This document shows, piece by piece, positions 1 to 39,575 of a stretch of 39,575 nt of DNA (positions within the stretch are counted from its first letter, which is position 1; every line of letters begins with the position of its first letter). The notes under the pieces are model-generated. The model saw only the letters and a list, made by a program, of their open reading frames with translations, was not told the DNA's origin and did no database searches. The position numbers and the translations under genes are program-made. Location: the IMG/VR virus record IMGVR_UViG_3300033182_000347, positions 1-39,575 of that record. One strand, given 5' to 3'. This stretch comes from a virus.

Positions 1-9
1 CAACAATCA

Positions 10-38
10 TTGTCAAACATTGCAAAGAAGGTTATACT
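10..38 (+). promoter_or_regulatory. sigma-70-like promoter of uvsW, predicted leaderless
   Basis: A -35 box TTGTCA (10-15), a 17-nt spacer and a -10 box TATACT (33-38) are visible. The ATG of the helicase gene begins at 45, exactly 6 nt after the -10 box, which is where a sigma-70 promoter normally starts transcription. The mRNA should therefore begin at or within a base of the start codon. No Shine-Dalgarno sequence precedes this ATG between the predicted start site and the gene. The sequence match is seen; leaderless expression is inferred. Confidence 0.7.
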
Positions 39-44
39 AATTAA

Positions 45-1502
45 ATGAAACGAGCACGAATAGTAATCAAAGACGAAGTCAATGTTAAGATTGAAGGCTT
101 AGAACTTGATACTAGAAAAAAACTAGTAAACCGGTTCAAGTATATGGTGCCACACGCACGTTACTTGCCAGCATACAAGCTAGGACGCTGGGATGGCAAG
201 GTAGCATTCTTCCAAATGGGCGGAAGCAGTTATGTTAACCTGTTGCCTGAAATTATTCCTGTACTAGAAGAAGCCTACTACGATCTAGAATTAGACGATC
301 AGCGCGAGTATTCAACTAACTTTGCGTTTAACGAAGTAACAGAAGATACATTTGCACACATTAAATGGCCCAAGGGACATCCTGTTGAGGGCGAACCTAT
401 TAAACTGCGCGACTATCAAATTGAAGTAGTTAATAACTACTTGCGTAATCCGCAGAGTCTACAGGAAGTAGCTACTGGCGCAGGCAAAACACTTATGACA
501 GCAGCGTTAAGTGCTAGTGTAGAACAGTATGGGCGTAGTATTGTTATTGTACCAAACAAAAGCCTAGTAACACAAACAGAAGCAGACTACATTAACATGG
601 GTTTAGATGTTGGTGTATTCTTTGGTGATAGAAAAGAGTTTGGTAAAACGCATACTATTTGTACTTGGCAAAGTTTAAACAGTTTGTTAAAGAACACACG
701 CAATCAAGTAGCACCTATTACTATACAAGAGTTTTTAGAAGGTGTAGTGTGTGTTATTGTAGACGAAGTACACCAAGCAAAAGCAGATGCACTAAAGAAC
801 CTGCTAACAGGTCCAATGGCTCGTATACCACTGCGTTGGGGTTTAACTGGTACAGTGCCCAAAGAGGATCACGAGTTCCAAACTATACACGTTAGCATTG
901 GTCCAGTAATACATCGTATTGCTGCTAAAGAACTACAAGACCAAGGTGTACTAAGTAGTTGTCACGTTAACATTATACAAATGCAAGATCACTCAGAGTT
1001 CTCAGACTATCAATCAGAACTAAAGTGGCTTACTACTAACGACGAACGCTTGAGTACCATTGGACAAATGTGCGCGGGCATTGCAGAGTCGGGCAATACA
1101 CTTATACTAGTAGACCGTATTGCAGCAGGACAAGCATTAATGGCAGAACTGCCAGACGCAGTATTTGTATCTGGCGCAACCAAAGCGGGCGACCGCAAGG
1201 ATACCTATGACGAAGTTGCTGGAGCTGACGGCAAAATTATTATTGCTACCTACGGCGTTGCCGCTGTTGGTATTAACATTCCTAGGATTTTCAATCTTGT
1301 TTTATTGGAACCTGGAAAGAGTTTTGTGCGAGTTATACAGTCTATTGGGCGCGGAATAAGAAAAGCTAAAGACAAAGACCATGTGCAGATTTGGGATATA
1401 ACAAGTACCTGCAAGTTTGCAAAACGACACTTAACCAAACGCAAGAGTTTTTATAGAGAAGCAAATTATCCTTTTACTCTTGAAAAATATGATTGGAAGT
1501 AA
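45..1502 (+). CDS. uvsW: UvsW-like superfamily 2 DNA/RNA helicase
   Basis: This 485-residue protein is a superfamily 2 helicase of the T4 UvsW type, which in T4 unwinds R-loops and branched DNA and helps switch from origin- to recombination-dependent replication. Visible motifs are Walker A ATGAGKT (residues 143-149, K148), a DEVH box (240-243), the motif III-like GLTGTV, and motif VI QSIGRGIRK near the C terminus. The N-terminal ~110 residues, including GRWDGKV, match the small UvsW N-terminal domain. Length is close to T4 UvsW. The start at 45 is fixed by the promoter just upstream. The next gene follows with a single base between stop and start. Confidence 0.93.
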   Translation: MKRARIVIKDEVNVKIEGLELDTRKKLVNRFKYMVPHARYLPAYKLGRWDGKVAFFQMGGSSYVNLLPEIIPVLEEAYYDLELDDQREYSTNFAFNEVTEDTFAHIKWPKGHPVEGEPIKLRDYQIEVVNNYLRNPQSLQEVATGAGKTLMTAALSASVEQYGRSIVIVPNKSLVTQTEADYINMGLDVGVFFGDRKEFGKTHTICTWQSLNSLLKNTRNQVAPITIQEFLEGVVCVIVDEVHQAKADALKNLLTGPMARIPLRWGLTGTVPKEDHEFQTIHVSIGPVIHRIAAKELQDQGVLSSCHVNIIQMQDHSEFSDYQSELKWLTTNDERLSTIGQMCAGIAESGNTLILVDRIAAGQALMAELPDAVFVSGATKAGDRKDTYDEVAGADGKIIIATYGVAAVGINIPRIFNLVLLEPGKSFVRVIQSIGRGIRKAKDKDHVQIWDITSTCKFAKRHLTKRKSFYREANYPFTLEKYDWK

Positions 1503-1503
1503 T

Positions 1504-2526
1504 ATGAAAGATATAAAAATTAATAGCCACACTGGTTTTCAAAAGTTAAAGTCATGTATAGTTGGCAAGTCGTATCCGCCGGAGTATTATGATATGATTG
1601 AAAACCCTAACGTGCGCGATGTAATGCAACGAGTTGCTCGAGAAACCGAAGAGGATTATCAGAAGTTAATTGGTATAATTGAAGACTTTGGTGCTACTGT
1701 ATACAGACCAGACATAGACCCTACAGATAACTTTGGCAAATACTTAGTAGTTCAACCTGACGGAACACGCAAATACAGTATCCCACCAATGAACCCTAGA
1801 GATCATTTGCTAGTTTATGGCAATACAATGCTAGTTGATCGACCTCACGGCGAACAATACATTGATTTTTATGATCATATACTTGATAGGATTGATGGCA
1901 ATATATTTCATTCTAGAGATTATCCTGTATTGCAACAAATGGCTATGCCTTGTGTGACCCGCGTTGGGCAAGACATCTACTTTGACAGAATAAGTAATCA
2001 ACGTGAAATTAATGATCAATTCTTTAGAGATTACCGTACACACGAAGTACTCACAGGTGGACATCAAGATGGTGTTTTTTGTCCTGTAACTCCTGGACTA
2101 ATAGTTAGTTTGCGTGATGTGCCTACCTACAAAGATACGTTTCCCGGATGGGAAGTGGTGTATCTGCCAGATCAAAGCTGGGACGCAGTTAAAGACTTTT
2201 TGTTGTTAAAACGAAAGAATGATGGAAAGTGGTGGATACCTGGCGAGGAAAAAAATGACGATCTAATAGATTATGTTGAAACCTGGTTAAACGACTGGGT
2301 AGGCTATGTTGAAGAAACGGTATTTGATGTAAACATGTTTGTACTCGACGAAAAGAACGTAATAGTAAACAACTACAATGAACAGGTATTTGAAGCACTA
2401 GAGCGATACGATGTTACACCGCATATTTGCAACTTTAGACATCGATATTTTTGGGACGGTGGCTTGCATTGCATTACCCTTGACCTAGAGCGAGAAGGCG
2501 GGTGCATTGATTATTTTAGCAATTGA
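1504..2526 (+). CDS. Amidinotransferase-like protein, paralogue 1
   Basis: This 340-residue protein resembles the glycine/inosamine amidinotransferase branch of the guanidino-modifying superfamily, which moves an amidino group from arginine to an amine acceptor through a catalytic Cys. The start fits LKSCIVGKS; the catalytic His-x-Asp segment is GGHQDGVF (H187, D189), and the catalytic Cys lies in DGGLHC (C323) near the C terminus. The segment where AGAT has its third catalytic residue (AADFIRAGRD) aligns by eye with PCVTRVGQD here, so that Asp may be absent. The start at 1504 follows the uvsW stop as TAATATG; an upstream in-frame start inside uvsW is less likely. A longer paralogue lies at 30318-31571. 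Substrate unknown. Confidence 0.75.
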   Translation: MKDIKINSHTGFQKLKSCIVGKSYPPEYYDMIENPNVRDVMQRVARETEEDYQKLIGIIEDFGATVYRPDIDPTDNFGKYLVVQPDGTRKYSIPPMNPRDHLLVYGNTMLVDRPHGEQYIDFYDHILDRIDGNIFHSRDYPVLQQMAMPCVTRVGQDIYFDRISNQREINDQFFRDYRTHEVLTGGHQDGVFCPVTPGLIVSLRDVPTYKDTFPGWEVVYLPDQSWDAVKDFLLLKRKNDGKWWIPGEEKNDDLIDYVETWLNDWVGYVEETVFDVNMFVLDEKNVIVNNYNEQVFEALERYDVTPHICNFRHRYFWDGGLHCITLDLEREGGCIDYFSN

Positions 2527-2551
2527 CTTTTAACAATTAATCGTATATAAT
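2523..2551 (+). promoter_or_regulatory. sigma-70-like promoter, predicted leaderless
   Basis: TTGACT (2523-2528), a 17-nt spacer and a perfect TATAAT (2546-2551) overlap the stop of the amidinotransferase gene. The ATG of the next gene is at 2558, exactly 6 nt beyond the -10 box, so transcription should start on the start codon. There is no Shine-Dalgarno in the 6-nt gap (ACTATC). Confidence 0.8.
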
Positions 2552-2557
2552 ACTATC

Positions 2558-3058
2558 ATGAGAATACAAACCTTAGAAAACGAAACATACAACCTAGATA
2601 CGCTACCAGATGAAGTAGATGATCTACGCTTCGCTATATTGGATAACTCAAATCCCGCTGAACCAGATTACTATTACATTCCGTTAATCTTCTTAGAGTC
2701 GTTTACCAGCCCGGCACTTGTGTTACAGATTGGCGATAAGACCATCAAGATGCCTCTAGACTGGAGCGTACTAATTGGTGAGGACGACTTGGGCGACTTA
2801 GAAGCATTGCCACTTACTAGTTTAAACGATCGAGACTTCAAAGTATTCCAGCACAACAGTTTAAGTGACTTTGGTGCAAGTTTCTTGCCTATCGAGATAG
2901 TAGACGTGTACAACGAAGTCTCTTGGTACGCACCTAAGCTAAAGAACGGACAGTTCTTGAGTGTGCCAATTGACGATGGCGAAAAGCCACGCTGTGTTTA
3001 TTTTGTAAAGGATGTATCTCGTAACTGCGAAGTAGTTGACTATAACAAGGCTTGGTAA
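2558..3058 (+). CDS. Conserved hypothetical protein downstream of uvsW region
   Basis: I do not recognise a function for this 166-residue protein. It is acidic and soluble, with no signal peptide or membrane segment, and has a hydrophobic core run (LIFLESFTSPALVLQIGD) followed by MPLDWSVLIGED, suggesting a compact alpha/beta or beta domain. From memory, similar proteins occur in marine T4-like phages. It is the first gene after a strong sigma-70-like promoter and its predicted mRNA is leaderless, so it is likely expressed early or middle in infection. The next gene begins after a TAATATG junction, so the two are probably co-expressed. Confidence 0.75.
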   Translation: MRIQTLENETYNLDTLPDEVDDLRFAILDNSNPAEPDYYYIPLIFLESFTSPALVLQIGDKTIKMPLDWSVLIGEDDLGDLEALPLTSLNDRDFKVFQHNSLSDFGASFLPIEIVDVYNEVSWYAPKLKNGQFLSVPIDDGEKPRCVYFVKDVSRNCEVVDYNKAW

Positions 3059-3059
3059 T

Positions 3060-3422
3060 ATGGACGATAACGACATTTATATTAGCGATGACGCAATATC
3101 AACAGTAACCATTTCCACAGCGGACACTACTCTTACCTGGGGCGACGATGATTATACCATTGATTTATCTGGACTAGATACAGTTACATTTGATGAGTTT
3201 CCTGTTAACGAAGAATATAACTATGTGCAGCGTATTGAGCGTTTAGAAGAGTTGCTTGGCTTGCCTAAACGTGACTTTGATTTAGAAACCAAACATCCAG
3301 AGTTGCGTGACCTATATGAAGAACAGGTACAAAAGGTAAAACAAACACTTGCAGGAATTGACTACTCAGAGTATACTGAGGAAGTTGAAAAGAAACGAAT
3401 GTGGGAACGGCTAAACAAGTAA
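3060..3422 (+). CDS. Hypothetical acidic protein
   Basis: This 120-residue protein is unknown. The N-terminal half is Asp/Thr-rich and beta-like (DDAISTVTISTADTTL then WGDDDYTIDLSGLD); the C-terminal half is predicted helical and charged, beginning QRIERLEELLGLPKRDF. The start at 3060 is chosen because it follows the previous stop in a TAATATG junction with AAGG upstream; a longer in-frame start at 3036 would overlap the previous gene for no gain. Its stop overlaps the next start (TAATG), so it is likely made together with the gp62-like gene. It could be a small accessory factor, but nothing shows this directly. Confidence 0.65.
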   Translation: MDDNDIYISDDAISTVTISTADTTLTWGDDDYTIDLSGLDTVTFDEFPVNEEYNYVQRIERLEELLGLPKRDFDLETKHPELRDLYEEQVQKVKQTLAGIDYSEYTEEVEKKRMWERLNK

Positions 3423-3862
3423 TGGCAGCACCTAAACTTGACATATTTAAAATGCTTGCTGCAATGGACAGTAAGGATTATGCGTTTTACGATCGTTTAA
3501 CAGAAGACGAGCGTAAAGGCTTCAGTGCATTCCTAGCACTCAAATGGGGTGCAAGTGTAGAAGGCGGGCAAGAGCTAGAACACTATTACCTTGCTGCAAC
3601 TAATCACTACTGCAACAAACATTGGTATGAGATTAACCGGCATCCTAAACTACAATGGTTAGAGTTATGTGCTGCTAGTCCTGGTATTGGTCGCGCAAAG
3701 CACAAATGGTTAACTCCTAAAAAGAAAGAAACCAAAAAGAATAGTCATACCAAACAGTTAGCAGAACTGTTTCCTAATATTAAAAGCTCAGACATAGATC
3801 TATTAGCGCAACTTGTTACTAAACGAGAAGTAAATGAGTACATCAAACAACACGGAGAATGA
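3422..3862 (+). CDS. Probable clamp-loader small subunit (gp62-like)
   Basis: This 146-residue protein has the layout I associate with the small (A) subunit of T4-type clamp loaders, which helps gp44 load the sliding clamp. Features are an N-terminal helix with DIFKMLAAMDSKDY, a central segment FSAFLALKWGAS corresponding to the FLVNRALS-like region, an Asn/His-rich stretch (ATNHYCNKHWYEINRHPKL), a basic end GRAKHKWLTPKKKE, and a C-terminal tail REVNEYIKQHGE. The start at 3422 overlaps the previous stop as TAATG. The match is from memory of a divergent family. gp44 and gp45 are not in this window, so context neither supports nor excludes the call. Confidence 0.5.
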   Translation: MAAPKLDIFKMLAAMDSKDYAFYDRLTEDERKGFSAFLALKWGASVEGGQELEHYYLAATNHYCNKHWYEINRHPKLQWLELCAASPGIGRAKHKWLTPKKKETKKNSHTKQLAELFPNIKSSDIDLLAQLVTKREVNEYIKQHGE

Positions 3863-4529
3863 ATACACTTGCAAGTATTGCGAGAAATCATTTAAGCGAG
3901 AAAACAGTCTTGCAGTCCATGTGTGCGAGCAGAAAAAGCGTTACCAAGAAAAAGATGAGCGCGGTGTACAACTAGGCTTGCAAGCGTTCTTGCAGTTTTA
4001 CGAGTATTCGCAAGGTAGTGCTAAGACTAAAACTTGGGAACACTTTGTTAAGAGTCCATACTATAAAGCATTTGTAAAGTTTGGTCGTTACTGTGTAGAT
4101 ATAAAGGCAGTGCAGCCTAAAAAGTATATGGACTGGTTGCTAAAGAACAACAAGAAGATTGACTACTGGGCAAAGGATTCAAACTATGATGAATACTTGC
4201 TGTATATACTTAAACTAGAACATCCAATGGATGCACTTAAACGTGCCATTGAAGCAAGTATTGAATGGGGCGAAGCTAAGAACGCAGACCCTAAAGATAT
4301 TATACGTTATAGCAGCACACTAGGAACAGTGCAGCGTATTACTAAAGGCACACTAAGCCCATGGGTAATATATAATTCAAAATCAGGACAACAGTTTTTA
4401 TCTGAACTTGGCGAACAAGCAGAAATGGTTTGGCCTTACATTGATCCCGAACAGTGGGAACGAGTGTTTAGCAAGTATCCCGCAGACGTAGAGTTTGTTA
4501 AAGAAGCATTAAAGCAGGCGGGCTGGTAA
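3834..4529 (+). CDS. Zinc-finger-containing hypothetical protein
   Basis: The 231-residue product begins with a classical-looking zinc knuckle: C13-x2-C16-x12-H29 followed by C31, in YTCKYCEKSFKRENSLAVH. The spacing through H29 is that of a C2H2 finger, but the last ligand comes after only one residue, so it is better called C2HC-like. The rest is helical and rich in Trp, Tyr and Lys, with no enzyme motif I recognise. Proteins of this form occur, as I recall, in other marine T4-like phages without known function. It overlaps the preceding gene by 29 nt and the next by 1 nt (TAATG). A nucleic-acid-binding role is inferred only from the finger. Confidence 0.7.
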   Translation: MSTSNNTENEYTCKYCEKSFKRENSLAVHVCEQKKRYQEKDERGVQLGLQAFLQFYEYSQGSAKTKTWEHFVKSPYYKAFVKFGRYCVDIKAVQPKKYMDWLLKNNKKIDYWAKDSNYDEYLLYILKLEHPMDALKRAIEASIEWGEAKNADPKDIIRYSSTLGTVQRITKGTLSPWVIYNSKSGQQFLSELGEQAEMVWPYIDPEQWERVFSKYPADVEFVKEALKQAGW

Positions 4530-5578
4530 TGAGTGTAGTTAACGTTGCAATGTCTAATTTTGTAGAGCAATTAAGAATATGGAATACTTATAAGCAAGTG
4601 TCCGCTGGCATTGACTATAGCGATCACATTGACTATTTTAGTAAACTTCCATGCTATCACTACACTGACATACAATCAATAAATTCATCCAACTTGGACG
4701 TATTAGTCATTGACAATCTCACCGAAGGTTTGCATTCGAAAGAGTACTTTACACAGTACGATAAAACAAAACATTATATTATTATTAGTAACGATACATG
4801 GAATAATGAAACAGACTCGGGTCTTGACGACTATACACTAATTTGGCAACCATTTTTTTTACTTGATTTTGTAAATACTGCAATTTCGTGTTTCAAGTAT
4901 AATTTCTACACTAACAAATTGTATGATTTTAGTTACCCCAAAGACAATGTTTTTATGAGTACAACTGGTAATGTTAGACCGGATAGAACACACTTTATGG
5001 ACCGTGTGCTAACAGATATTCCTTATAATAATTTTATATATAGATATTCTGGAGAAGATTTTGGAAACCCTAGCAACGACCTTGACTTGATAACATTTAA
5101 AAAAGGCGAGTTTGATCCGTATATACCGTACATTAATTCAGAACACTTTGTTAATGTGTCGCAAACTATACCTATAGACCTATACAATAGTGCTTATTTT
5201 AACCTAGTAGTTGAAACAGATCATCGTTTAGATAATTTTTTTCTAACAGAAAAAACAGTTAAATGTTTAGTGACCGGAATTCCTTTTGTTGTATTGTCAA
5301 CTGCAAACTTTCTTACTGGTTTACACAAATTAGGATTTAAAACTTATGCTACTATTTGGGACGAGAGTTACGACAAGATTTTAAATTTTGAAAATCGTGT
5401 CGAAGCAATACGAGAACTTGTACATAGTTTGGGCAATTTAGATTGGAAAAGCAAACAACTTGAACTTGAACAAATTGCTAATCATAACGCCAGAGTCCTA
5501 TTAGGACTTGACAAATTTGCGCATCAATGTTTTAATACACTTGTGGAGGAACTGAATGAGTGCAGACGTAGACATTGA
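4529..5578 (+). CDS. Glycosyltransferase-like protein
   Basis: This 349-residue protein ends with a motif common in phage and bacterial glycosyltransferase-like proteins: TEKTVKCLVTGIPFVVLS then FLTGLHKLGFKTY. It resembles the nucleotide-sugar-binding YVTEK segment of GT10 fucosyltransferases. The N-terminal half has DVLVIDNLTEG and YIIISNDTWN, consistent with Rossmann-like strands. No signal peptide is present. The sequence is more AT-rich by eye than neighbouring core genes, which fits an acquired accessory gene. Its start overlaps the previous stop (TAATG) and its end overlaps the next gene by 23 nt. Sugar donor and acceptor are unknown; phage DNA, virion protein or host glycan are all possible. 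Confidence 0.55.
   Translation: MSVVNVAMSNFVEQLRIWNTYKQVSAGIDYSDHIDYFSKLPCYHYTDIQSINSSNLDVLVIDNLTEGLHSKEYFTQYDKTKHYIIISNDTWNNETDSGLDDYTLIWQPFFLLDFVNTAISCFKYNFYTNKLYDFSYPKDNVFMSTTGNVRPDRTHFMDRVLTDIPYNNFIYRYSGEDFGNPSNDLDLITFKKGEFDPYIPYINSEHFVNVSQTIPIDLYNSAYFNLVVETDHRLDNFFLTEKTVKCLVTGIPFVVLSTANFLTGLHKLGFKTYATIWDESYDKILNFENRVEAIRELVHSLGNLDWKSKQLELEQIANHNARVLLGLDKFAHQCFNTLVEELNECRRRH
5545..5550 (+). promoter_or_regulatory. Strong Shine-Dalgarno inside the upstream gene
   Basis: GGAGGA lies 5 nt upstream of the ATG at 5556, within the end of the glycosyltransferase-like gene. It supports the chosen start of the mini-DnaE-like gene, which otherwise overlaps its neighbour by 23 nt, and suggests strong independent translation. 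Confidence 0.75.
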
Positions 5579-6107
5579 TTTTGGTGACAGAGATAGCGTT
5601 CTAAGTTTAATTAAACATATACCTGCACGTCAACAAGACCGCAAACACAATTCAGGTGTATACGTCACAGACATTCCTGTAGATGCAGTTGCAGGTTGTG
5701 CTGCAATGGATTATAAAGCAGCAGAAGATCTCGGCTACTTTAAAATAGACTTTTTAAATGTTCACGTTTATGAGAACATTAGAGATACAGCTCATTACAA
5801 CGAGTTAATGAGCAGAGAAGCGCCGTGGCATAGATTGATTGATAGCACTTTTGTAGAAAAGGTTATACACATAAACAACTATGCTGATGTCCTTAAAACC
5901 CGAGAAGTAAACTCAATACCACGTATGGCTATGTTTCTTGCTATGATTAGACCAGGCAAGAAACACTTATTAGATGAACCGTGGGACGTAGTTGCAAAAA
6001 CTATCTGGGATAAAACAGACGACGGCTACACATTTAAACAAGCACACGCTGTTAGTTATGCAATGCTGGTTGCACTACATATGAGTATCGTAGATGAAGA
6101 ATTTTAA
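5556..6107 (+). CDS. Miniature DNA polymerase III alpha (DnaE)-like protein
   Basis: The 183-residue product carries, in DnaE order, five landmarks of the C-family polymerase core. DVDIDF (D6, D8) matches PDFDVDF with its two catalytic Asp. SGVYVTD matches the GGVVIAP region. LGYFKIDFLNV (D65) matches GLVKFDFLGL with the third catalytic Asp. FLAMIRPGKK (127-136) matches VALFRPGP. YTFKQAHAVSYAML (158-171) matches YGFNKSHAAAYALV. E. coli DnaE spreads these over several hundred residues and adds PHP, clamp-binding and OB parts, all absent here. Start fixed by a GGAGGA site. Function unknown: minimal polymerase, host replisome decoy or repurposed palm fold. The motif matches are seen; homology is inferred. 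Confidence 0.65.
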   Translation: MSADVDIDFGDRDSVLSLIKHIPARQQDRKHNSGVYVTDIPVDAVAGCAAMDYKAAEDLGYFKIDFLNVHVYENIRDTAHYNELMSREAPWHRLIDSTFVEKVIHINNYADVLKTREVNSIPRMAMFLAMIRPGKKHLLDEPWDVVAKTIWDKTDDGYTFKQAHAVSYAMLVALHMSIVDEEF

Positions 6108-6879
6108 TACTATTATTTTATATTTTTTGCCCAAGTCGGGTGGAAATTTCCTTGGCGCATGCCTTGCACTTGATAAAGAATTTATGTTACATAATACAAT
6201 CTTGGCTGATGCTAATTATAACGAAAAGTTAGAATATTTAACTAGTCAACTTGACTTGGCCTTAGAGACCGGACAATGGACTGATTTTACTCTAGGAAAT
6301 GGACAGATTGGTATAAATCTTAAAACGTTTCTTCTTGATAATTTACCTGGCGGCTATGCAAAGAATATGATACCAGTGCATTCTAAAAAACATTGCGTAG
6401 TTACTCATAATTATCTAGAGCTAGTACAAGCACAAATAATGTATCCAGATAATCAAGTTGTATTGTTTACCAACTCAAAAGATATGATTACCTCACGCAA
6501 CGGAACACCTTATAGATACCGATATGGCACTAAGTTATATAGTTATTGGCAAACTGTACGCGATACTGAATGGCCTGAACTTCCGCCACGCACAGTCAAT
6601 GAATTTGAATTGCTACCGGAGCCCATTCGTGTAGAATTAATTGAATCTTTTAATTCAGACATTTTAAAGTATTTAGATTACACTGAGGAATTTTTAACCG
6701 AGTGGGACCTGCAACCAGCAGATTTTAAAGTTGATGTTGAATATATGTATTCGTCGTTTGAGAATTTTTTTAACGTCTACACAGATGTTTGCAAATACCT
6801 AAATTTAGAAATTGCTAACAAAAGTGATTTGTCACTGCTATTTAACAAGTGGAAAGAGACTACTGCTCAACTCGTTTAA
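6094..6879 (+). CDS. Sulfotransferase-like P-loop protein
   Basis: The 261-residue protein starts with FLPKSGGNFLGA (residues 11-22), which resembles the 5' phosphosulfate-binding loop PKSGTTWL of PAPS-dependent sulfotransferases. A second segment, VVLFTNSKDMITSRNG, resembles the 3' phosphate-binding region (RNPxDxxxS). The C-terminal part with YSSFENFFNVYTDVCKYLNL fits the helical end of such enzymes. It overlaps the previous gene by 14 nt and converges with the next gene, overlapping its end by 20 nt on the opposite strand. The match is partial; another P-loop nucleotide-binding function is possible. With the glycosyltransferase-like gene two places upstream, a glycan-modifying role is plausible but only inferred. 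Confidence 0.45.
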   Translation: MKNFNTIILYFLPKSGGNFLGACLALDKEFMLHNTILADANYNEKLEYLTSQLDLALETGQWTDFTLGNGQIGINLKTFLLDNLPGGYAKNMIPVHSKKHCVVTHNYLELVQAQIMYPDNQVVLFTNSKDMITSRNGTPYRYRYGTKLYSYWQTVRDTEWPELPPRTVNEFELLPEPIRVELIESFNSDILKYLDYTEEFLTEWDLQPADFKVDVEYMYSSFENFFNVYTDVCKYLNLEIANKSDLSLLFNKWKETTAQLV

Positions 6880-7240
6880 CTAGTGTGATTGATTTACGCT
6901 TCTTACGTTTGGCTGCTAAATCACTTAGGCTAGTTACTTGTCCGTGTAGTATATCCAAGTTCTTGTTATTGAATGTGCGCAAGTAAGGTTTGAATACTGC
7001 CCATTCACCTTTGAGGAAAAGGTTAATTGGGATCATATGATTAGATTCCCACCACCATATTTCGCCTAATTCTAAGAATCTGCGTTTTAATTCCTCTTCT
7101 ACTATTGCTCCAAAATCGTACATTGTGGTTACTTGAGAATCCTGGTTGAGAATAATTCCAACATGCTCATTTTCTGCGTAGCGACAAATGCTCAAGAAAG
7201 GGTACTTCTCAACGATCTTCTCAAATAGTTCAATATCCAT
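6860..7240 (-). CDS. Conserved hypothetical protein (IWWWESN family)
   Basis: This 126-residue minus-strand protein has a conserved-looking centre, GEIWWWESNHMIPINLFLK, followed by FKPYLRTFNNK and a very basic C terminus (AAKRKKRKSITLVKR). I recall similar small proteins in marine T4-like phages but no function. The basic tail suggests nucleic-acid contact, which is inference only. It has its own minus-strand late promoter at 7283-7290, giving a leader of about 37 nt, so it is probably a late gene. It is the only lone minus-strand gene in the window and converges on the sulfotransferase-like gene with a 20-nt overlap of coding ends and no visible terminator. Confidence 0.75.
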   Translation of the reverse strand: MDIELFEKIVEKYPFLSICRYAENEHVGIILNQDSQVTTMYDFGAIVEEELKRRFLELGEIWWWESNHMIPINLFLKGEWAVFKPYLRTFNNKNLDILHGQVTSLSDLAAKRKKRKSITLVKRVEQ

Positions 7241-7245
7241 AAATA
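7238..7245 (+). promoter_or_regulatory. T4-type late promoter (CATAAATA), plus strand
   Basis: CATAAATA matches the T4 late consensus TATAAATA except at the first base. Transcription would start near 7251, leaving a short leader with AAGG (7253-7256) 8 nt before the ATG at 7265. The box overlaps the start codon of the divergent minus-strand gene. Confidence 0.65.
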
Positions 7246-7264
7246 GTAAATAAAGGTCCAGTTA

Positions 7265-8011
7265 ATGTATTCAACACTCGCATATTTATATCAGCAAATC
7301 CATATGGTAATATTGTTGGACGCTTCTGGCACCTACAACAGTATAAGGTATAGACCCGTGTTTAGCAAAGACTTAAAAGCCTCTAAAGGTGTTGATAATG
7401 TTATCCTAATTCGTTTTATGAATCAGGAACAAAAGCCCGTTGACATAACAGGATTAACGTTTACGTTTCGTGTTATGAGTCGTGACGGTACTCAACTATT
7501 ACTTAGCAAGGAACTAGAAACGGTCACAGCTTCTCAAGGTCATACAAAACTTACACTAGTTGAATCAGAATTAGATGAGATCCAGGCACAAAAGGCAAAC
7601 TATAGTATCACAGTTGATCGTAACTCGTTAACAGAACCTGTGTTTGTGGATGATCAAGCAGGCTCGCGCGGTGTCATTGAGATACTAGACGCAGCAATGC
7701 CAGAGTTTGAAGCAAGCAGCGAGATTACTGTTGCTGCCAATCCAGGCGATTCGAGTGCTGTGTACTCGTCACAGTGGAATCCAGAAAACTACCTACAAAC
7801 AGTTCAGTATAACTTGACTGACTTTGAAGGTACTATCACTGTTGAAACATCAGCAACTGGCAACGCACCTTGGTATGAAATTGAATCAATTCAATATGAC
7901 TCAGGCGCAACAACCGCATCAAAATATTTTAATGTTGAGGGATGGCACAGCAAAATGCGTTTGCGTGTTGAATACACCTCAGGCACGATAGACGCAATCT
8001 ACGTTAGGTAA
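7265..8011 (+). CDS. Probable virion/tail structural protein
   Basis: The 248-residue product looks like a phage structural protein. Its first half contains an immunoglobulin-like or baseplate-upper-protein-like stretch (VDITGLTFTFRVMSRDGT), a pattern seen in tail and baseplate proteins. The C-terminal ~70 residues (TVQYNLTDFEGTITVE to RVEYTSGTIDAIYVR) are similar to most of the next gene's product, so a beta-sandwich module is duplicated. The start at 7265 has AAGG at good spacing and a late promoter at 7238; an internal Met at 7304 is an alternative, and its neighbourhood carries no clear ribosome site. It opens the plus-strand tail-fibre-like cluster. Confidence is high that it is a gene, moderate for the role. 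Confidence 0.7.
   Translation: MYSTLAYLYQQIHMVILLDASGTYNSIRYRPVFSKDLKASKGVDNVILIRFMNQEQKPVDITGLTFTFRVMSRDGTQLLLSKELETVTASQGHTKLTLVESELDEIQAQKANYSITVDRNSLTEPVFVDDQAGSRGVIEILDAAMPEFEASSEITVAANPGDSSAVYSSQWNPENYLQTVQYNLTDFEGTITVETSATGNAPWYEIESIQYDSGATTASKYFNVEGWHSKMRLRVEYTSGTIDAIYVR
7283..7290 (-). promoter_or_regulatory. T4-type late promoter (TATAAATA), minus strand
   Basis: A perfect TATAAATA reads on the minus strand from 7290 to 7283, about 43 nt upstream of the minus-strand start codon at 7240. It lies inside the first codons of the plus-strand gene beginning at 7265, so the two divergent late transcripts would overlap by roughly 26 nt. Confidence 0.65.
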
Positions 8012-8016
8012 AACAA

Positions 8017-8427
8017 ATGGCAAATATTACTACACAACTATTGCTATCACAACAAACACACCCAAGTGATAGTACCGTACAAACTGCTACAGGCGATGCT
8101 GTAAAAGCAAACGGCTACTATGGTCAAGCAGACGGACGTCACACAGTTCAGTTCAGCGTAACAGGCTTTATTGGAAAGATTCGCATCGAAGGTTCACTGC
8201 TTGAGTCACCGACTAGCACAGACTGGTGTACTATTGAACTGGGCAACGGTGTATCTACTATGGATACAACAGGTGCTATTGCAGCAGCAAACATCACTTA
8301 CTTGGAATACACAGAAGTAACAGACACAAACGTTAGTTACAACTTTACAGGTAACTTTGTTAAAGTGCGAGCGGTTGTGTATGACTGGACAGACGGCACA
8401 GTAAATTCAATTAGGGTTAACTATTAA
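8017..8427 (+). CDS. Small probable virion protein with duplicated beta module
   Basis: This 136-residue protein is almost entirely the beta module also present at the end of the preceding gene: HTVQFSVTGFIGKIRIEG near the middle and FVKVRAVVYDWTDGTVNSIR at the end. The shared pattern TVQ-T-F-G-I and the closing VR-V-Y-TDGT-IR argue for tandem duplication and divergence. There is no transmembrane segment or enzyme motif. Five bases separate it from the previous gene and it joins the next through TAATATG, so the cluster is probably translated from one late mRNA. A decoration or tail-fibre-associated role is inferred from position. Confidence 0.65.
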   Translation: MANITTQLLLSQQTHPSDSTVQTATGDAVKANGYYGQADGRHTVQFSVTGFIGKIRIEGSLLESPTSTDWCTIELGNGVSTMDTTGAIAAANITYLEYTEVTDTNVSYNFTGNFVKVRAVVYDWTDGTVNSIRVNY

Positions 8428-8428
8428 T

Positions 8429-9868
8429 ATGGCAAAGCAAACGATTAACATTGGCACAAGCGATACGTCAGGCGACGGCGAAAGCATTCGTAACGCATTT
8501 GATAAATGTAATGATAACTTTACTGAAAACTATGCAAGCATTGCCAGTATTGAAGCAGACATTGCTACACTAGATGGTAGTAAGATTGTTTATGGCGACT
8601 TGAGTGTTACAACAGCAGCAGCATCAGGTGCTGGTGCGTTAACATATAATAGCGCAACTGGTGTGTTTACATTTACACCAGCAGCAAGCGTAGCAGAAAC
8701 AAACGACTTAACAGCAAGTGTTACCTGGGCTAATGTTCCAGACGCTAACATCACTGAATCAAGTGTTACACAACACCAAGCAGCACTAACTATTACAGAA
8801 TCGCAAATCTCAGACTTGTCGCATACCTCATACGACCAAGACTTGAATACAACTGACTCAGTTCAGTTTGTTGGTATTACAGCAACAGGTAATGGAACTA
8901 TAACTGGAACTCTTGCGGTTACTGGCGGCACAAACTTTACCGGAACAACTTACCATAATGGTGGTCTTTCGTCATCAAATGGCACTTTCTCTGGCACAAT
9001 TGATACCAATACAATACAAACAAGTGATGGTAACTTGTCAATTATTGCTGACAACTATGTCTTCATTGACAGCGACCGCGACGGATCAATTGTAATTGGC
9101 CGTAACAGCGGTGTTGGTAATGTTGTTCTTGGTAATACAGCAAATGACACCGACGTCGTGTTTGAAGGCAATGTAATAGTAAAAACTGGTATTGCTGGCC
9201 TAGACACAGCAAGCAGCATTGCTCCAACTTCATTTACTATTCGTGCTGGCAATAACACTGGTGCTGATTTGTTTAATGCTGCTAACGGTGGGTCACTAAC
9301 ACTACAAGGTGGTTCAAGCGGCTTTAACCCTGGCGGAGCACTAAACTTGTTTGGCGGCGATGGTAGTGTTGATGGCGACATCAACATTGGCACAAGTCAC
9401 ACATCAACTATCAATGTTGGCGCTACCATTGATATGGGCACTAACACGATCACTGACACCAAAGTAGGTCAATGGGATACAGCATACGGTTGGGGCGATC
9501 ATAGCAGTGCTGGATATCTCTCTGCTATTACTGTAACAACAGACGATTATAATGGAGACTACAATCTTGTATTTGTTCCTGGTTCAGGAAATAAAACAAA
9601 TGTGCGTGTTGATAGCACAGGTAGCCTTACCTGGAATCCAAACACTAATGTTCTAACATTAGATGGCGAAACAATCACAAGCACAAAGATTGGTCAATGG
9701 GACGATGCTTATGGTTGGGGCGATCACTCAGCTGAAAACTATGTACCAAGTGATACCGCAGGCATCACAGGTGCTGATCAAGTTACCAACATTGTAACAC
9801 TAACACAAGCAGAGTATGATGCTATTGGCTCGCCCAACGCATCTACTGTATACATTATTGTAGGTTAA
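8429..9868 (+). CDS. Tail-fibre-like protein
   Basis: The 479-residue protein starts with INIGTSDTSGDGESIRNAFD, an N-terminal pattern I associate with phage tail-fibre and neck-fibre proteins of marine myoviruses. The body is Thr/Ser/Gly/Asn-rich and low in charge, as in trimeric beta-structured fibres. Near the C terminus a repeated unit appears twice, GQWDTAYGWGDHS (from residue 345) and GQWDDAYGWGDHS (from residue 420); this GWGDH repeat is common in phage fibres. It starts after a TAATATG junction and ends in another. It probably takes part in host attachment. Which fibre it corresponds to in T4 cannot be told. Confidence 0.8.
   Translation: MAKQTINIGTSDTSGDGESIRNAFDKCNDNFTENYASIASIEADIATLDGSKIVYGDLSVTTAAASGAGALTYNSATGVFTFTPAASVAETNDLTASVTWANVPDANITESSVTQHQAALTITESQISDLSHTSYDQDLNTTDSVQFVGITATGNGTITGTLAVTGGTNFTGTTYHNGGLSSSNGTFSGTIDTNTIQTSDGNLSIIADNYVFIDSDRDGSIVIGRNSGVGNVVLGNTANDTDVVFEGNVIVKTGIAGLDTASSIAPTSFTIRAGNNTGADLFNAANGGSLTLQGGSSGFNPGGALNLFGGDGSVDGDINIGTSHTSTINVGATIDMGTNTITDTKVGQWDTAYGWGDHSSAGYLSAITVTTDDYNGDYNLVFVPGSGNKTNVRVDSTGSLTWNPNTNVLTLDGETITSTKIGQWDDAYGWGDHSAENYVPSDTAGITGADQVTNIVTLTQAEYDAIGSPNASTVYIIVG
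9461..9517 (+). repeat. GWGDH fibre repeat, copy 1
   Basis: Encodes KVGQWDTAYGWGDHSSAGY in the tail-fibre-like protein. Copy 2 lies 225 nt downstream in the same frame and is diverged at many third positions, so this is an old protein-level repeat rather than a recent DNA duplication. Confidence 0.75.
9686..9742 (+). repeat. GWGDH fibre repeat, copy 2
   Basis: Encodes KIGQWDDAYGWGDHSAENY, the second copy of the fibre repeat that begins at 9461. The unit between them is about 75 residues, suggesting a repeated structural segment near the fibre tip. Confidence 0.75.
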
Positions 9869-9869
9869 T

Positions 9870-10700
9870 ATGAAGTTAGGCTCTAACAGCATTAACAAGG
9901 TAATGCTTGGATCAACAGAAGTTGATGCCATCTATGTAGGCAGCACTCAAGTATGGCCACTGGACACATATACTCCACCTAACTATGTGAGTTCTGGACT
10001 AGTAGCGTATTACGATCCTGCAAACACCAGCAGTTACGCAGGCACAGGCACTACACTAACAGACTTGTCAGGCAACAGCAACAATGGTACTGTTGTTGGA
10101 GCAACTTATGATAGTAACGGTTACTTTACATTAGACGGCACCAACGACTACATTGTTACATCTAATTTATACTCTGCATTAACCACTGGCGGAGATGCAC
10201 ATACAGTTGAAATGTGGGTATACACAAATAGTGTCGATGATTGTTTGTGGAGTGATTTAGGTGGTACAAACGACCCTGCAACTAGTGGGTATCATTTTGC
10301 TGGTGCACAAATACTACAGGTTGGGCCTTTTCAACAGATTATTACAGGATTGTGGGCCGGCTCCGCAATTACACGAGATGTCGCTGGTTCAGGCTCATTA
10401 ACAGGTGCCTGGAAACACGTGGTTAGAACTTACGATGGCACAACACTAAGAGCATACTTAAATGGTACTCCTGGCAGTGGAGTTACAATGAGTTTTGATA
10501 GTCCTGCTGACGGCGGATATGCCGCTACTAACGTATGGCACCTAGCATTTGGTGCTCAAGATACTACAACGTATTCAGGATCAACCGCAGGTTGGTTATC
10601 AGGTAGAGTTGGTATCATGCGAGTGTACAATAGGGCACTTTTAGGAGCAGAAGTTGCTTCAAATTATAACGACGCTAAAAGTATATACGGATTAAGCTAA
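9870..10700 (+). CDS. LamG/concanavalin-A-like adhesin, tail associated
   Basis: The 276-residue product begins with short repeats (VMLGSTEVDAIYVGSTQVW) that in many phages mark the attachment end of fibre or adhesin proteins. Residues about 40-270 look like a LamG/concanavalin-A-like lectin: LVAYYDPANTSSY, DLSGNSNNGTVVG, LDGTNDYI, VEMWVYTN, WKHVVRTYDGTTLRAYLNG, and LSGRVGIMRVYNRAL. This fold usually binds carbohydrates, so a receptor-binding role is likely. It follows the fibre gene via TAATATG and converges with the minus-strand cluster, sharing 9 bp of coding end. No terminator is seen between them. It could also have glycan-cleaving activity, though no catalytic residues are obvious. Confidence 0.75.
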   Translation: MKLGSNSINKVMLGSTEVDAIYVGSTQVWPLDTYTPPNYVSSGLVAYYDPANTSSYAGTGTTLTDLSGNSNNGTVVGATYDSNGYFTLDGTNDYIVTSNLYSALTTGGDAHTVEMWVYTNSVDDCLWSDLGGTNDPATSGYHFAGAQILQVGPFQQIITGLWAGSAITRDVAGSGSLTGAWKHVVRTYDGTTLRAYLNGTPGSGVTMSFDSPADGGYAATNVWHLAFGAQDTTTYSGSTAGWLSGRVGIMRVYNRALLGAEVASNYNDAKSIYGLS

Positions 10701-11507
10701 ATCTTCGTTAGCAACAAGAATCAAATCATAAGCACAACCGGCAGCAGTACCTGTGTTACTTGCTGTTAGTTGGACATCGATGTCTGTTTTTTCTGGCAAC
10801 ACAAATGGTGTTGTAAACTTGTATTGGAATGTTGACTCGTATAACAAGAATATAAATCCAACTTGCCAAGTGCTTCCATAAGGACGATACACAAAGCGTC
10901 CAGTACCGTCGTTGCCCTTACCGATGTTGGCAAGACCTTGCCACACAAAACCTGTGTAGCCTGCTGGTATAGTATACTGCGACATTTGCGAAGTACCAAA
11001 TGTAGCAGGTATTTGTGCTATGACTGTGCCACCGCGAGAAGCAGTTACGGCACCTGCATTTGCTACACCATCAGTGTAAGAGATTTCGTGTACGCGAGCC
11101 CAAGTGGTAGTGGTTGTAACAGGTGTTAGTCCTGTAATACTAACAGTGTCAGTTTGCTGATCAAAGTTGGTGTCTAAACCTCGTATGGTAACAGATCCGT
11201 TGTCAGATCCGCTTGTGCTCACCAAACTCAATGTGCCAGTTGTGTTCCACGCACTCCAAGGATACAAGTTTGATCCTCCCCAGAAACTTTCCAATACATT
11301 GTTCTGAAAGTTTGAGTTAAAGCCGTGCTTGAAAACTTGGGTGTATGTATCGCCTAACGCAACATTAATGACTTGATTAAATGTGTCGTTGATTGTGCGA
11401 ATGATAGGTTCGCCTGCGGCATTGTAGTCCATTGCCATTGTGAGGTCATTGGTGTTTGGTTCATATGAATGAACATAGTCAGTGCTGTTTTCGTTTAAGT
11501 TACCCAT
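10692..11507 (-). CDS. Probable virion/tail protein, minus-strand cluster
   Basis: This 271-residue protein is Ser/Thr/Gly/aromatic-rich with beta-rich composition and no signal peptide. Segments such as QVFKHGFNSNFQNNVLESFW, SVTIRGLDTNFDQQTDTVSI and FVWQGLANIGKGNDGTGRF are of a kind I recall in structural proteins of marine myoviruses; WxAF-like and GxDxxxxxQxDTV patterns suggest a jelly-roll-like beta domain. The start overlaps the stop of the upstream minus-strand gene (TAATG). It is the last gene of a three-gene minus-strand late operon opposed to the plus-strand fibre cluster. A virion or adhesin role is inferred from composition and context. Confidence 0.65.
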   Translation of the reverse strand: MGNLNENSTDYVHSYEPNTNDLTMAMDYNAAGEPIIRTINDTFNQVINVALGDTYTQVFKHGFNSNFQNNVLESFWGGSNLYPWSAWNTTGTLSLVSTSGSDNGSVTIRGLDTNFDQQTDTVSITGLTPVTTTTTWARVHEISYTDGVANAGAVTASRGGTVIAQIPATFGTSQMSQYTIPAGYTGFVWQGLANIGKGNDGTGRFVYRPYGSTWQVGFIFLLYESTFQYKFTTPFVLPEKTDIDVQLTASNTGTAAGCAYDLILVANEDLA

Positions 11508-12394
11508 TATAAGCCGTTAGTATCCGGATTGTGGAACACATAGCCAGTGAAGTTTGATGTTTTGCTAATGCCAGTAACAGCAAACGATACTTCAATAACA
11601 CCGCCTACAGCGTTGTTACCGCACTGAACACGGAAAGCATACAGTCTGCCTTCTACTAGAGCAATAGTTGCCGATACTTCTGTTGGTGCGTGTGTGCCAC
11701 CGTTGTTTATTAAAGCATTGCCCGTGGTAAATCCACTTGATGCTGTGCCGCCTAGCCACACATAACTTGCGTCATCGCTGTTAGAATAGAATGTGTATGT
11801 GCCAGTTACTGGTGCTCTAAAGTAGCCCAAGAATTGATAGCTGGTTGTGGTTGGGATAGCAGCATCGTTTATTGTGCTTGTGTCTGTAGATGATGCGGGC
11901 GTTTGTCCAGCAAACCAACTAACATCATCAGCAAAATAACCAGAGTAAACATATTGATACAATCCAGCATCAAGTTCTACCCAAGGGCGACCTTCAATCA
12001 ATCCGCCTGCGTTTGGATTATCAGTTACAGTATCGCCAACATAGTATGAGGGTAACTGCGATAAATCTGATGTATCTCGATCATAACCACTAGCAGCACG
12101 ATCAAGTTCTGCTAATGCTAGTTTTGCTTTTTGTCTAGTTTCACGATCTGCTAGACGAGCAATCTTATTGTGTGTGCGTAGTGCATCACCATCTGCAACA
12201 CCTGCTGCTGTTAAAGTGTCTGTGCCTGTTAGCACTTGCTCGTTTAATACTAGATCAAACCAAGCAACATCAACACCAGTAGCAGTTTGAATGTCTGCTT
12301 TTAATTGGTCTACAGTTTTAGTGCCAAGCGTAATGCCAGTATAGGAATCATATACAGCAGTGTTTAATAAACTTTGAACAGTTAGGTCAGCCAT
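11507..12394 (-). CDS. PA14/GLEYA-like adhesin
   Basis: The 295-residue protein has a C-terminal PA14/GLEYA-like carbohydrate-binding domain from about residue 150. It is marked by YVYSGYFADDVSWF, then FLGYFRAPVTGTYTFYSNSD, DASYVWLGG, and GRLYAFRVQCGNN. The N-terminal ~80 residues (LTVQSLLNTAVYDSYTG, then QLKADIQTATG and GVADGDALRTHNKI) look like a ubiquitin-like or virion-attachment domain, followed by a helical linker. This suggests a virion-bound glycan binder. The start overlaps the upstream stop as TAATG on the minus strand. With the LamG-like gene on the other strand, the region carries two lectin-type adhesins. Confidence 0.75.
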   Translation of the reverse strand: MADLTVQSLLNTAVYDSYTGITLGTKTVDQLKADIQTATGVDVAWFDLVLNEQVLTGTDTLTAAGVADGDALRTHNKIARLADRETRQKAKLALAELDRAASGYDRDTSDLSQLPSYYVGDTVTDNPNAGGLIEGRPWVELDAGLYQYVYSGYFADDVSWFAGQTPASSTDTSTINDAAIPTTTSYQFLGYFRAPVTGTYTFYSNSDDASYVWLGGTASSGFTTGNALINNGGTHAPTEVSATIALVEGRLYAFRVQCGNNAVGGVIEVSFAVTGISKTSNFTGYVFHNPDTNGL

Positions 12395-12633
12395 TATGCT
12401 TCATCCGTTGGGTATAGTTGAACAGTAACACCGCGCAAGTCTGCTGGATGTTTAATACCATTTGGACCGCCGCCCATGTCTGTAGTTACAGCACTAATGG
12501 GTGCTACCTTCTCACAGGGTGAGTTAGCAAGTTCTGTGCCTTGCGTTTCCGCTTGTTCTGACTCTGCTTCGCGCTCTTGGTGAACTTCGTCAATAAAGTC
12601 AAGTAATGTTCTGATAAAATCTGTAGCCTTCAT
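12394..12633 (-). CDS. Small hypothetical protein, first gene of minus-strand late operon
   Basis: The 79-residue product has a helical, acidic N terminus (FIRTLLDFIDEVHQEREAES) and a less structured tail containing TTDMGGGPNGIKHPADLRG. I do not recognise it. The late box TATAAATA ends 5 nt upstream of its ATG, so its mRNA should be leaderless. It couples to the PA14-like gene by TAATG. The position suggests a small structural or chaperone-like partner of the adhesins that follow, but this is inference. Confidence 0.65.
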   Translation of the reverse strand: MKATDFIRTLLDFIDEVHQEREAESEQAETQGTELANSPCEKVAPISAVTTDMGGGPNGIKHPADLRGVTVQLYPTDEA

Positions 12634-12638
12634 AGTAC

Positions 12639-12646
12639 TATTTATA
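12639..12646 (-). promoter_or_regulatory. T4-type late promoter (TATAAATA), predicted leaderless
   Basis: A perfect TATAAATA on the minus strand is followed by exactly 5 nt (GTACT) and then the ATG at 12633. T4 late transcription starts about 5-6 nt after this box, so the transcript should begin at the start codon. It drives the three-gene minus-strand adhesin operon. Confidence 0.75.
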
Positions 12647-12683
12647 TAAGTAAGCGTATGATAAAAATACTAAAGGAAATGTT

Positions 12684-13841
12684 ATGAGTAAACCATGCCT
12701 GTGGGCAAAACACGGATTAGGTCTACACAACAGCGGTCGAGGCTATTTGTGCTGTCATTCGCGTACATACCTTAAAGATAGCAACGGAGATGACATCTAT
12801 TGGCACACGCATACCCTAGATGATGCATGGGCTAGTCCAACACGACAAGAGATACAGCAAGCACTTGAACAAGGCATTGAGCATCCAAATTGTGATGCCT
12901 GTTGGGACGCTGAACACGCTGGTATATTGAGCAGACGTCAAGCAATTAACGAAATGCTACCAAACTTAGAATCAGGCGCCACACCAAAGCTATTAGACTT
13001 GAAACTCGGCAATACCTGTAACCTATCATGCCGTTGGTGTTGGCCAGAAGTTTCAAGCAAATGGATGGGCGAGTATTATGAAGTTTTTGAAAAGCAGCGT
13101 GGCACCGGTTTAACAGAATACAAAGATAGGTGGCGTTCAATACAACTCAGCTATACAGAACACAACGATACGTTATGGACTGATTTAAAAAGATATATGG
13201 GTGATACAGAGTATATTGATATATACGGCGGCGAACCTTTCCTAACCAAACGTTTATGGGAGATACTAGAATGGTCAGCAGCCGCTAATCATAGTAAAAA
13301 CCAATCACTGCACATCAATACCAATGCTACAATCTGGAACAAGAATTATATAGAAACACTAAAATCGTTTAAGCATGTGCAATTAGACCTAAGTATTGAT
13401 GCTATTGATAAACAATTTGATTATATACGAAACGGCGAAACTTGGGAAAACGTTCAGGTAAACTTAGATCGTTTCCTTGAGCTTGGCAAGCAAGAAAATA
13501 TTGACGTAGCGGTGTGTGTCACAGTAGGCGTGTTTAACATCTATTACCTCGACGAGATACTAGCGTACTTTGACCGCATTGGTGTTGGGTATTTTGTAAA
13601 CTATGTTCATATGCCCGAGATGCAGTGTGTGCGATTTATGCCTGTTGAAGTTAAACAAGCAATTGAAGAAAAGTTAGACGATAGCAATCGTTTTGTTAAA
13701 GATGCTATTGGATTTATGAATTCTCCCGTTGATGACAATACAAAGCAATGGGCAGAGTTTTTGCGATCAACACAAGAGCTAGATAAGATTAGGAACCAAA
13801 GTTTTAAAGAAACATTTCCTGAGTTAGCGAGTTTATTATGA
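12684..13841 (+). CDS. Radical SAM protein with N-terminal cysteine module, paralogue 1
   Basis: The 385-residue protein is a radical SAM enzyme: CNLSCRWC supplies the CX3CX2C cluster ligands (C112, C116, C119) and IYGGEPFL (G182-E184-P185) the SAM-binding motif. Before the radical SAM core there is another cysteine set, C5, C23-C24, C70 and C73 (CDACW), followed by GILSRRQAINEM. This resembles auxiliary iron-sulfur (twitch/SPASM-like) modules, but placed N-terminally. The same set occurs in the protein at 15434-16489. Marine T4-like phages are known to carry such twitch-type radical SAM genes; their substrates are unknown to me. AAGGAA (12673-12678) precedes the ATG. The next gene overlaps by 4 nt (ATGA). 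Confidence 0.85.
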   Translation: MSKPCLWAKHGLGLHNSGRGYLCCHSRTYLKDSNGDDIYWHTHTLDDAWASPTRQEIQQALEQGIEHPNCDACWDAEHAGILSRRQAINEMLPNLESGATPKLLDLKLGNTCNLSCRWCWPEVSSKWMGEYYEVFEKQRGTGLTEYKDRWRSIQLSYTEHNDTLWTDLKRYMGDTEYIDIYGGEPFLTKRLWEILEWSAAANHSKNQSLHINTNATIWNKNYIETLKSFKHVQLDLSIDAIDKQFDYIRNGETWENVQVNLDRFLELGKQENIDVAVCVTVGVFNIYYLDEILAYFDRIGVGYFVNYVHMPEMQCVRFMPVEVKQAIEEKLDDSNRFVKDAIGFMNSPVDDNTKQWAEFLRSTQELDKIRNQSFKETFPELASLL

Positions 13842-14467
13842 TAGAAAGATTAGTTATATTTGGCGATAGTTTTGCCTATGGACAGGGACTAGACAACCGC
13901 CTTGAAGAATGCTACGCTGCCAGAGTAGCACAGCATTTTGGTTGGGAGTTAGTTAACCTTGGTGTACCTGGCGGCAGTCAAGAGTCATCAAAATGGCAAT
14001 TACACGAATTTCAAAAACAAGAAAACTCTGGGAGTAAAAACCTTATACTGCATGGGTTGAGTCATCCAAATAGAATGACTTGGGTTGGTAACGAGCACTA
14101 TCAGGATTTTAACTGTAATCTAATACCAGTTACTATTGGTGATTATGATCAGGGTGTTAAATGGTGCAACGATTTGCAAAAACTATGGGTTAAATGGTGC
14201 CATAGCGAGCAGTGGGAGGAGTATAATGACTGGCATACTGTGCAGGTGTTTAATGCTTTTGCACAACAAACTAAACAACCTATGTTACAGTATTACACAT
14301 ATCATTATCTCAATGATCTCCCAGGAGTTGGGTTAAATTGTTCACTTATGGAGTCGGTTCAGGGTTTGTCACAGGATATGTTCTTTGGACACGGACACCT
14401 AACCGCTGAAGGCAACCAAGTTGTAGCAAATTTTTTAGTTGACTATATAAAACAAAACGTGTTATAA
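13838..14467 (+). CDS. SGNH/GDSL-type hydrolase
   Basis: This 209-residue protein shows the SGNH hydrolase blocks: VIFGDSFAYGQG with nucleophile S11, VNLGVPGGSQ for block II, LHGLSHPNRMTW for block III, and FFGHGHLTAEGNQVV for the C-terminal His block. The residue before the His where DxxH or DxH is usual reads HGH here, so the acid of the triad may be missing or elsewhere. Family members are esterases, acetylhydrolases or lipases. The gene is coupled to the radical SAM gene upstream through ATGA and ends just before the primase promoter. A role in removing acyl groups from a glycan or peptide is possible but not shown. Confidence 0.75.
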   Translation: MIERLVIFGDSFAYGQGLDNRLEECYAARVAQHFGWELVNLGVPGGSQESSKWQLHEFQKQENSGSKNLILHGLSHPNRMTWVGNEHYQDFNCNLIPVTIGDYDQGVKWCNDLQKLWVKWCHSEQWEEYNDWHTVQVFNAFAQQTKQPMLQYYTYHYLNDLPGVGLNCSLMESVQGLSQDMFFGHGHLTAEGNQVVANFLVDYIKQNVL

Positions 14468-14468
14468 T
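14439..14468 (+). promoter_or_regulatory. sigma-70-like promoter of primase, predicted leaderless
   Basis: TTGACT (14439-14444), an 18-nt spacer and TATAAT (14463-14468) overlap the end of the SGNH gene. The GTG start of primase lies at 14475, again 6 nt after the -10 box, predicting a leaderless mRNA. Confidence 0.72.
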
Positions 14469-14474
14469 ACACGA

Positions 14475-15437
14475 GTGATTAATATTCTAAACTACATCAA
14501 TGGTAAAAGAAAGCGTAGCAGTTCTGGGTGGACTAGCTTTAATGCTCCTTGCTGCATACACAATGGTGAATCACCAGACAAACGTATGCGTGGTGGTATC
14601 CTGTTTAGTAATGATACCGACTGGAGCTATCATTGCTTTAACTGCGGTTACAAAACGAGTTTTACGCTAGGCAGAGCAGTAAGTTATAAAGCAAAGCAAC
14701 TATTAACTTGGATGGGTGTTCCTGAAATGGAAATACAGCGTCTAAGTTTAGAAAGTCTAAAGCACAAAGATATCACACAGATTATTGAAGATCGCAAAGA
14801 AGAAGCAGAGCGAGTATTCTTTAAAGAACAAGAACTGCCTGTCACTGCACATTTAATTACGGAAGCAGACACACAGCAGTACGAATACTTGCGCAATCGT
14901 AAAGTAGACAATTATCCGTTTATGACGGACACCGCACAAAAGCGTCCAGGCATACTTGTGCCTTACACTTATGAAAACAAGATTGTAGGACACACCACAC
15001 GTTTTTTAGATGACCGCAAGCCCAAATATCTAAACGATCAACAGCAAGGTTATGTGCTTGGCACAGACTGGCAACACCCAGACTGGCAGTTTGCTATTCT
15101 AACAGAAGGTGTGTTTGATGCGCTAAGTATTAGCGGCCTGGCAGCAATGCACAACACACTAAATGATAAACAAGCAGCAGTATTACGCAGATTAAATCGA
15201 GAGATTGTTGTAGTACCTGACCAGGATAGTGCAGGACTAAAACTGATAGACGCTGCTATTAAATACGGATTCTCAGTAAGTATTCCTGAATGGGCAGATG
15301 ACGTAAAAGACATAAATGATGCAGTTGTACGCTACGGAAAACTACACACTTTGATAAACATTATTAAGCATAAAAATTCAAGTTCAGTTAAAATTAAACT
15401 GGCTCGTAAAGCACTAGCAAGGAAAGTAGAGATATGA
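14475..15437 (+). CDS. 61: T4-type DNA primase (gp61)
   Basis: The 320-residue protein is a DnaG-type primase that makes RNA primers for lagging-strand synthesis with the gp41 helicase. The N-terminal zinc-binding domain has C26/C27, H29 and the pair C54-x2-C57 (HCFNCGYK). The TOPRIM core follows, with LTEGVFDALS (acidic Glu near 213) and VVVPDQDSAG (Asp pair near 250). Length matches T4 gp61. The likely start is GTG at 14475, set by a promoter whose -10 box lies 6 nt upstream. Its stop overlaps the start of a radical SAM gene (ATGA), which separates it from the helicase gene. Confidence 0.92.
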   Translation: MINILNYINGKRKRSSSGWTSFNAPCCIHNGESPDKRMRGGILFSNDTDWSYHCFNCGYKTSFTLGRAVSYKAKQLLTWMGVPEMEIQRLSLESLKHKDITQIIEDRKEEAERVFFKEQELPVTAHLITEADTQQYEYLRNRKVDNYPFMTDTAQKRPGILVPYTYENKIVGHTTRFLDDRKPKYLNDQQQGYVLGTDWQHPDWQFAILTEGVFDALSISGLAAMHNTLNDKQAAVLRRLNREIVVVPDQDSAGLKLIDAAIKYGFSVSIPEWADDVKDINDAVVRYGKLHTLINIIKHKNSSSVKIKLARKALARKVEI

Positions 15438-16489
15438 GTTGGTGCCCAGAAATATATCGAGGTTTGTTCATTCAGCCCGTTGGCAAAGATGGTATCCAAA
15501 TTGCTCCATGCTGCCAGGCTAAAACTCAGCATGTAGATAATACATTTAACTTTTTGACTGATACATATCTAGATCAGCTACGAAAACAAACTAGACCAGA
15601 TGCATGCAATCGTTGTTGGGACATCGAAGACAGCGGCGGCTATAGTAAAAGACAAGCAGCAGTTGATTACTACAACATGCCAGAGAACAGCAATGTTGAA
15701 TTGAATGCATTAGAGTACAATGTAAATTGGTCGTGTAATTTAGCGTGTATAATGTGTGGTCCAGAATTAAGTAGTACTTGGGCAAAAGAATTAAACCTAG
15801 ACAAAAGACATAATAAAATAACACATACACAGAATAATATTATTAAGTGTTTAGATAAATCAAAATTATCCAGAATACATTTCAACGGCGGCGAGCCACT
15901 AATCAACAATGAGCATGTAAAAGTGCTTAACCAAGTTGAAAATCTTAGCGAGTGTAAAGTAACTTATAACACAAATGGAACAAAGTTGCCATCAGATCAA
16001 ACCTTAAAAGTTTGGGAAAAGTCTAAGATGGTACGACTCTTTTTTAGTATTGACGCAACTGAGTCTGCCTTTGAGTATATACGCTGGCCTGGCAAATGGG
16101 ACGAGCTATGTACTAACATTGAGTGGTTCGTCCAGAATAGTCCGTCAAATGTTATGTTTGCACTAAATGTAACTGTTGGCACCTACAACCTCTTAGAGAT
16201 GCCTAAGTTATGGGATTGGTATCAGCAAACCATTCCTACTAACAGAGAAGGTGACCGCACAGAATTTTTTTGGCAACCGGCATACAATTTTGATTACAAT
16301 TGGCTCAATACCGCAGTTAAAGAAGTTGCAAAGGATAAATTAAAACTGTACAACGGGCTAACATCGTTGTATAATAGTATAGATAACACAAGTGCAGCTA
16401 ACGATAACTGGATTAAAAAGTTAGAAGTAATTGATGCAAGAAGAAAAACAAATTGGCGTGAGTCATTGCAAGTAGGTAAATTTTATTAA
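15434..16489 (+). CDS. Radical SAM protein with N-terminal cysteine module, paralogue 2
   Basis: The 351-residue protein has CNLACIMC (C101, C105, C108) as the radical SAM CX3CX2C motif and FNGGEPLI as the SAM-binding motif. Upstream cysteines C4, C26-C27, C58 and C61 (CNRCW) followed by GGYSKRQAAV match the arrangement in the protein at 12684-13841, so the two are paralogues. The DLSIDA-like segment of that protein is FFSIDA here. The gene lies between primase and helicase, joined to both by overlapping signals (ATGA at the front, TAATG at the end), so it should be made at the same time as the primosome. Substrate and partner unknown. Confidence 0.85.
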   Translation: MSWCPEIYRGLFIQPVGKDGIQIAPCCQAKTQHVDNTFNFLTDTYLDQLRKQTRPDACNRCWDIEDSGGYSKRQAAVDYYNMPENSNVELNALEYNVNWSCNLACIMCGPELSSTWAKELNLDKRHNKITHTQNNIIKCLDKSKLSRIHFNGGEPLINNEHVKVLNQVENLSECKVTYNTNGTKLPSDQTLKVWEKSKMVRLFFSIDATESAFEYIRWPGKWDELCTNIEWFVQNSPSNVMFALNVTVGTYNLLEMPKLWDWYQQTIPTNREGDRTEFFWQPAYNFDYNWLNTAVKEVAKDKLKLYNGLTSLYNSIDNTSAANDNWIKKLEVIDARRKTNWRESLQVGKFY

Positions 16490-17892
16490 TGCTTAAAGAG
16501 TACACCACAGACGTACAAAAACTATTTTTAGAAATGATGCTGACAGATGCACAAAGTTTTGTGCGTGTGCAAAGCATTTTCAGTGTTGATAACTTTGATC
16601 CAAGTTTGCGCGAAGCAGCAGAGTTTATCAAAGAACACGCAGAAAAGCATACAACACTGCCTGAGATTAATCAAATCAACGCAGCAACAGGCGCTAATCT
16701 AAAACTTATTACAGAACTACAAGATGGACATATGGATTGGTTCATGGAAGAGTTTGAAAGTTTTAACAGACGCCAAAACATTGAACGTGCTATCCTCAAG
16801 AGTGCTGATTTGTTAGAGCAAGGCGACTATAATCCAGTTGAGAAACTGATCAAAGATGCAGTGCAAACAAGCCTACAAAAGGACATGGGCACAGACTACT
16901 TTGGTGATCCAAAATCGCGTTTGGAAGAATACTTTAACAACGGATTTAAAGTAAGTACAGGTTGGCAGAACTTGGACAAGATCTTATATGGCGGCTTTAG
17001 CCGAGGCGAACTAAACATTTTTGCAGGCGGCTCGGGATCTGGTAAGTCATTGTTTATGATGAACATGGCTATTAACTGGGTGCTTGCAGGAATGAACGGT
17101 GTTTACATTTCGCTAGAATTGAGTGAGAACTTGACCAGTTTGCGTACAGACGCAATGTTTACTGGTATGCCTACCAAAGAGATTCGCAAGAATGTTGAAG
17201 AAGCAACCATGAAAGTAAACATGGTTAAGCGCAAAGCAGGCAAGTATCAAATCAAAGCAATGCCTGCACAAAGCAACATCAACGACATTCGCAGTTACAT
17301 TAAAGAGTTCCAAATACAAACAGGTACTCCAGTAGACTTTATTATGGTTGACTACTTGGACTTGTTGATGCCAGTAAGTGCTAAAGTATCGCCAAACGAC
17401 TTGTTCGTAAAGGACAAGTATGTGTCTGAGGAACTGCGTAATCTAGCAGAAGAACTAAACATATTGCTTGTAACAGCATCGCAGTTGAACCGTAGTGCGG
17501 TAGAAGAAATTGAATTTGACCACAGCCATATTTCGGGCGGTATCTCAAAGATCAACACAGCAGACAACGTGTTTGGTATCTTTACATCGAGGGCAATGCG
17601 TGAACGTGGCCGCTATCAACTACAGTGTATGAAGAACAGATCTGGTTCAGGCGTTGGCATGAAGGTTGACCTAGACTTTGATGTAGACACAATGCGTATC
17701 ACAGACTGCGAACAAGAAGAAGGCACACAAGGACTAGGTGGCATGGGACAAAGTGCAGGTGCTATTATGGGTGCTGTTAAAACACAGTCAACTATGGCTC
17801 CTGCAAGTCCTGCGGGTGATACTCCAAAACCTGCGGGTAATGTGCAGAGTGCAAAACTAGGTGCGTTGTTAAACAAGATCAACGGCGGCTAA
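16489..17892 (+). CDS. 41: Replicative DNA helicase (gp41, DnaB family)
   Basis: The 467-residue protein is the hexameric DnaB-family helicase that unwinds the fork and recruits primase. Motifs include Walker A GGSGSGKS (180-187, K186), the Walker B-type FIMVDYLDLL (about 282-291), TASQLNRS (motif H3), and the arginine-finger region MKNRSGSGVG. The N-terminal ~130 residues are the helical primase-interacting domain. Length is near T4 gp41 (475). The last ~60 residues are Gly/Ala/Pro-rich and probably flexible. Its start overlaps the stop of the radical SAM gene (TAATG). Confidence 0.93.
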   Translation: MLKEYTTDVQKLFLEMMLTDAQSFVRVQSIFSVDNFDPSLREAAEFIKEHAEKHTTLPEINQINAATGANLKLITELQDGHMDWFMEEFESFNRRQNIERAILKSADLLEQGDYNPVEKLIKDAVQTSLQKDMGTDYFGDPKSRLEEYFNNGFKVSTGWQNLDKILYGGFSRGELNIFAGGSGSGKSLFMMNMAINWVLAGMNGVYISLELSENLTSLRTDAMFTGMPTKEIRKNVEEATMKVNMVKRKAGKYQIKAMPAQSNINDIRSYIKEFQIQTGTPVDFIMVDYLDLLMPVSAKVSPNDLFVKDKYVSEELRNLAEELNILLVTASQLNRSAVEEIEFDHSHISGGISKINTADNVFGIFTSRAMRERGRYQLQCMKNRSGSGVGMKVDLDFDVDTMRITDCEQEEGTQGLGGMGQSAGAIMGAVKTQSTMAPASPAGDTPKPAGNVQSAKLGALLNKINGG

Positions 17893-17894
17893 CG

Positions 17895-17902
17895 CATAAA
17901 TA
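17895..17902 (+). promoter_or_regulatory. T4-type late promoter (CATAAATA)
   Basis: CATAAATA lies in the short gap after the helicase stop. Transcription would start near 17908, giving a leader of about 19 nt that contains GAGAGA (17915-17920) before the ATG at 17927. It probably begins a late transcript covering the genes to 21177. Confidence 0.65.
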
Positions 17903-17926
17903 TAAACATTAAACGAGAGAATCGCA

Positions 17927-18175
17927 ATGCAAAAGCGTACCCGTAGTATCCTAGAAGAATTAGAGAACATGCACGTTGAAAGAGACCGTGCTCACCTGGT
18001 GGAGAGCAGAGCAGACAATGTTATTGCTGGCGCTATTAGGTTAATGGAGTTTATTGACTCTAACTATTCAACAGAAGATGCGGAAGTCCTAAACCGCAAA
18101 CTGCTAAACGCTATAAAGTCGCGCGATCCGAGAAAGTTCCAACGGAGTTTAAAGCGCACAGATGAAGATCAATGA
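17927..18175 (+). CDS. Small helical hypothetical protein
   Basis: The 82-residue product is predicted almost wholly helical and highly charged, with SILEELENMHVERDRAHLVE at the start and ADNVIAGAIRLMEFID in the middle. I do not recognise it beyond a general likeness to small conserved proteins of marine T4-like phages. It is the first gene after a late promoter and overlaps the next gene by 14 nt, so the two are likely functionally linked. A head or scaffold accessory role would fit late expression but is not shown. Confidence 0.65.
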   Translation: MQKRTRSILEELENMHVERDRAHLVESRADNVIAGAIRLMEFIDSNYSTEDAEVLNRKLLNAIKSRDPRKFQRSLKRTDEDQ

Positions 18176-19304
18176 TGTACTAAATGAAGAAACCTACGGG
18201 TTTGACGATGTTAAAACCGCAGCAAGTTCATTCTTAAAGAATCTAATGCGAGGTGCAGGAATTGAAGATGCAAAGCAGTATGCTATGCGTGATCGTGCTG
18301 TGCGTATGATTGCTAAAGGTTTTCAAAACCAGTGGAAAAACATTGTATATGATCTTCGTAGAATGTACGAACCAAACATAAAGAAAGATCTCTCTAAAGG
18401 ACGTCAAAATCTAAGCACAATTGAATCTCGCATAGTAAACTTTATTGCAAACGACATTGGCGCAAGCACTAACAACAAAGAAGTACTTGATGCTAAGAAT
18501 ACTATTATTCGCGCTAGTGTAGATCCTAAAACTGGTGCATATCAAAACCCAGGCAAATTAAACGGTGCAGATGTTGCAAATGCATTTACTCGCATCACTG
18601 CTAATGCTGTTACTAACATTGCATATCAACAACAAAAAGCAGCAACTGGGCAAGATCTGTCTACTTTAAACGACGATCCTAAAGCTCCTGCTAAAATGCT
18701 AGGTAACTCCTACAAAACTAAAAACCCAAATGACTACGGTAAAAGACTTCCTGAACCGTTAGACAAGATGTTTGATAGGTATGGCGACCGACATTGGTAC
18801 GACGATGCTATCATTCCGGTGCAGATTATAGTTGAATACGAAGGTCATGACTATGAAGAGCCAAGGCATACAACGTATGTAAAATTTAATGGCGTATGGT
18901 ACGTTGATTCAAGTAAAAGTTTTAGCGAAATACGCTTTGAAAAAGATGAAACTGCTGCTGCTGAGTCAACTAGATCCGACGCACTATCTCAAACTATGCT
19001 TGAGCGTGTTATTGCGTTTCAAAATACTGGACAGCTATACCCAAATCAATTTGTGCACCAGGTTGACCCACAAACCAAACACTGGAGTATTATTGGGTGG
19101 GCTGGACCTTGGGGAATACGGCGTGTTGAAGATTCTCCAAATAGATATATAGTTCTAAATGCTAGCGACTACGAGATTTGGGCAAAAAACACAGGCAGGA
19201 ATGTTGTTCCTTCAGAAAGTCCTGCTGACTCATGGTATGAAACTCAAATAGAAGTAGAATCATATATAGAAGATAACTTGGAAGATTTAGTTGATGAAGC
19301 TTAA
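18162..19304 (+). CDS. Hypothetical late protein
   Basis: This 380-residue protein is unknown. The first ~150 residues are helical with a basic character (FLKNLMRGAGIEDAKQYAMR, RMIAKGFQNQWKNIVYDLRR). The second half is mixed, with a WYDDAIIPVQIIVEYEG segment and WSIIGWAGPWGIRRVED. There is no signal peptide, membrane helix or recognisable catalytic motif. It is in a late transcript between a small helical protein and a large nucleotidyltransferase-like protein, overlapping both. It might be a virion-internal or packaged protein, by position only. Confidence 0.65.
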   Translation: MKINDVLNEETYGFDDVKTAASSFLKNLMRGAGIEDAKQYAMRDRAVRMIAKGFQNQWKNIVYDLRRMYEPNIKKDLSKGRQNLSTIESRIVNFIANDIGASTNNKEVLDAKNTIIRASVDPKTGAYQNPGKLNGADVANAFTRITANAVTNIAYQQQKAATGQDLSTLNDDPKAPAKMLGNSYKTKNPNDYGKRLPEPLDKMFDRYGDRHWYDDAIIPVQIIVEYEGHDYEEPRHTTYVKFNGVWYVDSSKSFSEIRFEKDETAAAESTRSDALSQTMLERVIAFQNTGQLYPNQFVHQVDPQTKHWSIIGWAGPWGIRRVEDSPNRYIVLNASDYEIWAKNTGRNVVPSESPADSWYETQIEVESYIEDNLEDLVDEA

Positions 19305-21177
19305 TGAAGGCGGCAACGTATTTAAAACAGCGGACAAAGAGCCTGCTACCATTCGCATCAACAGAGATGATGTGCGTCCTACTATTGCTTGGCTTGAGCA
19401 AGTTACAGGCTTGCAATTACTAGGCATGGAACTTGGCACAACAGGCAAAAAGTCTACCTCCGGCGACTTAGATATCGCTGTTGATGAAAACACTACATCA
19501 AAAGATGATTTGGTTAAAATATTATTAGGCTACCTGAAAAAGTATTACCCAGACGAAGATCCAAAACAGTGGATTAAAAAGTCAGGCATTAACGTACACT
19601 TTAAAACACCTATTCGTGGCACAGCCAACCGAGGCTTTGTACAAACAGATTTTATGTTTGTGCCAGATGTCCCATACGCCAAGTATGCACTACACTCTGC
19701 GCAAGATTCAAACTTCAAGGGTATGCATCGCAATATCCTATTAAACTCTATTGGTAAAGCTATTGGTTACAAAGTAAACCAAACTCAAGGTTTAATGGAT
19801 AGAGAAACAAATGAACTAGTATCCAACGATTGGGATCAAATCGCTAAATTGTTGCTTAACCCAAATGCTCGTCGTGAGGATTTGCACAGCGTTGAAACTA
19901 TTATGAACGCACTTGCAAACGATCCAAAGCGGGACATTAAGATCAAGGACGCTGCTGAAACTTTTGCAAGAGAAGGACTATCACTTGATATGGGTGTTAG
20001 TGAATCATACTTCCTAGCAAAGTTGCGTGATCGTATTGCAACACCAGGCATTTATGGACTATACGAAAGCGAGATCCTAACGGAAGGCGAAGCTCGCATA
20101 CCGCACTTGGAAGATTTAGTATTCCAAGGCGCACCTGGTATCCAACGTGTTATCAAGTTCTTGACTGACTCGCACAAGATGGGTGCTCACACTACTATTA
20201 AGTGGGATGGTCGTCCTGCTATTATTTTCGGCCGCAACGAAAAAGGCGAGTTTGTGTTAACGGACAAAGGCGGCTTTACTGCCACAAAGTATGATGGCAT
20301 GGTAACCAAGCCTGGCGGTTATGCTGAGATGTTTGGTAATCGCAACGGCGACTACTCTGGTCTTATTAAAATGTACAAGACTATCTTCCCGTTGCTAGAG
20401 CGAGCAGTTCCTGAAGACTTTCGTGGCTACATTCAAGGTGACTTAATGTATGTTGGTCGTCCTACTAAGCGCAATGACAAGTATTCGTTCACACCAAACA
20501 CTGTAACATACGAAGTAGATGCTAACAGTGACATTGGTCGTATTGTTGGTAAATCAGATATGGCCGTCGCTATTCACTCGTACATTGATGCACCTGGTGG
20601 TAAAACAGTTCCACTTAAACACGCACCACAGGAGCTACAACATTCTCCAGGTGTGGTAATGTTAGATCCAGAGTTTGACTCAGCACCAGATATGCGTCTA
20701 AGTCAAGCAGAAGAACACCTAGTAATGAACTTGGAAAAGGTTGCTCCAGCAGCAGCACGTTTTATGGATCCTAGTGCATATCGCGCACTAAAACTGTCTA
20801 ACTTGCCTGAACTGATCAAACAGTATGTTAATATGCGTGTTCGTTCTGGACACTACGATAACTTTGAGCAAGGTTTCTTAGAGTGGATTGACACAAGCAA
20901 TCAGTCACAGGCTAAGATTCAACGCATTAAAGAATACGTTACCAATGACGAAGAAGGCTTTACTGCACTGGTAAATGCTTTCTTGATTGCAAGTGCTGTT
21001 AAAACACAAATTGTTAAGAACTTGGATCGTCAAACAGGCCCTGTTACTGCACACATTGCAGGCGAGCCAGGACACGAAGGATATGTAACAGACGCAGGCG
21101 ACGGTGCTATTAAACTGGTAGACCGTATGCGCTTCTCAAGTGCTAACTTTGCTAAAAACAACCCAGATCTAAAGTAA
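19294..21177 (+). CDS. Large protein with nucleotidyltransferase-like and ligase-like motifs
   Basis: The 627-residue protein appears to join two nucleotidyl-transfer folds. Near the N terminus, TTGKKSTSGDLDIAVD (D58, D60) and FVQTDFMFV (D119) match the Pol-beta nucleotidyltransferase pattern G-S-x-DxD...D. In the middle, TIKWDGRPAIIFGRN (K303, D305, G306, R307) resembles motif I (KxDGxR) of ATP-dependent ligases and capping enzymes, and YIQGDLMYVGRP (379-390) resembles the following (D/E)GE(L) motif. The C-terminal third is helical. Large proteins of this sort occur in marine myoviruses without known function, as I recall. Start ATG 19294 overlaps the previous gene. Both domain calls are by eye; either could be degenerate. 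Confidence 0.6.
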   Translation: MKLNEGGNVFKTADKEPATIRINRDDVRPTIAWLEQVTGLQLLGMELGTTGKKSTSGDLDIAVDENTTSKDDLVKILLGYLKKYYPDEDPKQWIKKSGINVHFKTPIRGTANRGFVQTDFMFVPDVPYAKYALHSAQDSNFKGMHRNILLNSIGKAIGYKVNQTQGLMDRETNELVSNDWDQIAKLLLNPNARREDLHSVETIMNALANDPKRDIKIKDAAETFAREGLSLDMGVSESYFLAKLRDRIATPGIYGLYESEILTEGEARIPHLEDLVFQGAPGIQRVIKFLTDSHKMGAHTTIKWDGRPAIIFGRNEKGEFVLTDKGGFTATKYDGMVTKPGGYAEMFGNRNGDYSGLIKMYKTIFPLLERAVPEDFRGYIQGDLMYVGRPTKRNDKYSFTPNTVTYEVDANSDIGRIVGKSDMAVAIHSYIDAPGGKTVPLKHAPQELQHSPGVVMLDPEFDSAPDMRLSQAEEHLVMNLEKVAPAAARFMDPSAYRALKLSNLPELIKQYVNMRVRSGHYDNFEQGFLEWIDTSNQSQAKIQRIKEYVTNDEEGFTALVNAFLIASAVKTQIVKNLDRQTGPVTAHIAGEPGHEGYVTDAGDGAIKLVDRMRFSSANFAKNNPDLK

Positions 21178-21193
21178 CTTTTTCAATACTTTG

Positions 21194-21201
21194 ACTAAAT
21201 A
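21194..21201 (+). promoter_or_regulatory. Late promoter (ACTAAATA)
   Basis: ACTAAATA is a TAAATA-core late box. Transcription from about 21207 gives a leader of some 43 nt with a perfect AAGGAG (21237-21242) 7 nt before the ATG at 21250. Together with the terminator at 21538 it defines a one-gene transcript. Confidence 0.6.
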
Positions 21202-21236
21202 ACTATAACAATTACTATAAAGTAATTAAACAATTT

Positions 21237-21242
21237 AAGGAG
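21237..21242 (+). promoter_or_regulatory. Very strong Shine-Dalgarno (AAGGAG)
   Basis: AAGGAG with 7-nt spacing to the ATG at 21250 is the strongest ribosome site in the window, in contrast to the leaderless and coupled genes around it. It points to heavy expression of the 90-residue product. Confidence 0.75.
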
Positions 21243-21249
21243 AAAGCAA

Positions 21250-21522
21250 ATGGCTTCATTAACTAACAACGCAAATGCTGATTCACGTGTAAACGGTCTT
21301 GGCGCAACAACCCACGTTATCACTATGGACGACGTTTCAACTACTTCAGTAGACACAATCCGTCTAGCAATGGAAGCAGCAGGCTTCACAGTAGTAGGTA
21401 TCGAAGCATCTAACGCAGGTGCTACTCAAGACGGCGACCTAATGCTTATTCAAGGCACTGGCACATTGCCAACTGTTGCTGATACAACTGTACTAGGTGT
21501 TATCAAAGACAAAAACGCTTAA
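21250..21522 (+). CDS. Small, probably abundant virion protein
   Basis: This 90-residue protein is unknown but stands out by its signals: own late promoter, perfect Shine-Dalgarno, and a strong terminator right after it. The sequence is Ala/Thr/Gly-rich, beta-like and has no Cys or membrane helix; it includes TTHVITMDDVSTTSVDTIRL and AMEAAGFTVVGIEASNAG. Codons look more uniform and GC-richer than the neighbours by eye, as in highly expressed phage genes. A capsid decoration or other high-copy virion protein is the simplest reading; a DNA-packaged or internal protein is also possible. Confidence 0.7.
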   Translation: MASLTNNANADSRVNGLGATTHVITMDDVSTTSVDTIRLAMEAAGFTVVGIEASNAGATQDGDLMLIQGTGTLPTVADTTVLGVIKDKNA

Positions 21523-21537
21523 TTTATTAGCAAACTT

Positions 21538-21570
21538 AAAAAAGCCTGGTTTTATTACCGGGCTTTTTTT
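21538..21570 (+). terminator. Rho-independent terminator
   Basis: A 6-bp GC-rich stem GCCTGG (21544-21549) with CCGGGC (21558-21563), one G-U wobble and an 8-nt loop, is flanked by six A on the left and seven T (21564-21570) on the right. It ends the single-gene transcript of the 90-residue protein. The A/T flanks make it potentially bidirectional. It is the only convincing intrinsic terminator I see in the window. Confidence 0.9.
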
Positions 21571-21574
21571 ATGG

Positions 21575-21582
21575 CTTAAATA
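21575..21582 (+). promoter_or_regulatory. Late promoter (CTTAAATA), predicted leaderless
   Basis: CTTAAATA immediately follows the terminator and is separated by exactly 5 nt (TCGCT) from the ATG at 21588, so the transcript should start at the first codon. It restarts transcription for the genes to about 23501. Confidence 0.6.
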
Positions 21583-21587
21583 TCGCT

Positions 21588-21809
21588 ATGGCAATGATCT
21601 ACGAAAGTCCAGATAGCGGCAACACTGTGTATGCTAGAACCAGTGGCAACAAAGAACGCAAACTAATTAAAAAGCGTTACGAAGATACCTGGAATGAGTT
21701 TACATTCAAGTATGACTGGGACTATATGGCAGAGAAACATCCTGCTATCCTAGAGAAACTGGAAGAACTAAAAGTAATAACACGGTTGTGCGATGAGAGT
21801 AAAAGTTAA
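21588..21809 (+). CDS. Small hypothetical protein
   Basis: The 73-residue product is charged and rich in Tyr, Trp and Lys (KKRYEDTWNEFTFKYDWDYM). Function unknown. The start at 21588 is chosen because a late box lies exactly 5 nt upstream; ATG 21594 two codons later is possible. It overlaps the next gene by 17 nt and is the first gene of a four-gene late unit. Confidence 0.6.
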   Translation: MAMIYESPDSGNTVYARTSGNKERKLIKKRYEDTWNEFTFKYDWDYMAEKHPAILEKLEELKVITRLCDESKS

Positions 21810-22182
21810 CACCCACTTTGATATTACCGAAACAGGTATTAACAGAGTATACAAGTCGCAGCATCTTCCTTGTAAAATCAACGGTAAGACCATTAAGACA
21901 GAGGAAGAGTGGAACACACGCCGCAAGCAACAAAATAACTTTGAAACAGTTATGCAGGTGCTAGGTATGCGTGGCACACCTACTGAAGTATCTAAACCCA
22001 TACACAATAATGGAGTATGGAGTTTTGTATTTGAAGTGGACAACACACTTGTATATGGTGAGGATTTGGAATTGCTTGTAGCAGAACTAGAAGGAACGCC
22101 AATGAACACCGGGCTTACCGAAAAGGAAACTCTAGATCCGTTCCTAAACAGCAACAATATATGGTTTGAAACAGATGTTTGA
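21793..22182 (+). CDS. Conserved hypothetical protein
   Basis: This 129-residue protein has no recognised domain. It starts MRVKVNTHFDITETGINRV and contains KINGKTIKTEEEWNTRRKQQ and WSFVFEVDNTLVYGEDLELL. It is probably a small alpha/beta protein. I have a vague memory of similar short proteins in marine myovirus late regions. It overlaps both neighbours (17 nt upstream, 8 nt downstream), showing tight translational coupling. The antisense frame over this stretch is also open for 129 codons, but this strand fits the operon, spacing and direction of all neighbours. Confidence 0.65.
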   Translation: MRVKVNTHFDITETGINRVYKSQHLPCKINGKTIKTEEEWNTRRKQQNNFETVMQVLGMRGTPTEVSKPIHNNGVWSFVFEVDNTLVYGEDLELLVAELEGTPMNTGLTEKETLDPFLNSNNIWFETDV

Positions 22183-22633
22183 TTTAGAAAAAGTATCAGA
22201 ACGCTTTAACAGATTTATTCGCTCAGCAGAAGCACCTGCTATTAGCAAACACGGCAACACATACTATGTGTTTAAGTACTATCGTATTGAAAATGGCAAT
22301 GGCAAATATGATTTGTACAAACAAGACGAATATGTTGACACTGTAATGTCTAGTGCTGCTGCCATGTCGTGGTGTAAAGCACAAGCCAGCGGAGACTGGC
22401 AATTAGCAAAGAAACTTATACTTGCTGATCAGCGTGTTGCTACCAAAACACTAGAGCTAGAAATGCGTAAAAAACATTACAAAGAAAGCAACGACAAGGA
22501 AACAAAAGATACGTTGCTTATACTAGTCAACGAAGACATCTATAAACTCAAACAGCTAAAACACAATTTAAAAAAATTAATCAAACAGACTAAATACATT
22601 AAAATTAAAGGATTTGATAATGAACTTAACTGA
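22175..22633 (+). CDS. Hypothetical protein with C-terminal coiled helix
   Basis: The 152-residue protein starts with FDLEKVSERFNRFIR and has GNTYYVFKYYRIENGNGKYD (beta-like), then a long charged helix ending LKHNLKKLIKQTKYIKIKG. No function is recognised. The start ATG 22175 overlaps the previous gene by 8 nt; a TTG at 22166 in frame is less likely. The next gene starts inside its last codons. In late operons of T4-like phages such short helical proteins are often head-assembly factors, but there is no direct evidence here. Confidence 0.6.
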   Translation: MFDLEKVSERFNRFIRSAEAPAISKHGNTYYVFKYYRIENGNGKYDLYKQDEYVDTVMSSAAAMSWCKAQASGDWQLAKKLILADQRVATKTLELEMRKKHYKESNDKETKDTLLILVNEDIYKLKQLKHNLKKLIKQTKYIKIKGFDNELN

Positions 22634-23501
22634 TCTAACACCTAAAATGACTTCTGAGAAACTTTCAGAAGCATATACTGTTCGCTTTGGTAAGAGTGTT
22701 GATGTAACTGCATTGAACCAACGTGCAGCAGAGTCTATGCTTGCAGAAGCTCGTGCTAAAATTGCCAAAATTAAATCATCTAGCAAAGCACACCAGCGTG
22801 AAACAAGCGAAACATATTTAAAGTTAATGGTTATGGAACAGGCTCTAGCAGCTCGTGTTGAAGAATCCGCTACAGAAACAAAGGTAAAAGTAATGAACCC
22901 AAAACAGAAGTTTATGAACGCTGTTAAAACTGTTGCTGTAGGCAACACCCTAACAGAATCAGAAGTTGCAGAGCTAGGCGTTTCGTCAAAGTTAGCATCA
23001 GTATTAGAATCACAAGAAGCAGCAGTTAAGTTTGTTCGCGCTTATGTAGAGTCTTGCAAGTCTAAGAAGAAAGGCAAGAAGATGATGGAAAGCGCAGAAG
23101 TAGAACAAGCACAAGTTGTTCTAGCAGCACAAGACATGGTTGACCAAGTTCAAAAGATGATTGAGCAAATGACAGACTTGCGTGTTAAAGAACTACCAGC
23201 ATTGGTTGATGGTATCCGCGCAGAGATGGGCACAGACCAAGCAGGTTCGTTTAACGACTCTGCTAACGCAGCACTAGAAGGTTTGCTTGCAGGCCTAGAG
23301 TCAGCAAAGGGTGAACTACAAGGCGCAGTTGGTATTGTAACTGGTGAAGAAATGGCTGTACCAGGCGAAGAAGAAATGCCTGCTCCAGAAATGGATATGG
23401 ACATGGAAGCACCTGCAGACGATATGGCAGCAGAACTACCAGACATGGAAGAGCCAGAAGACACCGGCGATTTAGAGAATCTAGGTCGCGATCGTATCTA
23501 A
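22620..23501 (+). CDS. Probable virion or scaffold-like protein with acidic tail
   Basis: The 293-residue protein is helical (long Ala/Glu/Lys-rich stretches such as QRAAESMLAEARAKIAKIK) up to about residue 235. It ends in a Met/Pro/Glu/Asp-rich acidic tail (EEEMPAPEMDMDMEAPADD) closing with LENLGRDRI. This layout is typical of prohead core or packaged virion proteins and of a conserved structural family I recall in cyanophages, but I cannot name a T4 equivalent. The start ATG 22620 is set by AAGGA (22608-22612) and an 14-nt overlap with the upstream gene. It ends the late unit; an unrelated promoter follows. Confidence 0.6.
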   Translation: MNLTDLTPKMTSEKLSEAYTVRFGKSVDVTALNQRAAESMLAEARAKIAKIKSSSKAHQRETSETYLKLMVMEQALAARVEESATETKVKVMNPKQKFMNAVKTVAVGNTLTESEVAELGVSSKLASVLESQEAAVKFVRAYVESCKSKKKGKKMMESAEVEQAQVVLAAQDMVDQVQKMIEQMTDLRVKELPALVDGIRAEMGTDQAGSFNDSANAALEGLLAGLESAKGELQGAVGIVTGEEMAVPGEEEMPAPEMDMDMEAPADDMAAELPDMEEPEDTGDLENLGRDRI

Positions 23502-23540
23502 GTTATTGATTTCTAACAGGAATCTTTTTTGTAAAAAAGG

Positions 23541-23568
23541 TTGCACAGAAACGGAAATCAAGTATAAT
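23541..23568 (+). promoter_or_regulatory. sigma-70-like promoter with A/T-rich upstream element
   Basis: TTGCAC (23541-23546), a 16-nt spacer and TATAAT (23563-23568) precede the gene at 23602. The A/T-rich stretch 23521-23540 just upstream resembles an UP element. Transcription would start near 23575, giving a leader of about 27 nt with AGGA (23590-23593), so this gene is not leaderless. Host RNA polymerase use suggests early expression. Confidence 0.7.
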
Positions 23569-23601
23569 AAACACATAACTTAATAAAACAGGACGAAACA
23601 A

Positions 23602-23934
23602 ATGGACCCAATTTACAAAATCTTAGAAGGCTTCCGCTCATTATCAGAGGCAGTTGATCTCTCAAAGAGTCAAACTATTGAAGTTAATCAAGAGATTGGA
23701 TTAAGCGACTCTCCAATGGAAGATCGCGACTATGTAACAGTTTCAACTATTGATATTGAAGCTCCATCAGAAGGCGATGGATACGGCACATACATTTATG
23801 TAAACCATGATGGTCCAGCGACTATCTACGGTGACAAAGAGTTTGAAGGTGCAATCTCTCAAATCTTAGGTCACCCTGTTTACTTTACAGAGCAAGGCAT
23901 GCAAGACAATGGTGTTGCAAGCATGGAACCTTAA
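23602..23934 (+). CDS. Small hypothetical protein, probably early
   Basis: The 110-residue acidic protein is unknown. It has an N-terminal helix (PIYKILEGFRSLSEAVDLSK), a central YVTVSTIDIEAPSEG strand segment and GTYIYVNHDGPATIYGD, which suggests a small alpha/beta domain. There is no signal peptide or Cys. Its promoter is sigma-70-like with an UP-like element, so it is likely made early, in contrast to the late genes before it. The next gene begins 3 nt after its stop, probably by re-initiation. Confidence 0.65.
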   Translation: MDPIYKILEGFRSLSEAVDLSKSQTIEVNQEIGLSDSPMEDRDYVTVSTIDIEAPSEGDGYGTYIYVNHDGPATIYGDKEFEGAISQILGHPVYFTEQGMQDNGVASMEP

Positions 23935-23937
23935 TAA

Positions 23938-24270
23938 TTGAACATCCGCGAAATTATCAAAGAGACAGAGGCAGAAGAACTGGTTGCATTAAGCCAGTTC
24001 TTCGTTGGCCGCTCTGATGATGAAAACGCAAAAGGCGAAATGTCTATGGACGCTTTTATTAACATGGCGCAGAAAGCTGGCATTAACGCAACACCTGAAC
24101 TAGTACAACAACTAGCACAATCAGGCCAAATTCCACAACTTGCATCTGCTTCAGATGACCAAGTTTCATTCAAGTCAAAGAACGAGGTAGGCCCAGAAAC
24201 AATGAGCCAAGACCACGCTAAAATGACTCTTCAAAATGCTGCTAAACGTGCAGCAAACAAAAGAAAATAA
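23938..24270 (+). CDS. Small hypothetical protein with TTG start
   Basis: This 110-residue protein begins with TTG at 23938, directly after the stop pair of the upstream gene, and reads NIREIIKETEAEELVALSQF. The middle has AFINMAQKAGINATPELVQQ and the C terminus is basic and helical (MTLQNAAKRAANKRK). No function is recognised. An internal ATG start would remove the well-formed first helix, so the TTG is preferred, with translation by coupling to the gene upstream. Confidence 0.6.
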   Translation: MNIREIIKETEAEELVALSQFFVGRSDDENAKGEMSMDAFINMAQKAGINATPELVQQLAQSGQIPQLASASDDQVSFKSKNEVGPETMSQDHAKMTLQNAAKRAANKRK

Positions 24271-24287
24271 CACTCGAGACTAACTGC

Positions 24288-24295
24288 TGTAAATA
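24288..24295 (+). promoter_or_regulatory. Late promoter (TGTAAATA), predicted leaderless, within a small hairpin
   Basis: TGTAAATA is followed by exactly 5 nt (ACAGC) and the ATG of the radical SAM gene at 24301. The box is embedded in an inverted repeat, GCTGT (24286-24290) and ACAGC (24296-24300) with AAATA between. The first two bases differ from the T4 consensus, so this is weaker evidence than the perfect boxes. Confidence 0.5.
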
Positions 24296-24300
24296 ACAGC

Positions 24301-25209
24301 ATGAGCAAATATGTAATTCCCAAAATAGAATTTTACATTACTAATATGTGTAACTACGGTTGCAGCAATTGTAATCGTTTTAACAACCTAAACTTCCGCG
24401 GCCATCAACGTTGGGAAGATTATGCAGACGTAATGGAAGAATGGGGTGAGTATATTGATATTAAACATCCAATCATACTAGGCGGCGAGCCACTGCTTAA
24501 TCCTACTATTAAAGATTGGTTGCACGGCATTCGTAAAATTTGGCCTTGGCCTGATACAGGCGGCATCCAAGTACTAACCAATGGTACGCAACTAAACAAA
24601 GTAAAAGGTTTATACGAAGCAATGCGCGATACGCAAGCCTGGCTTGGTGTGAGCTTACATAACTTAGATGACTTTGAAACTATTGATGCAGCGATACGAG
24701 AATTTTATAATAACGACTTTGAAGAAGTATCTGCATCCAAAAACCGAGATGCCGGTGGTATTGGCGCCGATTGGTATTATAAAAAGAACAACACCGAATT
24801 TGCAGGTATATGGACTCAGAACGTATTTTATAATAGTGCAATCAAAGCAATGGATCCAAATGGTATAACGTTATACAACTCAAATCCAACTCAAGCACAC
24901 GAAAACTGTACTATGCGTCGCTTTAAAAATTATCACTTTATTGAAGGCAAAATTTATAAATGCGGACCTGTTGCTCTATTCCCGCAACTGGAAGAACAAT
25001 TTGGGTTAAATTTATCAGACGAAGATAAGAAACTGTTAACCTCATACCAACCATTAACAATTGAAATGGCCAGAGAGGGTCTAACTGAAGAATGGTTTAG
25101 TCATATTGATGACGAGATACCGCAATGTAAATTTTGTCCTGAACACTACGATTGGGTTGAAACTATTTCAACCGACGACTTGTATAAAAAGATCAGCAAA
25201 AGATCTTGA
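24301..25209 (+). CDS. Radical SAM protein, third copy
   Basis: The 302-residue protein has the radical SAM motif CNYGCSNC (C17, C21, C24) close to its N terminus and LGGEPLLNP (G61-P64) for SAM binding. It lacks the N-terminal cysteine module of the other two. Extra cysteines occur instead at the C-terminal side, CTMRRFKNYHFIEGKIYKCG and CKFCPEHYDW, a pattern consistent with an auxiliary iron-sulfur cluster as in SPASM or twitch proteins. It thus belongs to a different subgroup. It lies between late-type and early-type genes, with a predicted leaderless start. Substrate unknown; no obvious small peptide substrate is beside it. Confidence 0.85.
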   Translation: MSKYVIPKIEFYITNMCNYGCSNCNRFNNLNFRGHQRWEDYADVMEEWGEYIDIKHPIILGGEPLLNPTIKDWLHGIRKIWPWPDTGGIQVLTNGTQLNKVKGLYEAMRDTQAWLGVSLHNLDDFETIDAAIREFYNNDFEEVSASKNRDAGGIGADWYYKKNNTEFAGIWTQNVFYNSAIKAMDPNGITLYNSNPTQAHENCTMRRFKNYHFIEGKIYKCGPVALFPQLEEQFGLNLSDEDKKLLTSYQPLTIEMAREGLTEEWFSHIDDEIPQCKFCPEHYDWVETISTDDLYKKISKRS

Positions 25210-25233
25210 CAATGCATAAAAATCTGTTATAAT
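25206..25233 (+). promoter_or_regulatory. Consensus sigma-70-like promoter, predicted leaderless
   Basis: A perfect TTGACA (25206-25211), 16-nt spacer and perfect TATAAT (25228-25233) lie across the end of the radical SAM gene. The ATG of the nuclease gene at 25240 is exactly 6 nt after the -10 box, so the mRNA should be leaderless. Confidence 0.8.
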
Positions 25234-25239
25234 TAGTAG

Positions 25240-25965
25240 ATGTCTAAACTTACAAGTCCGTTTGACTATAAACAACTAACTCGCAAACAAGTAGATGGCA
25301 GACGTCTATATGCTACACCCGACGGCGACCGTGTTCCTAGTGTTACAACTATCCTAGATAAAACCAAACCCGCAGAAGCACGGGAAGCACTAGCTCAGTG
25401 GAAGAAGCGTGTAGGACATGCTAAAGCACAGCAGATTACTACCGAGGCTGCTAATCGCGGAACTCGTATGCACACCTACTTGGAAAACTATGTGCTGAGT
25501 GGTGAGATCAAAGACAAAGGCTCAAACCCATATGGTTGGGCCAGTCACGATATGGCACAGGAAGTTATCAAGCACGGACTTGTTCACGCAGATGAGTTTT
25601 GGGGAACAGAAGTACCCTTATACTTCCCACACGTCTATGCCGGTACAACAGACTGTGTAGGTGTACACAAAGGTGCACCTGCTATACTTGACTTTAAGCA
25701 GTCAAACAAACCAAAGAAAACAGAGTGGATCACAGACTACTTCCTACAACTTGCAGCATACGCAGAGGCACACAACGAAGTGTATGGAACTACGATCAAC
25801 AAAGGTGTGATACTAATGTGTGTACGCCCAACGGAGATAGAGCCAGGTGTATACTCAAAGGCGCCCGAGTACATGGAATGGATTATAGAAGGCGATGAGT
25901 ATGAGCACTGGCGTAAGGAATGGTGGAAACGGGTGGAAGAATATTATGTCAGTCAGAATGTATAA
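25240..25965 (+). CDS. PD-(D/E)XK superfamily exonuclease
   Basis: The 241-residue protein has the RecB/Cas4-type nuclease core: an N-terminal RVPSVTTILDKTKP segment, ANRGTRMHTYLENYV (the conserved GTxxH helix), GTTDCVGVHKGAPAILDFK with D138 and D151-x-K153 as metal and catalytic residues, and YFLQLAAYAEAHNEVYG (the QLxxYA helix). Such exonucleases occur across marine T4-like phages and probably process DNA in recombination or host DNA breakdown. A consensus promoter directly upstream suggests early expression. A late promoter for the next gene overlaps its stop codon. Confidence 0.87.
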   Translation: MSKLTSPFDYKQLTRKQVDGRRLYATPDGDRVPSVTTILDKTKPAEAREALAQWKKRVGHAKAQQITTEAANRGTRMHTYLENYVLSGEIKDKGSNPYGWASHDMAQEVIKHGLVHADEFWGTEVPLYFPHVYAGTTDCVGVHKGAPAILDFKQSNKPKKTEWITDYFLQLAAYAEAHNEVYGTTINKGVILMCVRPTEIEPGVYSKAPEYMEWIIEGDEYEHWRKEWWKRVEEYYVSQNV

Positions 25966-25968
25966 ATA
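25961..25968 (+). promoter_or_regulatory. Perfect T4-type late promoter (TATAAATA)
   Basis: TATAAATA overlaps the nuclease stop codon. Transcription from about 25974 leaves a short leader containing AAGGA (25983-25987) 6 nt before the ATG at 25994. This late gene thus has a conventional ribosome site, unlike the leaderless late genes. Confidence 0.8.
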
Positions 25969-25993
25969 GTATAAAAGTTATTAAGGATACATT

Positions 25994-27598
25994 ATGGCAA
26001 TAGACCAAATTTCACGCATCACACACCGTAAAGGTTTAATTGAAAACTTACCACAACTTGCTGGCGGCGAGTTTGGCTGGGCAGTAGACAGTCGCAGATT
26101 GTTTATGGGCAACGGCACACTAGCAGAAGGTGCACCTGTTGTTGGTAATACTGAAATCTTAACAGAGTATAGTGATATTTTAGGACTTGCTTCGGGTTAT
26201 ACATACAAAGGCGACGATGGCGGGTATACAGCACAGACTGGTGTAACATCAACGGGCAATGTAGTTCGTTCTTTACAGAAAAAACTTGATGAAGGTAGTG
26301 CAAGTGTTAAAGACTTTGGTGCAGTGGGTGATGGTGTCACAGACGATACAGACGCTATTAATCGCGCATTGTATCAACTATTCTGCCGCGCTGCAAATAA
26401 TGAAGTTAGACGATCGCTGTTTATTCCAGCTGGTATATACAAAGTCTCTGGGACTATAAAGATTCCGCCATATACTAAACTTTACGGCGAAGGCGCCGAA
26501 TCGACAAAAATTTATTACTCGTCTGCTGGCACAGTTGATGATTATGTAGTTCAAACAGCAGACAGTCTACAACAGACCGGTGCAAACATTGGTAACAACG
26601 GTGCTACTGCTCCTCGCAATATTGAAGTTAGCTCAATGACATTTGAGTCAACAGAAGATGCACAGAGTGTATTCCTGTTACAAAAAGCAGAACAGTGCTA
26701 TTTTGACAGCGTAAACTTCAAAGGTGCACTAGTACAGGGAGATTTAACAACCGACGCTGATAATACCAAATGTATAGAAGTTGAGTCGTCAACTGCACTT
26801 GTGACCCAACAAGTTACTTTTGACAAGTGTCATTTATCTGGCGCAACATACGGTTTTTATGTGGACTACAATTGCGAAAGTATCACTGTAAGTAACAGTA
26901 CATTTGACACATTATATCGCGGTGCAGGAATTGGTATTACTCCAGTTAACGGTGGACCCCAGGGTGTTCGTATTGTGCAGAGTTTATTTGATAACGTTGC
27001 AGCACAGGGTGTTCAAATTGGTGCAGTGGCAACTAACATGACGGCATATAACCTATTTAAAGATGTTGGCAATCAGTTTCAAGGCATTGAAAATTCAGTT
27101 ACCACAGTAATATCTATTGGTAACGCTGATAATTTAAGCTATGGTGATTTATTTGAACGACCACCACCGGAAAATCAGGACTTTGCGTCAGAGTCGTCTA
27201 TAAAACTTATTGAATTAAATGATACGCATAGCTCTGCGTTTAGTGCTCGAGGCTTTCAATTGGGTAACTATGAGCGTACGATTGGCTACAAAACCACTCT
27301 AAACGACAATACCGCAGCAGCAACAACTATCTTTACATTAGACCGCTTGCGTGTAGGTGGGTTCTTGGTTGATTATACACTACGCCGCGGGGATTATGTA
27401 CGCACAGGTCGTATTTCTGCAACAGTTGGTTACGGTTCAGAGGTGGCATCGTTGGTTGAAACGTTTTCAGAGACAACAGCAACAGGTGTTGCATTTACTG
27501 TAACACAAACAGGCGATGACGTTAAGTTTAATTATACAACAACATCAACTGGAGATGACGCAACCTTAACTTATAGTATCGTTAAATTTAATCTATAA
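25994..27598 (+). CDS. Beta-helix tail spike or fibre protein
   Basis: The 534-residue protein has an N-terminal region typical of phage adhesins (ITHRKGLIENLPQLAGGEFG then DSRRLFMGNGT), as in the attachment domain of tropism-determinant-like proteins. From about residue 105 comes the pectate-lyase-type signature VKDFGAVGDGVTDDTDAINR, then IPAGIYKVSGTIKIPPYTKL and a long right-handed beta-helix. Such spikes bind or cut surface polysaccharides. The C-terminal ~100 residues are beta-rich and Thr-rich. It stands alone in the early/nucleotide region under its own perfect late promoter, far from the main fibre cluster at 7-12.6 kb. Confidence 0.85.
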   Translation: MAIDQISRITHRKGLIENLPQLAGGEFGWAVDSRRLFMGNGTLAEGAPVVGNTEILTEYSDILGLASGYTYKGDDGGYTAQTGVTSTGNVVRSLQKKLDEGSASVKDFGAVGDGVTDDTDAINRALYQLFCRAANNEVRRSLFIPAGIYKVSGTIKIPPYTKLYGEGAESTKIYYSSAGTVDDYVVQTADSLQQTGANIGNNGATAPRNIEVSSMTFESTEDAQSVFLLQKAEQCYFDSVNFKGALVQGDLTTDADNTKCIEVESSTALVTQQVTFDKCHLSGATYGFYVDYNCESITVSNSTFDTLYRGAGIGITPVNGGPQGVRIVQSLFDNVAAQGVQIGAVATNMTAYNLFKDVGNQFQGIENSVTTVISIGNADNLSYGDLFERPPPENQDFASESSIKLIELNDTHSSAFSARGFQLGNYERTIGYKTTLNDNTAAATTIFTLDRLRVGGFLVDYTLRRGDYVRTGRISATVGYGSEVASLVETFSETTATGVAFTVTQTGDDVKFNYTTTSTGDDATLTYSIVKFNL

Positions 27599-27609
27599 TA
27601 AGTATCTAT

Positions 27610-28029
27610 ATGTGGGCAACCAACTACGATGACCGTCTAATTGAGTGGCGTTCATTGAGAGAACAAGCTCAATTGCAAGACTTAGAACAGTGTCTGCTCA
27701 CAGTAGATGACTGGTGGCAACAAGCACCTTTGGTAAACCATTATCTGCACATTGATGACTTGGATAACTGGCCTTTGCCTTGGGATCTAATCGCAGAAAA
27801 TACATATTGTGATCTTGCAAAATGTTTAGGAATATGCTATACTCTGCTTCTATTAAAACATAAAGATATAACAAGTCTTGAGATTATTGAGACGCAACAA
27901 GAGTTTTTAGTTGCAGTCAATAATGACGCCATTTTAAACTATTATCCGCGTGAAATAGTAAATAGACACACACTCGAAGATATGAAAATAATGCGTGTAG
28001 TTGACGCACAGTCTTTGAATCTAGAATAA
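27610..28029 (+). CDS. Hypothetical protein
   Basis: The 139-residue acidic protein is rich in Trp, Asp and Leu, with ECR-like segments LQDLEQCLLTVDDWWQQAPL and YLHIDDLDNWPLPWDLIAEN. The latter recalls a short motif (DNWPTPWDLL) in small T4-like proteins often found beside tail-spike genes, but I do not know a function. It follows the beta-helix gene by 11 nt and precedes nrdA by 18 nt. It might be a chaperone or structural partner of the spike, by position only. Confidence 0.65.
   Translation: MWATNYDDRLIEWRSLREQAQLQDLEQCLLTVDDWWQQAPLVNHYLHIDDLDNWPLPWDLIAENTYCDLAKCLGICYTLLLLKHKDITSLEIIETQQEFLVAVNNDAILNYYPREIVNRHTLEDMKIMRVVDAQSLNLE
28001..28027 (+). promoter_or_regulatory. Weak candidate promoter before nrdA
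   Basis: TTGACG (28001-28006) and TAGAAT (28022-28027) are separated by 15 nt, shorter than the 16-18 nt of the other promoters here. An AAGAGGT ribosome site (28037-28043) sits 4 nt before the nrdA ATG at 28048. It is plausible that nrdA has its own early/middle promoter, but the spacing makes this uncertain. Confidence 0.3.
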
Positions 28030-28047
28030 GACAAACAAGAGGTAACA

Positions 28048-30318
28048 ATGTCAGATATTATCGTGACCAAGCGAGATGGTCGCAAAGAGGCTCTGGACCT
28101 TGAAAAGTTTCACAAGGTAGTATTTTGGGCCACAGAAGGCATCACTGGTGTAAGCGCATCAGAAGTAGAATTAAGAAGCCACGTTCAGTTTTATAGTGGC
28201 ATTACAACAGCAGCAATACAAGAAACACTTATTAAAGCAGCCGCTGATCTTATTTCAGAAGAAACTCCAAACTATCAATATGTAGCAGGACGACTAATTG
28301 TATATCATTTGCGCAAGCAGGTATACAATGATTACAAACCTTGCCACATTCGCCAACTTGTCCAGGATAATGTAGAGCGTGGACTTTACGACCCTGAACT
28401 TCCAAATCTTTACGACAACGCAGAATGGGACTTTATCAACTCGTTTATCAAGCACGAGCGCGATGAGAGCCTAACATACGCTGCTATGGAGCAAATGCGT
28501 AGCAAGTACTTGGTACAGAATCGTGTAACTAAGACTGTTTACGAAACTCCGCAGATGGCCTATGCTCTTATTGCTGCTGTGCTGTTTGCAGATTATCCTA
28601 AGGATACTCGTATGCGTTGGGTAAAGGACTATTATGACGCTATTAGTACGCATCAAATCTCGCTTCCTACGCCAGTAATGGCAGGTGTGCGTACTAGTCA
28701 GCGTCAATTTTCTTCTTGTGTGCTGATTGAAACAGATGACTCATTAGATTCAATTTCAGCAACAGCAAGCTCGGTTGTTAAGTATGTTTCGCAACGTGCG
28801 GGCATTGGTATTGGTGCAGGCCGCATCCGTGCTATCAACAGCCCAATCCGCAAAGGCGATGCTTACCACACAGGTGTTATTCCTTTCTTTAAGCATTTCC
28901 AATCAGCAGTAAAGTCGTGTAGCCAAGGCGGTGTGCGCGGTGGTGCTGCTACACTATACTATCCTATTTGGCACTACGAAGTTGAAGACCTGCTTGTTCT
29001 CAAAAACAACAAAGGCACAGACGACAACCGTGTGCGTCACATGGACTATGGCATTCAGTTTAATAAACTGATGTACGAGCGTTTGCTATCTGGTGGTGAC
29101 ATTACACTGTTCTCGCCCAATGACGTTCCGGGCTTGTATGATGCTTTCTTTGCTGATCAGGATCGGTTCAAAGAACTATACGAAACAGCAGAGCGTAACA
29201 CACGCTTACGCAAAAAGACAGTTCGTGCGCAAGACTTGTTCTCACAGTTTATGGGCGAGCGCAAAGACACAGGTCGTATCTACTTGATGAATGTAGACCA
29301 CGCTAATACACACGGCTCATTTAAACCTGAACTAGCACCAATTAAGCAATCAAACTTGTGTTGCGAAATTGACTTGCCTACAAAGCCACTAAACGATGTA
29401 CACGACCCAGAAGGTGAGATTGCACTGTGTACACTGAGTGCTATTAACTGGGGTGCATTTAAGCATCCTGCGGATATGCAGAAAGCGTGTGACCTAGCAG
29501 TGCGTGGCTTAGATGCGTTATTGTCGTATCAAAACTATCCTATCCTAGCAGCGCAGATTGCAACAAACAATCGTCGTCCGTTGGGTGTAGGTATTATTAA
29601 CTTGGCATACTTCCTAGCCAAGCATGATGTAAGTTACTCAAATCCAGATGCACTAGAACTAGTAGATACTTGGGCACAGCACTGGAGTTACTACTTGATT
29701 AAAGCAAGTGCAGACTTGGCAGTAGAGCAAGGTGCTTGTCCACTCAGCAACGAAACAAAGTATTCGGACGGTGTATTGCCAGTTGATACTTACAAGCGTG
29801 ATCTTGACGAGCTAGTAGCACACACAGATAAAGTAGACTGGTCAGGCTTGCGTGAGCAGTTGAAAGAAACAGGCATCCGTAACTCAACACTAATGGCACT
29901 AATGCCAGCAGAAACTTCTGCGCAAATCTCAAATGCTACAAACGGCATTGAACCACCACGCAGTTATGTGTCAGTTAAGCAGTCAAAGGACGGAATTCTT
30001 AAACAAGTAGTCCCTGAGTTTAGACGTTTAAAGAATAAGTACGAATTACTTTGGGATCAAAAGTCGCCTGAAGGTTACTTGAAGATTATGGCTGTGCTAC
30101 AGAAGTATATCGATCAAGGCATCAGTGTAAACACTTCATACAACCCTCAGTTCTTTGAGGACGAAAAGATTCCAATGTCGGTTATGCTACAGCACTTATT
30201 GATGTTCTACAAATACGGTGGCAAACAATTATACTACTTCAATACTTACGATGGACAGGGTGAGATTGATGTGAACACTATGAACGACGAGGAAGACTGC
30301 GAGTCTTGTAAAATTTAA
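28048..30318 (+). CDS. nrdA: Ribonucleotide reductase class Ia, large subunit
   Basis: The 756-residue protein converts ribonucleoside diphosphates to deoxy forms for phage DNA synthesis. It begins with an ATP-cone (TKRDGRKEALDLEKFHKVV). The active-site cysteines are C224 (FSSCVLIE), C438 (SNLCCEIDLP) and C461 (ALCTLSAINWG), one residue off the E. coli numbering 225/439/462, and the radical-transfer end is present. The C-terminal thiol pair is CESC, more compact than in E. coli. Length matches the family. The next gene, an amidinotransferase, overlaps its stop (TAATG) and separates it from nrdB. Confidence 0.97.
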   Translation: MSDIIVTKRDGRKEALDLEKFHKVVFWATEGITGVSASEVELRSHVQFYSGITTAAIQETLIKAAADLISEETPNYQYVAGRLIVYHLRKQVYNDYKPCHIRQLVQDNVERGLYDPELPNLYDNAEWDFINSFIKHERDESLTYAAMEQMRSKYLVQNRVTKTVYETPQMAYALIAAVLFADYPKDTRMRWVKDYYDAISTHQISLPTPVMAGVRTSQRQFSSCVLIETDDSLDSISATASSVVKYVSQRAGIGIGAGRIRAINSPIRKGDAYHTGVIPFFKHFQSAVKSCSQGGVRGGAATLYYPIWHYEVEDLLVLKNNKGTDDNRVRHMDYGIQFNKLMYERLLSGGDITLFSPNDVPGLYDAFFADQDRFKELYETAERNTRLRKKTVRAQDLFSQFMGERKDTGRIYLMNVDHANTHGSFKPELAPIKQSNLCCEIDLPTKPLNDVHDPEGEIALCTLSAINWGAFKHPADMQKACDLAVRGLDALLSYQNYPILAAQIATNNRRPLGVGIINLAYFLAKHDVSYSNPDALELVDTWAQHWSYYLIKASADLAVEQGACPLSNETKYSDGVLPVDTYKRDLDELVAHTDKVDWSGLREQLKETGIRNSTLMALMPAETSAQISNATNGIEPPRSYVSVKQSKDGILKQVVPEFRRLKNKYELLWDQKSPEGYLKIMAVLQKYIDQGISVNTSYNPQFFEDEKIPMSVMLQHLLMFYKYGGKQLYYFNTYDGQGEIDVNTMNDEEDCESCKI

Positions 30319-31571
30319 TGAAAAAATATAATATTTGGAATAAATGGGATCCTCTTAAATCTGTAATGCTCGGTAGCTGTTATTCAGCAGACTTTTTTAA
30401 AGATATTAAGAATGACCGTATACGTTCAGCTCTAACACAAATTGCTGATGAAACTATGGCAGATTTAGAATACTACGAAAGTGTACTCAAAGATTTTGGC
30501 TGCGAAGTAATACGCCCAGAGCTTGATCGCAATGATTCAATTATGAATTACATCAATGAGGATGGCGCAGTAAAAGGTAACCAAGGAGTTCCGCGATCGC
30601 CGTTACAGCCGCGAGACACTCAGGTAGTAATTGGAAACGAATTATTCTTTACCCATAATGATCATTCGTCAATAAAGAAAGCTCTTACTGAATACTGCTC
30701 GGATATAAAAACATTTGAACTTCCAATAAACATTAAGTCGTTCAACGGATATAGAGGAGGCGAAGCTCCTGACTGGCCATCATACGAAGAATATATTGAA
30801 AGATTTGATTCAAAGCAATTCTCAGATAACCCAGATATTCAAGCCGAGTTTGAAGAAATTCATAAACATTACGCAGGTGTAGACTATGAACCGCATTATC
30901 CTATTTCGGCTCCGTCAATAACTGTATTAGGTAAGGATCTATATCTCGACACAGTTCGCATGTCTGAACATGACCAACACATAGCGTATCAAGATTACTA
31001 CACTAAAAAGTTTGACGAGCATTACGCAAAAACATTTAGACTTAACAAGTTAACAGTTGGTGGGCATAATGATGGTTGTTTTCATGTTGTAAAGCCTGGT
31101 GCAATCTGTAGTATTGAAGAGATACAACGATATAATGATACATTTCCTGGATGGGACGTTTGCTTTCTAGAAGATCAAAGCGGATATGCAGATGCTGTTC
31201 GAAAATTCCGAAAACTCCGAGACACTGTAGGAGGCAAGTGGTGGGTGCCTGGGCAAGAAGATAATGATGAGTTTACTCATTTTGTTGAGTCTTGGTTGAA
31301 CACTTGGGTTGGCTATGTAGAAGAAACTGTGTTTGATGTGAATATGCTTGTTCTCGATGAAAAACATGTTTGTGTTAGCCAACAAAACAATGAACAAGTG
31401 AATAAATTCTTAAAAGCACACGGTATGGAGCCAGTTTATGTTCCGTGGCGTCATAGATACTTCTGGGACGGCGGATTACATTGTATTACTTTAGATTTAT
31501 ATAGAGAAGGAGCACAGCAGGACTATTTCCCAGAGCGCAGCGGATCTGTGCATGATAAAGGATTTGATTAA
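30318..31571 (+). CDS. Amidinotransferase-like protein, paralogue 2
   Basis: The 417-residue protein is a paralogue of the one at 1504-2526 and about 75 residues longer, mainly through extra sequence between residues 120 and 190. The shared core includes LKSVMLGSC at the start, GGHNDGCF (H250, D252), the nearly identical [18 protein letters not shown], and [14 protein letters not shown] (C389). Where glycine amidinotransferase has the AADFIRAGRD segment, this reads [10 protein letters not shown], so the usual third catalytic Asp may be replaced by Ser. It lies between nrdA and nrdB, joined by TAATG and TAATATG, so it should be made with the reductase. Arginine or a related guanidino compound is the expected substrate; the product is unknown. 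Confidence 0.75.
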
Positions 31572-31572
31572 T

Positions 31573-32703
31573 ATGAGTAAGAAAGTATTTCCAACCAAGA
31601 ACCCAAAACATACCAAGTCGTTAGCATTTTTAGATCCCAACGGCGGTGTAGGCTTACAGCGTTACGAAACGCTAAAGTATAAACAGTTTGACAAGTTTAC
31701 TGACAAGCAGTTGGGTTTTTTCTGGCGACCGGAGGAGGTTGATATACTTCGCGACTCCAAAGACTTCAAAGAGCTTAACGAACACGAGCAGCATATCTTT
31801 ACCTCAAACCTAAAAAGACAGATCTTGTTGGACAGTGTCCAGGGCCGTTCTCCCAACCTAGCGTTGCTACCTATTGTTAGTATACCAGAGTTAGAAACTT
31901 GGATTGAAACCTGGGCGTTCAACGAGACTATCCATTCGCGTAGTTATACGCACATTATTCGTAACATTTACTCAGACCCAAGCAAGGTGTTTGACACACT
32001 GCTAGATGTAAAAGAGATTTACGAAACTTCGCAAAGCATTTCCAAGTATTATGATGACTTGATTGAAGCAAGCTCGTGGTATCAGTTGCTAGGCGAAGGC
32101 AAGCACAAGGTAAACGGCAAGGAAGTTGTTGTTGACCGTTATGAACTTAAAAAGAAACTGTGGCTTGCTATTAACAGTGTAAACGCACTTGAAGGTATTC
32201 GTTTTTATGTATCGTTTGCTTGCTCATGGGCATTTGCTGAACTTAAGAAGATGGAAGGTAACGCTAAGATTATTAAACTGATCTGCCGCGATGAAAACCT
32301 ACACCTAGCAAGCACACAAACAATGATTAAGATTCTACCTACAGACGATAAAGACTTTGCTAAGATTGCTGAAGAATGCAAGGACGAAGTTGCACAGATG
32401 TTTGTTGATGTTGTAGAGCAGGAAAAGCGTTGGGCAAGCTATTTGTTTAAAGATGGTTCAATGATTGGTCTTAATGAACAACTGCTAGGCGAATATGTAG
32501 AATGGATCGCACACAAGCGTATGCAGTCACTAGGCCTAGATAGTCCATTCCACGGCGGTTCAAACCCATTGCCTTGGACACAAAAATGGATTGCTGGCGG
32601 CGAAGTTCAAGTAGCACCGCAAGAAACAGAAATCTCTTCCTACGTTGTAGGCGGAACAAAACAAGACGTATCAGAAGATACATTCAAAGGATTCTCACTA
32701 TGA
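31573..32703 (+). CDS. nrdB: Ribonucleotide reductase class Ia, small subunit
   Basis: The 376-residue protein is the ferritin-like radical-generating subunit. Metal ligands D87 ([10 protein letters not shown]), E118 and H121 ([13 protein letters not shown]) and the radical tyrosine Y125 are all present, offset by three from E. coli D84/E115/H118/Y122. The later ligand helix [13 protein letters not shown] is also intact. Start 31573 follows the amidinotransferase stop as TAATATG with AAAGGA upstream; a longer start at 31552 would overlap that gene. The C terminus ends DTFKGFSL, and the next gene starts on its stop (ATGA). Confidence 0.97.
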
Positions 32704-32945
32704 TTAAAGTATTCAGTAAACAAATGTGCCCTTACTGCGACAAAGCAAAGCAGTTATTAGAAATGTGGGGCTTTGAGTATACAGAAGTAAAGATTGACGA
32801 GGACGCAGAAGCTCGCGAGTTCTGTCTGGGACAAGGACACCGCTCAGTACCTCAGATTTATATTAATGAAACATGCCTAGAAGGTGGTTACGATGGATTG
32901 TCCGCAGCAGGTAAAGAACGTGTAACAACACTATTAGAAGGTTAA
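32700..32945 (+). CDS. Glutaredoxin
   Basis: The 81-residue protein has the glutaredoxin active site CPYC (residues 10-13), the SVPQIYI cis-proline segment and the GGYDGL glutathione-binding end. It re-reduces the C-terminal cysteine pair of NrdA. The start ATG at 32700 overlaps the nrdB stop (ATGA), which gives a usual glutaredoxin length; an in-frame upstream start within nrdB is a shadow. Confidence 0.95.
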
Positions 32946-32948
32946 ACA

Positions 32949-33251
32949 ATGAAACAACTAGAACTTAATAAAGTACACTCACTTAAAGTAACTTCGGGCG
33001 AAGAAATTATTGGTAAAGTAATTGAGCAAACAGACTCAACAGTAACGCTGGAACAAGGCATCACTATTGGTATGGGCCAACAAGGCATGCAACTGATTCC
33101 TGCTATGTTTACCTCACTACCCACCGCAAATTTAACGATAAATACTGCTAACATTACAATGGTTGCTGATACGTCTGACGACGTAACTGATGCTTATCGC
33201 GAAGCAACTACAGGAATTAAAACTCCTGACAAGAAGATTATCATGGGGTAG
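32949..33251 (+). CDS. Small barrel-like (Sm-like?) hypothetical protein
   Basis: The 100-residue product has a pattern of short strands, HSLKVTSGEEIIGKVIEQTD then STVTLEQGITIGMG and LTINTANITMVADT, which resembles an Sm-like or SH3-like beta-barrel (the phrase V-SGEEIIGKV is common in such folds). Small proteins of this type are found, as I recall, near nrd genes in marine T4-like phages. The barrel could bind RNA or another protein. Four bases separate it from the glutaredoxin gene. Confidence 0.55.
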   Translation: MKQLELNKVHSLKVTSGEEIIGKVIEQTDSTVTLEQGITIGMGQQGMQLIPAMFTSLPTANLTINTANITMVADTSDDVTDAYREATTGIKTPDKKIIMG

Positions 33252-33259
33252 TATAACGT

Positions 33260-33547
33260 TTGGCGCTTGCACAACGAAAAGGTGATTCAAATTCAGCAGG
33301 CGGGGTAATTAGCGGACCTTGTGCTCCTACGGTATTAATTAACGGCCGTCCTGCAAGTGTAGTAGGAGATAGTGTAACACCACATCCGTGTTGCGGAAAG
33401 CCAGGTTGCAGTCCACATTGCAGTGCAAAAACTACAACCGGATCGCCGACTGTGCTTGCCGAAGGTAAACCCATTGTGCGCAAAGGAGACCCGGATACAT
33501 GCGGCCATCCTCGCTCAAGTTCAAGTCCAAATGTGAATCTACAATAA
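33260..33547 (+). CDS. PAAR-repeat tail spike tip (gp5.4-like)
   Basis: The 95-residue protein is a PAAR domain: LAQRKGDSNSAGGVISGPCA, VLINGRPASVVGDSV, PTVLAEGKPIVRKGDPDTCG. PAAR proteins cap the tail spike and sharpen it for membrane piercing, coordinating a metal near the tip; T4 gp5.4 is the example. The Cys/His-rich middle (HPCCGKPGCSPHC) fits metal binding. The start is TTG at 33260, as an in-frame stop lies 3 codons upstream and no ATG or GTG fits. It precedes a large probable structural gene via TAATATG. Confidence 0.88.
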   Translation: MALAQRKGDSNSAGGVISGPCAPTVLINGRPASVVGDSVTPHPCCGKPGCSPHCSAKTTTGSPTVLAEGKPIVRKGDPDTCGHPRSSSSPNVNLQ

Positions 33548-33548
33548 T

Positions 33549-35414
33549 ATGCAAGGATCAATGACCCCATTAATGTTAATAGCAGGAGAAGGTTTGTTAC
33601 AAAATACAGGCTTGGGCATTAGTACAGATCTACAATCTAAAATTGCTACCTGTGAAGCAGCAGACCCTGCTAATGCATATAAATTAGCACTTAGCGCAGC
33701 ATACACAAATGATGATATGTTTACCTTTGCTAACGATACTTGTCCTGCTATTACTAATGCTATTCCAGACTCGTATACATCAATTGATCCAGAAGTTCCT
33801 GAGATTCTTGCAAGTGATTCTACTGTGTTGCAAGAGTTTCAACCCGAAGGCGCAACACGATTAACTGATCTACTAGAAGAACACTCAAACAATATACTAG
33901 GCAACGGCGATCTAAGTAAGTACGCATCGTACGTTTTTTCGTCACAAGGTCAATTACAGTCATCAAATGAGATACTCAGCAATGCTTCTGCTGCTAACAC
34001 TTATTTAGGTAGTACATTTACTAACTTTGATGACTTAACTACTGGTGGCATATCAAGCATTAGTCTAGCATTTGATGAATTTGGCAACGATATGATAGGT
34101 GCAGGTGCTGCAATTGACTTTGCAAATTTGCAATATTATGGAACCCCGCAAGGGTTGGTTACTATACTAACAAATTTAAATCTACTAGAGTTTGTGTACC
34201 CAGAACTGATTGCACAAGGAATCAATCCCGACGCAGTAAAATATAAAATTAGCAATGCAGAGCAATTGTCTTTTGTTGTGCAGAAAAAGTGTTACGAAGC
34301 ATTTAAGACTGTCACAGGTCAGAAACTTGCCACTATGAAAACAGTATTGCGTGTTACCAGTGCTGATGTAACTAGTTTAGCTGATCTGCTCAATACATTT
34401 AAGTTGTTTCCACGCTCACGACAAACACTTAACAGCGTTACTAGGTACGGACGTCGATCAATTTATGTTAACAACACTGGTTCTGTTAATGAGCAGTTTA
34501 AAGAGTTAGGAAAAGATTATTATTCAGTTATGCCAAAAGATGTATGCGATGCTAACGTTGCATTTCGTCGTAGTTTACAACAAGTTAAGAATATCTCTGC
34601 AATGAACTCAACGTCGTTTGGCACAACTATTAGTCAGCTTGAAAGCAACTACGGATTAGATGCAATTAATTCGCTAACTCAAGCGTTGCCAGCTGATACT
34701 CATGAATTTTACACCAATACGTTCGCAGCAAACTCTGCATCAAATATAGCAGAATTTATAGGTTCTCCTGCTGGTATTGTGCATACCGAACAATTATCTA
34801 TCGTCAACGAAAATATCGCATACCTGAATGCACAAGGAGCACTTGATGAAATTACTACTGATTTCACTAACCTGGCTGCATTTTGTAATACCGTACTAGA
34901 TGGTATAACACCTGTATCAATTCCGGGATATAGTAGTTACTTAGATCATGATTCGGGCATTGCTGCGGTACTTGTAGGTGTTACTACTAAAATTTCCACA
35001 TTAACCACAAACTACCCAACACAAGTTGCTGCACTAAATGGTGCATATAACGAAATAGCAGCACACATTAACACAGAACAACGGAACCTAACATCTGCTG
35101 GTATTGATTTTTCCGAAACAATTGGGACGCCTAGCTCAATACAGAATCTGGTTTCCAACTTACACTCGTTTGGTACACAGAGTGAACGTCGTGGAATTGC
35201 CGAAGTACTTGAAAAAACAGCAGATCTCTCAACAAGAGCTGGACAGGCATTAGTTGCTGCATTGCGAGAAGGCAGAAATTTACAAAAACTAGATTCAATA
35301 GGCATACAAACAGATATGTTACCGCCGAATGTAACGCAACCTACTGATTCTGCTGACATTTCTCAGGGCAAATATTCATTGACAGAAGCCCTAAACTCCG
35401 TTATACTAGACTAG
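33549..35414 (+). CDS. Large probable tail or virion structural protein
   Basis: The 621-residue protein is rich in Ala, Ser, Thr, Asn and Leu, largely helical, with no membrane segment or enzyme motif. Notable segments are LKTVLRVTSADVTSLADLLNTF-like helices in the middle and a C terminus with NLQKLDSIGIQTDML. I cannot match it to a T4 protein. Its place directly after the PAAR tip, with a TAATATG junction, suggests a virion or baseplate component; conserved proteins in this position occur in marine myoviruses from memory. A sigma-70-like promoter for the next gene lies within its last codons. Confidence 0.6.
   Translation: MQGSMTPLMLIAGEGLLQNTGLGISTDLQSKIATCEAADPANAYKLALSAAYTNDDMFTFANDTCPAITNAIPDSYTSIDPEVPEILASDSTVLQEFQPEGATRLTDLLEEHSNNILGNGDLSKYASYVFSSQGQLQSSNEILSNASAANTYLGSTFTNFDDLTTGGISSISLAFDEFGNDMIGAGAAIDFANLQYYGTPQGLVTILTNLNLLEFVYPELIAQGINPDAVKYKISNAEQLSFVVQKKCYEAFKTVTGQKLATMKTVLRVTSADVTSLADLLNTFKLFPRSRQTLNSVTRYGRRSIYVNNTGSVNEQFKELGKDYYSVMPKDVCDANVAFRRSLQQVKNISAMNSTSFGTTISQLESNYGLDAINSLTQALPADTHEFYTNTFAANSASNIAEFIGSPAGIVHTEQLSIVNENIAYLNAQGALDEITTDFTNLAAFCNTVLDGITPVSIPGYSSYLDHDSGIAAVLVGVTTKISTLTTNYPTQVAALNGAYNEIAAHINTEQRNLTSAGIDFSETIGTPSSIQNLVSNLHSFGTQSERRGIAEVLEKTADLSTRAGQALVAALREGRNLQKLDSIGIQTDMLPPNVTQPTDSADISQGKYSLTEALNSVILD
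35379..35407 (+). promoter_or_regulatory. sigma-70-like promoter
   Basis: TTGACA (35379-35384), a 17-nt spacer and TATACT (35402-35407) lie in the end of the large structural gene. Transcription would start near 35414 and leave a leader of about 26 nt with CTGGAG (35427-35432) 7 nt before the GTG at 35440. It probably also serves the DNA ligase gene. Confidence 0.75.
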
Positions 35415-35439
35415 TAATTTAAACAACTGGAGATCAACT

Positions 35440-35703
35440 GTGGGTATTTTTGAAAAAGTAGCAAATTTCTTTAATCGCGAATCTGCGACAGAAACTGATC
35501 CTTACACAGACATTGCAAGTACCGACGGTGTTCACTACAACCACGCAAAAATTACTCATAAACAGGCTGTTCGCAAAATGGCTGAATATGGCATGAGTGC
35601 AAAATACAACATTCACGACAAGAAATGGGTTGTTGAATACAACCGTCAGATGGAAGTATCTGAATCATTCCGTGAAGCAGTAGAAGCAATCAAGGTAGAC
35701 TAA
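35440..35703 (+). CDS. Small hypothetical protein before ligase
   Basis: The 87-residue protein begins with GTG at 35440, supported by GGAG at good spacing. It starts GIFEKVANFFNRESATE and includes TDGVHYNHAKITHKQAVRKM and KKWVVEYNRQMEVSESFREA. It is a small basic-acidic mixed protein without recognised domain. A sigma-70-like promoter just upstream and a two-base gap to the ligase gene suggest they form an early or middle operon, so it may be a DNA-metabolism accessory factor. Confidence 0.65.
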   Translation: MGIFEKVANFFNRESATETDPYTDIASTDGVHYNHAKITHKQAVRKMAEYGMSAKYNIHDKKWVVEYNRQMEVSESFREAVEAIKVD

Positions 35704-35704
35704 C

Positions 35705-37033
35705 ATGCCTGTGAGCTGGATTCATAAAATGAACGAAAGCAATAGTCGCTTACACAAAGAAGCAACTATTGAAAAGGCAGTAGCAGCACGTCAACTCGGC
35801 GACAAGAGTGCCGAATGGTTTATTCAAGGTGCTTATCTAGCATATAATCCATACCTTGTGTATAATATCAAGAAGGTTCCTACAACAGAAGGCATTGAGG
35901 ATAACGAAAACCCGTTTGATGAATTCAGAATGCTGTTAGGCGAACTAAGTGCTCGCACAATCACTGGCAACGAAGCAATTGGTGCTGTAGATGCTATGAG
36001 CCAACGCTTTGACTCGGACACTTGGAACAACTTCTGCGCACCTGTTATCCGTAAGGACCTGCGTGTAGGCGCAACACTTAAAACATTTAACAAAAAACTC
36101 AAAGGTGGCTCATACGAAATACCAGTATTTGAATGCCAACTAGCGACAGACAGCAACAAACACCAAAAGAAACTAACAGGCGTAAAGTTTATTCAACGCA
36201 AGTTAGATGGTGTGCGTGTTATTGCTATTTGTCGTAAAGGTAAGTGCGCATTATACTCGCGCAACGGCAAACCGCTAGAAAACTTTGAGTTTATTCGCCG
36301 CCAAATAGAGGATGTAAGCCTTGTTATTGGCAATGCAATCTCATCACAAGAGTTTGTGTTGGATGGCGAAGTAATGAGCAACTCGTTTCAAGACCTAATG
36401 AAGCAAGTTCATCGCAAGAATAATGCGCAAACAGACGACGCAGTATTCCATATTTTTGATATACTACACTACGGTGCTTTTTACAAAGGCATTAGCAAGA
36501 TTGTTCAACGCGAACGGTTAAATACTTTAAACCATATCAAGTATTGGGTTGATCAACAGCCAAGTCTGACGATTGAAGACCATATGCAACTGGATTTAAG
36601 CCTTAATGAAGGACACAATCAAATGCAGCGTTACGCAGAAGATTGTGTAGCACAAGGTTACGAAGGCATTATGATTAAAGATGCTCTCGCACCTTACGAG
36701 TGCAAACGCAGTACACACTGGATGAAGTGGAAGCCAGTTATTACCGTTGATTTGGAGGTAGTAAATGTTGAAGAAGGCACAGGACGAAATGCGGGACGTC
36801 TCGGCGCACTGGTATGCCAAGGCATTGACGACGGCAGAGAAATTCATGTTAACGTCGGTAGCGGTTTATCTGACGGGGATCGTGATGCTTTTTGGGCTGA
36901 TCGTGACAGCCTGTTGGGTCATACAGTAGAAATCAAAGCAGACGCTATTACACAGAACCAAGACGGTACATATAGCCTACGTTTTCCGCGCTTTGAACGC
37001 TTCAGAACTATTGAAGTTGGCTCAAAAATCTGA
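35705..37033 (+). CDS. 30: ATP-dependent DNA ligase (gp30-like)
   Basis: The 442-residue protein joins nicks in phage DNA using ATP. The adenylated lysine lies in KLDGVR (K166, motif I). Other motifs are SRNGKPLENF (III), FVLDGEVM (IIIa/IV), EGIMIKD (IV) and WMKWKP (V), followed by the OB-fold region DLEVVNVEEGTGRNAGRLG and SLRFPRFERFR. T4 gp30 is 487 residues; this one is slightly shorter. The start at 35705 is two bases after the preceding stop. A late promoter for the next gene overlaps its TGA. Confidence 0.94.
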   Translation: MPVSWIHKMNESNSRLHKEATIEKAVAARQLGDKSAEWFIQGAYLAYNPYLVYNIKKVPTTEGIEDNENPFDEFRMLLGELSARTITGNEAIGAVDAMSQRFDSDTWNNFCAPVIRKDLRVGATLKTFNKKLKGGSYEIPVFECQLATDSNKHQKKLTGVKFIQRKLDGVRVIAICRKGKCALYSRNGKPLENFEFIRRQIEDVSLVIGNAISSQEFVLDGEVMSNSFQDLMKQVHRKNNAQTDDAVFHIFDILHYGAFYKGISKIVQRERLNTLNHIKYWVDQQPSLTIEDHMQLDLSLNEGHNQMQRYAEDCVAQGYEGIMIKDALAPYECKRSTHWMKWKPVITVDLEVVNVEEGTGRNAGRLGALVCQGIDDGREIHVNVGSGLSDGDRDAFWADRDSLLGHTVEIKADAITQNQDGTYSLRFPRFERFRTIEVGSKI

Positions 37034-37039
37034 TAAATA
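37032..37039 (+). promoter_or_regulatory. T4-type late promoter (GATAAATA), predicted leaderless
   Basis: GATAAATA overlaps the ligase stop codon and is followed by exactly 5 nt to the ATG at 37045, so the late transcript should start on the first codon. A nearer ATG at 37041 is out of frame with the long gene. Confidence 0.7.
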
Positions 37040-37044
37040 CATGA

Positions 37045-38985
37045 ATGTTTCTTAACGTAATAACACTATTCATCGCACTATCTATTAGTGCAGTAGCGAT
37101 TTATTATTCAGTAGCAGGCCTTGCTACTATCTTCGCTGCGAGTGTTATACCTATTATCATTATGGGAACCACGCTTGAGATTGCTAAACTTGTTACGGCA
37201 GTTTGGCTACACAAACACTGGCGTGATGCTGTGTGGTGGCTTAAAACATATCTAGCAACTGCTGTTATTGTGTTGATGTTTATTACCTCAATGGGTATTT
37301 TTGGTTTCTTATCTAAGTCACACATAGAACAAGCAGCAGCAAGTGACGAACAAACTGCTAAGATTGAATCAATCACTAACAAAGTAAGTCGTGCAGAGAT
37401 TAAGATCAAACGCTACCAAGACGAGATTGCACGTTTAAGTTCTGGCGAAGCAGATACTCGCGTTGATACACTCATTGAGCGTGAGCAAAAAGAACTTAAT
37501 CGTATTACTGGTGTAGTTAATGCAGAAAAGCAAACTGCTCGCGACGCTACTCAACGTACCGTTGACAGTTTAAATGCTAACTTGGCAGCAGCTCGTGATG
37601 CACACACAGCAGAAATGCCTGCTCTAACCAAAGCAGCAACATCGTGTTGGAACTGTAAGGAAGAAGAAGCAGCGATTAAAGCAGCTAAGGATAAGTTTGC
37701 AGAAACAGAAGCACGAATCAATCAACAAGTTGATGATGCTAGAGCAGCACTAAAGACAGAACTTTCTCGCATTGATGATAAGTATAAACTTCAGTTTGAT
37801 GATGTGAACAAGCGTCTAGCAAAACTTAAAAAGCAGTCAGAAACCAAAACTGGTAACATTGACGAGCGTATTGCTAAACTTGAAAAGGACATTGAAACTG
37901 AACAGGCTGCTGTAGACGTTGTTCGTGAGGAAAAGGCTGTATTAGAAAGCAAGTTCCGTCAACTAGAAGCAGAAGTTGGTCCAGTAAAGTACATTGCACA
38001 ATTTGTATACGGACCAGAAGCAGGCCGAGACTTACTTGAAGAAGCAGTGCGTTGGGTAATCATTACAATCATATTTGTATTTGACCCGCTTGCTGTCCTA
38101 CTACTAATTGCAAGCCAATACTCGTTTGAGATGGCACGAGATAAAAAGAAGAAAGATGATACAGGATCTGATCCAGACCTTAACATACCCGATACAACAT
38201 ATAATGTCAGCCTGCAGACGGCGCCGATTCCAACGCCAAGTGCAGCGCCAGAACCAGAAACGATTGAACCGCCGCTAATACCGGACTTCCCAGAACGCGA
38301 ACAACCCGCAGATCAAGAGCGCGAGTCGCTTGATACAACACCTGCGCCTAAGAAAAAAGCGTCAAAAAAGAAAAAGAAAGTTTCAAAAAAAAAGATAGTG
38401 GAGCCTAAACAGGAAGAAAAGCCTGTTGAAAAAACGGAAACCAAGGATGAACCCAGTATTACAGGAGCTAGTAAACCTAATGCTAGACCAGCCAAAAAAG
38501 CAAAAGCAAAAAAACAAGCCAAACCCATTAGAAATGAAAAAGTGGCTAAAGAAGTTCAAGAAGAAACCTTCTTAGACGACCCAAACGCATTACGCAACGA
38601 CAATCCAAGTTCACAACTAGTTCGTTCAGGCGAGTATATCAACTATAAAGGTAAGTTATACAAGGACGAAGCATTAATTGTTTCACATCCTGAACTTGAA
38701 TTAGACTACTACCTAAAACATCGTGTTCCATTTGGCCCACGCTTCCCAGAGAAGATGCATGCTAACCGTCTTTTCATCCGCACTGACTTACTTCCAACTA
38801 AATTATATAGAAGCAATGGCGAAGAATGGGAACTACAAGACAAGAACATTCTACACCGTCAATCTTACTCACAAGATTATATTCAAGTATTGATTGACAA
38901 AGTAGCAGAAGGCGAGTATAATCCAGAGCTGCTCAACGATATTGAGAAGCAACTAATCAAAGAACAAATATCAGATGAATTCTAA
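37045..38985 (+). CDS. Membrane-anchored coiled-coil protein
   Basis: This 646-residue protein has three hydrophobic segments near the N terminus (about residues 3-21, 24-43, 68-89), a long charged coiled coil (about 100-325), a fourth membrane segment (about 336-358, [20 protein letters not shown]), a Pro/Lys-rich linker ([14 protein letters not shown]) and a folded C-terminal domain of ~120 residues. A CWNC pair (C201, C204) lies in the coiled coil. Similar membrane/coiled-coil proteins occur in marine T4-like phages; none is characterised to my knowledge. The late leaderless start suggests action late in infection, for example at the envelope during assembly or lysis control. The next gene follows as TAATATG. 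Confidence 0.75.
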
Positions 38986-38986
38986 T

Positions 38987-39575
38987 ATGGCAGAAGAAGA
39001 ACAAAACATTACAACTTGCTCGTTTTGCGGCAAGGCAAAAGAAGATGTGACAAAACTCATTGTAGGTGAGGGTGCTGGCATCTGTAATGAGTGTGTTGAC
39101 TACTGCGTAGATCTATTGGTTGTTGATCACCACGAAGAAAAGCAAGACACACTTAAAAACATTAATCCAGTTAAACTAAAAGAATACTTAGATGCACATG
39201 TTATTGGACAAGACCAAGCCAAAATGGTGTTAAGTGTAGCAGTTGCTAACCACTACAAGCGTATCAACAAAAAGTCACCGGGTAAACTAGACAAAAGTAA
39301 TGTGTTGCTACTAGGACCTACAGGTTCAGGCAAGACATTACTTGCTAAAACTATTGCTGAATACTTGGATGTTCCATTTGCTATTGCTGACGCTACTAGT
39401 CTAACAGAAGCAGGTTATGTAGGCGACGATGTTGAAGTATTAATCTCAAGACTTATACAAAATGCCGACGGCGACATTGATCGTGTAGAGCGTGGTATTA
39501 TCTTTATTGACGAAGTTGATAAGATCAGCCGCAAAGGCGAGTCGGCAAGCATCACTCGCGACGTATCAGGTGAAG
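38987..39575 (+). CDS. clpX: ClpX-like AAA+ unfoldase, 3' end cut by window
   Basis: The first 196 residues are clearly ClpX, the ATPase that unfolds proteins for the ClpP protease. The N-terminal zinc-binding domain has CSFCGK (C11, C14) and CNECVDYC (C33, C36). The AAA+ domain has Walker A GPTGSGKT (110-117), the pore-1-loop region AGYVGDDVE, and Walker [11 protein letters not shown] with D175-E176. The frame runs off the window after ITRDVSGE. The start at 38987 follows the membrane-protein stop as TAATATG. No ClpP is present in this window. It may redirect the host ClpP, act alone as an unfoldase, or assist virion assembly. Confidence 0.93.

Follow-up and report, generated by a model that had tools for sequence, protein, structure and literature searches.

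Two radical SAM proteins, here called A and B, are encoded around the primase gene of a T4-like environmental phage. Both belong to the NCBIfam family N_Twi_rSAM (NF033640), entitled "twitch domain-containing radical SAM protein", which has a name but no characterised function, occurs widely in phages of this kind and in some of them is massively expanded. Judging from sequence and predicted structure, each protein begins with a twitch-like domain of ~75 residues, which carries four conserved cysteines and precedes the radical SAM barrel. The two genes belong to distinct cassettes and do not make up a single two-enzyme machine. The stretch analysed, hereafter the window, is all 39,575 nucleotides of IMG/VR record IMGVR_UViG_3300033182_000347, in which the following features bear on the argument:

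1480..2526, + strand: amidinotransferase-like protein; the alignment of its family shows a conserved HxD and a conserved HC at the C-terminus, and in other phages the family tends to lie close to N_Twi genes
12684..13841, + strand: A, putative N-terminal-twitch radical SAM protein, 385 aa; auxiliary cysteines C5, C23, C70, C73, core C112/C116/C119
13838..14467, + strand: SGNH/GDSL-like hydrolase, 209 aa (PF00657 at gathering score, E=6.7e-5)
14475..15437, + strand: DNA primase, T4 gp61-like, zinc-finger and Toprim (phrog_47 E=1e-26; Toprim_2)
15434..16489, + strand: B, putative N-terminal-twitch radical SAM protein, 351 aa; auxiliary cysteines C4, C26, C58, C61, core C101/C105/C108
16489..17892, + strand: T4 gp41-like (DnaB-like) replicative helicase, which anchors the slot held by B (phrog_19 E=1e-72)
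24301..25209, + strand: third radical SAM protein (PF04055 E=1e-10; NF033640 19.8 bits only)
30318..31571, + strand: second amidinotransferase-like protein (phmmer, best E=5e-7)

The initial annotation placed an SGNH hydrolase and a primase between the two radical SAM genes, and the coordinates confirm this. A, the SGNH-like gene, primase, B and the gp41-like helicase follow one another with a 4-nt overlap, a 7-nt gap, a 4-nt overlap and a 1-nt overlap at successive junctions. In the window, A is also convergent with a series of virion-like genes. By sequence and profile, the third radical SAM protein has an ordinary layout, core first and cysteines C-terminal, and is not an N_Twi member.

Family membership and the N-terminal module

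A carries C5, C23-C24, C70xxC73-W74, G80-I-L-S83-R-R85-Q-A and the core C112xxxC116xxC119, and the corresponding elements of B are C4, C26-C27, C58xxC61-W62, G68-G-Y-S71-K-R73-Q-A and C101xxxC105xxC108. They share the four N-terminal cysteines, the CxxxCxxC core and an ExxGxxSxR stretch, so the N-terminal cysteine set and radical SAM motif first described in both proteins are as reported. Their similarity (BLASTP, 26% over 232 aa, E=1e-17) reflects homology beyond chance. Both match the radical SAM domain PF04055 (E=3.9e-11 for A, 5.4e-9 for B), and the CX3CXphiC and GGE(P) motif residues are near-invariant in the family alignment. Against NF033640, A scores 296.6 and B 197.4 bits, above the curated cut-off of 170 and over the full length of the model (5-397 and 4-391 of 398). 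The architecture is thus already catalogued, and its novelty is not supported: A and B have the same four-cysteine module and core as the family, with no structural difference. The family model comes without a function, and its description includes neither the primase-helicase slot nor the oxygenase cassette reported below. Among the papers searched, none mentions N_Twi_rSAM or speaks of an N-terminal twitch with this meaning, and none describes the two conserved cassettes.

The cysteines equivalent to C5, C23, C70 and C73 are all kept in 145 of 149 full-length homologues, a set not chosen by DNA pattern but picked with the family profile, so that a slight circularity remains. Conservation of the N-terminal cysteines, on which the initial annotation had made its proposal depend, therefore holds. 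C24, the second of the CC pair, is found in 79% of the same homologues and W74 in 40%, while Q86 reaches 25% in the full set of 274. From these aligned sequences, the constrained set is thus the four cysteines rather than the CC pair or the tryptophan. Beyond the N-terminal module and the core, no cysteine column exceeds 30% among the 149 homologues, in agreement with the earlier description of an auxiliary-type module ahead of the core and no usual C-terminal cluster site.

Several features point to a twitch domain. A fits CX9-15GX4C ... CX2C, the first half of the seven-cysteine motif, as C5-x12-G18-x4-C23 ... C70xxC73; B is one residue off (G20-x5-C26), and the strict first part of the SPASM/twitch motif fits 109 of the 149 homologues. 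The full PF13186 (SPASM) model aligns to residues 5-74 of A just under threshold (E=0.0017; 19.0 bits against a gathering score of 21.5) and gives no match in B, while matches at E<=0.01, the best at 2e-11, are seen in 37 of 45 members of the family. In the AlphaFold2 models (pLDDT 95.4 for A, 91.0 for B), the predicted order in A is C5, a hairpin (11-14/19-21), C23, a helix (52-62) and C70xxC73, the order of elements in twitch domains (PMC6231123). A and B would thus share with BtrN, SkfB and MoaA a single auxiliary-cluster site and the sequence C, hairpin, C, helix, CxxC, and BtrN likewise has four cysteine ligands. The difference is one of position: in those enzymes the twitch follows the barrel, while in A and B it precedes it, so that the customary location C-terminal to the barrel does not apply, and no conserved cysteine follows the core. 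SkfB further differs in its RRE domain and CX33CXC ligand set. A CxxC pair and a total of four cysteines would also fit a structural zinc site, which would make A and B single-cluster enzymes, but the SPASM/twitch homology of those 37 members and the twitch-like order of secondary structure elements make this highly improbable. Family membership and twitch identity of A and B we regard as nearly certain.

A and B occupy separate cassettes

In the tree, A and B fall into separate clades, each with SH-aLRT 100. On this sequence evidence they are old separate lineages and not a duplicated pair; a recent duplication was rejected. Relatives of B were gathered by a motif scan that gave none with B alone and worked with the clade alignment, the diverse family alignment having no conserved stretches sufficient for such a scan.

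In every viral B locus that shows both the gp61 primase and the gp41 helicase, B lies between them (73 of 73), a count that, like the other synteny and gene-company counts given here, is confounded by the common descent of these phages. Relatives keep B at most two genes away from primase and helicase; of 28 A loci, 24 have nothing in this slot. Since primase and helicase join directly in sister phages that lack B, B is an insertion in the operon, and its location there means that it is probably co-expressed with the genes for replication. The region around primase and helicase is a hot spot for insertions.

SGNH-like genes occur within 9 kb of 49 of 79 B loci as against 2 of 38 A loci. The association first drawn between the SGNH gene and both enzymes thus survives for B and fails for A; as a partner of A the SGNH protein was rejected, since it follows B in relatives. 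The SGNH gene of the window belongs to the family found upstream of the primase in B loci. A peptide-pattern search of viral contigs found no close relatives of it, and the wider family was reached via B loci; its groups other than that of the window mostly lack a Pfam match and were joined to it through a profile comparison (Prob 91, E=1e-6) and visual inspection.

A has different company. A 2OG-oxygenase-like gene adjoins it in 36 of 39 loci, three of them away from the primase; the family has an invariant HxD...H...RxS and neither a Pfam nor a PDB match, so its assignment is from motif alone. In loci L007, L274 and L276, A lies elsewhere yet keeps the 2OG-like partner, without the structural-looking gene with which A is convergent in 33 of 39 loci. 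In phage G042, too, A adjoins a 2OG-like gene.

The initial annotation proposed that A, the SGNH protein and B act as one unit on a shared substrate. In the window the genes from A to B are indeed contiguous with overlapping ends, and another N_Twi gene lies near A in 16 of 38 A loci. Co-occurrence in one phage was found in the window, in G042 (a true A and B) and in G001 (A with a relative in the B slot). Most phages, in contrast, have A or B without the other: the window is the sole locus with members of both strict clades, and an A orthologue is present in one of six B records longer than 40 kb (G042). With SGNH genes accompanying B and 2OG-like genes accompanying A, the shared unit is very doubtful, and separate clades, separate gene company and mostly separate phages speak for two cassettes.

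Proposed chemistry and substrates

In both enzymes, the four N-terminal cysteines would fully ligate one auxiliary [4Fe-4S] cluster beside the active site. The core cluster would reduce SAM to give a 5'-deoxyadenosyl radical, which would abstract a hydrogen atom from a substrate carbon, and the auxiliary cluster could take the second electron of a BtrN- or anSME-type two-electron oxidation. The feature compatible with a BtrN-like dehydrogenase, which oxidises an alcohol and has a fully ligated cluster, is the four-cysteine ligand set only. Such oxidative chemistry has about an even chance of being right. From gene company, the substrate may be a glycan or sugar-like tailoring substrate of a phage-modified cell surface or virion, with A acting in sequence with the 2OG-Fe(II)-oxygenase-like protein and B with the SGNH-like protein in esterase or acyl-transfer chemistry. 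This glycan reading also draws on the GDSL, PhyH and sugar epimerase neighbours of N_Twi genes in cell-derived contigs, on the amidinotransferase-like, glycosyltransferase-like and KdsA/KdsB company described below, and on the lack of a peptide precursor gene nearby. A glycan-type substrate is plausible at somewhat under even odds, and the whole chain, from N_Twi membership and twitch to oxidative tailoring of a glycan or similar in two separate cassettes, is tentative.

Against the glycan chain, the nearest solved folds are the peptide-modifying CteB, SkfB, SuiB and anSME. These best Foldseek matches, to enzymes that modify peptides and proteins, would suit modification of protein side chains, as by an anaerobic sulfatase-maturating enzyme or by a peptide maturase whose target is a large protein. 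A could act on a tail fibre or another protein of the virion, given its convergent structural-looking gene and the virion-like run in the window, and B on a replication protein, given its operon. The structural similarity, however, is that of the common barrel; displaced A genes retain the 2OG-like partner and not the structural gene, no conserved small ORF lies near A or B, and family members in other phages and in cells keep glycan-type gene company. We consider the protein reading unlikely, if worth keeping in view. A RiPP maturase with a local precursor was rejected, as no small ORF family occurred in more than five loci near A or B. A search for an RRE domain gave no Pfam match at E<=1, and the twitch-like module occupies the N-terminus.

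The invariable place of B between primase and helicase, together with viperins among the structural neighbours, could instead indicate that A and B modify nucleotides, DNA or RNA, making a hypermodified base or a viperin-like nucleotide. The direct primase-helicase junction of B-less sister phages marks B as an insertion, and cell-derived relatives adjoin GDSL (5 of 85), PhyH (4) and sugar epimerase genes, which makes this improbable. Viperin identity was rejected: viperins and prokaryotic viperins share the radical SAM barrel and a weak profile match with A and B, which score 30.6 and 35.6 bits against model NF038283, far under its cut-off of 180. Viperins are not known to carry a comparable auxiliary module at the N-terminus.

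Family expansion in T4-like phages

The proteins themselves are unsurprising, and the usefulness of the analysis lies in genomic anchoring. B, as the gene between primase and helicase, gives a syntenic marker for dozens of uncultivated phages; a single oxygenase-like family accompanies A, and N_Twi members are linked to amidinotransferase-like genes. This supplies concrete gene sets for expression and assay of a family that reaches 21 copies in one 98-kb viral record.

Many radical SAM genes per T4-like phage are a common feature of three cases in the portions of the sources available: a marine group with 12 such genes (PMC5332604), multi-radical-SAM pelagimyophages with their cassettes (PMC7029224), and Campylobacter phages CP220 and CPt10, whose radical SAM clusters each come with a putative glycine amidinotransferase (PMC2853527). 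Those portions make no mention of an N-terminal twitch or of the primase-helicase slot. The Campylobacter proteins match our model in the barrel only.

It is conceivable, though rather unlikely, that N_Twi enzymes together with amidinotransferases, 2OG oxygenases, SGNH proteins and glycosyltransferases build an undescribed decoration of the host surface or virion, possibly bearing guanidino groups, with N_Twi as an expandable toolkit in environmental T4-like phages and B fixed in the replication operon. In 7 of 11 cases, an amidinotransferase-like gene and an N_Twi gene are no more than 2 kb apart (expected 1.3, p=1e-4). The product of 30318..31571 in the window matches SxtG, HsvA and arginine:glycine and inosamine-phosphate amidinotransferases by phmmer, over its C-terminal 65-70 residues. 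N_Twi genes occur in the cultured Vibrio phages K566 and QD01; four of those in K566 alternate with glycosyltransferase-like genes (Glyco_transf_8). A relative from Synechococcus phage S-SCSM2R is flanked by KdsA/KdsB on one side and by 2OG genes on the other.

A twitch module ahead of the radical SAM core

Two radical SAM genes, A and B, lie within a compact run of the window, a virus record of 39,575 nt whose gene content is T4-like (UvsW-like helicase, primase, DnaB-like helicase, ribonucleotide reductase and tail spike):

12684-13841 (+), radical SAM protein A, 385 aa
13838-14467, SGNH-like protein
14475-15437, T4-like primase gp61
15434-16489 (+), radical SAM protein B, 351 aa
16489-17892, T4-like helicase gp41

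Successive gaps between these genes are -4, 7, -4 and -1 nt. The initial annotation placed A and B and their cysteines correctly, as checked on the sequence, and the two proteins are homologues (26% identity over 232 residues). Both cover nearly the full NCBIfam model NF033640, 'twitch domain-containing radical SAM protein' (N_Twi), with 296.6 bits for A and 197.4 bits for B against a curated cut-off of 170 bits. Residues 5-74 of A match Pfam SPASM over its full length, below threshold, and 37 of 45 relatives match it as well. These matches show that the auxiliary-cluster-like module proposed to precede the core is real; it is not new, as the family already carries a name.

The SPASM motif reads CX9-15GX4C-gap-CX2CX5CX3C-gap-C, twitch is its one-cluster half, and four cysteines ligate the cluster of BtrN (PMC6231123). 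A fits the first half of this motif exactly (CX12GX4C...CX2C); in B the spacing is one residue longer. In the AlphaFold2 model of A (pLDDT 95.4; B, 91.0), the twitch elements run in the order C5, hairpin 11-14/19-21, C23, helix 52-62 and C70xxC73. At least 120 stretches of viral contigs and at least 120 of genome contigs match a degenerate DNA pattern; among 149 full-length homologues not matching it, 145 keep all four N-terminal cysteines, the conservation on which the proposal depended. C24, the second cysteine of the CC pair, is conserved in only 79% of these 149, which have no further conserved cysteine columns beyond the N-terminal four and the core. A third radical SAM protein of the window (24301-25209) has its core first and its cysteines C-terminal. 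Two further window proteins without Pfam matches (4529-5578 and 6094-6879) may be glycosyltransferase-like and P-loop sulfotransferase-like, respectively.

Two orthologous groups rather than a pair

When viral contigs were scanned with clade alignments of A and B, a gap in BLAST score separated both groups from the remaining homologues, leaving 38 loci plus the window for A (at least 300 bits) and 79 plus the window for B (at least 225 bits). Each forms a single clade (SH-aLRT 100); the sister of B is a B-like clade (L010, L074, L248, L262, L271, L371; support 93), and the outgroups nearest A include proteins from Bacteroidetes contigs.

Their neighborhoods differ too, although the synteny counts come from contigs of related phages and are hence not independent (54 B and 16 A sequences after dereplication). 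B lies between primase and helicase in 73/73 loci showing both genes, as sole occupant in 55. Primase and helicase are directly adjacent in 24 of 28 A loci, where the B slot is thus empty. SGNH-like genes occur within 9 kb in 49/79 B loci versus 2/38 A loci. The window's SGNH family sits just upstream of the primase in B loci, as in the window, and a second family, linked to it by profile comparison (Prob 91, E=1e-6), sits on one or the other side of B within the primase-helicase interval. A instead keeps a 2OG-oxygenase-like gene within two genes (36 of 39 loci), from a family with an invariant HxD...H...RxS and without Pfam or PDB matches. Apart from the window's own SGNH gene, the SGNH- and 2OG-like labels derive from motifs, profile links and sequence reading. 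The A/2OG pair is retained at sites apart from the primase in three loci (L007, L274, L276).

A and B, first taken for a pair, are therefore better described as two orthologous groups with separate clades and surroundings. Their co-occurrence is possible but mostly absent: a 347-kb record (G042) has the A/2OG pair away from the primase and, between primase and helicase, a true B, and G001, which carries A's closest relative, fills the B slot with a diverged N_Twi gene. At 70000-86000 of G001 (L378) primase, N_Twi, helicase, N_Twi and N_Twi stand in a row; the helicase-adjacent slot is a repeated landing place for the family (G001, L378). In several related loci the helicase is directly followed by a radical SAM group of another kind (cluster 20), and the cluster of the window's DUF6267 protein (19291-21177; PF19782, E=4e-42) is found downstream of it in many.

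Chemistry and substrate

An auxiliary cluster that is fully ligated, next to a radical SAM core, fits two-electron oxidation, as in BtrN and anSME (PMC6231123), and A and B, each predicted to hold one such cluster, may act in the same manner. Foldseek matches to CteB, SkfB, SuiB, anSME, viperin and MoaA all run over the barrel; proteins of uncultured phages resemble the models over their full length (TM up to 0.91). The main alternative, protein modification, draws on the best-matched folds being those of peptide enzymes and on a structural-looking gene adjoining A (convergent in 33 of 39 loci), yet no precursor peptide is conserved near A or B. Nucleotide modification is less likely, since both proteins fall below the viperin cut-off. 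The neighboring 2OG, SGNH, amidinotransferase and sugar genes suggest that the enzymes tailor a glycan or a similar, sugar-like compound. Synechococcus phage S-SCSM2R has a relative amid KdsA, KdsB, glycosyltransferase and 2OG genes, Vibrio phage K566 intersperses four N_Twi genes with glycosyltransferase-like genes, and GDSL and PhyH families are among N_Twi neighbors on cell-derived contigs.

Of 11 amidinotransferase-like genes in eight large records, 7 have an N_Twi gene no more than 2 kb away, where random placement would give 1.3 (p=1e-4). This link extends to N_Twi phages one described for Campylobacter phages, which have 11-12 radical SAM genes and a putative glycine amidinotransferase in every cluster (PMC2853527). 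The window's two such genes are 10-14 kb away from A and B:

1480-2526, amidinotransferase-like protein 1, conserved HxD and C-terminal HC
30318-31571, amidinotransferase-like protein 2, conserved HxD and C-terminal HC

Ribonucleotide reductase subunit genes (28048-30318, 31552-32703) flank protein 2.

Family expansion

The highest counts of NF033640 matches are 21, in a 98-kb record, and 19, in two others. Six viral records of 73-205 kb (G035, G018, G028, G019, G002, G007) hold 16-21 each, many in tandem. Accumulations of radical SAM genes have also been described for a marine T4-like genome, with 12 of them (PMC5332604), and for pelagimyophages, in cassettes (PMC7029224). By the genes they carry, genome contigs L164 (gammaproteobacterium bin) and L204 (Pelagibacter bin) look phage-derived, which makes a viral origin possible for some of the 'cellular' N_Twi genes. 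Three or four consecutive N_Twi genes occur on genome contigs L139, L187, L207 and L229, several of them from Bacteroidetes.
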